This document shows, piece after piece, positions 1-38,279 of a stretch of DNA of 38,279 nt. Made by a program: the position numbers and the translations under genes. This DNA comes from a virus. Below the pieces are notes generated by a model. That model ran no database searches. It was not told the DNA's origin and was given only the letters and a program-made list of their open reading frames with translations. The stretch covers positions 1-38,279 of the IMG/VR virus record IMGVR_UViG_3300008120_006706; one strand, written 5' to 3'. Each line of letters begins with the position of its first letter. Position 1 is the first letter of the stretch.

Positions 1-1
1 T

Positions 2-340
2 ATAAATAATTTTAATAATAATATTAATGAAATGTTTTATCAGTTTCCGTGTTCATGGAGAATTGGGGATGGGGTTAGTACACTATCAAGAACAGTTAAA
101 AACGGTTATTTAGATTTGTTCACAATGCCAAATAATTTTTCTATAAGAGAGTTCAGTGAAAAATTTAATATCCATTTACCCGTGATTTATCAAACTGAAA
201 CCTGTGCCCATTTTATGGTATCAAAAGAAAGGATACACAAACATCCAAAAAAACTATACCAAGACCTGTTGGAATGGTTATTATCCGATGAAAGAAATGG
301 TTATACTTTAGAACATTGTTGGAAAATTTTATTTATGTAA
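2..340 (+). CDS. DUF3431-like protein, C-terminal part (cut by window edge)
   Basis: The reading frame is open from base 2 to the stop at 338-340, so the gene enters from outside the window; a first internal ATG lies at 32. The visible 112 residues end in a pattern typical of DUF3431 proteins, as recalled from the family: a hydrophobic 'cAhFmVskeRI' stretch, then 'P..lYqdLLeWLL', then an aromatic 'GYTLEHCWKILF' ending. DUF3431 proteins sit in glycan loci and are thought to resemble glycosyltransferases, but no reaction is established. Its stop codon is followed closely by the UDP-galactopyranose mutase start, so it belongs to the same operon. The family call is from memory of the consensus; catalytic residues, if any, lie outside the window. 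Confidence 0.6.
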   Translation: MNNFNNNINEMFYQFPCSWRIGDGVSTLSRTVKNGYLDLFTMPNNFSIREFSEKFNIHLPVIYQTETCAHFMVSKERIHKHPKKLYQDLLEWLLSDERNGYTLEHCWKILFM

Positions 341-345
341 TGATT

Positions 346-1443
346 ATGTATGATTATTTAATTGTCGGTAGTGGTTTGTATGGTGCTGTTTTTGCACATG
401 AAATGACTAAAAATGGTAAAAAATGTTTAGTCATTGAAAAGAGAAATCATATTGGTGGTAATTGTTACACCGAAAAAAAGGACAACATCAATATACACAA
501 GTACGGTGCACATATATTCCACACTGATAGTAAAAAAATATGGGACTGGGTTAATCAGTTTACCGAATTTAATAATTACAGGCACACCCTTAAAGTTAAC
601 TTTAAAAATAAAATTTATTCATTTCCATTAAATTTATTGACGTTTTCACAAATATGGGGAACAACAACTCCTGATGAGACAATAAAAAAAATAAAATCAG
701 TCATAGTTGAAAATAATAATCCTAAAAATTTAGAGGAATGGATTTTATCTCAAGTGGGGAATGAAATTTATGAAATGTTCATCAAGGGATACACAACAAA
801 ACAATGGAACATTGACCCAAAAAACCTACCATCGTCAATCATAAAAAGAATACCTATAAGATTAAACTTCAACGATAATTATTTTTTTGATGAATTTCAG
901 GGCATACCCGTAGATGGTTACACAAAAATGTTTAATAAAATTCTTGAGGGAATTGAGGTTAGGACAAATGTTGATTATTTTAAAGAAAAGGATTATTATA
1001 ACTCGATATCTAAAAAAATAGTTTATACTGGTAAGATAGATGAGTTTTTTGATTATAAATATGGACAATTAGAATACCGTTCTTTAAAGTTTGTGGAGGA
1101 AAAAATTAACATAAAAGATTTTCAAGGATGTTCGGTTATGAATTATACAGATATAGATGTTCCGTTTACCAGAATATGTGAACATAAACATTTTGAGGAT
1201 TCTAAATCGGACGTAACATGGATAACTAAGGAATACCCAAAAGATTATGAATATGGGGATATACCATATTACCCAATCAATGATGACAAAAACAATAAAA
1301 TATATAAAAAATATAAAGACATTTCTAAAAATTTTCCTAATATTATTTTTGGTGGTCGGCTGTCGGAATATAGATATTATGACATGCATCAAGTCATAGG
1401 GTCGGCATTAAAAAAAGTAAAAGATATATTACAAAATGAATAA
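346..1443 (+). CDS. glf: UDP-galactopyranose mutase
   Basis: This flavoenzyme interconverts UDP-galactopyranose and UDP-galactofuranose in the cytoplasm and so supplies galactofuranose for surface glycans. The N-terminus MYDYLIVGSGLYGAVFA carries the FAD-binding GxGxxG (residues 8-13), followed by the E-K-R-x-HIGGN segment (31-39) and HKYGAHIFHT (51-60), all hallmarks of bacterial Glf. From the ATG at 346 the length is about 365 residues, close to the roughly 367 of E. coli Glf. I chose 346 because it aligns with the family start; ATG 340 (overlapping the previous stop) would add two residues. No SD is visible. The downstream methyltransferase overlaps its 3' end by 8 bases. A galactofuranosyltransferase is not identified but may be among the nearby transferases. 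Confidence 0.95.
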   Translation: MYDYLIVGSGLYGAVFAHEMTKNGKKCLVIEKRNHIGGNCYTEKKDNINIHKYGAHIFHTDSKKIWDWVNQFTEFNNYRHTLKVNFKNKIYSFPLNLLTFSQIWGTTTPDETIKKIKSVIVENNNPKNLEEWILSQVGNEIYEMFIKGYTTKQWNIDPKNLPSSIIKRIPIRLNFNDNYFFDEFQGIPVDGYTKMFNKILEGIEVRTNVDYFKEKDYYNSISKKIVYTGKIDEFFDYKYGQLEYRSLKFVEEKINIKDFQGCSVMNYTDIDVPFTRICEHKHFEDSKSDVTWITKEYPKDYEYGDIPYYPINDDKNNKIYKKYKDISKNFPNIIFGGRLSEYRYYDMHQVIGSALKKVKDILQNE

Positions 1444-2143
1444 AATTGAATTTATTAAAAACAACTTTAAAGATTACTATATCGATAAAGGCCCTGAAAA
1501 TGGCATTTTGCAGGGTACAAAATATGCAGGTTGTGCAACTCATTGTAGAGCATGTCTAAACACTTTAGTTAGGATGATTAAACCAAAATCAATATTAGAG
1601 ATTGGGTCATATCATTATGAAAGTACGGTATCTATGTCTTTAGGTATGGATACGTATTTAAGTAGTGATGAAGGGGTAATACACTCATATGATATAAAAG
1701 AGGGTGGTTATGATGGGTGGGGAACTACCAATAATTTACCAAGTAGAATCACACCAAGATATTGGTACCCCTATAAAACAGATTATGATGAGTGGAAATT
1801 TACAGATAGTAAGATAGTTCATAAAGATTTTATAAACTACACTAATGATGAACTTTATGATATTAATGGTAAGATTTTAAAAGAAATTGCTCCCAAAGAA
1901 GGTTATGATTTAATTTTTTTAGATGGTGACCACTCGTATGAGGGAGTAAAAAAAGATTGGGAACACGCAATGGAAGTTTCACATAAAGACACACTAATTG
2001 TTATTGATAATATATGGGACATTAGATTAAAAGATGTGAGAAAATTTTATGATGAATTAAAAACAATAAAATGGGATTTTGAAGAGTGGAACGATGAACA
2101 TAGAACCATGGTACAAGATACAGGAATCACATTAATATATTAA
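1436..2143 (+). CDS. Class I SAM-dependent methyltransferase
   Basis: A 235-residue protein with a Rossmann methyltransferase fold. Motif I is ILEIGSYHYES (about residues 53-63), and the acidic strand is YDLIFLDGDHSYEGVKKDW (157-175), typical of the Methyltransferase_24-type proteins common in capsule and O-antigen loci. The probable job is O-methylation of a sugar or sugar nucleotide, but the substrate cannot be read from sequence. It overlaps the mutase gene by 8 bases and is followed 3 bases later by a glycosyltransferase-like gene, so it is translated from the same message. A cysteine-rich stretch (AGCATHCRAC, 31-40) near the N-terminus is unusual for the fold and might bind metal or the substrate. 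Confidence 0.8.
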   Translation: MNKIEFIKNNFKDYYIDKGPENGILQGTKYAGCATHCRACLNTLVRMIKPKSILEIGSYHYESTVSMSLGMDTYLSSDEGVIHSYDIKEGGYDGWGTTNNLPSRITPRYWYPYKTDYDEWKFTDSKIVHKDFINYTNDELYDINGKILKEIAPKEGYDLIFLDGDHSYEGVKKDWEHAMEVSHKDTLIVIDNIWDIRLKDVRKFYDELKTIKWDFEEWNDEHRTMVQDTGITLIY

Positions 2144-2146
2144 ATT

Positions 2147-2839
2147 ATGAAAGTTTTTAGTTTTTCTTTATTTGGTAATAACCCAATTTATACGATAGGT
2201 ACAATTAAAAATGTTGAATTAATAAATTCTTTATTTCCCGAATGGAAGATATATGTATACACAAACAAAGTTTCGTCCGATCCGATAATATTAGAACTTT
2301 TAAAAAAGGGAGTGAATATAAGGTATGAGGAAGACACACTATGGTTTAATTCTGCATGGAGATTTAAAGCAATAACCGAAGAAAGTGTTGAGGTTATGGT
2401 GTGTAGGGATAGTGATTCTAGAATCTCGGAAAGGGATGTCGCAGCCATAAGTGAATGGTTACATAGTGATTATAACTATCACATAATTAGAGACCACCCA
2501 ATTGGTCATCATTGGGTTATGAACGCGGGTATGTGGGGAGCTAAAAAAAATAACTTTATAAAAAAAATTGACGTTTTTTTAAGTAATTATTTAACCCTAA
2601 ACCAACAATTAAAACACTCAGTTAATTTTGACCAATTGTTTTTAAGGGACGTTATTTACCAAGAAATAAAAAATGATTCTATGATTCACGATGAATATTA
2701 TGGTTATGAATCACATTCAAAACCAATAGAACACGATAGGAAGTCAAATGACTTTGCGTTTATAGGAGAATCGATAGATGAAAACGACCAACCAAGGGGG
2801 GATCAAAGATCACCAATAATTGAACGTTATGGTAAATAA
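2147..2839 (+). CDS. Glycosyltransferase-like protein (GT-A type, DxD)
   Basis: A 230-residue protein. After an N-terminal segment that reads like the nucleotide-sugar half of a GT-A fold (FPEWKIYVYTN, 30-40) comes VMVCRDSDSRISERD (83-97). Its DSD (88-90) fits the metal-binding DxD of GT-A enzymes. This is followed by YHIIRDHPIGHHWVMNAGMWG (111-131), a combination seen in uncharacterised glycosyltransferases of polysaccharide loci and large phages. Donor and acceptor are unknown. Start ATG 2147 lies three bases after the previous stop, in the context TTAAATTATG with no SD. The transferase role is inferred from the DxD and the neighbours. Confidence 0.7.
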   Translation: MKVFSFSLFGNNPIYTIGTIKNVELINSLFPEWKIYVYTNKVSSDPIILELLKKGVNIRYEEDTLWFNSAWRFKAITEESVEVMVCRDSDSRISERDVAAISEWLHSDYNYHIIRDHPIGHHWVMNAGMWGAKKNNFIKKIDVFLSNYLTLNQQLKHSVNFDQLFLRDVIYQEIKNDSMIHDEYYGYESHSKPIEHDRKSNDFAFIGESIDENDQPRGDQRSPIIERYGK

Positions 2840-2853
2840 AACTATATTTTTTT

Positions 2854-4209
2854 ATGATTAAATTAATAATTTTTGACTTGGATGGTGTTTTAGTAGATAC
2901 TAAAAATTTACATTTTGATTCTCTTAACGAGGCTCTTGGTGATGAATTTAAAATATCTTGGGAAGAGCATTTAAATAGATATGATGGATTAAAAACCAAT
3001 CAAAAACTATCGATGTTAACATCAGAAAAAGGGTTACCGATAGAATTGTATAGTGAAATTTGGCAAAAAAAACAAAAAATAACTTTAGATAAATTAAGTA
3101 ATTTAACCCGTTCAGAAGAATTAATTGGATGTATAAAATCTCTTTCTCAGGAGGGTTATAAAATTGCTTGTTGTAGTAATAGTATACGTAAGACCGTTTT
3201 AACCGTTTTATCTAAATTAGGTATAATTGAATTTTTTGATTTAATCCTTTCTAATGAGGACGTAAAGAATTCTAAACCTCATCCTGAGATTTATTGGTCG
3301 GCAATATCTAACATGGGCTGTCTACCTGAAGAAACTTTAATTGTTGAAGATTCCCCATATGGTTTAATGGCAGCGAGCAAATCAAAATCAAATGTAATGA
3401 GGGTCACATCACCAAACGAGGTGACTTACGAAAACATACATAAACATTTAAATAAAGAAAAAATGAATCACATCCCAAAATGGAAAGATGATAAATTAAA
3501 TGTTTTAATCCCTATGGCAGGTGCTGGAAGTAGATTTGAAAAAGCGGGGTATACTTTTCCTAAACCATTAATAGAGGTTAGAAATAAACCAATGATACAA
3601 GTAGTTGTTGAAAACCTAAATTTGGATGCTAATTTTATTTATGTGGTACAAAAATCTCACAGAGAAAAGTACAATTTAGATATACTATTAAATTTAATAA
3701 CACCTAATTGCAAAATTGTGGAAGTGGATGGTATAACTGAAGGTGCCGCCTGTACTGCACTTTTAGCTAAAGAATTAATCAACAATGAACAACCATTATT
3801 TTTTGCAAATTCAGATCAGTTCGTTGTATGGGACTCTAATGAGTTTATGTATAAAATGAATGAAACAAATGCCGATGGAGGTATTGTAACATTTAAAGCA
3901 ACTCACCCAAAATGGTCTTTTGCTAAAATTGGTCATGATGGATTTATAACCGAGGTTGCGGAAAAAAAACCAATATCTAATGATGCAACTGTGGGATTTT
4001 ACTATTGGAAACATGGTTCAGATTTTGTTAAATATGCTGAAAAAATGATACAAGATGAAATTAGGGTAAATAATGAATTTTATGTATGTCCAGTATTTAA
4101 TCAGGCTATTTCTGATATGAAAAAAATAAGACCTTTCGAGATTTCTGAGATGTGGGGCATCGGCACACCTGAAGATTTAGATTACTTTTTGAAAAATTAT
4201 AAGTTATGA
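2854..4209 (+). CDS. Fused HAD phosphatase and sugar-phosphate nucleotidyltransferase
   Basis: Two catalytic domains sit in one 451-residue chain. Residues 1-205 are a HAD phosphatase of the beta-phosphoglucomutase-like type: motif I DLDGVLVDT (8-16), motif II at SNS (108-110), the lysine of SKPHPEIY (140-147) and motif IV VEDSPYG (164-170). Residues about 214-451 are a nucleotidyltransferase: LNVLIPMAGAGSRFEKAGY (215-233) with the Gly-rich NTP loop and the FPKPLIEV signature lysine (235-242). The protein could dephosphorylate or remodel a sugar phosphate and then activate it to an NDP-sugar, but which sugar is unknown. The next gene starts inside its stop (ATGA, 4 bases shared). All key residues of both domains look intact. 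Confidence 0.85.
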   Translation: MIKLIIFDLDGVLVDTKNLHFDSLNEALGDEFKISWEEHLNRYDGLKTNQKLSMLTSEKGLPIELYSEIWQKKQKITLDKLSNLTRSEELIGCIKSLSQEGYKIACCSNSIRKTVLTVLSKLGIIEFFDLILSNEDVKNSKPHPEIYWSAISNMGCLPEETLIVEDSPYGLMAASKSKSNVMRVTSPNEVTYENIHKHLNKEKMNHIPKWKDDKLNVLIPMAGAGSRFEKAGYTFPKPLIEVRNKPMIQVVVENLNLDANFIYVVQKSHREKYNLDILLNLITPNCKIVEVDGITEGAACTALLAKELINNEQPLFFANSDQFVVWDSNEFMYKMNETNADGGIVTFKATHPKWSFAKIGHDGFITEVAEKKPISNDATVGFYYWKHGSDFVKYAEKMIQDEIRVNNEFYVCPVFNQAISDMKKIRPFEISEMWGIGTPEDLDYFLKNYKL

Positions 4210-4937
4210 AAATAGATTATGTTATATTGGGGTCAGATATGAATCCCATGTATTACGATTTTTGGCCGATAGTGTCTAAAATATGGAAGACAGTATATAA
4301 CACAATACCGGTATTAGGTCTAATATGTGATGAAGATTCCGATTTTATTGAAGATGAATACGGTTTAATTAAAAAATTTAAAAAGGTTGATGGTATTGAT
4401 GTTGGGTTACAGTCACAAGTTATACGTTTATATTTGACAAATTTACTTAATGGTAATTTATTAATAAGTGACATAGACATGATACCTATGTCTACAAAAT
4501 ACTTTGTTGATTACGTTAAAACTTTTGATAATAATCGACTATATGTAATGAGTTCAGACAACCAAGAATGTCTTAATAATAGAGAATACCCAATGTGTTA
4601 TAATTTAGGAAGTGATAAATTATTTAAAGATATTTTAGATTTAGGACCTAATTGGGTTGATTTCCTTAAAAAACTCAATGACCTTAATTTAGGATGGACA
4701 ACTGACCAAAATTACCTTTTTAATAAAATTAACGAATATAAAGAGTTAAACCCCGATAATGTTATTTTTTTACAGAGAGGATGGACAAGTAGGGGCGCAA
4801 ATAGAAGAATTGATAGATTATGGTGGTCATATGATGAAGAATTAGTTAAAAATGGTTATTATATTGATTGTCACTCTTTAAGACCTTACAATGACCATAA
4901 AGAAGAAATTAATAGATTAATTAGTTTGATTGTATGA
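4206..4937 (+). CDS. Glycosyltransferase-like protein with DID motif
   Basis: A 243-residue protein beginning DYVILGSDMNPMYYDFWPIV. A central LLISDIDMIPM (85-95) provides a DxD-type metal site (D89, D91) in the position expected for a GT-A transferase, and GLQSQVIRLY just before it is the helix that normally precedes that strand. A later GWTTDQNYLF segment resembles the acceptor side of family 8-like or capsular transferases. Substrates are unknown. Start and stop overlap both neighbours through ATGA junctions, showing tight translational coupling. The fold assignment is by motif only. Confidence 0.65.
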   Translation: MKIDYVILGSDMNPMYYDFWPIVSKIWKTVYNTIPVLGLICDEDSDFIEDEYGLIKKFKKVDGIDVGLQSQVIRLYLTNLLNGNLLISDIDMIPMSTKYFVDYVKTFDNNRLYVMSSDNQECLNNREYPMCYNLGSDKLFKDILDLGPNWVDFLKKLNDLNLGWTTDQNYLFNKINEYKELNPDNVIFLQRGWTSRGANRRIDRLWWSYDEELVKNGYYIDCHSLRPYNDHKEEINRLISLIV

Positions 4938-5689
4938 TTGATTTTATAACCGGTAATAAATTTAAACGATTATGTAATCATTCATTGGATGAATCAGGAT
5001 ACATCAAACACAGCGAACCTAAAAATGGAGAACCGTTGAAGATATTCGTTAAGATAGATAAGATACATCAATTTTTTAAATCGTCACCAAAAGTACCTTT
5101 TATTTTAATTACACATAATGGGGATTTGTCAGTTGGTGGTTCACTTTTAAATTATCTTGATGACCCATATCTAATTTCATGGTATGGTCAAAACATAAAC
5201 ACAGTTCATTATAAGTTAAAATCTATACCAATTGGAATAGCGAATGAAATTTGGCCTCACGGAAATGAAATCGATTTGATGGATATCATTAATGAAGATA
5301 ATAAAAAAGAAAAATTAGTTTATGTAAATTTTGAGATTACTAATTTTAGTAGGAATGATTGTTTAAGAGAATTATCAAAATTTGGATTAGGTTTGGAAGA
5401 AAAAAAACCTTTTAAAGAATATCTTAGGGAACTATCTAAATCTTATTTTGTAATTTCGCCTGAAGGTAATGGTATCGATTGTCATAAGACTTGGGAATCG
5501 TTATATTTGAAAACCATACCTATAGTTACAAGATCGATTAACATTGAAAACTATAGTGATTTACCAATATTAATTATTGATGATTGGTCAAAATTTAACT
5601 TAAATTCCCTATCTACCGATTTGTATTATGATATGATTAAAGATTTTAATCCAGAAACGATTAATATTAAAAATTTTTTAGATGTTTAA
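4934..5689 (+). CDS. Exostosin/GT47-like glycosyltransferase
   Basis: A 251-residue protein whose C-terminal half has YFVISPEGNGIDCHKTWESL (171-190) followed by YLKTIPIV, the arrangement found in exostosin-like (GT47) and related GT-B transferases, where the acidic residue and the 'SPEGxGxDxHRxWE' stretch bind the nucleotide sugar. The N-terminal half contains SWYGQN and KSIPIGIAN, also typical of this group. The donor sugar is unknown. It begins within the stop of the previous gene (ATGA) and overlaps the next start by 8 bases. Confidence 0.65.
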   Translation: MIDFITGNKFKRLCNHSLDESGYIKHSEPKNGEPLKIFVKIDKIHQFFKSSPKVPFILITHNGDLSVGGSLLNYLDDPYLISWYGQNINTVHYKLKSIPIGIANEIWPHGNEIDLMDIINEDNKKEKLVYVNFEITNFSRNDCLRELSKFGLGLEEKKPFKEYLRELSKSYFVISPEGNGIDCHKTWESLYLKTIPIVTRSINIENYSDLPILIIDDWSKFNLNSLSTDLYYDMIKDFNPETINIKNFLDV

Positions 5690-6305
5690 AAAACCTCACC
5701 TAATATCAACATCTGCTTATTTTTTAGATGACCAAATAAGAGAACAACAATATATAAAAAGTTTTGAAGACATTAAAAAACATCAGGAATTATTTGAATC
5801 AATCACCATTATTGAAACAATATCTAAGGTTGATGTGGACTATATAACAAAAACAGAATTTAATAATTATTATTCCGAGATGGGTAATATACACAAGAAC
5901 AAAGGTTTCAACTGGGTTTTACATATTGAAAATTTTTTAAATAATAGTATTATTGGGTTGGATGATGTTGTAATCTTTATTACAGGTAGATATAGATTGT
6001 TGAATGGTGAATTTATTAATATAGTTAATGATTATATGTATGTAAAAGATTATGAAATGTTAGCAAAGGAAGATGGTGACATTTATAATGGTAATGGCGT
6101 ACATACATTTTTAATTTCATTCACAAAGAAAAAATTTTTACATTTTTCTAAATGGTATAAAAAAAAAGGTAACAAAGACACCTGTGTAGAATGGGAAATG
6201 AAAAAATACATGAAAAAACACAGTAAGTGTTTTATTTTGGATAAAAGAATTTTAATAGGCGTTGAAACTAACGTTTTTAATTCAAATGAAAAGTATATAG
6301 TTTAA
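5682..6305 (+). CDS. Unidentified protein of the glycan operon
   Basis: A 207-residue protein I do not recognise with certainty. It has a strand-helix pattern (KPHLISTSAYFL at the N-terminus, DDVVIFITGRYRLLN near 96-110) and the end of many transferase-like proteins (EWEMKKYMKKH then ILDKRILIGVETN). GFNWVLHIENFL could be a substrate-binding segment. No signal peptide or membrane segment is visible. It overlaps the previous gene by 8 bases and the next methyltransferase starts one base after its stop, so it works in the same pathway. A divergent glycosyltransferase is the most likely identity, but this rests on context only. Confidence 0.6.
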   Translation: MFKKPHLISTSAYFLDDQIREQQYIKSFEDIKKHQELFESITIIETISKVDVDYITKTEFNNYYSEMGNIHKNKGFNWVLHIENFLNNSIIGLDDVVIFITGRYRLLNGEFINIVNDYMYVKDYEMLAKEDGDIYNGNGVHTFLISFTKKKFLHFSKWYKKKGNKDTCVEWEMKKYMKKHSKCFILDKRILIGVETNVFNSNEKYIV

Positions 6306-6306
6306 T

Positions 6307-6876
6307 ATGGCACATAAAGAACAAATCGAATATGTTTATTCAGTAAAAAATTTATTTACTGAATATTTTAATAATAAAAAAGTATTGGGGATAGGTACAT
6401 TTGATGTGTGCGGCACTGAAGATATGTTTTTTGATGAGTGTGATTATTCAGGACTAGATATCGGGCCAGGACCTGGTGTTGACATAGTTTGCCCCGCACA
6501 AGATTTTGATGCTCCTGATGAAACATATGATGTCATTATATCTTGTGAATGTTTTGAACATAACCCATATTATAGAGAGACCATTCAAAATGCCGTAAGA
6601 ATGTTAAAGAAAAATGGTTTATTTTTGTTTACTTGTGCTACAACAGGAAGACCTGTTCATGGTACAAAAACCTCTGATGAGATTGATAAACTAAAACATG
6701 AAAATTGGGTTACTATGCCAAATGTCTTTAGGGATGATTGGGATAATGAATATTATAAGAATTTAACAGAAATTGATATTAGGGAGTCTATTGATATAGA
6801 CATTACTTTTAAAAATTATGAATTTAGTGTAAATACAGACCACTGTGATTTATATTTTTGGGGGATTAAGAAATAA
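6307..6876 (+). CDS. Class I SAM-dependent methyltransferase
   Basis: A 189-residue methyltransferase of the Methyltransf_11 kind. The N-terminal SAM loop KVLGIGTFDVCGTED is followed by DYSGLDIGPGPGVDIV, where the second acidic strand should be, then by YDVIISCECFEHNPYYRETIQNAVRML (motif IV with the 'EhF.H' type helix) and a final KKNGLFLFTCAT strand. The GIG loop is a shortened form of the normal ExGxG. Its target is probably a sugar of the glycan built by its neighbours. The start ATG 6307 is in AATATG context with no SD. Confidence 0.75.
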   Translation: MAHKEQIEYVYSVKNLFTEYFNNKKVLGIGTFDVCGTEDMFFDECDYSGLDIGPGPGVDIVCPAQDFDAPDETYDVIISCECFEHNPYYRETIQNAVRMLKKNGLFLFTCATTGRPVHGTKTSDEIDKLKHENWVTMPNVFRDDWDNEYYKNLTEIDIRESIDIDITFKNYEFSVNTDHCDLYFWGIKK

Positions 6877-6884
6877 ATTTAAGT

Positions 6885-7502
6885 ATGAATCTACACGATT
6901 TAGGGTTAAAATATAAAACAGATAAAGCACATTATCATAATTTTACACAAATTTATGATGATGCACTAAAACATTTAATTGGTAAAAATATAAACTTTTT
7001 AGAAATAGGTGTTGAACATGGTTTTTCATTAAAAATGTGGAATGAATTTTTTCAAAACGCAAATATTTTTGGGGCAGACATAGACGATAAAAGTTTTTTA
7101 AATGATAAGAATATTAAAACTTTTAAGGTTGACCAAGAAAACTATTTTGAATTAATCTCATTACCTGGAGATTTGGATGTTATTGTGGATGATGGAGGTC
7201 ATACTATGTTACAACAACAAATAACTTTTAAAACTTTGTTTGATAAAAAACTTAAAAATGGTGGGTATTTTATTTTAGAAGATTTACATACATCAAAAAA
7301 ACCTTATTACCGAACACATGGTAGTAATGATAAGAATAACACATTAAACCTACTGTACGATTTAAAAAATGGGTCATTGTCTAAAAACCACGAATACTAT
7401 ATAAATGATTTTGAATTTAATAATTTATTAAAATTGATTGATGATATTAAAGTTTATGAAGTGGGGGAGGATTCGATAACTTCAATTATAACCAAAAAAT
7501 AA
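6885..7502 (+). CDS. SAM-dependent O-methyltransferase of the macrocin/demethylmacrocin type
   Basis: A 205-residue protein with NFLEIGVEHGFSLKMW (about 37-52) as SAM loop and DLDVIVDDGGHTMLQQQITFKTLF, followed by GGYFILEDLHTS. The 'IVDDGgH' and 'EDLhTS' pair is characteristic, in my recall, of sugar O-methyltransferases acting on macrolide sugars and of homologues in O-antigen loci and phages. The paired acidic residues (VDDGGH) would coordinate the catalytic metal. It follows the other methyltransferase by 8 bases and precedes the fucosyltransferase by 2, which suggests methylation of a fucose or neighbouring sugar; that link is inference. Confidence 0.75.
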   Translation: MNLHDLGLKYKTDKAHYHNFTQIYDDALKHLIGKNINFLEIGVEHGFSLKMWNEFFQNANIFGADIDDKSFLNDKNIKTFKVDQENYFELISLPGDLDVIVDDGGHTMLQQQITFKTLFDKKLKNGGYFILEDLHTSKKPYYRTHGSNDKNNTLNLLYDLKNGSLSKNHEYYINDFEFNNLLKLIDDIKVYEVGEDSITSIITKK

Positions 7503-7504
7503 TT

Positions 7505-8257
7505 ATGGTTACAATTCAATACGCCGGACGATTAGGTAACAATCTGTTTCAATATTCTGCAGCACATATATTTGCAAATAAATTTAATTTAACTCTTAAT
7601 ACTAACCCACCTGAAAATAATTTCGGATTATCAAAATTAAATGGTCTAATAAACGATGGAAAAACCATCATTGTGGATGACGATAATTTTATGGAATTGT
7701 TATCGTCCGACAAAATAGATTCCGCACATTACCATTTCACGGGGTATTTTCAATTAAAAGATTTTATATTAGGGTACCATGAAGAAATAAAAAAGTTATT
7801 TAATTTGAAGTATAGGGATGGTTTAATAGATGAAGTTTTTGTCATTTATAGAATAGGTGATATTAATGGTGAACGACAAATGTTACCTATAGAGTACTAC
7901 GAAGAGTCTTTAAACAATATAAAGTTTAATCATGGTTATATAAGTTCGGATACTCCTGACCACCCAAATATTAAAAAATTGATTTCAAAATTTAACCTAA
8001 CTCTATATAACGATACTCCAATCAATACAATTGATTTTGCCAAAAACTTTAATAAATTGGTTTTAAGCGAGGGTAGTTTTAGTTGGTGGATTGGTTTTCT
8101 AAGTAATGCCAAAAAAATATACTTTAACAAAAGAGAAAGATTCTGGCACGGGGATATATTTGTACTACCCGATTGGGACCATTTAAGTTATGATTGGGAC
8201 AAATCTTGTGTTGGTGATAAAAATAAATTAAATTGTAATAAAATTATAAAACTATGA
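7505..8257 (+). CDS. Alpha-1,2-fucosyltransferase-like protein (GT11)
   Basis: A 250-residue GT11 protein that would transfer L-fucose from GDP-fucose to a glycan. The N-terminus has the family signature QYAGRLGNNLFQYSAA (5-20). The C-terminal SEGSFSWWIGFLS matches the 'S.SSFSwWaawL' block that follows the GDP-binding site. The donor motif HxRxGD of the family appears here as IYRIGD (114-119): arginine, glycine and aspartate are kept but the histidine position is isoleucine. The two enzymes making GDP-L-fucose are encoded three genes downstream, so donor and transferase come from the same operon. The downstream SGNH gene begins in its stop (ATGA). Confidence 0.82.
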   Translation: MVTIQYAGRLGNNLFQYSAAHIFANKFNLTLNTNPPENNFGLSKLNGLINDGKTIIVDDDNFMELLSSDKIDSAHYHFTGYFQLKDFILGYHEEIKKLFNLKYRDGLIDEVFVIYRIGDINGERQMLPIEYYEESLNNIKFNHGYISSDTPDHPNIKKLISKFNLTLYNDTPINTIDFAKNFNKLVLSEGSFSWWIGFLSNAKKIYFNKRERFWHGDIFVLPDWDHLSYDWDKSCVGDKNKLNCNKIIKL

Positions 8258-8898
8258 TACATTGTATAGGTGATAGTCACTCATCGGTTTTTAGCGGTAA
8301 AGATGAAATGATGCCAATATGGCCTCAAAGATCGTTAGACACAACGGAATTTTTTAAAAGCTACAGAATTGGTCCAGCAACGGCATACCAGTTAGATAAC
8401 AAAAAACCAATCCTTAATGATATTATTTTTAATAACGTTAATAAAACAAACGATAGTGTACTTTTTTGTTTCGGGGAGGTAGACATTCGAGCACATTTAA
8501 TCAAACAAATTAATTTACAAGAGTTAACAAAATTTGAAATAGTTAAAGAGTGTGTTGACAGATATGTTAATGTTATGTTACACTATAAAGAACTAGGTTA
8601 CGATATCATAGCATGGGGTCCTATTGCGTCATGGCATGAAGATAAACCATACACCACAGGACCTAGTTATGGAACTTGTTTAGAAAGAAATACTATTACT
8701 AAAGAGTTCAATGATTATCTTTCAGAATTATGTTTAAAAAATGATATTAAATTCGTCAGCATCTTTAAGGACATGGTAGATGAAAATTTAAACACAAAAC
8801 ACGAATATCTAGACGATTGGGAAGGTTGTCATATACATTTAAATCAAAAAGCATTACCTTTAATTATTAAAGAATTTAAAGACAAGACTTTAATATGA
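8254..8898 (+). CDS. SGNH/GDSL-like hydrolase
   Basis: A 214-residue protein starting MIHCIGDSHS, with block I GDSH (6-9) giving the nucleophilic serine. Block III appears as FGEVDIR (73-79) in place of GxND, and the C-terminal CHIHLNQKA supplies the DxxH-type histidine. Such SGNH enzymes act as esterases or O-acetyl transfer/removal enzymes on polysaccharides. No signal peptide is visible, so it probably works in the cytoplasm. It shares ATGA junctions with both neighbours. The glycan-modifying role is inference from position and fold. Confidence 0.7.
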   Translation: MIHCIGDSHSSVFSGKDEMMPIWPQRSLDTTEFFKSYRIGPATAYQLDNKKPILNDIIFNNVNKTNDSVLFCFGEVDIRAHLIKQINLQELTKFEIVKECVDRYVNVMLHYKELGYDIIAWGPIASWHEDKPYTTGPSYGTCLERNTITKEFNDYLSELCLKNDIKFVSIFKDMVDENLNTKHEYLDDWEGCHIHLNQKALPLIIKEFKDKTLI

Positions 8899-9335
8899 TA
8901 CTAATATCTCACAGAGGTAACATAAATGGGCGGATGGAGTCATACGAAAATGAACCAAATTATATTGATTTAGCGATAAAAAAAGGATATGATGTTGAAA
9001 TAGATGTTTGGTTTAAAGACGACATTTTATGGTTGGGTCACGATAAACCAGATTATGAAATTGATTTAAAATTTATTAGGGATAGAAGTTCCAAACTTTG
9101 GGTCCATTGTAAAAATGTTGAATCAGTTGTGTTCTTCAAAGAATGTGGATATGAAATAAATTACTTTTGGCACGAAACCGATTGTGTCACATTAACGAGT
9201 AAAAATCACATTTGGGCTTATCCAGGTAAACAAAAAATTAAAGGTAGCATCGCAGTAATGCCAGAATTATTTAATGATGATGTTTCCGATTGTTTGGGAG
9301 TTTGTAGTGATTTTATAGAAAATTTTAAAAAATGA
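8895..9335 (+). CDS. Short glycerophosphodiester phosphodiesterase-like protein
   Basis: A 146-residue protein that keeps the core of the GDPD/PI-PLC TIM barrel: ISHRGN (4-9) with the catalytic His-Arg, an acidic ENEP (18-21), VEIDV (34-38) with the metal-binding E and D, and LGHD (47-50) with the second histidine. Its length is only about half that of typical GDPD enzymes, so it is either a minimal barrel or one with a shortened C-terminal half. It might hydrolyse or transfer a phosphodiester on a glycan or lipid. It overlaps both neighbours via ATGA. Similar short proteins occur in capsule loci; the exact substrate is unknown. Confidence 0.65.
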   Translation: MILISHRGNINGRMESYENEPNYIDLAIKKGYDVEIDVWFKDDILWLGHDKPDYEIDLKFIRDRSSKLWVHCKNVESVVFFKECGYEINYFWHETDCVTLTSKNHIWAYPGKQKIKGSIAVMPELFNDDVSDCLGVCSDFIENFKK

Positions 9336-10309
9336 AAAAAGCAATTATTACAGGAATTAATGGGCAAGATGGGTCTTACTTATCTGAGTTATTATTAGAA
9401 AAAGGTTATGAGGTTTGGGGTACGGTAAAACGAAATTCAGTTTCTGAAACACAATCTTCTAGAATTGAACACTTACACACTTCAGGTTTAATAAATTTAG
9501 AATATGCAGATTTGACAGATATGGCCTCTTTAATAAGGATTTTGAATAGGGTTCAGCCCGATGAGGTATATAATTTAGCGGCACAATCACACGTAAGAAT
9601 TAGTTTTGACCAACCAATTTACACCGCCAATGTTACGGGAGTAGGAACATTAAATCTTTTAGAAGCGGTTAGGCTGGTTTCCCCACATTCAAAAATATAT
9701 CAGGCATCTTCTTCTGAAATGTTTGGTAATACTATTGATTCCGATGGATACCAAAGAGAAACAACACCTATGAATCCAGTATCTCCATACGGGTGTGCGA
9801 AAGTATTTTCATATAATATTTGTAGGAATTATAGAAATTCGTATGAAATGAAAATATGGAATGGAATTCTTTTTAACCATGAATCACCAAGACGAGGAAC
9901 TAATTTTGTTACAAATAAAGTTGTAAAGGCGGCGGTTAGAATTAGTCTCGGATTACAAGATAAATTACATATTGGTAACTTATCAGCAACTAGAGATTGG
10001 GGACACGCAAAAGATTACGTACATGCTATGTGGTTGATGTTACAATCAGATAGACCTGATGATTACGTTTGTGCAACTGGGGTTTCACATTCAGTACAAG
10101 ATTTATGCAGTTATGTATTCAGCTCTTTGGGGTTAGATTATATGGACCACATTGTTGTTGACGAAAAACATTTTAGACCTGAGGAATTAGAAAACTTAAA
10201 AGGGGATTCCACTAAATTAAGAAAAGATCTATCATGGCAACCTGAATACACATTTGAAACTATGTTAGATGAGATGATAAACTATTGGTTAGAATATTAT
10301 GGAAAATAA
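9332..10309 (+). CDS. gmd: GDP-mannose 4,6-dehydratase
   Basis: Converts GDP-D-mannose to GDP-4-keto-6-deoxymannose, the first step to GDP-L-fucose. The 325-residue protein has the NADP Rossmann loop TGINGQDGSYL (7-17), the RxSSxxxxRI-type segment KRNSVSETQSSRI (33-45), AAQSHVRISFD (83-93), the catalytic SSSEMFGNT (126-134) and YGCAK (153-157) with active-site Tyr and Lys, and NHESPRRGTNFVTNK for substrate binding. All are the Gmd hallmarks, although the chain is shorter than E. coli Gmd (373). The GDP-mannose supply genes are not in the window, so the host pool is presumably used. The fucose synthase gene overlaps its end by 11 bases. Confidence 0.95.
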   Translation: MKKAIITGINGQDGSYLSELLLEKGYEVWGTVKRNSVSETQSSRIEHLHTSGLINLEYADLTDMASLIRILNRVQPDEVYNLAAQSHVRISFDQPIYTANVTGVGTLNLLEAVRLVSPHSKIYQASSSEMFGNTIDSDGYQRETTPMNPVSPYGCAKVFSYNICRNYRNSYEMKIWNGILFNHESPRRGTNFVTNKVVKAAVRISLGLQDKLHIGNLSATRDWGHAKDYVHAMWLMLQSDRPDDYVCATGVSHSVQDLCSYVFSSLGLDYMDHIVVDEKHFRPEELENLKGDSTKLRKDLSWQPEYTFETMLDEMINYWLEYYGK

Positions 10310-11210
10310 AATATTAGTTACGGGTGGTCATGGTTTAGTCGGATCTGAATTCGTTGGGGATTTTTTTTATAAACCAACGTCCAAACAATTCGACCTTAAA
10401 AATCCTGAAAACACAAACAGATTGATGTTAAAAAAATTCGAAAGTGTCATCCATTGTGCTGCCAAAGTAGGTGGTGTTGGTGGTAACATGAATTACAAAG
10501 GTGAATTTTTTTATGATAATATCATGATAAATACAAACGTTATAGAAAGTGCTAGAATGTCAGGTGTAAAAAATTTAGTTGCATTTTTATCTACATGTGT
10601 ATTTCCTGATAAGGTAGAATATCCACTAAATGAAAAAAAAATACACTTAGGTCCTCCACATTTTTCTAACGACGCATACGCATACTCCAAACGTATGGTC
10701 GATGTTCAAATAAAGGCATATAAAGAACAATATGGTCTAAATTATAAATCAGTGATACCCACCAATATTTACGGACCAAATGATAATTATGATATTCAAA
10801 ATGGTCATGTTGTACCATCATTAATACACAAATGTTATTTAGCTAGAGAAAATAAAACACCACTATATATTTGGGGGTCAGGCAATCCTTTGAGAGAGTT
10901 TATTTACAGCAAAGATGTTGCCGAGTTAACTTTATGGGTTCTTGAAAACTACAAAGAAAGTGAACCAATAATATTATCAACATCAGAAGAAATTTCTATA
11001 AAAAATTTAGTTGAGATGATTGTCGAAATTATGAATTTTAAAGGTGATATCATATTCGATTCTTCAAAGCCAGATGGTCAGTATAGAAAACCAAGTGATA
11101 ATTCAAAAATAAAATCATATGTGCCCGATTTCAAATTTACACCCATTTTTGAAGGATTGAAGGGTACTATTGATTATTTTGAAAATCACTATAATCTTAT
11201 AAGAAAATAG
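10299..11210 (+). CDS. fcl: GDP-L-fucose synthase
   Basis: The epimerase-reductase that finishes GDP-L-fucose synthesis from the Gmd product using NADPH. The 303-residue protein shows the Rossmann loop VTGGHGLVGSEF (7-18), CAAKVGGVGGN (53-63), the catalytic Ser region FLSTCVFPDK (97-105), and YxxxK at Y127-K131 (YAYSK). PTNIYGPNDNYD is the usual substrate segment. Its start lies inside the last codons of gmd, so the two are translationally coupled. PhoH starts one base after its stop, so the glycan operon runs into phage nucleic-acid genes without a visible terminator. Confidence 0.94.
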   Translation: MENKILVTGGHGLVGSEFVGDFFYKPTSKQFDLKNPENTNRLMLKKFESVIHCAAKVGGVGGNMNYKGEFFYDNIMINTNVIESARMSGVKNLVAFLSTCVFPDKVEYPLNEKKIHLGPPHFSNDAYAYSKRMVDVQIKAYKEQYGLNYKSVIPTNIYGPNDNYDIQNGHVVPSLIHKCYLARENKTPLYIWGSGNPLREFIYSKDVAELTLWVLENYKESEPIILSTSEEISIKNLVEMIVEIMNFKGDIIFDSSKPDGQYRKPSDNSKIKSYVPDFKFTPIFEGLKGTIDYFENHYNLIRK

Positions 11211-11211
11211 A

Positions 11212-11958
11212 ATGACAAGAAGAAAACCAAGTCAAACAACAACAACAGAAGAAACTACAGTAAATAAAAATCTAACAAAAAAAGATTTTATTAATTCAGT
11301 AGTCAAAAAAAAACAAAAAAATAAGTTCTTATCCGATAATCAAAAAGAATATTACGATCTTTTATTGAACAATCAAATTACTGTTTGTTCAGGACCTGCG
11401 GGTGTTGGGAAAAGTTTTATCTCAATGAGGGCTGCGGTTGATTTATTAATGGACCCTAATAATTCTTACGAAAAATTAATAATAGTAAGACCAGCAGTGG
11501 AGGCCGAGGAAAAATTAGGTTCTCTTCCAGGTAATTTGGAAGAAAAATTAGACCCATACATTTTTCCATCATACTACCTATTAAATAAAATTATAGGTAA
11601 AGAGGCTAGAGAAAAACTTAAGGAGGCTGAAATTATTGAGGTATTTGCGTTAGCATATATGAGGGGAATGAATATAGATAATTCAATATTAATTTTTGAA
11701 GAAGCGCAGAACGCAACACCAAATCAAATGAAATTACTATTGACAAGGATTGGGTTCAACAGTAAATTCTTTATATCAGGGGATTTGGAGCAGACTGATA
11801 GATACAAAGATAAAAAACAATCTGGTTTATACGATGCTTTGCAAAGGTTCAAAAGTATAGACGATATAGGTGTCTATGATTTTAGAAATGCTAAAAATGT
11901 AAGAAATCCACTTATTAGTAAAATTTTAGAAAAGTATGATGAAGAAAATAGGGATTGA
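11212..11958 (+). CDS. phoH: PhoH-like P-loop ATPase
   Basis: A 248-residue PhoH-family ATPase, a protein class very common in large marine phages and possibly acting in RNA or phosphate-stress metabolism; its biochemical role in phages is unsettled. Residues 1-35 are a charged, Thr-rich tail. Walker A is GPAGVGKS (61-68). The RPAVEAEEKLGSLPGNLEEKLDPY block (93-116) is diagnostic for PhoH. Walker B is ILIFEEAQN (159-167), where the usual Asp of LDEAQN is Glu. Sensor-like FFISGDLEQTD (187-196) follows. The next gene overlaps the 3' end by 23 bases. Confidence 0.92.
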   Translation: MTRRKPSQTTTTEETTVNKNLTKKDFINSVVKKKQKNKFLSDNQKEYYDLLLNNQITVCSGPAGVGKSFISMRAAVDLLMDPNNSYEKLIIVRPAVEAEEKLGSLPGNLEEKLDPYIFPSYYLLNKIIGKEAREKLKEAEIIEVFALAYMRGMNIDNSILIFEEAQNATPNQMKLLLTRIGFNSKFFISGDLEQTDRYKDKKQSGLYDALQRFKSIDDIGVYDFRNAKNVRNPLISKILEKYDEENRD

Positions 11959-12595
11959 GGTTAATGGTGTTTTAAGAGATAGTATAGGTAAGTTTAAACA
12001 AATCTATGAGAAACATTTTATTGAAGAACAGGAATCTGAATCTTTTGGTAAAACTTTTACTATTGATATGTCAGGGAACACTTTAGAAGACCAGCAAGAC
12101 GAATTATTTAAATATGAAATCATTTCTGAAGTGGATAGTTTAAATTTAATAAATCATTTTAAATTTAAAAACGAAGATGAACTTTATTCTTTTATGTATG
12201 AAGATTTTGTAATGCAGATTTTTGGTCACGCAGGCTCTACTGAAACATACACATTTAATCATTTAAACAACTTTTATATAGATTATCGTGAAAAGTTTGA
12301 CGTGGTAATTTTATCCGACGAGATAGGCAAATCCAAACCTGCAACACTTTTCTTTTTATCAAAATTCGGGTGTTTGGTAGAGTCTGTAATTTTTTATTCG
12401 ATGTCTACGAAAGATAGATTGTGGAACAATGTTGATGTTCTATTAACCTCTAATCCTGAAAACATTATTGACAAACCAAAGGATAAAACAGTTATAAAAT
12501 TTATAACTGAATATAATAAATCAGTTGAGTGTGATTATGAAATATCATCACTAAGTGAACTCGACGAGACATTAAAAAAACTAAACATATGTTAG
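11936..12595 (+). CDS. HAD-like protein with altered catalytic residues
   Basis: A 219-residue protein whose start MMKKIGIEVNGVLRD aligns with the HAD motif I 'DxDGVLRD', but the two catalytic aspartates are replaced by Glu and Asn (E-V-N). Further features fit a HAD fold: FDVVILSDEIGKSKPATLFFLSKFG resembles motifs II/III, and DVLLTSNPENI resembles the motif IV strand. It therefore looks like a fold retained for binding rather than phosphotransfer. Two ATGs (11936, 11939) can start it inside the phoH 3' end; the shorter differs by one residue. What it binds is unknown; genes of this type occur beside phage late-control genes. Confidence 0.6.
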   Translation: MMKKIGIEVNGVLRDSIGKFKQIYEKHFIEEQESESFGKTFTIDMSGNTLEDQQDELFKYEIISEVDSLNLINHFKFKNEDELYSFMYEDFVMQIFGHAGSTETYTFNHLNNFYIDYREKFDVVILSDEIGKSKPATLFFLSKFGCLVESVIFYSMSTKDRLWNNVDVLLTSNPENIIDKPKDKTVIKFITEYNKSVECDYEISSLSELDETLKKLNIC

Positions 12596-12897
12596 ATTTT
12601 TTAGGAGAAAAATATTACTTAGATATTGATGAATTAGAGTATCAGGTAAGTATGGTAAAATCAAAAATCCCTTTACCAAAAAAGAGTAAAAAAGATGAGG
12701 AGGTAAAAACTGACGACCCAAATCAACAAATAAGTGTAACAAGGTACGACACATTTAAATTCTTAATTGAGGTTGTTTTGACCGAAAGAGAAGAGATGGA
12801 TGAGAATTTGGGTATACATAGCGCAAAAAACTTATCGTTACCCTTTAAATTTGCATTTAATACATTATTAATGAATAAAATAATAAAACATTTATAA
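12589..12897 (+). CDS. Small unidentified protein
   Basis: A 102-residue protein without a recognised family. It has a charged, lysine-rich centre (PKKSKKDEEVKTDDP, about 25-40) between a short N-terminal helix and a helical C-terminal half (TFKFLIEVVLTEREEMDE; FKFAFNTLLMNKIIKHL). No membrane segment or signal peptide is evident. It begins 7 bases inside the previous gene and is followed 3 bases later by a glycosyltransferase, so it belongs to the same transcript. It may be an adaptor or phage structural accessory; nothing in the sequence decides this. Confidence 0.6.
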   Translation: MLDFLGEKYYLDIDELEYQVSMVKSKIPLPKKSKKDEEVKTDDPNQQISVTRYDTFKFLIEVVLTEREEMDENLGIHSAKNLSLPFKFAFNTLLMNKIIKHL

Positions 12898-12900
12898 ATT

Positions 12901-13965
12901 ATGGACATAGAGAAATTAAAAAAAATTGAGGGTTCAATTGAAAACCTCAAATCAAAAAAATCTAGAATTTACTTTATGGTGCAAGACACCAAGGGAAATC
13001 CAAAGGCATCTGTAAGGCACATTTACGATATTGCACTTACATTGTTTAAAAACGGATTTAATCCTACCATTATACATGAAACAAATGATTATTCAGGCGT
13101 TTCCGAATGGTTAAATGACGATTATAAAGATATCCCACATTTACCGATTGATGGTCAAAATCTTGCTATCTCACCTGAAGACTTTATAATTATACCTGAA
13201 TTATACTCACATGTTATGGAGCAGATTAAAAATTTTCCATGTGCAAAAATAGTTTTGTGTCAATCATATGATTATATGTTAGAGACTTTATCTCCTGGAA
13301 CTACTTGGTCTCATTATGGATTCACTAAATGTATAACAACTTCTGAATTTCAAAAAAATTATATTTCAGAAATCATGAGGTCAGGTAATTTTGATGTATT
13401 AAATGTAAACATTCCAGAAGTATTCAAGAAAAAAGAAAAACCATCAAAACCAATTATTTCAATTCATACTCGTGAAGCTAGAGATACTGCAAAAATTATA
13501 AAAAGTTTTTACTTAAAGTACCCACAATTTAGATGGATTACATTTAGAGATATGAGAGGTATTAAACAAGATGATTTCGCCAACTTTTTACAGGAATCTT
13601 ACCTCTCAATTTGGGTCGATAATGAAAGTGGTTTTGGGACGTTTCCTTTAGAGTCAATGATTTCAGGTACACCTGTAATTGGTAAAATTCCTAATTTGAA
13701 ACCTGATTGGATGACGGAAGAGAATGGTCTTTGGTTAAATAACTTTAACGAGATTATTGATGTAGTTGCTAATTTTACTCAGAACTGGTTAGAGGATAAC
13801 ATCTCTGAAAATTTATATGTTAATATGAAATTGACAGGTGAAAATTACCAAGACAGTGAAAAATTTGAACAATCGGTTGTATCACTATTTCAAGGATATT
13901 TGAATACGAGATATCAAATATTTGAAGAACAATTACAAAAAATAAAAGAATCAGAAAATATATAA
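12901..13965 (+). CDS. GT4-like glycosyltransferase (GT-B fold)
   Basis: A 354-residue protein with GT-B layout. The N-terminal domain contains ASVRHIYDIALTLFKNGFNPTIIHE (36-60), typical of the acceptor side of GT4 enzymes. The C-terminal domain carries WVDNESGFGTFPLESMISGTPVIG (238-261), with the E-x7-E-like pair E242/E251 that binds the nucleotide-sugar ribose and phosphate. The last 50 residues are helical. Donor and acceptor are unknown. It lies between PhoH-group genes and a GT2 gene, away from the main glycan cluster, which may point to modification of virion proteins; this is inference. Confidence 0.78.
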   Translation: MDIEKLKKIEGSIENLKSKKSRIYFMVQDTKGNPKASVRHIYDIALTLFKNGFNPTIIHETNDYSGVSEWLNDDYKDIPHLPIDGQNLAISPEDFIIIPELYSHVMEQIKNFPCAKIVLCQSYDYMLETLSPGTTWSHYGFTKCITTSEFQKNYISEIMRSGNFDVLNVNIPEVFKKKEKPSKPIISIHTREARDTAKIIKSFYLKYPQFRWITFRDMRGIKQDDFANFLQESYLSIWVDNESGFGTFPLESMISGTPVIGKIPNLKPDWMTEENGLWLNNFNEIIDVVANFTQNWLEDNISENLYVNMKLTGENYQDSEKFEQSVVSLFQGYLNTRYQIFEEQLQKIKESENI

Positions 13966-13967
13966 TT

Positions 13968-14780
13968 ATGGAAAATAAAAAATTTGATGTTTCGGTAATA
14001 CTACCTGTTAATACATCCACAACTAAAGATTTTGAAGATTTATTTATTAAATCGATTAAATCCGTAGAAAATCAAATTACTAGCGTAAATGAACTAATCA
14101 TCGTACATTCTTCTGAAGAAACATTAATGTCATATCTTAATTCTTATGATTTTAATGGTCTAAACGTTAGACTTATAGAAAATAAAGGTCTTATTGATTT
14201 TGCGTCTCAGATTAATTTAGGCGTAAAAGAATCAAATAGCGAATGGGTTTCTATTTTAGAATTTGATGATGAGTACTCCTCAATTTGGTTTAAGAATGTT
14301 GATAGATATGTTAATTGTTATGGTAATGAAGTTGACGCATATTTACCCTTAGTAATTGATATTGATAATAAGGGTGTGTTCGCGGGATTTACAAATGAAG
14401 CAACTTTCGCAGTTAGTATTAACACTGAAATGGGAGTTCTTACTAACGATCTTTTAATGACCTATCAAAATTTCCAATCAAGTGGGATGGTAATTAGAAA
14501 AAAATTGTTTATCGAAAATGGGGGCATTAAACCATCTATGAAGTTAACATTCGTTTATGAATTCTTACTAAGATTAACTTACAACTCAACAAAAATTATG
14601 ACAATTCCTAAAATTGGGTATAAACATATGAATATGAGAGAAGGGTCTATTTTTTGGAATTACAAATTTGGCGAACCTAGTTTAACAGAAAATGAAATTA
14701 AGTTTTGGTTGGATTCCGCTAAGAAAGAATATTTTTTCAACGTAGATAGAGAAATAAAATATGTCTCAGAAACTAATTAA
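13968..14780 (+). CDS. GT2 glycosyltransferase
   Basis: A 270-residue family 2 (GT-A) transferase. It opens with FDVSVILPVNTS (6-17), the UDP-sugar binding strand, followed by SIKSVENQ (29-36), ELIIVHSSE (42-50) and the acidic metal-site strand WVSILEFDDEYSSIWF (93-108) with D100/D101. A late TFVYEFLLRLTY stretch would be the acceptor-side helix. The sugar is unknown. Its start is three bases after the GT4-like gene, and its stop shares one base (TAATG) with the start of the late sigma factor gene, which ties these two transferases to the phage late-control region. Confidence 0.8.
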   Translation: MENKKFDVSVILPVNTSTTKDFEDLFIKSIKSVENQITSVNELIIVHSSEETLMSYLNSYDFNGLNVRLIENKGLIDFASQINLGVKESNSEWVSILEFDDEYSSIWFKNVDRYVNCYGNEVDAYLPLVIDIDNKGVFAGFTNEATFAVSINTEMGVLTNDLLMTYQNFQSSGMVIRKKLFIENGGIKPSMKLTFVYEFLLRLTYNSTKIMTIPKIGYKHMNMREGSIFWNYKFGEPSLTENEIKFWLDSAKKEYFFNVDREIKYVSETN

Positions 14781-15523
14781 TGTCGTCCGAACTTAATGAA
14801 ACTAATTTACAAGAAGAAAAGCAAAAGACGAAATTAAAAAATAAAAATTATTTTGATATTCGTGAAGAACAGGCGGTTAAAGATTATATAATCGCCGAAA
14901 GTTACGAGGAAAAAGAAAGGATATATAACACATACCTTCGTGATCCACTTGATAAAATGATTGAGTCGATAATACGAAGGTACAAGTTATATAGAAAAGA
15001 TATGAATTATAACGACGTTCATAGTGATACTCATTCTTTTTTGATGACTAAGGTTGATAAGTTCAAACCCGCAAAAAATAAAAAAGCATATTCATATTTT
15101 GGAACAATATGTAAAAATTATTTAATGGGTCAAATTTTAAAAGACCAAAAAGAAACTAATCGTAAAATATCATATGAAGATATTTCCTCAACCTTGGAAA
15201 ATAGACCTGATATGGTTTACTACATTGAATTTGAGAAGATTGATGCTGAAAAAATAATTAATGTTTTTTTGACAGATTTAAGGGTTTATGTTACTAATAA
15301 TATAGAAAATGAAAACGAATTAAAATTAGGTCACGCATTAATTGAGTTATTTGATAACTACGGTAATATTTTTATAGGTAATGATAATAATAAATTTAAT
15401 AAAAATATTGTATTACTATCGCTTAGGGAAATGACAAATTTAAACACTAAAGAAATTAGAATCTATCTTAAAAAATTTAAAGTATTATATTTGGAAACCC
15501 TTAGAAAGATTCATAATGAATAA
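14780..15523 (+). CDS. Late-transcription sigma factor, T4 gp55-like
   Basis: A 247-residue protein resembling the minimal sigma-70-class factor of T4 (gp55, 185 residues), which redirects host RNA polymerase to late promoters. Visible hallmarks are YLRDPLDKMIESIIRRYKLY (about 52-71), then NDVHSDTHSFLMTKVDKFKPAKNKKAYSYFGTICKNYLMGQIL (78-120), which matches sigma region 2 in gp55-like proteins: the 'D..s..f..l...kFdp.k.kAfsYF..i..n.l...' pattern. The C-terminal half (LSLREMTNLNTKEIRIYLKKFK) looks like a helix-turn-helix and is longer than in T4. A TATTTATT box and the structural genes follow directly. Which promoter it reads is inferred. Confidence 0.75.
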   Translation: MSSELNETNLQEEKQKTKLKNKNYFDIREEQAVKDYIIAESYEEKERIYNTYLRDPLDKMIESIIRRYKLYRKDMNYNDVHSDTHSFLMTKVDKFKPAKNKKAYSYFGTICKNYLMGQILKDQKETNRKISYEDISSTLENRPDMVYYIEFEKIDAEKIINVFLTDLRVYVTNNIENENELKLGHALIELFDNYGNIFIGNDNNKFNKNIVLLSLREMTNLNTKEIRIYLKKFKVLYLETLRKIHNE

Positions 15524-15535
15524 TTAAAACATAAA

Positions 15536-15543
15536 TATTTATT
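15536..15543 (+). promoter_or_regulatory. TATTTATT box, candidate late promoter element
   Basis: Sequence TATTTATT preceded by AA, ending 3 bases before ATG 15547. It is one of nine such boxes in the gaps of the structural region and is close to the reverse complement of the T4 late box TATAAATA. It marks the first gene of the tail block, just after the late sigma gene. Promoter role is inferred. Confidence 0.45.
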
Positions 15544-15546
15544 ATT

Positions 15547-15912
15547 ATGAACAGACAAAGAAAAAAAGAAATATCACTAAATAAAGACTCAGTTTTAGGC
15601 CTGATGCAAGAAATCTATAATGAGTTAGTAGAACAAAGAGCAACCGCAATAAGGATACAGAATAAAATGCTTGCTCTCCTCAAAGATGCCGAGGACATGA
15701 CAGTGATAGGTCCTATTATTAAAGAACAACAAAAAATTATCAATGACACCATTGAGAAAAAGTTATCTTTATCTAAATTACAAAGTTCTATATGGGAAAA
15801 ATCAAATAACAGTAAAGAAGAATCATTTACGTTATCTGATATGGATGAAGACACCTTACAAAGTCTTATATCTAAAGACATAAGTAAAGATTCAGGAAAT
15901 TACAAAATGTGA
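15547..15912 (+). CDS. Small helical protein, unidentified
   Basis: A 121-residue, strongly helical protein: EIYNELVEQRATAIRIQNKMLALLKDAEDM and IIKEQQKIINDTIEKKLSLSKLQSSIWEK read as coiled coils, followed by a Ser/Asp-rich tail. No family is recognised. It is the first gene behind a TATTTATT box after the late sigma factor and precedes the 649-residue structural candidate by one base, so a virion-assembly or chaperone role is plausible. The start ATG 15547 lies in TTATTATG with no SD; the short leader makes it a possible leaderless message. Confidence 0.65.
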   Translation: MNRQRKKEISLNKDSVLGLMQEIYNELVEQRATAIRIQNKMLALLKDAEDMTVIGPIIKEQQKIINDTIEKKLSLSKLQSSIWEKSNNSKEESFTLSDMDEDTLQSLISKDISKDSGNYKM

Positions 15913-15913
15913 T

Positions 15914-17863
15914 ATGGGTATAGACAACAGCAAAGATAAAGAAAAAATTAACGATAAGATTAGTTCTTATAAGACAGTTGCTGCCGAAAAAAAACGAAAA
16001 AGAGACCAAAAAAAACAGGCCAATATTAAAGAAAGAGAAGAAAAAAAGGCTCAAAGAACAAAAACAATAAACGAAAAAAAGGAAAAAGTTAATGATTTAG
16101 CCGACAATCTAAGTAATCAACTAAAAGACCTTTTTGAAATATTTAAAGAAATATTACCAAGTTCTCAAAATATTAATAACCGTTTGGGGTCATTAGGTGT
16201 TTTAGGTGAGGTATTTATGCAAGCGGCTGACAATACGAAGTCAAAAATTGCAGAAATACTAATTGAGGAAATATTATCAACAATAGGATGTTCTGAAAAC
16301 CAAACCTTTGATGCATATATAAATGTACCGATATATATTGATGTAAAATCTGTGGATCTTTTCAAAATATTAAAAAAAGACCCATCTGACCCAAATGTAA
16401 AATTTAGTTACGAAAAAGAAGATACCCAAAATGGTGATTTACCCTATTCAATGAACCGAGAATTATACAAAAGACTACAATCAAATTTAAGTTTCCAACA
16501 AGAATATGGTAGTGGATTTGTCGGAGCCTCAGGTCAACAACTATTTGACATACAGTACGTTACATCTTATGTTAACTCAAATCAACAAACAATAAATGGT
16601 GATTTTTTTAAAATTACTTTATTACAACAGACAAATATTAAAACTGTTAGTAATTTTCTTTTTGATTATTTTACAAGTATAGAAATTTTCAATTTAGATA
16701 CGTTAAGTGCAAATATACTAAATTATCTATTAGGGTGTTTTAATATTGGCTCATCACAAGAAGAAATGACCGATCTAGAGACATTCATAACGTTTCTTTT
16801 AAGAATAATGGGAATTTGTACAGACCCATCAAAAAAAATAGATGTATCAGGTACTGCAAAAATCCCTGAATTAGATACAATAAATGAAGATTTTTTTGAA
16901 GTTTCTAATTTAGAAAAACGAAATATTGAAAACCGAGTGAATTTGATTATAAACGGTCTTGTTGAGTTTGAGAGTTGTGACAGCGTCCTACTACCCGTAA
17001 ACCAACAGGCGGCAATAAATGTCTTGAACGATGTGATTTCTTTTAATGATGTACCCGATAAAATAAACGGATTACTTAACGGATTAGGAGATATTGCAAA
17101 TGACGATAATTGGCAGGGATACAATATCCCAACATTATCCGTTAACGCTGAAATGTTAACAAAACTAATTTTAAATTTACCACACATATTACTTCAAACA
17201 ATATTATCACCTAAAGTAATGTTAGGGTTTTTAATTATGGTAAAATCAATATTATATGGTTTTGATATTGCAGTTAATAATTTAACTGAATTTATAAAAA
17301 AATACTCAAAATTAGTAGTTAATACTATGAGAAGGATATTTTCAATATTTGTTGAGGAACTTTTCTTAATTATTAAAAAAGAGATAAAAAAATTAGTCGA
17401 GTCATTATTATTAGATATTATTAATGAAGCCAAGGATAAGCAGATTGCCATGTATTCAACAATCGTATATGTACTTTTACAATTAGGTCAGGCGGTAATT
17501 GATTATAGGAATTGCAAAAGTGTGTTAGATGAAATACTAAAATTACTTAATTTAGGATTATCTCAACTAAATTTAGGTTTACCGATGTTTGCTTTAGCCG
17601 CATCCAAACTTTTAGGTGGTGTTTCAGATACAAGAGCATACGCCAATGCTATAGAAAATTTACAAAAGGCCGGAATACCAACTGATGATAACGGTGATGG
17701 AACACCAAACTTAATGAATCAAATGATGGAAGGGTTGTTGAGGGGTATGAATAAAGAACAAGCGGAAAATGGGAAAACCGAAATATATATCCCACCATTA
17801 ACTGTAGTATCTGTAGGTGCGGGTATCACAAAAGCAGCAAAAGGATATGGAAAATCTTACTAA
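15914..17863 (+). CDS. Large structural-region protein, probably tail/baseplate
   Basis: A 649-residue protein without a recognised family. Residues 1-65 are a highly charged Lys/Glu/Arg coiled coil; a mixed domain follows, including PIYIDVKSVDLFKILKKD and a Gly/Gln-rich stretch. Residues about 415-565 are long amphipathic helices (LILNLPHILLQTIL, GFLIMVKSILYGFDIAV, YSTIVYVLLQLGQAVIDY), hydrophobic enough to be confused with membrane segments. Near the C-terminus DDNGDGTPN (591-599) looks like a calcium-binding loop. It sits just before the gp5-like hub gene, so a baseplate or tail assembly role is likely. The start ATG 15914 directly follows the previous stop. Confidence 0.65.
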   Translation: MGIDNSKDKEKINDKISSYKTVAAEKKRKRDQKKQANIKEREEKKAQRTKTINEKKEKVNDLADNLSNQLKDLFEIFKEILPSSQNINNRLGSLGVLGEVFMQAADNTKSKIAEILIEEILSTIGCSENQTFDAYINVPIYIDVKSVDLFKILKKDPSDPNVKFSYEKEDTQNGDLPYSMNRELYKRLQSNLSFQQEYGSGFVGASGQQLFDIQYVTSYVNSNQQTINGDFFKITLLQQTNIKTVSNFLFDYFTSIEIFNLDTLSANILNYLLGCFNIGSSQEEMTDLETFITFLLRIMGICTDPSKKIDVSGTAKIPELDTINEDFFEVSNLEKRNIENRVNLIINGLVEFESCDSVLLPVNQQAAINVLNDVISFNDVPDKINGLLNGLGDIANDDNWQGYNIPTLSVNAEMLTKLILNLPHILLQTILSPKVMLGFLIMVKSILYGFDIAVNNLTEFIKKYSKLVVNTMRRIFSIFVEELFLIIKKEIKKLVESLLLDIINEAKDKQIAMYSTIVYVLLQLGQAVIDYRNCKSVLDEILKLLNLGLSQLNLGLPMFALAASKLLGGVSDTRAYANAIENLQKAGIPTDDNGDGTPNLMNQMMEGLLRGMNKEQAENGKTEIYIPPLTVVSVGAGITKAAKGYGKSY

Positions 17864-18068
17864 AAAAGAATCTGACAAAATTATGGAAATCTTAAAGGAC
17901 TACAAGAATTCCTCAAATAAAGACTTAGAATTTGCTTTAGAATTTTTAGCAAAAGATTTTTATAAAACTAGAGATTTAATAGTTAAACTAACTAAACATT
18001 TAGATTCTTCTGAAAGTAGTTATAATTTATTGAAAGAAGAATACAAAAAAAGAATAAATAATGTCTAA
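17847..18068 (+). CDS. Small helical protein between structural genes
   Basis: A 73-residue protein from ATG 17847, which lies 17 bases inside the end of the previous gene and has a weak AAAGGAT upstream. A longer GTG start at 17817 is possible but would bury more of it in the neighbouring frame. The sequence is almost wholly helical and charged: MENLTKKESDKIMEILKDY, then FALEFLAKDFYKTRDLIVKL, then SSYNLLKEEYKKRINN. It overlaps the gp5-like start by 8 bases. Its position in the T4 style suggests a small assembly chaperone or baseplate accessory; no family is recognised. Confidence 0.6.
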   Translation: MENLTKKESDKIMEILKDYKNSSNKDLEFALEFLAKDFYKTRDLIVKLTKHLDSSESSYNLLKEEYKKRINNV

Positions 18069-19650
18069 CGATAATTTTAAACCAACTACTGATAGTTATC
18101 CATATGAGATGACACGTAACTTCTACTGGGGTGAGGTTTTAGAAGGTGGCACAAATGACCCATTGATGTTAGGAAGAATTAGAGTTTCAGCATTAGATGA
18201 GACATACGACCAAAGAATTAAAGCCGCTAAAAATTTCGATCCAAATGGGTCTTCAGATATTAATGGTCCGTGGTCAAAAGAGGACCCGTTTTTATATTTA
18301 CCGTTTTTACCGTTTTTTATTAATCAAATTCCACAAGAAAATGAAAGGGTAATGTTGTTCTTTTTTGACAGAAGAAGAAGAACAGGTAGAAATAAGTTTT
18401 ACATGATCGCAACTTATTCATCACCACTTACTATAGGTTATGAAAATAGTAAATCATCTAGAACACATTTGGATGACGGGTATTCAAATTCGCAAATAAG
18501 TTTACCGTCAATAAAAAATCCTGACGGTACTTACAAAAATCCAGAACAAAATAAAGGGATTTTTGCAGAACCAATAGACATATCAATACAAGGTAGAGAC
18601 ACTTCAGACATTATACTTAAAAAGAATGAAATGCTTTTAAGGTCTGGAAAACATCTTCCTTTCGAAAAGGGACAAATCCCAAACTTGAATAATAACAGAG
18701 CATTTATTCAATTATCTAATTTTGATAAAAAAATAACTTTTGGGGAGGAGAGGGAACTACAAAGGGTGAGTCAAAGAAATGAATACATTAAATTTTTAAT
18801 AGAGTATTATTGTATAACCCCTAATGTTTCCCCAAACATAGATGTGTTTACTGGAGGAGTTTATATTTATGGAATTCCTGAGGATGAAAAACCCTATGAA
18901 TTAAAAGTAGGAGTATTTGATGTTGGCACCAATTACACGGGACAAACCCATTTGATTTATAGTAGACAAATTATTGCACAATCTATGGAGAATTTTTCTT
19001 TGGTGGTGAACCAAGTTATAAAGGACTTCAAAGATAATCCAGGTTCTATTACAAGTGTAAGAGATGGGAGCCAATTTGTTTTTTACTATCGACCTGATTA
19101 TAACATAAGAGAAATAGTAAGTAATTTTACAGGTAATATTGATGTTTTATCTGTAACAAATATGACGACATTAATGTCTAAAATTAAGGCGTCGGCCTCC
19201 GATGTTATAACAGGATACGGGTTAGTAATTAATAAAGATTTAGATAAAAACCTACCAATAGAAATTATAGATGAAAAGATTAAAGACGTAATCGTAGAAA
19301 AAACAAACTACACCACAAACTTTATAGGTGCAGATTCTTTATACTTATTATCACATGAAACAGTTATACCAGGAAAATTTAAAGTTAATTTAGATAATAC
19401 CTTATATGGTATAGAACCAGAACTTCTTTCTACCAATATAGAACCAAATACATCACCTATGGTACGTGGTGAAGAGTTAATGGAATTATTGCAATTGATT
19501 GTACAGTTTTTAGTAACTCACGACCACCCATATCCAATGATGCCACCAACACCAAAGAGTAAAGCGTCGGGTATTGAGGTCACACAGGTACTCACAAAAT
19601 TGGAAGAAGCTTACGAAAAAATATTAAACCAGAAAATTCGAATTAATTAA
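18061..19650 (+). CDS. Baseplate hub/spike protein, gp5-like OB-fold
   Basis: A 529-residue protein with the N-terminal OB-fold of the T4 gp5 spike: FYWGEVLEGGTNDPLMLGRIRVSAL (21-45), where 'wG.V....DPl.lGRvrV' is the family signature, followed by the hydrophobic LYLPFLPFFINQIPQENERVMLFFFD. No lysozyme domain of T4 gp5 type is seen in the middle. The C-terminal part (LMELLQLIVQFLVTHDHPYPMMPP, 473-496) matches the region seen in many gp5-like hub proteins that precedes the needle. It would form the tail spike and hub at the membrane-piercing tip. The gene shares 8 bases with its upstream neighbour; a TATTTATA box follows its stop. Confidence 0.78.
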   Translation: MSNDNFKPTTDSYPYEMTRNFYWGEVLEGGTNDPLMLGRIRVSALDETYDQRIKAAKNFDPNGSSDINGPWSKEDPFLYLPFLPFFINQIPQENERVMLFFFDRRRRTGRNKFYMIATYSSPLTIGYENSKSSRTHLDDGYSNSQISLPSIKNPDGTYKNPEQNKGIFAEPIDISIQGRDTSDIILKKNEMLLRSGKHLPFEKGQIPNLNNNRAFIQLSNFDKKITFGEERELQRVSQRNEYIKFLIEYYCITPNVSPNIDVFTGGVYIYGIPEDEKPYELKVGVFDVGTNYTGQTHLIYSRQIIAQSMENFSLVVNQVIKDFKDNPGSITSVRDGSQFVFYYRPDYNIREIVSNFTGNIDVLSVTNMTTLMSKIKASASDVITGYGLVINKDLDKNLPIEIIDEKIKDVIVEKTNYTTNFIGADSLYLLSHETVIPGKFKVNLDNTLYGIEPELLSTNIEPNTSPMVRGEELMELLQLIVQFLVTHDHPYPMMPPTPKSKASGIEVTQVLTKLEEAYEKILNQKIRIN

Positions 19651-19651
19651 G

Positions 19652-19659
19652 TATTTATA
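19652..19659 (+). promoter_or_regulatory. TATTTATA box, candidate late promoter element
   Basis: TATTTATA preceded by G, 12 bases before ATG 19672 and immediately after the stop of the gp5-like gene. It would allow the 492-residue protein to be made from its own late transcript. It has the same box form as those at 22352, 27301, 34546 and 35355. Promoter role is inferred. Confidence 0.5.
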
Positions 19660-19671
19660 GATAAAAGCAAA

Positions 19672-21150
19672 ATGTCTATATATAAGTCCTATTTTAGTAA
19701 ATCTAATACTCTAATATATAATTCGTATACTAATACGGCAAGAAACCCAATAGTTGAGTTGTTTTACGGTAGGGTGGACAATCTTGCGGTACCTATTGGT
19801 TATAGTAGGTATATTTTTGATTTAGACCTTACAAATTTAACAAACCTAATTAATACGACAGTCATTTCAACAGGTTGTACGTCGGCAATGACACACACCT
19901 TAAAAATGACAAATACTTCATTTTTTGATAATGAATTATTAAATTCTAAAACATCTCAGGGACGAAGAAGGGCGACATCTTTTGATTTAGTCTTATTTAG
20001 AATACCAAAATATTCTGGATCAACCGGATTACCACAACAATGGGATAGTGGAGTTGGTTATGATTATTACGATTTTGGGGTAACCAATTTAAATGATAGG
20101 TCTTTTTCTGATAGACCGTCAAATTGGTTTCAAACAACAACTTTGTCAGGATGGTCATATAATGGAATTTATGACAACACAAATTCACTTACGGGATTGA
20201 CTAAATTAAATTTCACGGGTTTAACTATTGTTGATACGCAACATTTTGAGTTTGGTAATGAGAATATTGAATTTGATATGACAAACGAAATTAATGGGAT
20301 TATTCATGGGACAATTACTGGTACGACAGGGTGGGGTATTGCTTTTTATCCACAGTTAGAAAACATAACAGGTCTTACTGAAAATTATTCTGTTGGGTTC
20401 TTTTCTCCCCATACACAAACTTTTTACGAACCATATTTAGAAACGTCTTATGACGATTTAATTATAGACCAAAGAAATCAGTTTTATTCTGGAAACAACA
20501 ATGACCTATTTTTATATGTTTATGAAAATGGTAATTACATTAACTTAGATGTGGACCCATTAGTAAACATTATAGACGGTGCTGGTGAACCTGTAAGTGG
20601 TTTTACGGGTCTAAGTACTTGTTTAGTAACAAAAGGGGTTTACAAGGTAACAATATCGGGTTTAACCGCAAATACTGTACCGTGTGTATTCTATGATGTT
20701 TGGAGTGGTTTAAGTGTTAACGGAGTTTCAATACCTGATGTTGAAAATGATTTTATCCTTCTTAAGAAATATGGTAATATAAAAATAGGCACAACAACAG
20801 AAACGCCTAAACTTTATGGATTTTCTTTCGACGGAATAAAACAAAACGAAAAAGTTTTAAACACAGATGTCAGAAAAGTTAATATTACGATAAAAAAAGC
20901 ATACACCTCAAATCAACCATTAGATAATATAGAGGCTTACTATAGAATCTATGTTAGAGAAGGTGCCAATACTGAAGTGCAAGTTCAAGATTGGACACGT
21001 ATAAATCAAACTTCTGACGGGTATTATTTTATGTTTGATACAACCGACAAAATACCTAATGAATATTTTATAGATATAAAAGTTAATTCAGATAGAAATA
21101 TAGATACGTATAAACGAGAACTTCAGTTCCAAATTGTTAATAAAAAATAA
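19672..21150 (+). CDS. Beta-rich structural protein, unidentified
   Basis: A 492-residue protein very rich in Thr, Gly, Asn and aromatic residues, with many short TG-containing stretches (LTGLTKLNFTGLTIV, GTITGTTGWGIAFYP, VSGFTGLSTC). This is the composition of phage virion proteins built of beta-strands, such as fibres, neck or decoration proteins. The C-terminal 130 residues (VRKVNITIKKAYT to LQFQIVNKK) look like an immunoglobulin-like beta domain. It has its own TATTTATA box and lies directly before a small accessory gene. No homologue is recognised with confidence. Confidence 0.6.
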   Translation: MSIYKSYFSKSNTLIYNSYTNTARNPIVELFYGRVDNLAVPIGYSRYIFDLDLTNLTNLINTTVISTGCTSAMTHTLKMTNTSFFDNELLNSKTSQGRRRATSFDLVLFRIPKYSGSTGLPQQWDSGVGYDYYDFGVTNLNDRSFSDRPSNWFQTTTLSGWSYNGIYDNTNSLTGLTKLNFTGLTIVDTQHFEFGNENIEFDMTNEINGIIHGTITGTTGWGIAFYPQLENITGLTENYSVGFFSPHTQTFYEPYLETSYDDLIIDQRNQFYSGNNNDLFLYVYENGNYINLDVDPLVNIIDGAGEPVSGFTGLSTCLVTKGVYKVTISGLTANTVPCVFYDVWSGLSVNGVSIPDVENDFILLKKYGNIKIGTTTETPKLYGFSFDGIKQNEKVLNTDVRKVNITIKKAYTSNQPLDNIEAYYRIYVREGANTEVQVQDWTRINQTSDGYYFMFDTTDKIPNEYFIDIKVNSDRNIDTYKRELQFQIVNKK

Positions 21151-21152
21151 CT

Positions 21153-21644
21153 ATGAAAAATTTAGATTATATAATTAAAAAAGTCATCAGAGAGACCATA
21201 GAAGACAAACCTTCAAGACAAGAACAAGAATCTTCGAGATATATGTTTTTTTCAAACTTAGAACAAATGAGAAGACAGTGTGATTTATTATTGGATTTAG
21301 ACCACTCTATGATTGAAGATATATTAGAAAATGGTCACGACTGGGCACAAGACCACATTGCCGAGGCGAAAAATAATATGGACCAAGTTTTCGATTTTTT
21401 GATGAATGAATCGAAAAAAGATGGTATGGAAATGTCTATGAGTATCGATGACAAAGATATGATAATGATGGACGAAGGTAGGAAAAAAACAGGTACTAAA
21501 TTATGTGCTCGTGGTAAAGCAGCGGCTAAGGCTAAATTTGATGTATACCCATCGGCTTATGCTAATGGATATGCAGTTCAAGTATGTAAAGGTACAAAAC
21601 CAGGATTAGATGGTAAGAAACATTGTTCAGGCGCTTATTGTTAA
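21153..21644 (+). CDS. Small protein with Lys/Tyr 'KAKFDVYPSAYANGYAVQVC' type motif
   Basis: A 163-residue protein. The N-terminus is an amphipathic helix (LDYIIKKVIRETIED, 4-18), the middle is acidic and methionine-rich (MEMSMSIDDKDMIMMDEG), and the C-terminus has GTKLCARGKAAAKAKF then DVYPSAYANGYAVQVCKG. This last block recurs, to my recall, in many large marine phages next to capsid genes, without assigned function. Four cysteines in the last 45 residues could bind metal or form disulfides. It is the last gene of the plus-strand structural block: its stop overlaps the convergent minus-strand gene by 4 bases, and the terminator lies beyond, inside that gene. Confidence 0.65.
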   Translation: MKNLDYIIKKVIRETIEDKPSRQEQESSRYMFFSNLEQMRRQCDLLLDLDHSMIEDILENGHDWAQDHIAEAKNNMDQVFDFLMNESKKDGMEMSMSIDDKDMIMMDEGRKKTGTKLCARGKAAAKAKFDVYPSAYANGYAVQVCKGTKPGLDGKKHCSGAYC

Positions 21645-22348
21645 AGTGAACTTAAAATATTTTTTATAATTTTTTCTAAGGACTCATTTTGGGTCCTTTT
21701 CTTTTTTGGTTTGTATGAAGTCATAATAGGTTTTTGACCTTTTCCTGTTTGAGTATCTTTTTTCTCTGCCCTTCTTTTTTGAGCACAAGCCGCTTTTTTT
21801 GCCGAATCACTCATTTTACCCGCAACTCCCACAGCCCTACATTTAGGATATGATTTACTACTAGCATCAGGTCTACCACAAGGTGGATGTTTACCATCTA
21901 CTTTACGGCAAATATTAACCCATGGTCCTTTTGGTTGTTTTGAACCCTTAGGTTTTTTCTTGGTACCAAACCAAACCGCTAAATCTTCATTAAGGTTGAT
22001 TTTATCCAATTCAATCCATTCTTTTATTGGAACCATTTTTTTATTTTTTTCCGGAAACTGATTTATAGGATTACCTTCAGTATCACTGAAGGTAGCATCA
22101 GGGTGATTTTTTATGAAATTGTAAATTTTATTTGCGATTAGTTCTTCTTTTTTTTGCTGTTTTTTACTTCTCTCCATTTTACCATCATATGAATCATATT
22201 GTAAGTCAGGACTTTTGTAGTCAGATACGGGTTCAGTAAAAGGTCCTAAAACATTTTTTTTAAAGTATCTTTCACCTGGCATGAGTGGAGCAATATAACT
22301 ACCTCTAGACCCTCCAGTGACCGTAGCCTCATTTAATTTTTTTCCCAT
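21641..22348 (-). CDS. DUF5872-like basic protein, possible internal head protein
   Basis: A 235-residue lysine-rich protein. The block WFGTKKKPKGSKQPKGPWVN (126-145) with ICRKVDGKHPPCGRPDASSK, YPKCRAVGVAGKMS and KKAACAQKRRAEKK matches the DUF5872 pattern (conserved Cys and Lys/Gly). The start reads MGKKLNEATV, and a second LNE occurs at 119-121, both fitting the (L/I)xE rule of T4-like prohead protease sites. The C-terminus is an amphipathic helix (ESLEKIIKNILSSL). A DNA-associated head protein is plausible by inference. ATG 22348 lies 3 bases after a TATTTATA box. Its 3' end contains the plus-strand terminator in antisense. Confidence 0.65.
   Translation of the reverse strand: MGKKLNEATVTGGSRGSYIAPLMPGERYFKKNVLGPFTEPVSDYKSPDLQYDSYDGKMERSKKQQKKEELIANKIYNFIKNHPDATFSDTEGNPINQFPEKNKKMVPIKEWIELDKINLNEDLAVWFGTKKKPKGSKQPKGPWVNICRKVDGKHPPCGRPDASSKSYPKCRAVGVAGKMSDSAKKAACAQKRRAEKKDTQTGKGQKPIMTSYKPKKKRTQNESLEKIIKNILSSL
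21678..21707 (+). terminator. Intrinsic terminator of the plus-strand structural block
   Basis: AAGGACTC at 21678-21685 and GGGTCCTT at 21691-21698 form an 8-bp stem (one G-U pair) with a 5-base loop ATTTT, followed by a T-rich tract to 21707. It lies 34 bases after the stop of the last plus-strand gene and entirely inside the 3' coding end of the convergent minus-strand gene. Confidence 0.75.
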
Positions 22349-22351
22349 AAC

Positions 22352-22359
22352 TATAAATA
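22352..22359 (-). promoter_or_regulatory. TATTTATA box (minus), candidate late promoter element
   Basis: On the minus strand TATTTATA ends 3 bases before ATG 22348 (GATATTTATAGTTATG). The very short gap resembles that at 15536 and 35355. If it is a promoter, the message would be leaderless or nearly so. Role inferred. Confidence 0.5.
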
Positions 22360-22362
22360 TCT

Positions 22363-22397
22363 ATAAAATAAAAAAGGTCAGATTTCTCTGACCTTTT
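22363..22397 (-). terminator. Intrinsic terminator after the major capsid gene
   Basis: AAAAGGTCAG (22372-22381) and CTGACCTTTT (22388-22397) make a perfect 10-bp stem with a 6-base loop. On the minus strand it is followed by a T-rich tract. It lies about 35 bases past the capsid stop and would end the abundant capsid message. The symmetry could also permit stopping on the plus strand. Confidence 0.85.
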
Positions 22398-22431
22398 CTT
22401 ATTCTGTTTTTAATTGATTATCTCAATTCTC

Positions 22432-24159
22432 TCAAGTCAAATGTTCTAACTCCATCAACTGTGCTTTGATAGGTGTAAAGTTGAATGGATTGTACATTGT
22501 AGGTGTCAATTGTAGAGGTACATATGGTGCGTAAACGTAACCAGTATCTAACAATGAAGTACCTTTATGTCCTAACAACACTGTGTTTGGTGGGAAGTAA
22601 GGGTCACGGTAAACTTGGTAACGACCAGCTAATGTACCAACTCTTTCAATACCCATGTTGTATTGGTCTTGCTCAGGAGATGCGTTAGATACGTGGAAGT
22701 ATTCTAAATCGTCAAAGATAGCTGAAATCTCAGAAGATACAACAATCCAGTTAGCTCCACCTCTTAATGTAGATTTGTGGATTTGTGCTGAAATTTGGTT
22801 GATCGCTGTAATCAATGTTTGATTCCAATCTTTTTGAGTGTATTGAGTTAATGGGTTAGCTGTAGTACCTCTCTTCCATCCGTTGTAGTCCCAACGTAAT
22901 GTCCAAGCCGCACCTTTACGTAAGTCACGTAAAATTTCACGGTCAATTTCTGCTGCAACTTGCTCAGATAATAAAGCTGTTAATTCAGCTTCAGCATCGA
23001 TGTTGTGGAATGCAGAAACGTCTTGTGCTAATTCTGGAGACCATTGAGCTCTTAGTTTTCTTTCTGTAACAGATACAGTTACTGACTCAAGGTCAAAAGA
23101 AACCTCACCAATTTTATCTTCAAATTCTAATTCTTTGTAGATTCTATAAGTAACCGCGAATTGACTACTTAATGCTGTAGTTCCAGCAACAAGTGTAGTA
23201 ATACCTGAATACCCGTCTAATGAGTTTGAACCTACAGAACAAGGTACTTGACAGTCAACCTCTAAATAAATGATACCATTAGCATCACAAATATTATCAT
23301 ATGAACCACCGTTACCTGAACCTGGCCAAGAAGTTGTTGTTTGTGTACCATATTGTACAATTCCTTTACCATATTTTTGAGTTACAACTCTAAATAATAA
23401 GTCCTGTGATCCTAATCCTGAGAATGCACCAGTGCTAACTGCAGTAACTTGTAAATCAGATAAGAACGCTTCGTTATCCATTTCTTGCCCATCAGGACCG
23501 ATTAATTTACCAGCACCTCCAGATGTGAATCCAGACAAAGAAATTAAAACTTTTCTATATTCACCGATTGGGTAACCGTAAGGAATTAAACCTGAAGTAC
23601 CAGACCATGCAACTGTAGTTACAACTCCTGTTTTAGCAGAGTAAGTACCTTTTGAATAGTCAAATAATCCAGCTGGATCTAATGTAGGTTCGTTACCTTC
23701 ATAGAATTGGTCGTAAAGGTTTGTGTTACCATAAGTAGAACCTGCACCGTAACCAGTTTGTTGAGTTTGACCGTCAGCACCTGGTGCTCCGAATGGTGCG
23801 TAGTGCTCGTTACCTGAGGTATACCCTTGAATTTTAGGTACAAAGTAGAACAATTTACCGATAGGTAAGTTCATTGCTTGTACTGATACTAAATCGTTAG
23901 CCAACAATTTAGAGAATACACGTCTTACGATAGGGAAAACTACAGTTTCGAAAGAACCTGAGCTATCTGTAGATGCTGCTTCGTTAATTAGGTGAGACGC
24001 TTGGTTTTCATATAACTGTGCCATGTTCTCTTTGATGTGTCCTTTAAGACCGTCTAGGAATCCTAATTTATCCCATTTGTTAATTGTATCTTCTTTGATA
24101 ACTTTAAGGTGCTTAAGACCGATGTTACCAACAAGACCTGATTCTAATAATGCTCCCAT
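22432..24159 (-). CDS. Major capsid protein, T4 gp23-like
   Basis: A 575-residue capsid shell protein of the T4 HK97-fold type (T4 gp23 has 521). The N-terminal about 60 residues form a helical propeptide ending in SHLINEAAS (55-63); an (I/L)xE cleavage after E60 fits the T4 prohead protease rule and would release the mature chain. Beyond it, TVVFPIVRRVFSKLLANDLVSVQAMNLPIGKLFYF is the typical gp23 start of the mature domain, and AEAELTALLSEQVAAEIDREILRDL is its conserved long helix. Codon choice is less AT-rich than in neighbouring genes, as for highly expressed genes. The upstream context is A-rich without SD. Order scaffold then capsid is as in T4. Confidence 0.93.
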   Translation of the reverse strand: MGALLESGLVGNIGLKHLKVIKEDTINKWDKLGFLDGLKGHIKENMAQLYENQASHLINEAASTDSSGSFETVVFPIVRRVFSKLLANDLVSVQAMNLPIGKLFYFVPKIQGYTSGNEHYAPFGAPGADGQTQQTGYGAGSTYGNTNLYDQFYEGNEPTLDPAGLFDYSKGTYSAKTGVVTTVAWSGTSGLIPYGYPIGEYRKVLISLSGFTSGGAGKLIGPDGQEMDNEAFLSDLQVTAVSTGAFSGLGSQDLLFRVVTQKYGKGIVQYGTQTTTSWPGSGNGGSYDNICDANGIIYLEVDCQVPCSVGSNSLDGYSGITTLVAGTTALSSQFAVTYRIYKELEFEDKIGEVSFDLESVTVSVTERKLRAQWSPELAQDVSAFHNIDAEAELTALLSEQVAAEIDREILRDLRKGAAWTLRWDYNGWKRGTTANPLTQYTQKDWNQTLITAINQISAQIHKSTLRGGANWIVVSSEISAIFDDLEYFHVSNASPEQDQYNMGIERVGTLAGRYQVYRDPYFPPNTVLLGHKGTSLLDTGYVYAPYVPLQLTPTMYNPFNFTPIKAQLMELEHLT

Positions 24160-24191
24160 TTTATTTTTTTTAATTTGAGTTTATTTATTGT

Positions 24192-25649
24192 TTATTTAAT
24201 TTTTCCCATCAAATCTTTCATTCTTAAGAATTGTGGATTTTCATACGTTTTACTTTCAATTAAATTAGTTGACGATCCGTTTGCTGGCGTTTTATTAACT
24301 TTAGCCTGTACAGACTCAGTTACAACTTCAGTTCCCTTACCGTCTAATTCATTTTTAATTGATTTGTAAAGATTTTTTGATTCCTTGATAGATTCTACAT
24401 TATCAAATCTTCTTAGAATGTTTATTTTTTCTTGTTTAGTAGTTGAATGTTCTGTAAACAATCTTGTTGCGTAAGCCAAATTAGAATTGAAAACAGCAAC
24501 TTCATTTAATTTAGATCTGAAAAAGTTTAAAGCCTTTTTATACTCTTCATTTTTTTCTTTTAACAAATCCATTTCTTTGATTACTGCTTCATTTGTTCTA
24601 ACTTTCATTTTAGGTAAACCTTTTCTACCTGGGTAGTTTCTACTTCCATTACCTAAAGTTCTAGCTGCTTCAGTTTGTTCAGGTTCCATCATTCCTCCAG
24701 TTTTTTCAATGTCAATCACATCAACATCTTCTTCTTGTTCCCATCCTTCGAATGTTTCTTCAACTTCAGTTTCAGTCACTCCGTGTTTGATTTTAGGATA
24801 CTTGAATTTATCTGCTTTACCCATTCCAACACCTTTAGTGCCTTGTGGTTGGTCTTCTTTGAAACCTTTATTATTAACCGAAGTTTTAGCCATTCCTGAT
24901 CCTGCTTTACCCATTCCCATTCCTACTGCTTTAAATGCTTCTACTACTGAGTTAAGTTCTTCTTCATCAATTTCATAAACTCTTTCTTCCTTCATATTAG
25001 AAAAATCGTCCATTGGTATTGAATCCAAATCTAAGAAGTCTTCACCTTCTTCCATGTGGTAGTCGCCTTCTTCCATGTGGTAGTCGCCTTCTTCCATGTG
25101 GTAGTCGCCTTCTTCCATGTTATAGTCGCCTGGTTCTTCTGTATTATCGTCCATGTCCCCACCTTGAATTAGATATTCATCTTCATCATCAATTAGATGA
25201 ATGAAATCATCTTCTTTCTTAACTATAATACCGTCTTCATCACCCATAGCTTTAAAAACTTTTAAAACTTCTTCAGGAGACGCAGACGTTAAGTCAAGTG
25301 GAGGCATTTCCATTTCATTATCACCTTCATCATCACCACCTTCGACATCCATATCGAAATCTAGATTAGCTTCAGGTTCTCCCCCCTCGTCTTCAACATC
25401 AACATTAACCTCTTCTTCATCCCCCATAGGTTCATCAACCTCAGGTTCATCCATTTGCGGTACTTCTTGTTCGTTTAGGGATTTTTTTGTTTGTTTTGAA
25501 TCTACTAAAGATTCTCTAACTAATTCACTGATTTCTTGTTTCATAGTAGAAGCAAGTATTCCTTTTGCGTTTTCACTGATAGCGTTTTCGACAGCCTTAA
25601 TTTGTAATAAGGTTTGTTCTACTATCGATCCTGTTTTTTCTGTACTCAT
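24192..25649 (-). CDS. Prohead scaffold protein, T4 gp22-like
   Basis: A 485-residue protein from ATG 25649 (a TTG 12 bases upstream is less likely). Residues 62-210 are extremely acidic, containing four consecutive GDY(N/H)MEE repeats (174-201). The C-terminal part (KEMDLLKEKNEEYKKALNFF, LNEVAVFNSNLAYATRLF, LRRFDNVESIKESKNLYKSI) is the helical signature of T4-like gp22 scaffolds. Scaffold proteins form the prohead core and are cut up by the gp21-type protease; several (L/I)xE sites are present. The placement between protease and capsid genes is the T4 order. The gene has a 34-base leader behind a TATTTATC box. Confidence 0.85.
   Translation of the reverse strand: MSTEKTGSIVEQTLLQIKAVENAISENAKGILASTMKQEISELVRESLVDSKQTKKSLNEQEVPQMDEPEVDEPMGDEEEVNVDVEDEGGEPEANLDFDMDVEGGDDEGDNEMEMPPLDLTSASPEEVLKVFKAMGDEDGIIVKKEDDFIHLIDDEDEYLIQGGDMDDNTEEPGDYNMEEGDYHMEEGDYHMEEGDYHMEEGEDFLDLDSIPMDDFSNMKEERVYEIDEEELNSVVEAFKAVGMGMGKAGSGMAKTSVNNKGFKEDQPQGTKGVGMGKADKFKYPKIKHGVTETEVEETFEGWEQEEDVDVIDIEKTGGMMEPEQTEAARTLGNGSRNYPGRKGLPKMKVRTNEAVIKEMDLLKEKNEEYKKALNFFRSKLNEVAVFNSNLAYATRLFTEHSTTKQEKINILRRFDNVESIKESKNLYKSIKNELDGKGTEVVTESVQAKVNKTPANGSSTNLIESKTYENPQFLRMKDLMGKIK
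25045..25128. repeat. 21-bp tandem repeat inside the scaffold gene
   Basis: Four head-to-tail 21-bp units, 25045-25065, 25066-25086, 25087-25107 and 25108-25128. The first three are identical base for base and the fourth differs at two positions. They encode the (GDY(H/N)MEE) units of the acidic scaffold domain. Perfect identity at synonymous positions points to recent expansion by slippage. Confidence 0.95.
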
Positions 25650-25683
25650 TATTTTAAGCAATGCGTTACGCGTTTATTTTACA

Positions 25684-25691
25684 GATAAATA
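25684..25691 (-). promoter_or_regulatory. TATTTATC box (minus), candidate late promoter element
   Basis: On the minus strand GATATATTTATCTG, with the box 34 bases before the scaffold ATG 25649. It lies between the upstream terminator (25750-25776) and the scaffold gene, so a new transcript start is expected here. Role inferred. Confidence 0.5.
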
Positions 25692-25749
25692 TATCCTTAT
25701 TGTAAAAAAATCATTATATTATAGTTTTAAAGTGAAAAAAATTGAGCAT

Positions 25750-25776
25750 AAAAAAAGGGACACCGATTGGTGCCCC
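25750..25776 (-). terminator. Intrinsic terminator between the small gene at 25815 and the scaffold gene
   Basis: On the minus strand GGGGCACC, loop AATC, GGTGTCCC (25757-25776) form an 8-bp stem with one G-U pair, followed directly by seven T (25750-25756). It separates the protease transcript from the scaffold-capsid transcript. Confidence 0.85.
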
Positions 25777-25814
25777 AAAATAATTTTTAAAAAATTAATA
25801 GATTAAATTTATTT

Positions 25815-26024
25815 TTATTCAATTACCTCATCAATTTTAGACTCAACAATTGCAGTAATTCTCCAATCCATTGAGTAGTTTTCATAAGCCTTTGTTACTT
25901 TTGCCTCAACGTCCGTTGGTGAGTAACCTTTAACTAATTTTTCTTCTCTAATCTTTTTAATTTTTCCTGTGTTATCATCAACCATGTCAGTTGTGATTTT
26001 TGCTACAAAATATTTTTCGTCCAT
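25815..26024 (-). CDS. Small protein, possibly DUF4494-like
   Basis: A 69-residue protein: MDEKYFVAKITTDMVDD, KIKKIREEKLVKGYSPTDVEAKVTKAYENYSMDWRITAIVESKIDEVIE. The pattern of a short beta start, a 'k.vkg.spteaEakv' turn and a final 'w.itai..skI.evi' strand resembles DUF4494, a small family found in Bacteroidota and their phages; this is a recollection rather than a firm match. It lies 12 bases after the prohead protease gene and just before a strong terminator, so it is the last gene of the protease transcript. Function unknown. Confidence 0.6.
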   Translation of the reverse strand: MDEKYFVAKITTDMVDDNTGKIKKIREEKLVKGYSPTDVEAKVTKAYENYSMDWRITAIVESKIDEVIE

Positions 26025-26036
26025 TTCTAAAAGTTT

Positions 26037-26747
26037 TTATTTACCTAAATAATCGGACAATCTTTTCATTAAGTCAACAGATTTATCCAATCCTGAACCT
26101 AAAACATCAATATTATTGTGTTCGTCTAACTTTTCCTCGTAAGCCGGTCTATCTTCTTTATTTAAGTAAAGATATGCCCCTGGTGTGGATGGCGAAGACA
26201 CAAGGTCAAAACAAATTAATTCAAAATCATCTTGAACTTCGTTTTGGTCACCCTTTTTTACTAATGAACCGACACCACGAGAAGATACCCCCATAGTAAC
26301 CCCTTGTCTCATCATGTTAGCTGCAACATCACCTTTTGATGATACAATACCTCTTTCATGAAAACCAGGTGTAGTTAATAGTTTAATCTTACCCATTAAT
26401 ACGTTACCTTCCCACCACATGTCCGTAATAAGGTGGGATACTCTATCTAAATCAATCAAGGAAGATTCAGGGTGATTTAATTCTGATATAGACATACCGC
26501 GTTTAATAATCTCTTGGTATTTTTCAGCTTCTCTTTTTAATATTTTTTCAGGATAAATCCTACCGTTTCTATTTGGTACTCCATGTTTTTGTAAAGTGGC
26601 ATAAAAAACAAAAGGTTTAGAATGTTCCAATTGCCCGTATGATTCTTTTATAACTTCGGTATTTCTTGTATCGTTTGGGTTAATGTATCCTGCGTCCCAT
26701 TCCACAAGTATACCTTTACCACTATCATTTGGTCCTAAAATTCTCAT
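26037..26747 (-). CDS. Prohead core protease, T4 gp21-like
   Basis: A 236-residue serine protease that matures the prohead by cutting scaffold and capsid proteins at (L/I)xE sites. Family features are visible: NRNGRIYP (59-66) near the substrate cleft, the catalytic histidine in ELNHPESS (89-96, H92), and the catalytic serine in GVSSRGVGS (153-161). DFELICFDLVSSPSTPGAYL is the conserved C-terminal block of T4-like proteases. The gene order portal, protease, scaffold, capsid confirms the role. ATG 26747 has two overlapping TATTTATT boxes upstream and no SD. Confidence 0.9.
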   Translation of the reverse strand: MRILGPNDSGKGILVEWDAGYINPNDTRNTEVIKESYGQLEHSKPFVFYATLQKHGVPNRNGRIYPEKILKREAEKYQEIIKRGMSISELNHPESSLIDLDRVSHLITDMWWEGNVLMGKIKLLTTPGFHERGIVSSKGDVAANMMRQGVTMGVSSRGVGSLVKKGDQNEVQDDFELICFDLVSSPSTPGAYLYLNKEDRPAYEEKLDEHNNIDVLGSGLDKSVDLMKRLSDYLGK

Positions 26748-26759
26748 AATGTATTTTTT

Positions 26760-26771
26760 AATAAATAAATA
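26760..26771 (-). promoter_or_regulatory. Double TATTTATT box (minus), candidate late promoter element
   Basis: On the minus strand TATTTATTTATT gives two overlapping copies of the box, the nearer one 12 bases before the protease ATG 26747. It lies just inside or after the 3' end of the gene at 26775. Role inferred from repetition across the structural region. Confidence 0.45.
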
Positions 26772-26774
26772 TTA

Positions 26775-27221
26775 TCAAATAACCATTTCTGTATTTTTTG
26801 TTTTATTTAGTGTAAAAAACTTACATCTTTTTAAGTCATCTACGTAAATTGACGTTAATAATGATTTTATTTTGTTTCTTAGTACAAGTGATTTAAACTC
26901 CATAAATTTGTTATGAATAAAAAGGGTAATTTCTAAGTTTAAAAAACTTTTTTTACCTTTTTGAATTCCACTTGTTCTTAAATCCAAATCTACTATTTGT
27001 TTTTTTTCAAAAATAGTAAAATCTAAAACCTCTAAAAGTGTGTGTTGTATTTGTCTTTTAATGTGACCTGTTATTTTTTCCCAATTGTCGTAGTCATCTG
27101 ATGGTTGTATCCATGTTTGTAATACTATGTATATTGATTTCATTTCTTTAGAATCAACAGTACCGTAGTAACTTTTTGCGTCATCAAAAATATTTAATTT
27201 TGATGTTTTTCCTTTTTTCAT
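26775..27221 (-). CDS. Unidentified protein before the prohead protease
   Basis: A 148-residue protein with no recognised family. It starts with a basic tail (MKKGKTSKLNIF), then EMKSIYIVLQTWIQPSDDYDNWEKITGHIKRQIQHTLLE, then beta-like stretches (SFLNLEITLFIHNKFMEF), and ends in a Lys/Thr-rich tail. No signal peptide or membrane segment. It stands between the plus-strand bS21 gene and the protease gene, and has its own Bacteroidota-type promoter candidate (27261-27290), unlike the box promoters of its neighbours. A role in head assembly is possible from position only. Confidence 0.6.
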   Translation of the reverse strand: MKKGKTSKLNIFDDAKSYYGTVDSKEMKSIYIVLQTWIQPSDDYDNWEKITGHIKRQIQHTLLEVLDFTIFEKKQIVDLDLRTSGIQKGKKSFLNLEITLFIHNKFMEFKSLVLRNKIKSLLTSIYVDDLKRCKFFTLNKTKNTEMVI

Positions 27222-27260
27222 TCTTCATGTCTTAAAGTTTATTTGTTTAAACAATTATAA

Positions 27261-27290
27261 CAAAATTAAATGTGGTTGTCAAAAATCAAA
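27261..27290 (-). promoter_or_regulatory. Bacteroidota-type promoter candidate (minus)
   Basis: On the minus strand TTTG, 18 bases, then TAATTTTG; the last base lies 39 bases before ATG 27221. This fits the -33 TTTG / -7 TAnnTTTG consensus, with a spacer slightly shorter than usual. It overlaps the bS21 upstream region on the other strand, making a compact divergent control region. Confidence 0.45.
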
Positions 27291-27300
27291 AAAATACTGA

Positions 27301-27308
27301 TATTTATA
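27301..27308 (+). promoter_or_regulatory. TATTTATA box upstream of bS21
   Basis: TATTTATA preceded by GA, 19 bases before ATG 27328 and 5 bases before the AGGAGG. It is the same box as upstream of capsid-region genes and suggests late expression of the ribosomal protein. Role inferred. Confidence 0.5.
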
Positions 27309-27313
27309 CCAAA

Positions 27314-27319
27314 AGGAGG
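27314..27319 (+). promoter_or_regulatory. Strong Shine-Dalgarno AGGAGG of the bS21 gene
   Basis: AGGAGG followed by an 8-base AT spacer and ATG 27328, a canonical SD. Almost all other starts in the window lack one, as expected for Bacteroidota translation. In flavobacteria the host rpsU is reported to keep a strong SD for feedback control, so this site probably does the same. Confidence 0.85.
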
Positions 27320-27327
27320 AAAAAAAT

Positions 27328-27510
27328 ATGATTATAGTACCAGTTAAAACACCTAACTCTATTGAGCAAGCACTCAAACAATATAAATTTAAAGTCTACA
27401 AAACAAAACAACTTGAGAAATTAAGGGAGAGACAGGAGTTCACAAAACCTTCAGTAATTAAAAGAGAACAAAAGAAAAAGGCAGCTTACTTACAAAAAAA
27501 TAATAAGTAA
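27328..27510 (+). CDS. rpsU: Phage-encoded ribosomal protein bS21
   Basis: A 60-residue basic protein: MIIVPVKTPNSIEQALKQYK followed by YKTKQLEKLRERQEFTKPSV and IKREQKKKAAYLQK. The 'RQ.fTKPSv.kR...kkA.Y.qk' block is that of Bacteroidota bS21. bS21 binds the 30S platform next to the 3' end of 16S rRNA; in Flavobacterium it helps block the anti-SD with bS18 and bS6. The gene is a lone plus-strand insertion in a minus-strand head module, with its own TATTTATA box and a strong AGGAGG. Its stop abuts the stop of the convergent holin-like gene. Phage bS21 genes are known in other large phages, where late expression has been reported. It probably replaces or competes with host bS21 to shift initiation. 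Confidence 0.92.
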   Translation: MIIVPVKTPNSIEQALKQYKFKVYKTKQLEKLRERQEFTKPSVIKREQKKKAAYLQKNNK

Positions 27511-27744
27511 TTATTTATCTTGTTTTTTGTGAGTAAAGAAATCAACTGAGGTTAAACCCAAACAACCAAAAGCCAAAAGACCAACAGCATCAACTAAGGT
27601 TGTTGAAGGTTCGTATTTTCCACAACTAAACATAGAAATAAATAAAGCTACTATTAGTGACAAGCCACAAAGTAGACCTACAAATCTTTTAGAAGAGATA
27701 CCACCGTTGGCACCTTCCATCATTGATTTAAAAAATCTAATCAT
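27511..27744 (-). CDS. Small membrane protein, possible holin
   Basis: A 77-residue protein with two probable membrane helices, about 21-39 (FVGLLCGLSLIVALFISMF) and 49-70 (LVDAVGLLAFGCLGLTSVDFF), a basic N-terminal segment and a short charged C-terminal tail (THKKQDK). Size and two-helix layout fit class II holins, but no endolysin is visible beside it and many small phage membrane proteins look alike. It overlaps the upstream gene by 4 bases (translational coupling) and converges with bS21 with no gap. Confidence 0.55.
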   Translation of the reverse strand: MIRFFKSMMEGANGGISSKRFVGLLCGLSLIVALFISMFSCGKYEPSTTLVDAVGLLAFGCLGLTSVDFFTHKKQDK

Positions 27745-28472
27745 AACCCCTTACTAAGGTTTCTTAATTTATAAAGATTATATCTATCGTATGGAGAATC
27801 TACAATTTTTTTAATCGTATTTTCAATAGTTGTGGTTAAATCGGAGTCCTTAGACTCATTAAGTGATGATTTCAAATTAGAAATTACATTTTCTTTTAAG
27901 TTATCCATTTCTATTTTTACTTCGTCTTCTGACATAGAAGATAATTCTTGAATAATTTTTCTTTCTGATTCTGAAATATTTTTTAATTCCATTTTAATAT
28001 TTTCATCCGCAACTTTTATCATTGTGGAAATAGGTAGATTAACACTTTCTTCTAACTTTGAAATGGTTTCTTCTGAAATTAATGTTGACTTTATTTTAGT
28101 TTTGGATTCCAACACAGTCGATAAGTCCTTTATTGATTTTTTGTAAATGGTATTGTCTATATCCACGTAATCGTTCGAATGTTCTAAAATAATAGAATTA
28201 ATCCAATTACTTAATTTATTTAAATATTTCTGATTATTTTCAACCAATATTTGGGAATATTCGATACTCTCGTTTACATATCCTTCAGCTATGGATTCAT
28301 TCAATCCTTTTTTACTTGATAGGTCGTCATATATATAATATAATTCTGATAAGTCTTTGTTTTCTAAAACCATAGATTTAAACTGTTTCATAAACGATTT
28401 AAATTCAGGTTTTCCGTACAAACTTATAGATGCCTTTTCTATTTTTGTTTTTGTAGTACCAAAAGTGTTCAT
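27741..28472 (-). CDS. Helical head-region protein, unidentified
   Basis: A 243-residue, almost wholly helical and acidic protein lying between portal and the holin-like gene, where T4 has small core proteins (gp67, gp68). Features include YVNESIEYSQILVEN, NKLSNWINSIILE, and a long charged coiled coil (NISESERKIIQELSSMSEDEVKIEMDNL). Several (L/I)xE sites, among them GLNE, would be cut by the prohead protease, as for T4 core proteins. It has a TATTTATT box 11 bases upstream. The homology to T4 core proteins is positional inference, not sequence similarity. Confidence 0.6.
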   Translation of the reverse strand: MNTFGTTKTKIEKASISLYGKPEFKSFMKQFKSMVLENKDLSELYYIYDDLSSKKGLNESIAEGYVNESIEYSQILVENNQKYLNKLSNWINSIILEHSNDYVDIDNTIYKKSIKDLSTVLESKTKIKSTLISEETISKLEESVNLPISTMIKVADENIKMELKNISESERKIIQELSSMSEDEVKIEMDNLKENVISNLKSSLNESKDSDLTTTIENTIKKIVDSPYDRYNLYKLRNLSKGL

Positions 28473-28483
28473 AGTTTTTATTT

Positions 28484-28491
28484 AATAAATA
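28484..28491 (-). promoter_or_regulatory. TATTTATT box (minus), candidate late promoter element
   Basis: On the minus strand GTAATATTTATT, with the box ending 11 bases before ATG 28472 and abutting the stop codon of the portal gene. Role inferred. Confidence 0.45.
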
Positions 28492-30312
28492 TTACTTATC
28501 TAATAAAGATCTCACTTTTTGGTCTATTTCGATTAACGAATTTCTCCCTTTAGATAATTCCATCACGTCAGCCGCACTAAATAACGTCATTTCCTCAAGT
28601 ATCAAATCAAGTCCATCCTTATTAAAACTTTCTGGTGTTACACCACCGGCTTCGGGTGCAGGGGCTTCAGGTGGTGGAGGAGCTGCAGCACCACCGAGGT
28701 CACCACCCATATCAGTTTCACCAGCACCTGGTGATTCACCACCAGATTCAGATGATGGTTCACCATCTTTTTTACCGTATAATTGGTCTATGGTATCGAA
28801 TAAACCTGTTTTTGGTATAATTTCTGCGGTTTTACCTAATTCGGCCGCAACTGCTCTTTCTACTCTTTGTTGTTGAATGTCTAATCTTATTTCTTCGTCT
28901 GAGAAACCTAAAACATGTTTTTTAGCCCATGATGCAGATACCGGTGCTACTGAATCAGCAATTGGTGTTACTGCGTCTTTATACAGTAGTATTTTCTCTT
29001 TCCATAATTCTATTGATAATAGTTCGGATTGTTTTGACGGGTTATGTAATCCTAAAGTAAAATTAGTTAGTTCATCTTCAAATCCTAACAAGAATAGGTG
29101 AATGATTGCAATTTTGTTTAGTTCTGCAATCATAGATTTTTGAATTCTATTAATTGTTCTAGCAAACCTAATATCTAATAATGATAAATTTTTACCATCG
29201 CCTACAGCCTCTTCAAAACCAAGATATGCTTTAGGAATTCTTAATGCTGTTACCAACTTCTTTTGGATATATTCAATATCTGCAATTTCCGCTAAGTTAG
29301 TTCCACCTGGTAGTGTTTCTATAGGGTTTGTTGCTGCAGGGTCACGAACAGGGATAAAATAATCTTGGTCTACTGCCATTTGATTATACCTCATATCAAC
29401 ATTACCAGTTGAATGGTCAACAATTTGGTCCCTTTTAAATTTATTTGCAACTCTTTGTACATAAGGGTCAACATCTTTGTCGTCCATGTTTCCAACAAAG
29501 ACTTTAAAAACCCTTCTTTCAGGCGCCCTGGATACACGATATATTAACATTGCATCTTCAGATAATAAAAGTTGTTTCCAAATACGTCTCGCCTTTTCCA
29601 ACATAGAAGTTCCATAAGGAAGTTTTCTATCATCACCTAAAATCCTAAAGTGTGCTATTTCCCAAGTATTGAATTCCATGTTCTTTTCTTTCCAAGTAAA
29701 TTTCAAAGCATCGTTTTCCATTTCTTGTGAATACTTGTCAGGCTGAAATCTCATACCTTTTTCTAACCTTTCTATTTGAATGTTTGGTAATTGTTGGCAT
29801 CCAACAATACCCTTTTCAGGGTCTAACTTTAGATAAACAAAATTATCACCGAATTTACATGTATTTCTCGTCCACATTGGTAGATTTGTATTGATGTCTA
29901 ATTTGTTAACGAATAAGTCTATCAATACGGATTTTATTCTTTTGGACTCTGAATAAACTTTTAATATTAATCCATCTTGGTCTGGTGTTGTTGATTCCTC
30001 AGAATATATGTCAAGTGCTGCAGATATTTCAGGTGTATACTCCATAGACTCATAATCATAATATGAAGCCATCCTTGTAGGTTCATAATAAACAGCTTGC
30101 TGATAAAGATTATTCTCAACTTTTTGCCACTGTTGACCAATGTACATAGTTTGTTGGGACTGCAGTTTTTCTTTTTCAAACTCAGTTTTGTCTGTTGTTT
30201 TGAGTAATTCTTTTTTATCAAATTTGAATACGGGTGATTGTTGGTCAAGGGTCGCATTAGGACCAAATGTCCTACTCAATCTTTGCCACACCGTTAGTTT
30301 TTGTTCTGACAT
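28492..30312 (-). CDS. Portal protein, T4 gp20-like
   Basis: A 606-residue portal protein, the dodecameric DNA gate at one capsid vertex (T4 gp20 has 524). The conserved start WQRLSRTFGPNATLDQ and the block YYDYESMEYTPEISAALDIYSEESTTPD (about 74-101) are typical of T4-like portals, as are NLPMWTRNTCKFGDNFVYL, the RAPERRVFKVFVGNM segment and the YIQKKLVTALRIPKAYLGFEE block. The C-terminus adds a Gly/Pro/Glu-rich tail (about residues 520-575) absent from T4 gp20, ending in a helix. It follows the terminase gene by about 40 bases on the same strand. Confidence 0.93.
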   Translation of the reverse strand: MSEQKLTVWQRLSRTFGPNATLDQQSPVFKFDKKELLKTTDKTEFEKEKLQSQQTMYIGQQWQKVENNLYQQAVYYEPTRMASYYDYESMEYTPEISAALDIYSEESTTPDQDGLILKVYSESKRIKSVLIDLFVNKLDINTNLPMWTRNTCKFGDNFVYLKLDPEKGIVGCQQLPNIQIERLEKGMRFQPDKYSQEMENDALKFTWKEKNMEFNTWEIAHFRILGDDRKLPYGTSMLEKARRIWKQLLLSEDAMLIYRVSRAPERRVFKVFVGNMDDKDVDPYVQRVANKFKRDQIVDHSTGNVDMRYNQMAVDQDYFIPVRDPAATNPIETLPGGTNLAEIADIEYIQKKLVTALRIPKAYLGFEEAVGDGKNLSLLDIRFARTINRIQKSMIAELNKIAIIHLFLLGFEDELTNFTLGLHNPSKQSELLSIELWKEKILLYKDAVTPIADSVAPVSASWAKKHVLGFSDEEIRLDIQQQRVERAVAAELGKTAEIIPKTGLFDTIDQLYGKKDGEPSSESGGESPGAGETDMGGDLGGAAAPPPPEAPAPEAGGVTPESFNKDGLDLILEEMTLFSAADVMELSKGRNSLIEIDQKVRSLLDK

Positions 30313-30350
30313 AATTTCTTTTATTAAAAAATAATATGGTTAATTATAAA

Positions 30351-32126
30351 TTAAACCCTTTTACCACTGAATAACCATAAATACTTTTCATAATCGCTTT
30401 TAGTTAAGCTATTTCTTTGGTAACTGTTGTGGTCTCTTGTTGATGCAGGTAATCCAGGATTAAAACTAGTGTATTCATTTTGATAACTATTATTTTCAAC
30501 AGACCATGATTCTAACATTGCTTTTGTTTGTTCGGTAACTTTTTCTAATTGAGCAAAAGACGTTTCGGCTACGTATACTGCCATAGCAAAAGACATTATT
30601 AAATCATCGTGTTGACCTTTTTGGTGGTCGGGTCTACCGTTTACGTAAACAAACGTATTCAACTCATTAAATAATCTTTGTGATCTTACTGAAAAATCAT
30701 ACCTTAACGCTTCCTCAAACGCTTGTATAATCAATACCCTTTTAGCATTAAAGTTAATGCCAGGTATTTTGTCATTAGCTTTAGGATTCCATTTCCATTT
30801 GTCAGCAGGATTAACTCCATCAACGTATAAATTTTTATATCCTAACTCCTGTAATTTTCTTGATGTGGATACCCCCATACCTCCAGTGATATCTGTTACT
30901 ATTAGAGCACCGTACATAGTACCCCATTTATATGCGATTTCCGCCAATACATCGGGAGGTATTTTTCCAATATATTCTAAAACTTGTTCTCTATCATCAA
31001 AATCTATTATTGATATTGTGCTAAAGTCTTCACTATCACCTCTTGAGACATCGACACCCATAATATACTTGTGACCTATAATTGGTTCTTTCCACTGCCA
31101 CAAAGCACCTCCCATAAATTTGTTTACGGGTTCTTTAATATGGTTTTCTTTAATTTTTTTCATCGTTTCAGGTGGTATAACATTATCCCCCGAACCTAAA
31201 AAATTACACTCTAGCTCTTGTGATATTTTTCTTTTATCAAACTTTAATTTTTTTGCCATGGCTTCAAACCATGAACTATATGCCTTATACCCCTTTTCTA
31301 TTTTTTCTTTAATATCCTCAAAATTTCTATCACTTACTTTAATTTCTGAATAATCTAAGATAATCTCATTATCATTATAGTCAGCTCTATTTAACATGTA
31401 ATGAACAATATCATCACATTTTATTAGTTTTAAATCTTTAGAATATCTTGGGTCTCGATACCAATACATTTCAGTTATTCTAAAATCATTCATACCTTTA
31501 ATTGCCTGACTATATATTGAATAATAAATTGGGTCGAATCCATTTGGTGTTGAAATTACGATTACTTTACCTCCTGTTGAAAGGGATGCCATACACGCAG
31601 ACCAGAAATCTTCATCTGCATTTATATATGCCGCCTCGTCGAATATAAGAATAGTAGGAGTGTACCCCCTAAGGGCATCTTTTGATGTTGCAACAGCCTT
31701 AACCTCACATCCGTTTGTTAATTTAAAATGTCTTTGTGAATTTTTTTCGTTAGAAAATGTTACCCCTAACCAAGATGGCCACTGTTCAACGAAAGCCCTA
31801 ACTTTATTTGCCATCTCAACAGCGGTATCCATTTTGTTTGCAATAATCAAAATCTTTTCGGGTTTTGACTTTTTAGCAAAAATTAACCTTTTTGATGCCC
31901 AAGCTGAAGTTACTGTTGATACTCCTGCCTGTCTATATTTTAACGCGATGTTTTCTTCGCATTCATCATAGTCTTTTACGAGAGTTACTTGGTCATTGAA
32001 TAGTTCTAATGGAACGTATTTGGATTGTGTATTATCGTAAGTTTGTAAATATGTTTTTAGCGCATAAGGTGTGTCGTTTACACACTTAGCATATTCTAAT
32101 AATATTTGTTCTTTTGATAATGACAT
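30351..32126 (-). CDS. Large terminase subunit, T4 gp17-like
   Basis: A 591-residue packaging motor with ATPase and nuclease domains. The Walker A position is YRQAGVST (64-71), in which the usual lysine of GK(T/S) is absent, a form also seen in other phage terminases. Walker B is TILIFDEAAY (158-167, D163/E164) and the coupling motif STPNG (192-196). The nuclease domain starts at IMGVDVSRGDSEDFSTISII, whose first Asp is the metal ligand, and HDDLIMSFAMAVY near the C-terminus supplies the last acidic residues. No intein or frameshift is visible. It starts 5 bases after the DUF3008-like gene. Confidence 0.93.
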   Translation of the reverse strand: MSLSKEQILLEYAKCVNDTPYALKTYLQTYDNTQSKYVPLELFNDQVTLVKDYDECEENIALKYRQAGVSTVTSAWASKRLIFAKKSKPEKILIIANKMDTAVEMANKVRAFVEQWPSWLGVTFSNEKNSQRHFKLTNGCEVKAVATSKDALRGYTPTILIFDEAAYINADEDFWSACMASLSTGGKVIVISTPNGFDPIYYSIYSQAIKGMNDFRITEMYWYRDPRYSKDLKLIKCDDIVHYMLNRADYNDNEIILDYSEIKVSDRNFEDIKEKIEKGYKAYSSWFEAMAKKLKFDKRKISQELECNFLGSGDNVIPPETMKKIKENHIKEPVNKFMGGALWQWKEPIIGHKYIMGVDVSRGDSEDFSTISIIDFDDREQVLEYIGKIPPDVLAEIAYKWGTMYGALIVTDITGGMGVSTSRKLQELGYKNLYVDGVNPADKWKWNPKANDKIPGINFNAKRVLIIQAFEEALRYDFSVRSQRLFNELNTFVYVNGRPDHQKGQHDDLIMSFAMAVYVAETSFAQLEKVTEQTKAMLESWSVENNSYQNEYTSFNPGLPASTRDHNSYQRNSLTKSDYEKYLWLFSGKRV

Positions 32127-32131
32127 TCATT

Positions 32132-32653
32132 TTATTTTCTTCTTCGAATTACCTCAAGAAGTTCACCTTTAGTTGTATGTGGTGGTAAGTGGTTTTCTAA
32201 TATGTTAAGTATAGACTCCTCCAATTTTTTAACATCCTCATCAGTTTCCTTTTTCTTTGGTAACCCTTTGTGTTTTGTTGATGCAAAGTCCTCAAGTTCT
32301 TTTTTTGACATTTCTTTTGCCATTTTTTCTACTTTCTTAGAAACTTTAGATTTTGGTGTATCACCTTTTTTAACGGATAATGCCAACCCCATAATTTTTT
32401 GTTGTTGTTGAGAAACTGATTTTTCCTTTACTTCGGTTTCCTCTTCTTTAACCTCAACATCAACACCAGAATCTGTCATTTTTTTAAGGTCAACAGTCGG
32501 TAACTTATCTGAAGATACGGTTACCTTACCTTTTTCTTCATTTATTCTTTTGAAAAGAATATTTAACTGGTTTTCATTTAGATTTTCTAAAGTACTCATC
32601 GAAAAACCTTCATGTAAAAGTTTTGCTATTTTAGGATTCATATGTTTCATCAC
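32132..32653 (-). CDS. DUF3008-like small protein
   Basis: A 173-residue protein. The C-terminal half holds QQQQKIMGLALSVKKG (82-97), then KMAKEMSKKELEDFASTKHK (110-129) and GLP, the pattern of DUF3008-type proteins ('QQ..MG.Al..kkG ... mSkkeLedFAsTKhKGLP') common in large phages, of unknown function. The N-terminus (PKIAKLLHEGFSMSTLENLNENQ) is helical and contains (L/I)xE sites. The C-terminus ends in an amphipathic helix and basic tail (LEVIRRRK). Start ATG 32653 overlaps the previous gene by 23 bases; ATG 32641 is an alternative. Position before the terminase gene might suggest a packaging accessory (small terminase not otherwise seen), but nothing in the motif supports that directly. Confidence 0.65.
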   Translation of the reverse strand: MMKHMNPKIAKLLHEGFSMSTLENLNENQLNILFKRINEEKGKVTVSSDKLPTVDLKKMTDSGVDVEVKEEETEVKEKSVSQQQQKIMGLALSVKKGDTPKSKVSKKVEKMAKEMSKKELEDFASTKHKGLPKKKETDEDVKKLEESILNILENHLPPHTTKGELLEVIRRRK

Positions 32654-33035
32654 TTACTAAATTTCTTTCCCATTTTAATACGATATCTTTTTCGTATAAT
32701 TTATTTTCTATAATTTCAATACTTTCACCATACTGAAAAACTAATCTTTTTCCTTGGAAGTTATCTGGTTTTTCCCAACCTAAAGCAATAACACCATCGA
32801 TTGCATCATACATCCCAAAAAAATCTGAGTTTTGTATTAAATCTAACTCAATCTCAGAATTTTTAAGAACTCCAACCTTTTTTATAAATTCAACATGTGG
32901 TGGTGTTGGTTTTCCATTTGCGGTTTCACTATCCCAATCCTCACCATATACATCATCCAAATCTGAAAAAATAAATTCGTAAATATTATCTCCTCTAAAG
33001 TTTGGACCCAATTCGTTTATAAAAACTAAATTCAT
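32631..33035 (-). CDS. Unidentified protein of the head block
   Basis: A 134-residue acidic protein starting MNLVFINELGPNFRGDNIYEFIFSDLDDVYGEDWDSE and containing FFGMYDAIDGVIALGWE and LVFQYGESIEIIENKLYEKDIVLKWER. I recall similar short proteins in T4-like marine phages upstream of terminase genes, without function. The pattern suggests a compact mixed alpha/beta fold in the cytoplasm or virion. It overlaps the repeat-protein gene by 4 bases upstream (ATGA-type) and the DUF3008-like gene by 23 bases downstream, so all three are expressed together. Confidence 0.6.
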   Translation of the reverse strand: MNLVFINELGPNFRGDNIYEFIFSDLDDVYGEDWDSETANGKPTPPHVEFIKKVGVLKNSEIELDLIQNSDFFGMYDAIDGVIALGWEKPDNFQGKRLVFQYGESIEIIENKLYEKDIVLKWERNLVSDETYES

Positions 33036-34318
33036 ATAATAGAACCCGTTGGTGTTACTTTAAATTCTTTTCCTTCTTTTATGAAAACTAAGTTAGATTT
33101 GTTAGTTTTACCTACAAATCTGTATCCTTCGTTTTTCTCAATCAAATTAAAACCTGTTTTATATTGTATATTACTTTCGCTTAAATTTCTTATTTCTCTT
33201 GCAGTGTCAATTTTATTTATTTTGGATCTTAAATAATTTTTTTTGGATTTTTTTTCTAACCCTTCTTTTTCTTCTTCTTTAATTACAAAATAATTTGATA
33301 AAACACTTTCTACAGATTCTTTAAACATATACGATTCTGTTGGTTCGGACATTCCCATTTCAGGTTCCATACCTTCAGGTTCACCCATTCCCATATCAGG
33401 TTCCATACCTTCAGGTTCACCCATATCAAATTCATCTTCACCAGAGATATCAAGGTCACCTTCATCACCCATACCATACTCACTTTCCTCATCAAACTTT
33501 GATAAAATATCTTCTTTATCGTCCTCGTCAAGATTTTCTAAATCCATAGCGGAAAGAATTGAGTTTATCACATATTTGATGTCTTGTGAATCTAAACCTT
33601 GGTCTTTATCAAAAGCTCTAATTTTTTGACTTAATTTACCTGTCAATCTTTGAATTGATTTTAACCCAACCGGTCCTTCTGGTTCTTCTCCACCAGATTC
33701 AGGTTCCATACCTTCAGGATCACCCATTCCCATATCAGGTTCCATACCTTCAGGTTCCATACCTTCAGGTTCATCCATTCCCATATCAGTCCCCATACCT
33801 TCAGGAGACCCCATACCCATTTCATCACCAGCTAACGGTGCTTCTGATGCTGGTGGTTCAGGTGTTGGTGTAGTTTCTGCGGGTAATTCTGCAGGTGGTT
33901 CAGGTGCGGGTATTTCTTCAGCCTTAGGTTTAGGCGTTTTTAAAACATATTTTTTTTTTGCCTCTTGTTCACCAATAAGAGGAATTTCGAAATCATTACC
34001 TGTTACCCTATTCACTTCAGCGGCAACTAAATTAAGTTTTTTCATTGCTTCAGAATAGGATCTAAAGTACTTTCTTTGTCTCATAGGTTCGTTGTAATCC
34101 ATTTCAGATTCATTCAAACCTTTTTTAATGATATAACCTGATTTTTCTTTTACAATTCCATAAGTCATACCATCAGCTAAAGTAATACTATAGTTGGTCG
34201 TAGAAAGTGGATTAATTTCAGATTTTGGAGCCTCGTTGTAACGAGCAATTTCCATAATTCTTTTTAATTTATCAACACCTTCTAATTTTTCACTACCAAG
34301 AGGTCTTAAATCTCCCAT
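33032..34318 (-). CDS. Acidic Met/Gly-repeat protein, probable structural protein
   Basis: A 428-residue protein with unusual composition. Residues 128-162 are a Pro/Glu/Ala-rich linker. Residues 166-214 and 298-325 consist of near-perfect units built on 'PEGMEPDMGMGE' (Met, Gly, Glu, Pro). The N-terminal 125 residues appear folded (YSITLADGMTYGIVKEKSGY, FRSYSEAMKKLNLVAAEVNR), and the C-terminus has a helix (ESVESVLSNYFVIKEEEKEG) and a small beta-like end. Several (L/I)xE sites occur. A scaffold-like or head-internal role would fit its acidity and location, but this is inference. The repeats resemble the scaffold gene's in being short, acidic and Met-containing. Confidence 0.65.
   Translation of the reverse strand: MGDLRPLGSEKLEGVDKLKRIMEIARYNEAPKSEINPLSTTNYSITLADGMTYGIVKEKSGYIIKKGLNESEMDYNEPMRQRKYFRSYSEAMKKLNLVAAEVNRVTGNDFEIPLIGEQEAKKKYVLKTPKPKAEEIPAPEPPAELPAETTPTPEPPASEAPLAGDEMGMGSPEGMGTDMGMDEPEGMEPEGMEPDMGMGDPEGMEPESGGEEPEGPVGLKSIQRLTGKLSQKIRAFDKDQGLDSQDIKYVINSILSAMDLENLDEDDKEDILSKFDEESEYGMGDEGDLDISGEDEFDMGEPEGMEPDMGMGEPEGMEPEMGMSEPTESYMFKESVESVLSNYFVIKEEEKEGLEKKSKKNYLRSKINKIDTAREIRNLSESNIQYKTGFNLIEKNEGYRFVGKTNKSNLVFIKEGKEFKVTPTGSII
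33354..33800. repeat. Two clusters of Met/Gly/Glu-coding repeats
   Basis: Clusters at about 33354-33426 and 33700-33800 contain near-identical units reading, on the plus strand, TTCAGGTTCCATACCTTCAG with related CCCATTCCCATATC segments. They encode the PEGMEPDMGMG units of the minus-strand protein. Similar units in two separated blocks suggest internal duplication or gene conversion. Confidence 0.8.
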
Positions 34319-34331
34319 TTTTATATTTGTT

Positions 34332-34532
34332 TTAATTGTTTAGTCCATTAAATCCGCCTAAGGCAACTGCGTTACACTGTAAAGAAACGATACTTGGTCC
34401 GTTTTGTATGTTGTCATTCCAAACAGGTTTTGGTGTATTGAAAGTAACAACACTACCCACTGTAGTACCTGAAGCAGGAACATAACCAACTACGGTAGTT
34501 GTATAATAAGATGTACATGCAGTTGTAGACAT
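34332..34532 (-). CDS. Small Thr/Val/Gly-rich protein, probable virion component
   Basis: A 66-residue protein rich in Thr, Ser, Val and Gly: ACTSYYTTTVVGYVPASGTT followed by VGSVVTFNTPKPVW and a C-terminal NAVALGGFNGLNN. The composition is that of small exposed beta-strand proteins such as decoration or fibre-tip proteins. No signal peptide or membrane helix of normal length. It has a TATTTATA box 13 bases upstream of ATG 34532, so it seems expressed late and separately. The family is not recognised; two cysteines are present. Confidence 0.55.
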   Translation of the reverse strand: MSTTACTSYYTTTVVGYVPASGTTVGSVVTFNTPKPVWNDNIQNGPSIVSLQCNAVALGGFNGLNN

Positions 34533-34545
34533 AATAATTTTTCTA

Positions 34546-34553
34546 TATAAATA
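34546..34553 (-). promoter_or_regulatory. TATTTATA box (minus), candidate late promoter element
   Basis: On the minus strand AATATATTTATATAG, with the box 13 bases before ATG 34532 in the 45-base gap between two minus-strand genes. Role inferred. Confidence 0.5.
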
Positions 34554-34577
34554 TATTGTTAATTGGTAATTTTTATA

Positions 34578-35351
34578 TTATTTAGATTTTTCTTGCTCTA
34601 AGGATAATTTTTTGTCTGCTAAGGTATTTTTATAATCCTCGAGTTTGTTGATGTACCCACTTCTTCTAAGGTATTTGAAAACTAAATTTTCGTATGAAAA
34701 TTCACCCTCTTTTTTTAATCCGCAAGTCCTATATTTTCTTAACTTATCTTTATATTTTTTCAAAATGTTAAGTCCGTCCTCTAATGTCTCATCCTCAGCA
34801 TTTTCGATTGCACCATCAATAATATTTTTCCATTGATCGATTTTTTCTTTTAAAACCTTTTTATCAATTGAAAACTTTTCTTTATTTGGATATCTTAACC
34901 ATTTATCGGTTAAGATTGAATAGGACCCCGCACTTTCTTCTGGATCGGTTGTTGCTTGTGCGTAAACCTCAACCTCAAAACCTTTTATCGTAATATCATG
35001 TTTAGAGTTAAAGATTGTTTTTTTTAACCTAAACAACTCTTTATATAATTCAGTGTCTCCTTCTAATTTATCTATGTTATAAATAATGTGCAAATCGAAG
35101 TCAGAAAACTCAGACCAATTATAACCTGTTAAAGAACCGATTAGTACCACATCTTCGATATATAAATCTACATCTAAGTAATCTATAAAAATGTTTGCGA
35201 TTTTTAATAATCGATCTCTTATTTCTGGTTTTAATTTTTGTTTTTGACCGTCAGGGTCACCCATATATTTTTCTTTCGGTAAGTACCAAATTTCGGGGTT
35301 TAACTCGTCTTGGAGATATAGACTATTAATGATTTTACTATCACTTTCCAT
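34578..35351 (-). CDS. Nucleotidyltransferase-fold protein (Pol-beta type)
   Basis: A 257-residue protein with the minimal nucleotidyltransferase signature GS-x10-D-x-D: VVLIGSLTGYNWSEFSDFDL (68-87), with G72-S73 and the metal-binding D84 and D86. Upstream lies LYLQDELNPEIWYLP, a segment that also begins many uncharacterised phage proteins of this kind. The C-terminal half is charged and helical. Members of this fold transfer nucleotides to proteins, antibiotics or RNA; the substrate here is unknown. A TATTTATA box ends 3 bases before ATG 35351. Confidence 0.7.
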   Translation of the reverse strand: MESDSKIINSLYLQDELNPEIWYLPKEKYMGDPDGQKQKLKPEIRDRLLKIANIFIDYLDVDLYIEDVVLIGSLTGYNWSEFSDFDLHIIYNIDKLEGDTELYKELFRLKKTIFNSKHDITIKGFEVEVYAQATTDPEESAGSYSILTDKWLRYPNKEKFSIDKKVLKEKIDQWKNIIDGAIENAEDETLEDGLNILKKYKDKLRKYRTCGLKKEGEFSYENLVFKYLRRSGYINKLEDYKNTLADKKLSLEQEKSK

Positions 35352-35354
35352 ACC

Positions 35355-35362
35355 TATAAATA
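35355..35362 (-). promoter_or_regulatory. TATTTATA box (minus), candidate late promoter element
   Basis: On the minus strand TATTTATAGGTATG, with 3 bases between box and ATG 35351, exactly as at 22352 and 15536. Role inferred. Confidence 0.5.
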
Positions 35363-35368
35363 CATAGG

Positions 35369-35623
35369 TTATTCTGTTTCTTCTATTTTTTTATACTTAT
35401 ACTGTTTTGCAATTTCAGAATTGAAGTATTTTCCTTGTGATTCTGCTAGTCTAAATTGTGCGTAAATTTTGTGTGGTACTTCTTCATATTCGTACATCAT
35501 ACCGTTTTTAAACGTCGCAATTAATTTACTTGTCTCACTGTCATATTCGGTTCTAATTAAATTAGACGATTCAATTTCACATATAATTCTTGTTCCAAGT
35601 ATATCTGTTTTCTTTATAGCCAT
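35369..35623 (-). CDS. KTSC-domain protein
   Basis: An 84-residue protein consisting of one KTSC domain: SSNLIRTEYDSETSKLIATF (about 18-37), KNGMMYEYEEVPHKIYAQFR (38-57) and AESQGKYFNSEIAKQYKYKK. The 'S..i....Yd....L.i.F.nG..Y.Y..VP..vy..f..A.S.GkyFn..I...Y' pattern is clear. KTSC domains occur in phages and beside RNA or tRNA enzymes, and their function is not established. It is the first gene of the long minus-strand block, divergent from the Clp gene. A sigma-70-like element lies upstream. Confidence 0.85.
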   Translation of the reverse strand: MAIKKTDILGTRIICEIESSNLIRTEYDSETSKLIATFKNGMMYEYEEVPHKIYAQFRLAESQGKYFNSEIAKQYKYKKIEETE

Positions 35624-35661
35624 TTTATCTTTATTTTTGTGGTTATGTTATTGTTAAATAT

Positions 35662-35690
35662 AATATAAACATTTAAGTCTTTTTGGTCAA
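35662..35690 (-). promoter_or_regulatory. Weak promoter candidate for the minus-strand block
   Basis: On the minus strand TTGACC, 17 bases, TATATT, ending about 38 bases before ATG 35623. It fits the general sigma-70 form better than the Bacteroidota form. Such matches arise by chance in AT-rich DNA, so confidence is low. Confidence 0.3.
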
Positions 35691-35727
35691 CGATAAACCA
35701 ATATAGATAAATAATGACAGTTACAGA

Positions 35728-35758
35728 TTGATTATTAATAGACTTATGTTTAATTTTG
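35728..35758 (+). promoter_or_regulatory. Bacteroidota-type promoter of the Clp gene
   Basis: TTG (35728-35730), 20 bases, TAATTTTG (35751-35758), then 16 bases to ATG 35775. It matches the -33/-7 consensus of Bacteroidota housekeeping promoters, so the gene is likely read by unmodified host polymerase early in infection. Confidence 0.65.
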
Positions 35759-35774
35759 ATTCAAAATATAAGTT

Positions 35775-37811
35775 ATGATCGAATCGATAGACGGAAATGA
35801 AAAACCAAAAAACACATCTAAAGACAAATCATCTAAAACTCCGGTTCTAGATAATTTTTCAAGAGATCTTATTAAAGCCGCGGAAGACGGTAAATTAGAC
35901 CCTGTGATAGGTAGAGAAAATGAAATAAATAGAATTGCTCAAATTCTATCAAGAAGAAAAAAGAATAACCCAATTATTTTGGGTGAACCAGGTTGTGGTA
36001 AAACTGCAATTGTGGAAGGTTTAGCAAAAAAAATATTTGAGGGAGATTGTCCGCAAAATTTAGCCAATAAAAGAATTGTATCTCTTGATATGACTTCTGT
36101 AGTTGCCGGTACGAAATATCGTGGTCAGTTTGAGGAAAGAATGAAAGTTATTATGGAGGAGTTATATGATAATCCTGATATTATTATTTTTATTGATGAG
36201 ATACATACTATGATTGGTGCCGGTAATTCATCGGGTTCTATGGATGCTTCAAATATATTCAAACCAGCATTATCCCGTGGCGAATTACAGTGTATTGGTG
36301 CAACCACATTAGAAGAGTACCGTAAAAACATTGAAAAGGATGGTGCACTCGAAAGAAGGTTTCAAAAAGTGGTTGTAGACCCATCCACAAAAGAAGAGAC
36401 ATTACTAATATTACAACAGTCTAAAGAGAGATATGAGAATTATCACAAAGTAATTTATAGTGATGAAATCATGAAACTATGTGTTGAGTTAGCCGATAGA
36501 TATATTACTGATAGAGAATTTCCTGATAAAGCATTTGATATAATCGATGAGGTAGGTGCTAGGTCTCAGGTTGAAATTAAACTTCCCGAAATTATCGAAG
36601 ACCTTAAAAAACAGGCTTTAAAAATTAAAGAAGAAAAACTCGATGTGATAACCAAACAAAGGTATGAAGAGGCTGCGAACCTTAGGGATAAAGAAAGAAA
36701 AATTTTATCTGAGTTAGAATTAGAAAAAGAAAAGTTTGAAAAAAATAGAGATTTATACAAAAGGGTTGTTACCGAAGACGTTGTTTATGATGTGGTTTCT
36801 TTGATGACAAAAATTCCAGTTAATAAAATATCAACGGACGAAACACAACAACTTGTTAGTCTTAAGGAAAACTTGGGTACTAAGGTAATTGGTCAAGAAG
36901 ACGCAGTAAGTCGTATCACAAGAGCAATCCAAAGAAACAAAGTTGGTTTAAATGACCCTAAAAAACCAATCTTTAGTGGATTGTTGATTGGTAACTCTGG
37001 TGTCGGTAAAACTGAGTTAGCAAAACAATTGGCAAAACACATGTTCAATAGTGAAGATGCGTTAATCAGATTAGATATGAGTGAGTTTTCTGATAAGATT
37101 TCAACATCAAAATTAACAGGAACTTCACCAGGTTATGTTGGATATGAAGAGGGGTCCCCTTTCTTAAACAAAATCAAAAACAAACCTTACTCTGTAATTT
37201 TGTTAGATGAGATTGAAAAAGCACACCCGGATATCTTCAATGTGTTTCTACAAATGTTAGATGAAGGTATGTTAACTGATGGACATGGAAGAAAAATTAA
37301 TTTCAAAAACTGTATCATTTTGATGACATCAAACGTGGGTACAAAAGTGGTACAAGATTTTGGTTCGGGTGTTGGTTTTTCCACTTCTGCGAAAACTGAA
37401 AGAAAAGATGAAGAAATTAAATCTTTATTAGAAAAAGAATTATTTAAAAAGTTCGCACCTGAATTCATCAACCGTTTTGATGACATCGTTTACTTCAAAG
37501 ATTTGAACCAAGATGATTTATTAAAGATTGTTGATTTAGAGTTAAATAAATTCTATGAAAGAATTGAAAAATTAGAATATACGGTTGATGTTGATGATAC
37601 TTTGAAGAAACACTTAATCGAGGTTGGGACTGACACAAGATTTGGAGCACGTATTTTGAAAAGAACGGTTCAGAAGTGGGTGGACGATGCAATTACAGAA
37701 AAGATTTTAACTGACAACCCTGAAAAAGGTTCTAAATTTATCCTTACTTATAACGACAAAGAAAAGAAAACTGACGTTAAAATAAAAAAACCAACAAAAA
37801 GAAAGAAATAA
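35775..37811 (+). CDS. ClpC/ClpA-like AAA+ unfoldase lacking the N-domain
   Basis: A 678-residue protein with two AAA+ modules. Module 1: Walker A GEPGCGKT (70-77), pore loop GTKYRGQFEER (112-122), Walker B IIFIDE (137-142). A UVR-like helical insert with KQRYEEAANLRDKERK (294-309) is typical of ClpC. Module 2: Walker A GNSGVGKT (406-413), Walker B ILLDEIEKA (475-483), Arg-finger region EFINRFDD (563-570). GVGF (532-535) fits the hydrophobic ClpP-docking loop. The usual 140-residue Clp N-domain, which recruits adaptors and substrates, is replaced by a 25-residue polar tail. It may pair with host ClpP or act alone as a disaggregase. No phage ClpP gene is in the window. Confidence 0.9.
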   Translation: MIESIDGNEKPKNTSKDKSSKTPVLDNFSRDLIKAAEDGKLDPVIGRENEINRIAQILSRRKKNNPIILGEPGCGKTAIVEGLAKKIFEGDCPQNLANKRIVSLDMTSVVAGTKYRGQFEERMKVIMEELYDNPDIIIFIDEIHTMIGAGNSSGSMDASNIFKPALSRGELQCIGATTLEEYRKNIEKDGALERRFQKVVVDPSTKEETLLILQQSKERYENYHKVIYSDEIMKLCVELADRYITDREFPDKAFDIIDEVGARSQVEIKLPEIIEDLKKQALKIKEEKLDVITKQRYEEAANLRDKERKILSELELEKEKFEKNRDLYKRVVTEDVVYDVVSLMTKIPVNKISTDETQQLVSLKENLGTKVIGQEDAVSRITRAIQRNKVGLNDPKKPIFSGLLIGNSGVGKTELAKQLAKHMFNSEDALIRLDMSEFSDKISTSKLTGTSPGYVGYEEGSPFLNKIKNKPYSVILLDEIEKAHPDIFNVFLQMLDEGMLTDGHGRKINFKNCIILMTSNVGTKVVQDFGSGVGFSTSAKTERKDEEIKSLLEKELFKKFAPEFINRFDDIVYFKDLNQDDLLKIVDLELNKFYERIEKLEYTVDVDDTLKKHLIEVGTDTRFGARILKRTVQKWVDDAITEKILTDNPEKGSKFILTYNDKEKKTDVKIKKPTKRKK

Positions 37812-37812
37812 T

Positions 37813-37843
37813 TTTGCAAATGTTGGAAACTTTTGTACATTTG
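37813..37843 (+). promoter_or_regulatory. Bacteroidota-type promoter of the metallopeptidase gene
   Basis: TTTG (37813-37816), 19 bases, TACATTTG (37836-37843), then 14 bases to ATG 37858. It is the best match in the window to the Bacteroidota consensus, in a 46-base gap after the Clp gene. Confidence 0.7.
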
Positions 37844-37857
37844 TAAAAAACAAAATA

Positions 37858-38279
37858 ATGGACCTACAAAAATTTAAAGAACTCCTTTCAGTACCATCAA
37901 AAACATATCAAGAGGAGGATATGGTAGAATACCTTTGTGATGAACTCGAGGGTATTGAGGGGGTGTCTTTTTATCGTGATGATATGATGAACATTTATGC
38001 AACAAAGGGGACACTTGAAGAAGGTGAATTCTACCCGATGTTTATTGCTCACACAGATACGGTTCACTCTAAAATCGATAAGATTGTAGTTGAAGAAGAA
38101 AAACTAAAACGACCATATACATTTGGTAAAACTTTTGACGACACTCTTGTTGATGTATTGAAAGCGTATGACACAGAGGGAAAACCAACAGGTATTGGTG
38201 GTGATGATAAATGTGGTATTTTTATTTGTTTAGAATTACTTAAACAATTAGACAAAGTAAAAATCGGTTTATTTGTATC
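37858..38279 (+). CDS. M20/M42-like zinc metallopeptidase, N-terminal part (cut by window edge)
   Basis: Open from ATG 37858 to the window edge (140 codons visible). The protein begins MDLQKFKELLSVPSKTYQEE, the usual 'll.i.s.s..E..m..yl' start of M20 aminopeptidases. HTDTVH (65-70) gives the first metal-binding His and the adjacent Asp, and GGDDKCGI (114-121) the bridging Asp of the GADDK block. The dimetal site is therefore only half visible, since the later Glu/Asp/His ligands lie beyond the window. Such enzymes trim peptides in the cytoplasm; here it could finish degradation of peptides released by a Clp protease, which is inference from adjacency. ATG is preceded by a Bacteroidota promoter and no SD. 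Confidence 0.8.
   Translation, partial: MDLQKFKELLSVPSKTYQEEDMVEYLCDELEGIEGVSFYRDDMMNIYATKGTLEEGEFYPMFIAHTDTVHSKIDKIVVEEEKLKRPYTFGKTFDDTLVDVLKAYDTEGKPTGIGGDDKCGIFICLELLKQLDKVKIGLFV

What the first reader, a model, noticed from the sequence alone, without database searches (positions are those of the whole stretch)
27301..27510. Phage bS21 gene keeps the strong SD that Bacteroidota use to sense bS21
The sequence shows a Bacteroidota-type bS21 gene with AGGAGG 8 bases before ATG, while nearly all other starts here lack SD. Published work on Flavobacterium johnsoniae indicates that bS21, with bS18 and bS6, hides the anti-SD, that bS21-free ribosomes can use SDs, and that host rpsU is regulated this way. 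The phage copy therefore looks as if it carries a complete autoregulatory switch: it would be translated by bS21-free ribosomes and then close the anti-SD. That could retune host ribosomes during late infection.
Basis: partly seen in the sequence, partly recalled or inferred. Interest (0 to 1): 0.85.

Follow-up and report, generated by a model that had tools for sequence, protein, structure and literature searches.

The report
Phage bS21 with a gained Shine-Dalgarno
A virus of Bacteroidota bacteria carries its own copy of ribosomal protein bS21 and, unlike nearly all its relatives, has acquired in front of it the kind of start signal that these bacteria use almost only to sense a shortage of bS21; whether the virus exploits this is plausible but unproven.

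Summary
ORF 27328-27510 (+, 60 aa) is a Bacteroidota-type bS21 (PF01165, Tyr54 kept). AAAGGAGG lies 8 nt before its ATG and is the strongest SD of 44 genes here, and of 165 genes in a 166-kb sister contig whose other starts avoid SDs.

"Keeps" is wrong. The gene belongs to the known lake-phage bS21 family of Chen et al. 2022, whose members almost all lack an SD. In unbiased scans 212 distinct phage bS21 genes (108 lineages) gave only two SD+ lineages: this clade (12 contigs) and a 735-kb phage. A three-protein tree puts this clade inside SD-less relatives, so the SD was gained, probably in an A-rich leader.

It is an 8-bp core (-10.4 kcal/mol), weaker than the 9-13-bp host rpsU signal (< -13). 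It equals the AGGAGGU reporter that bS21 loss stimulated 1.7- to >2-fold in Flavobacterium johnsoniae, so partial sensing of bS21-free ribosomes is plausible.

A chance gain is not excluded: about 0.6 such lineages are expected by chance. In favour, a second group of phages, including that 735-kb phage, has SDs at diverged bS21 genes, in three of five contigs as the strongest SD present. No published SD analysis of phage bS21 was found.

The parts
27328..27510 (+). bS21 (rpsU) gene, 60 aa, Bacteroidota type with Tyr54
   Evidence: PF01165 5.7e-11; aligned end to end with F. johnsoniae bS21 7jil, KAAY(54)xQ shared
27312..27319 (+). Shine-Dalgarno AAAGGAGG, 8 nt from GGAGG to ATG
   Evidence: 8 bp with 16S tail ACACCUCCUUUCU, -10.35 kcal/mol, strongest of 44 genes
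27301..27308 (+). TATTTATA box, probable promoter element of the bS21 transcript
   Evidence: About 15-fold enriched upstream of genes on the coding strand in this phage family, at -27..-19 and -13..-11; conserved in SD-less relatives. Assignment as promoter is inferred
27276..27284 (+). TTGTCAAAA, conserved upstream block 19 nt (from TTGTCA) before the box
   Evidence: TTGTCAAAA shared by all six aligned relatives; -35/-33 role inferred
27320..27327 (+). A-rich spacer AAAAAAAT with A at -3 and -6, the SD-independent initiation signal of Bacteroidota
   Evidence: sequence; A-3/A-6 role from PMC9976891
26775..27221 (-). divergent conserved neighbour, 148 aa, unknown function
   Evidence: detected in 250 bS21 loci of the family
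27511..27744 (-). convergent small membrane protein, 77 aa
   Evidence: ORF; no confident Pfam match
28492..30312 (-). T4-type portal protein
   Evidence: PF07230 2.6e-76
30351..32126 (-). T4-type large terminase
   Evidence: PF03237 7e-13
26037..26747 (-). prohead protease
   Evidence: PF03420 1.5e-24
22432..24159 (-). Gp23-type major capsid protein
   Evidence: PF07068 1.2e-64

Best explanation
The gene is a phage-borne Bacteroidota-type bS21 in the conserved structural-gene block of a T4-like phage family already described from lakes. In the small lineage that includes the window, the short A-rich leader gained an 8-bp SD. Shown by sequence: the gene, the SD, its near uniqueness in the phage genome and its derived origin. 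Inferred: the mRNA starts about 14-17 nt before ATG, so the SD sits near its 5' end; ribosomes complete with bS21 hide the anti-SD and translate it at a basal rate from the A-rich leader; 30S subunits lacking bS21 have a free anti-SD and translate it about 2-fold better; the phage bS21 made, which keeps Tyr54, then completes those subunits and closes the anti-SD. The phage would thereby direct its bS21 to bS21-free ribosomes and compete there with host rpsU mRNA, with negative feedback weaker than the host's.
For: bS21 SD is rank 1 of 44 genes (window), 1 of 165 (G002) and 1 of 73 (G001) in genomes that avoid SDs. Tyr54 present; aromatic residue (Y, H or F) at position 54 in 199 of 212 distinct phage bS21. 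Its pairing energy (-10.35) equals that of AGGAGGU (-10.28), which in F. johnsoniae gave >2-fold (delta-C), 1.7-fold (Y54A) and 1.7-fold (depletion) more reporter. SD retained in two sublineages with 88% identical proteins and 5 of 15 fourfold sites changed. Independent parallel: a second phage group (L118/L373, L380, L455, L456, L457; bS21 50-85% identical) has GGAGG before bS21; it ranks first in G164 (next best only -3.9), G165 and G167, second in G166, third in G163.
Against: 106 of 108 phage bS21 lineages do without an SD, so it is not needed for phage bS21 function. Only 8 bp, against 9-13 bp and < -13 kcal/mol described as characteristic of, and probably required for, host autoregulation. 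About 0.6 lineages with such a site are expected by chance; P(at least 1) 0.45, P(at least 2) 0.12. Leader conservation between sublineages (19 of 20 nt) is high but not unique: 5 of 30 orthologous leaders reach 19-20. GGAG is partly paired in the predicted mRNA of the window, less so in the sister. The second group was found mainly by an SD-positive search, so its SD frequency is biased, and its likely relatives L492 and L493 lack an SD. Host and transcription start are inferred.
Confidence: 0.43

Rival explanations
1. Chance: the SD arose by one or a few changes in an A/G-rich leader (relatives read AAAAAGAGAAAAAA or AAAAGGAAAAAA) and persists in one recent lineage without function, the gene still being initiated through its A-rich leader.
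For: About 0.6 lineages with such a site expected among 108, two seen; leaders of relatives are a few changes away; conservation not above that of several other leaders; the family as a whole does without it.
Against: The phage otherwise has fewer strong SDs than mock positions (4 against 13 at <= -5 in G002), so a stray SD should be disfavoured; bS21 is the one gene predicted beforehand to have one; parallel SDs in a second phage group.
Confidence: 0.35
2. Plain translation booster: the host of this lineage uses SDs to some degree (or its anti-SD is only partly hidden), and the SD simply raises bS21 output late in infection, with no feedback.
For: Late, high expression of phage bS21 reported by Chen et al. 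(PMC9723584); some Bacteroidota orders use SDs on other ribosomal genes.
Against: No other highly expressed late gene (capsid, portal, terminase) has an SD in the window or G002, and SDs are depleted overall.
Confidence: 0.14
3. GGAGG acts in DNA or as the 5' end of the transcript (promoter escape, mRNA stability or binding site of a phage regulator), not as an SD.
For: With the TATTTATA box at -27, by analogy with T4 late promoters the start of transcription would fall at about -14 to -17, inside or just before AAAGGAGG.
Against: SD-less relatives have the same box without G-rich start sequence; spacing to ATG is right for an SD; other genes with the box lack the motif.
Confidence: 0.06

Closest known systems
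Host rpsU autoregulation by bS21-free ribosomes, Flavobacterium johnsoniae (McNutt et al. 2023, PMC9976891)
   Same: Same gene, same kind of signal, the only strong SD in an SD-avoiding genome, Tyr54 protein that hides the anti-SD; short leader (25 nt native in host, about 14-17 nt inferred here)
   Different: Pairing 8 bp (-10.4) against 9-13 bp (< -13); phage-borne second copy under a phage-type promoter; SD gained de novo rather than shared by the family; no experiment
Bacteroidota bS21 phages of freshwater lakes (Chen et al. 2022, PMC9723584)
   Same: Same gene block (bS21 on the opposite strand amid terminase, portal, protease and capsid genes), same bS21 type, T4-like
   Different: No analysis of SDs before bS21 was found in that paper; here most members prove SD-less and one clade SD-positive
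Huge phages with rpS21 (Al-Shayeb et al. 2020, PMC7162821), e.g. LR756501, 735 kb, predicted Bacteroidetes host
   Same: Encodes a bS21 of the same family with AAAGGAGG before ATG
   Different: Different phage lineage; its background has more SD-like sites
Pelagibacter phage HTVC008M bS21 (Mizuno et al. 2019, PMC6375957)
   Same: Phage bS21; shown to enter E. coli ribosomes
   Different: SD-using host; its bS21 leader has only AAAGGGU, -3.7

Membership tests
Ribosomal protein bS21 (PF01165) | match to the family model above cut-off | tested here: met
   42.4 bits against 27
Bacteroidia-type anti-SD-hiding bS21 | Tyr54 (aromatic) stacking on A1534 | tested here: met
   Y54 aligned with Y54 of 7jil chain z; contact itself not tested
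Bacteroidia-type anti-SD-hiding bS21 | incorporates into the 30S and hides the anti-SD with bS18 and bS6 | not testable with these tools
   needs ribosome experiments; no bS18 or bS6 gene found in six phage records, so host partners would be required
Chen et al. bS21 phage family | bS21 on opposite strand within terminase/portal/protease/capsid block | tested here: met
rpsU autoregulation by bS21-free ribosomes | bS21 gene has the strongest SD of the genome | tested here: met
   rank 1 of 44 (window) and 1 of 165 (sister)
rpsU autoregulation by bS21-free ribosomes | extended pairing, 9-13 bp, below -13 kcal/mol | tested here: not met
   8 bp, -10.35 kcal/mol; RNAduplex -12.2
rpsU autoregulation by bS21-free ribosomes | SD conserved among homologues | tested here: not met
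   2 of 108 phage lineages; derived gain
rpsU autoregulation by bS21-free ribosomes | translation rises when bS21 is depleted | not testable with these tools
   needs reporter assay

The most novel reading that the evidence does not exclude
Phages of Bacteroidota have at least twice evolved or retained an SD solely on their bS21 gene in order to be read by the host's bS21-free ribosomes, so that the phage protein is made by, and completes, the very subunits the host would otherwise refill: a phage that taps a specialised ribosome pool.
Probability: 0.27. Interest if true: 0.75.

Novelty: new variant of a known kind. Interest (0 to 1): 0.45.

Why it matters
Host bS21 autoregulation is the clearest bacterial case of a specialised ribosome, and why phages carry bS21 is open. 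This survey indicates that phage bS21 genes are as a rule free of the host's SD control (no SD, sometimes no predicted leader), which fits a phage wanting bS21 regardless of need. One clade, and separately a group that includes a 735-kb phage, break that rule. Comparing SD-plus and SD-minus leaders of near-identical phages gives a ready natural experiment on whether phages exploit bS21-free ribosomes.

Tried and rejected
'SD inherited from the host': rejected for this clade, since the three-protein tree nests it in SD-less relatives and the site lacks the GGU(GU) 3' extension of host rpsU. 'SD-using phage genome': rejected, SDs are depleted in G002. 'Phage supplies the whole anti-SD pocket': no bS18 or bS6 found in six records. 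GGAGG in L536/L556 is 16-17 nt from ATG, upstream of a TATATG box, and not counted as an SD. A first 16S-tail search used the wrong motif (GGATCACC) and was repeated with GGAACACC. One viral scan was wasted on a miscounted pattern.

Full report
WHAT IS THERE. The window is one whole 38,279-base IMG/VR fragment from the late region of a T4-like phage: Gp23 capsid, T4-type portal and terminase, prohead protease, PhoH and a Clp-type ATPase. On the opposite strand to the portal/terminase/protease/capsid block lies a 60-aa bS21 gene, 27328-27510 (PF01165 5.7e-11). Its best solved relative is F. johnsoniae bS21 (7jil), aligned without gaps with Tyr54 conserved. The order (terminase, portal, 243-aa protein, small membrane protein, bS21 reversed, 148-aa protein, protease, capsid) matches the family of Chen et al. 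2022 (PMC9723584); the 148-aa neighbour was detected in 250 of the fetched loci.

THE SD. CCAAAAGGAGGAAAAAAATATG: AAAGGAGG at 27312-27319, 8 nt from ATG. Tails of 16S genes found in Bacteroidia genomes read ACACCUCCUUUCU in nearly all cases, which pairs 8 bp with the phage site, -10.35 kcal/mol by an ungapped nearest-neighbour sum with initiation. In the window this is first of 44 genes, next best -5.8; in the 166-kb sister contig G002, first of 165, next best -6.2; in G001, first of 73. G002 has fewer SD-like sites before starts than at mock positions (mean -0.82 against -1.63), the SD avoidance known from Bacteroidota.

NOT 'KEPT' BUT GAINED. Of the 80 nearest relatives in IMG/VR only the 11 closest have the SD. 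Over the unbiased scans (and INPHARED), 377 contigs with bS21 reduce to 212 distinct genes and 108 lineages at 85% identity. Two lineages have a properly spaced strong SD: this clade and the 735-kb phage LR756501. A concatenated tree (portal, 243-aa protein, 148-aa neighbour; 85 taxa) places the SD-positive sequences in one clade (support 1.0), nested in SD-less sisters L013, L015, L023 and L066 (1.0). Relatives' leaders (for example GTAAAAAGAGAAAAAATT in L015) are a few changes away. Host rpsU leaders, where they have an SD, read e.g. AGAAAGGAGGUUG; the strong ones are 9-12 bp and -12 to -18.6 kcal/mol. The phage site lacks the GGU and the extension.

IS IT MORE THAN CHANCE? In this phage family 3 of 544 non-bS21 genes have GGAGG at -20 to -4. 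For one chosen gene that is p about 0.005, but over 108 lineages 0.6 are expected, P(at least 1) 0.45 and P(at least 2) 0.12. The two sublineages (88% protein identity, 156/183 nt, 5 of 15 fourfold sites changed) share 19 of 20 leader nucleotides; mean over 30 orthologous leaders is 15.0, and five reach 19-20. This is weak evidence for selection. Two all-collection pattern scans for GGAGG plus a bS21 start found, besides the contigs of this clade (11 loci, 12 contigs counting the window), a second set: L373 (a 735-kb-type phage), L380, L455, L456, L457, with bS21 proteins 50-85% identical, low G+C, and SDs of -6.9 to -12.1 kcal/mol. In their contigs bS21 ranks first (G164, 99 genes, next best -3.9; G165, 19 genes; G167, 63 genes), second (G166) and third (G163). 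They group together in a bS21 tree with modest support, along with SD-less L492 and L493. Because these contigs were found through their SD, the frequency is biased, but SDs recurring within one diverged group suggest constraint there. Al-Shayeb et al. predict Bacteroidetes hosts for their five genomes above 634 kb.

HOW IT MAY WORK. McNutt et al. showed that bS21, with bS18 and bS6, hides the anti-SD, that bS21-free ribosomes read strong SDs, and that rpsU is thereby autoregulated; they describe extended pairing (< -13 kcal/mol) as characteristic. Yet their 7-nt AGGAGGU reporter responded >2-fold (delta-C), 1.7-fold (Y54A) and 1.7-fold (depletion). Its energy by the same sum is -10.28, the same as the phage site. 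A partial response of about 2-fold is therefore the quantitative prediction; the full host-type switch is not. The A-rich spacer keeps A at -3 and -6, so basal SD-independent translation should persist. The TATTTATA box at 27301-27308 is about 15-fold enriched before genes of this family, at -27..-19 and -13..-11. By analogy with T4 late promoters (own knowledge) the transcript would start near -14 to -17, leaving the SD at or near the 5' end; the native host leader is 25 nt. In the window the predicted fold partly pairs GGAG with early codons (energy no better than shuffles); in the sister this is weaker. No bS18 or bS6 gene was found in six phage records, so any pocket uses host partners.

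WHAT IS KNOWN. Phage bS21 in Bacteroidota, its Tyr54 and its late expression are published (PMC9723584); phage bS21 entering ribosomes is published for a pelagiphage (PMC6375957); host autoregulation is published, with speculation on phages but no look at phage leaders in the passages read. In the held library I found no analysis of SDs before phage bS21; subscription papers and preprints are not covered.

VERDICT. Real, correctly read sequence; interpretation partly right. New within a known kind: a phage bS21 lineage that secondarily carries the host-style signal, in a family that otherwise does without it. Function unproven; chance remains a serious rival.

Noticed in passing
window, G002, G005, G007, G008, G010 gene starts: TATTTATA box strongly enriched upstream of genes on the coding strand, with one peak at -13..-11 from ATG (position of a late promoter if ATG is +1), suggesting that many late mRNAs of this family are leaderless.
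   Followed up: partly
L476, L498, L511, L536 and similar loci: Another phage group has ATATATG/ATATTTG boxes directly before the bS21 ATG, suggesting leaderless bS21 mRNA, outside any SD control.
   Followed up: no
L083-L086, L125-L128 (Flagellimonas/Muricauda genomes G013, G014): These chromosomes carry two extra SD-less bS21 genes that group with phage copies, besides the normal rpsU with an 11-bp SD.
   Followed up: partly
L118 / LR756501 position 542927 and L373: The 735-kb phage has AAAGGAGG 4 nt before its bS21 ATG.
   Followed up: partly
window 35775-37811: Complete ClpA/ClpB-like double AAA ATPase; a phage factor removing host bS21 was speculated by McNutt et al., no link tested here.
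   Followed up: no
window 316-10309: Cluster of sugar-nucleotide, methyltransferase-like and glycosyltransferase-like genes in a phage late region; functions judged from the ORF translations only.
   Followed up: no
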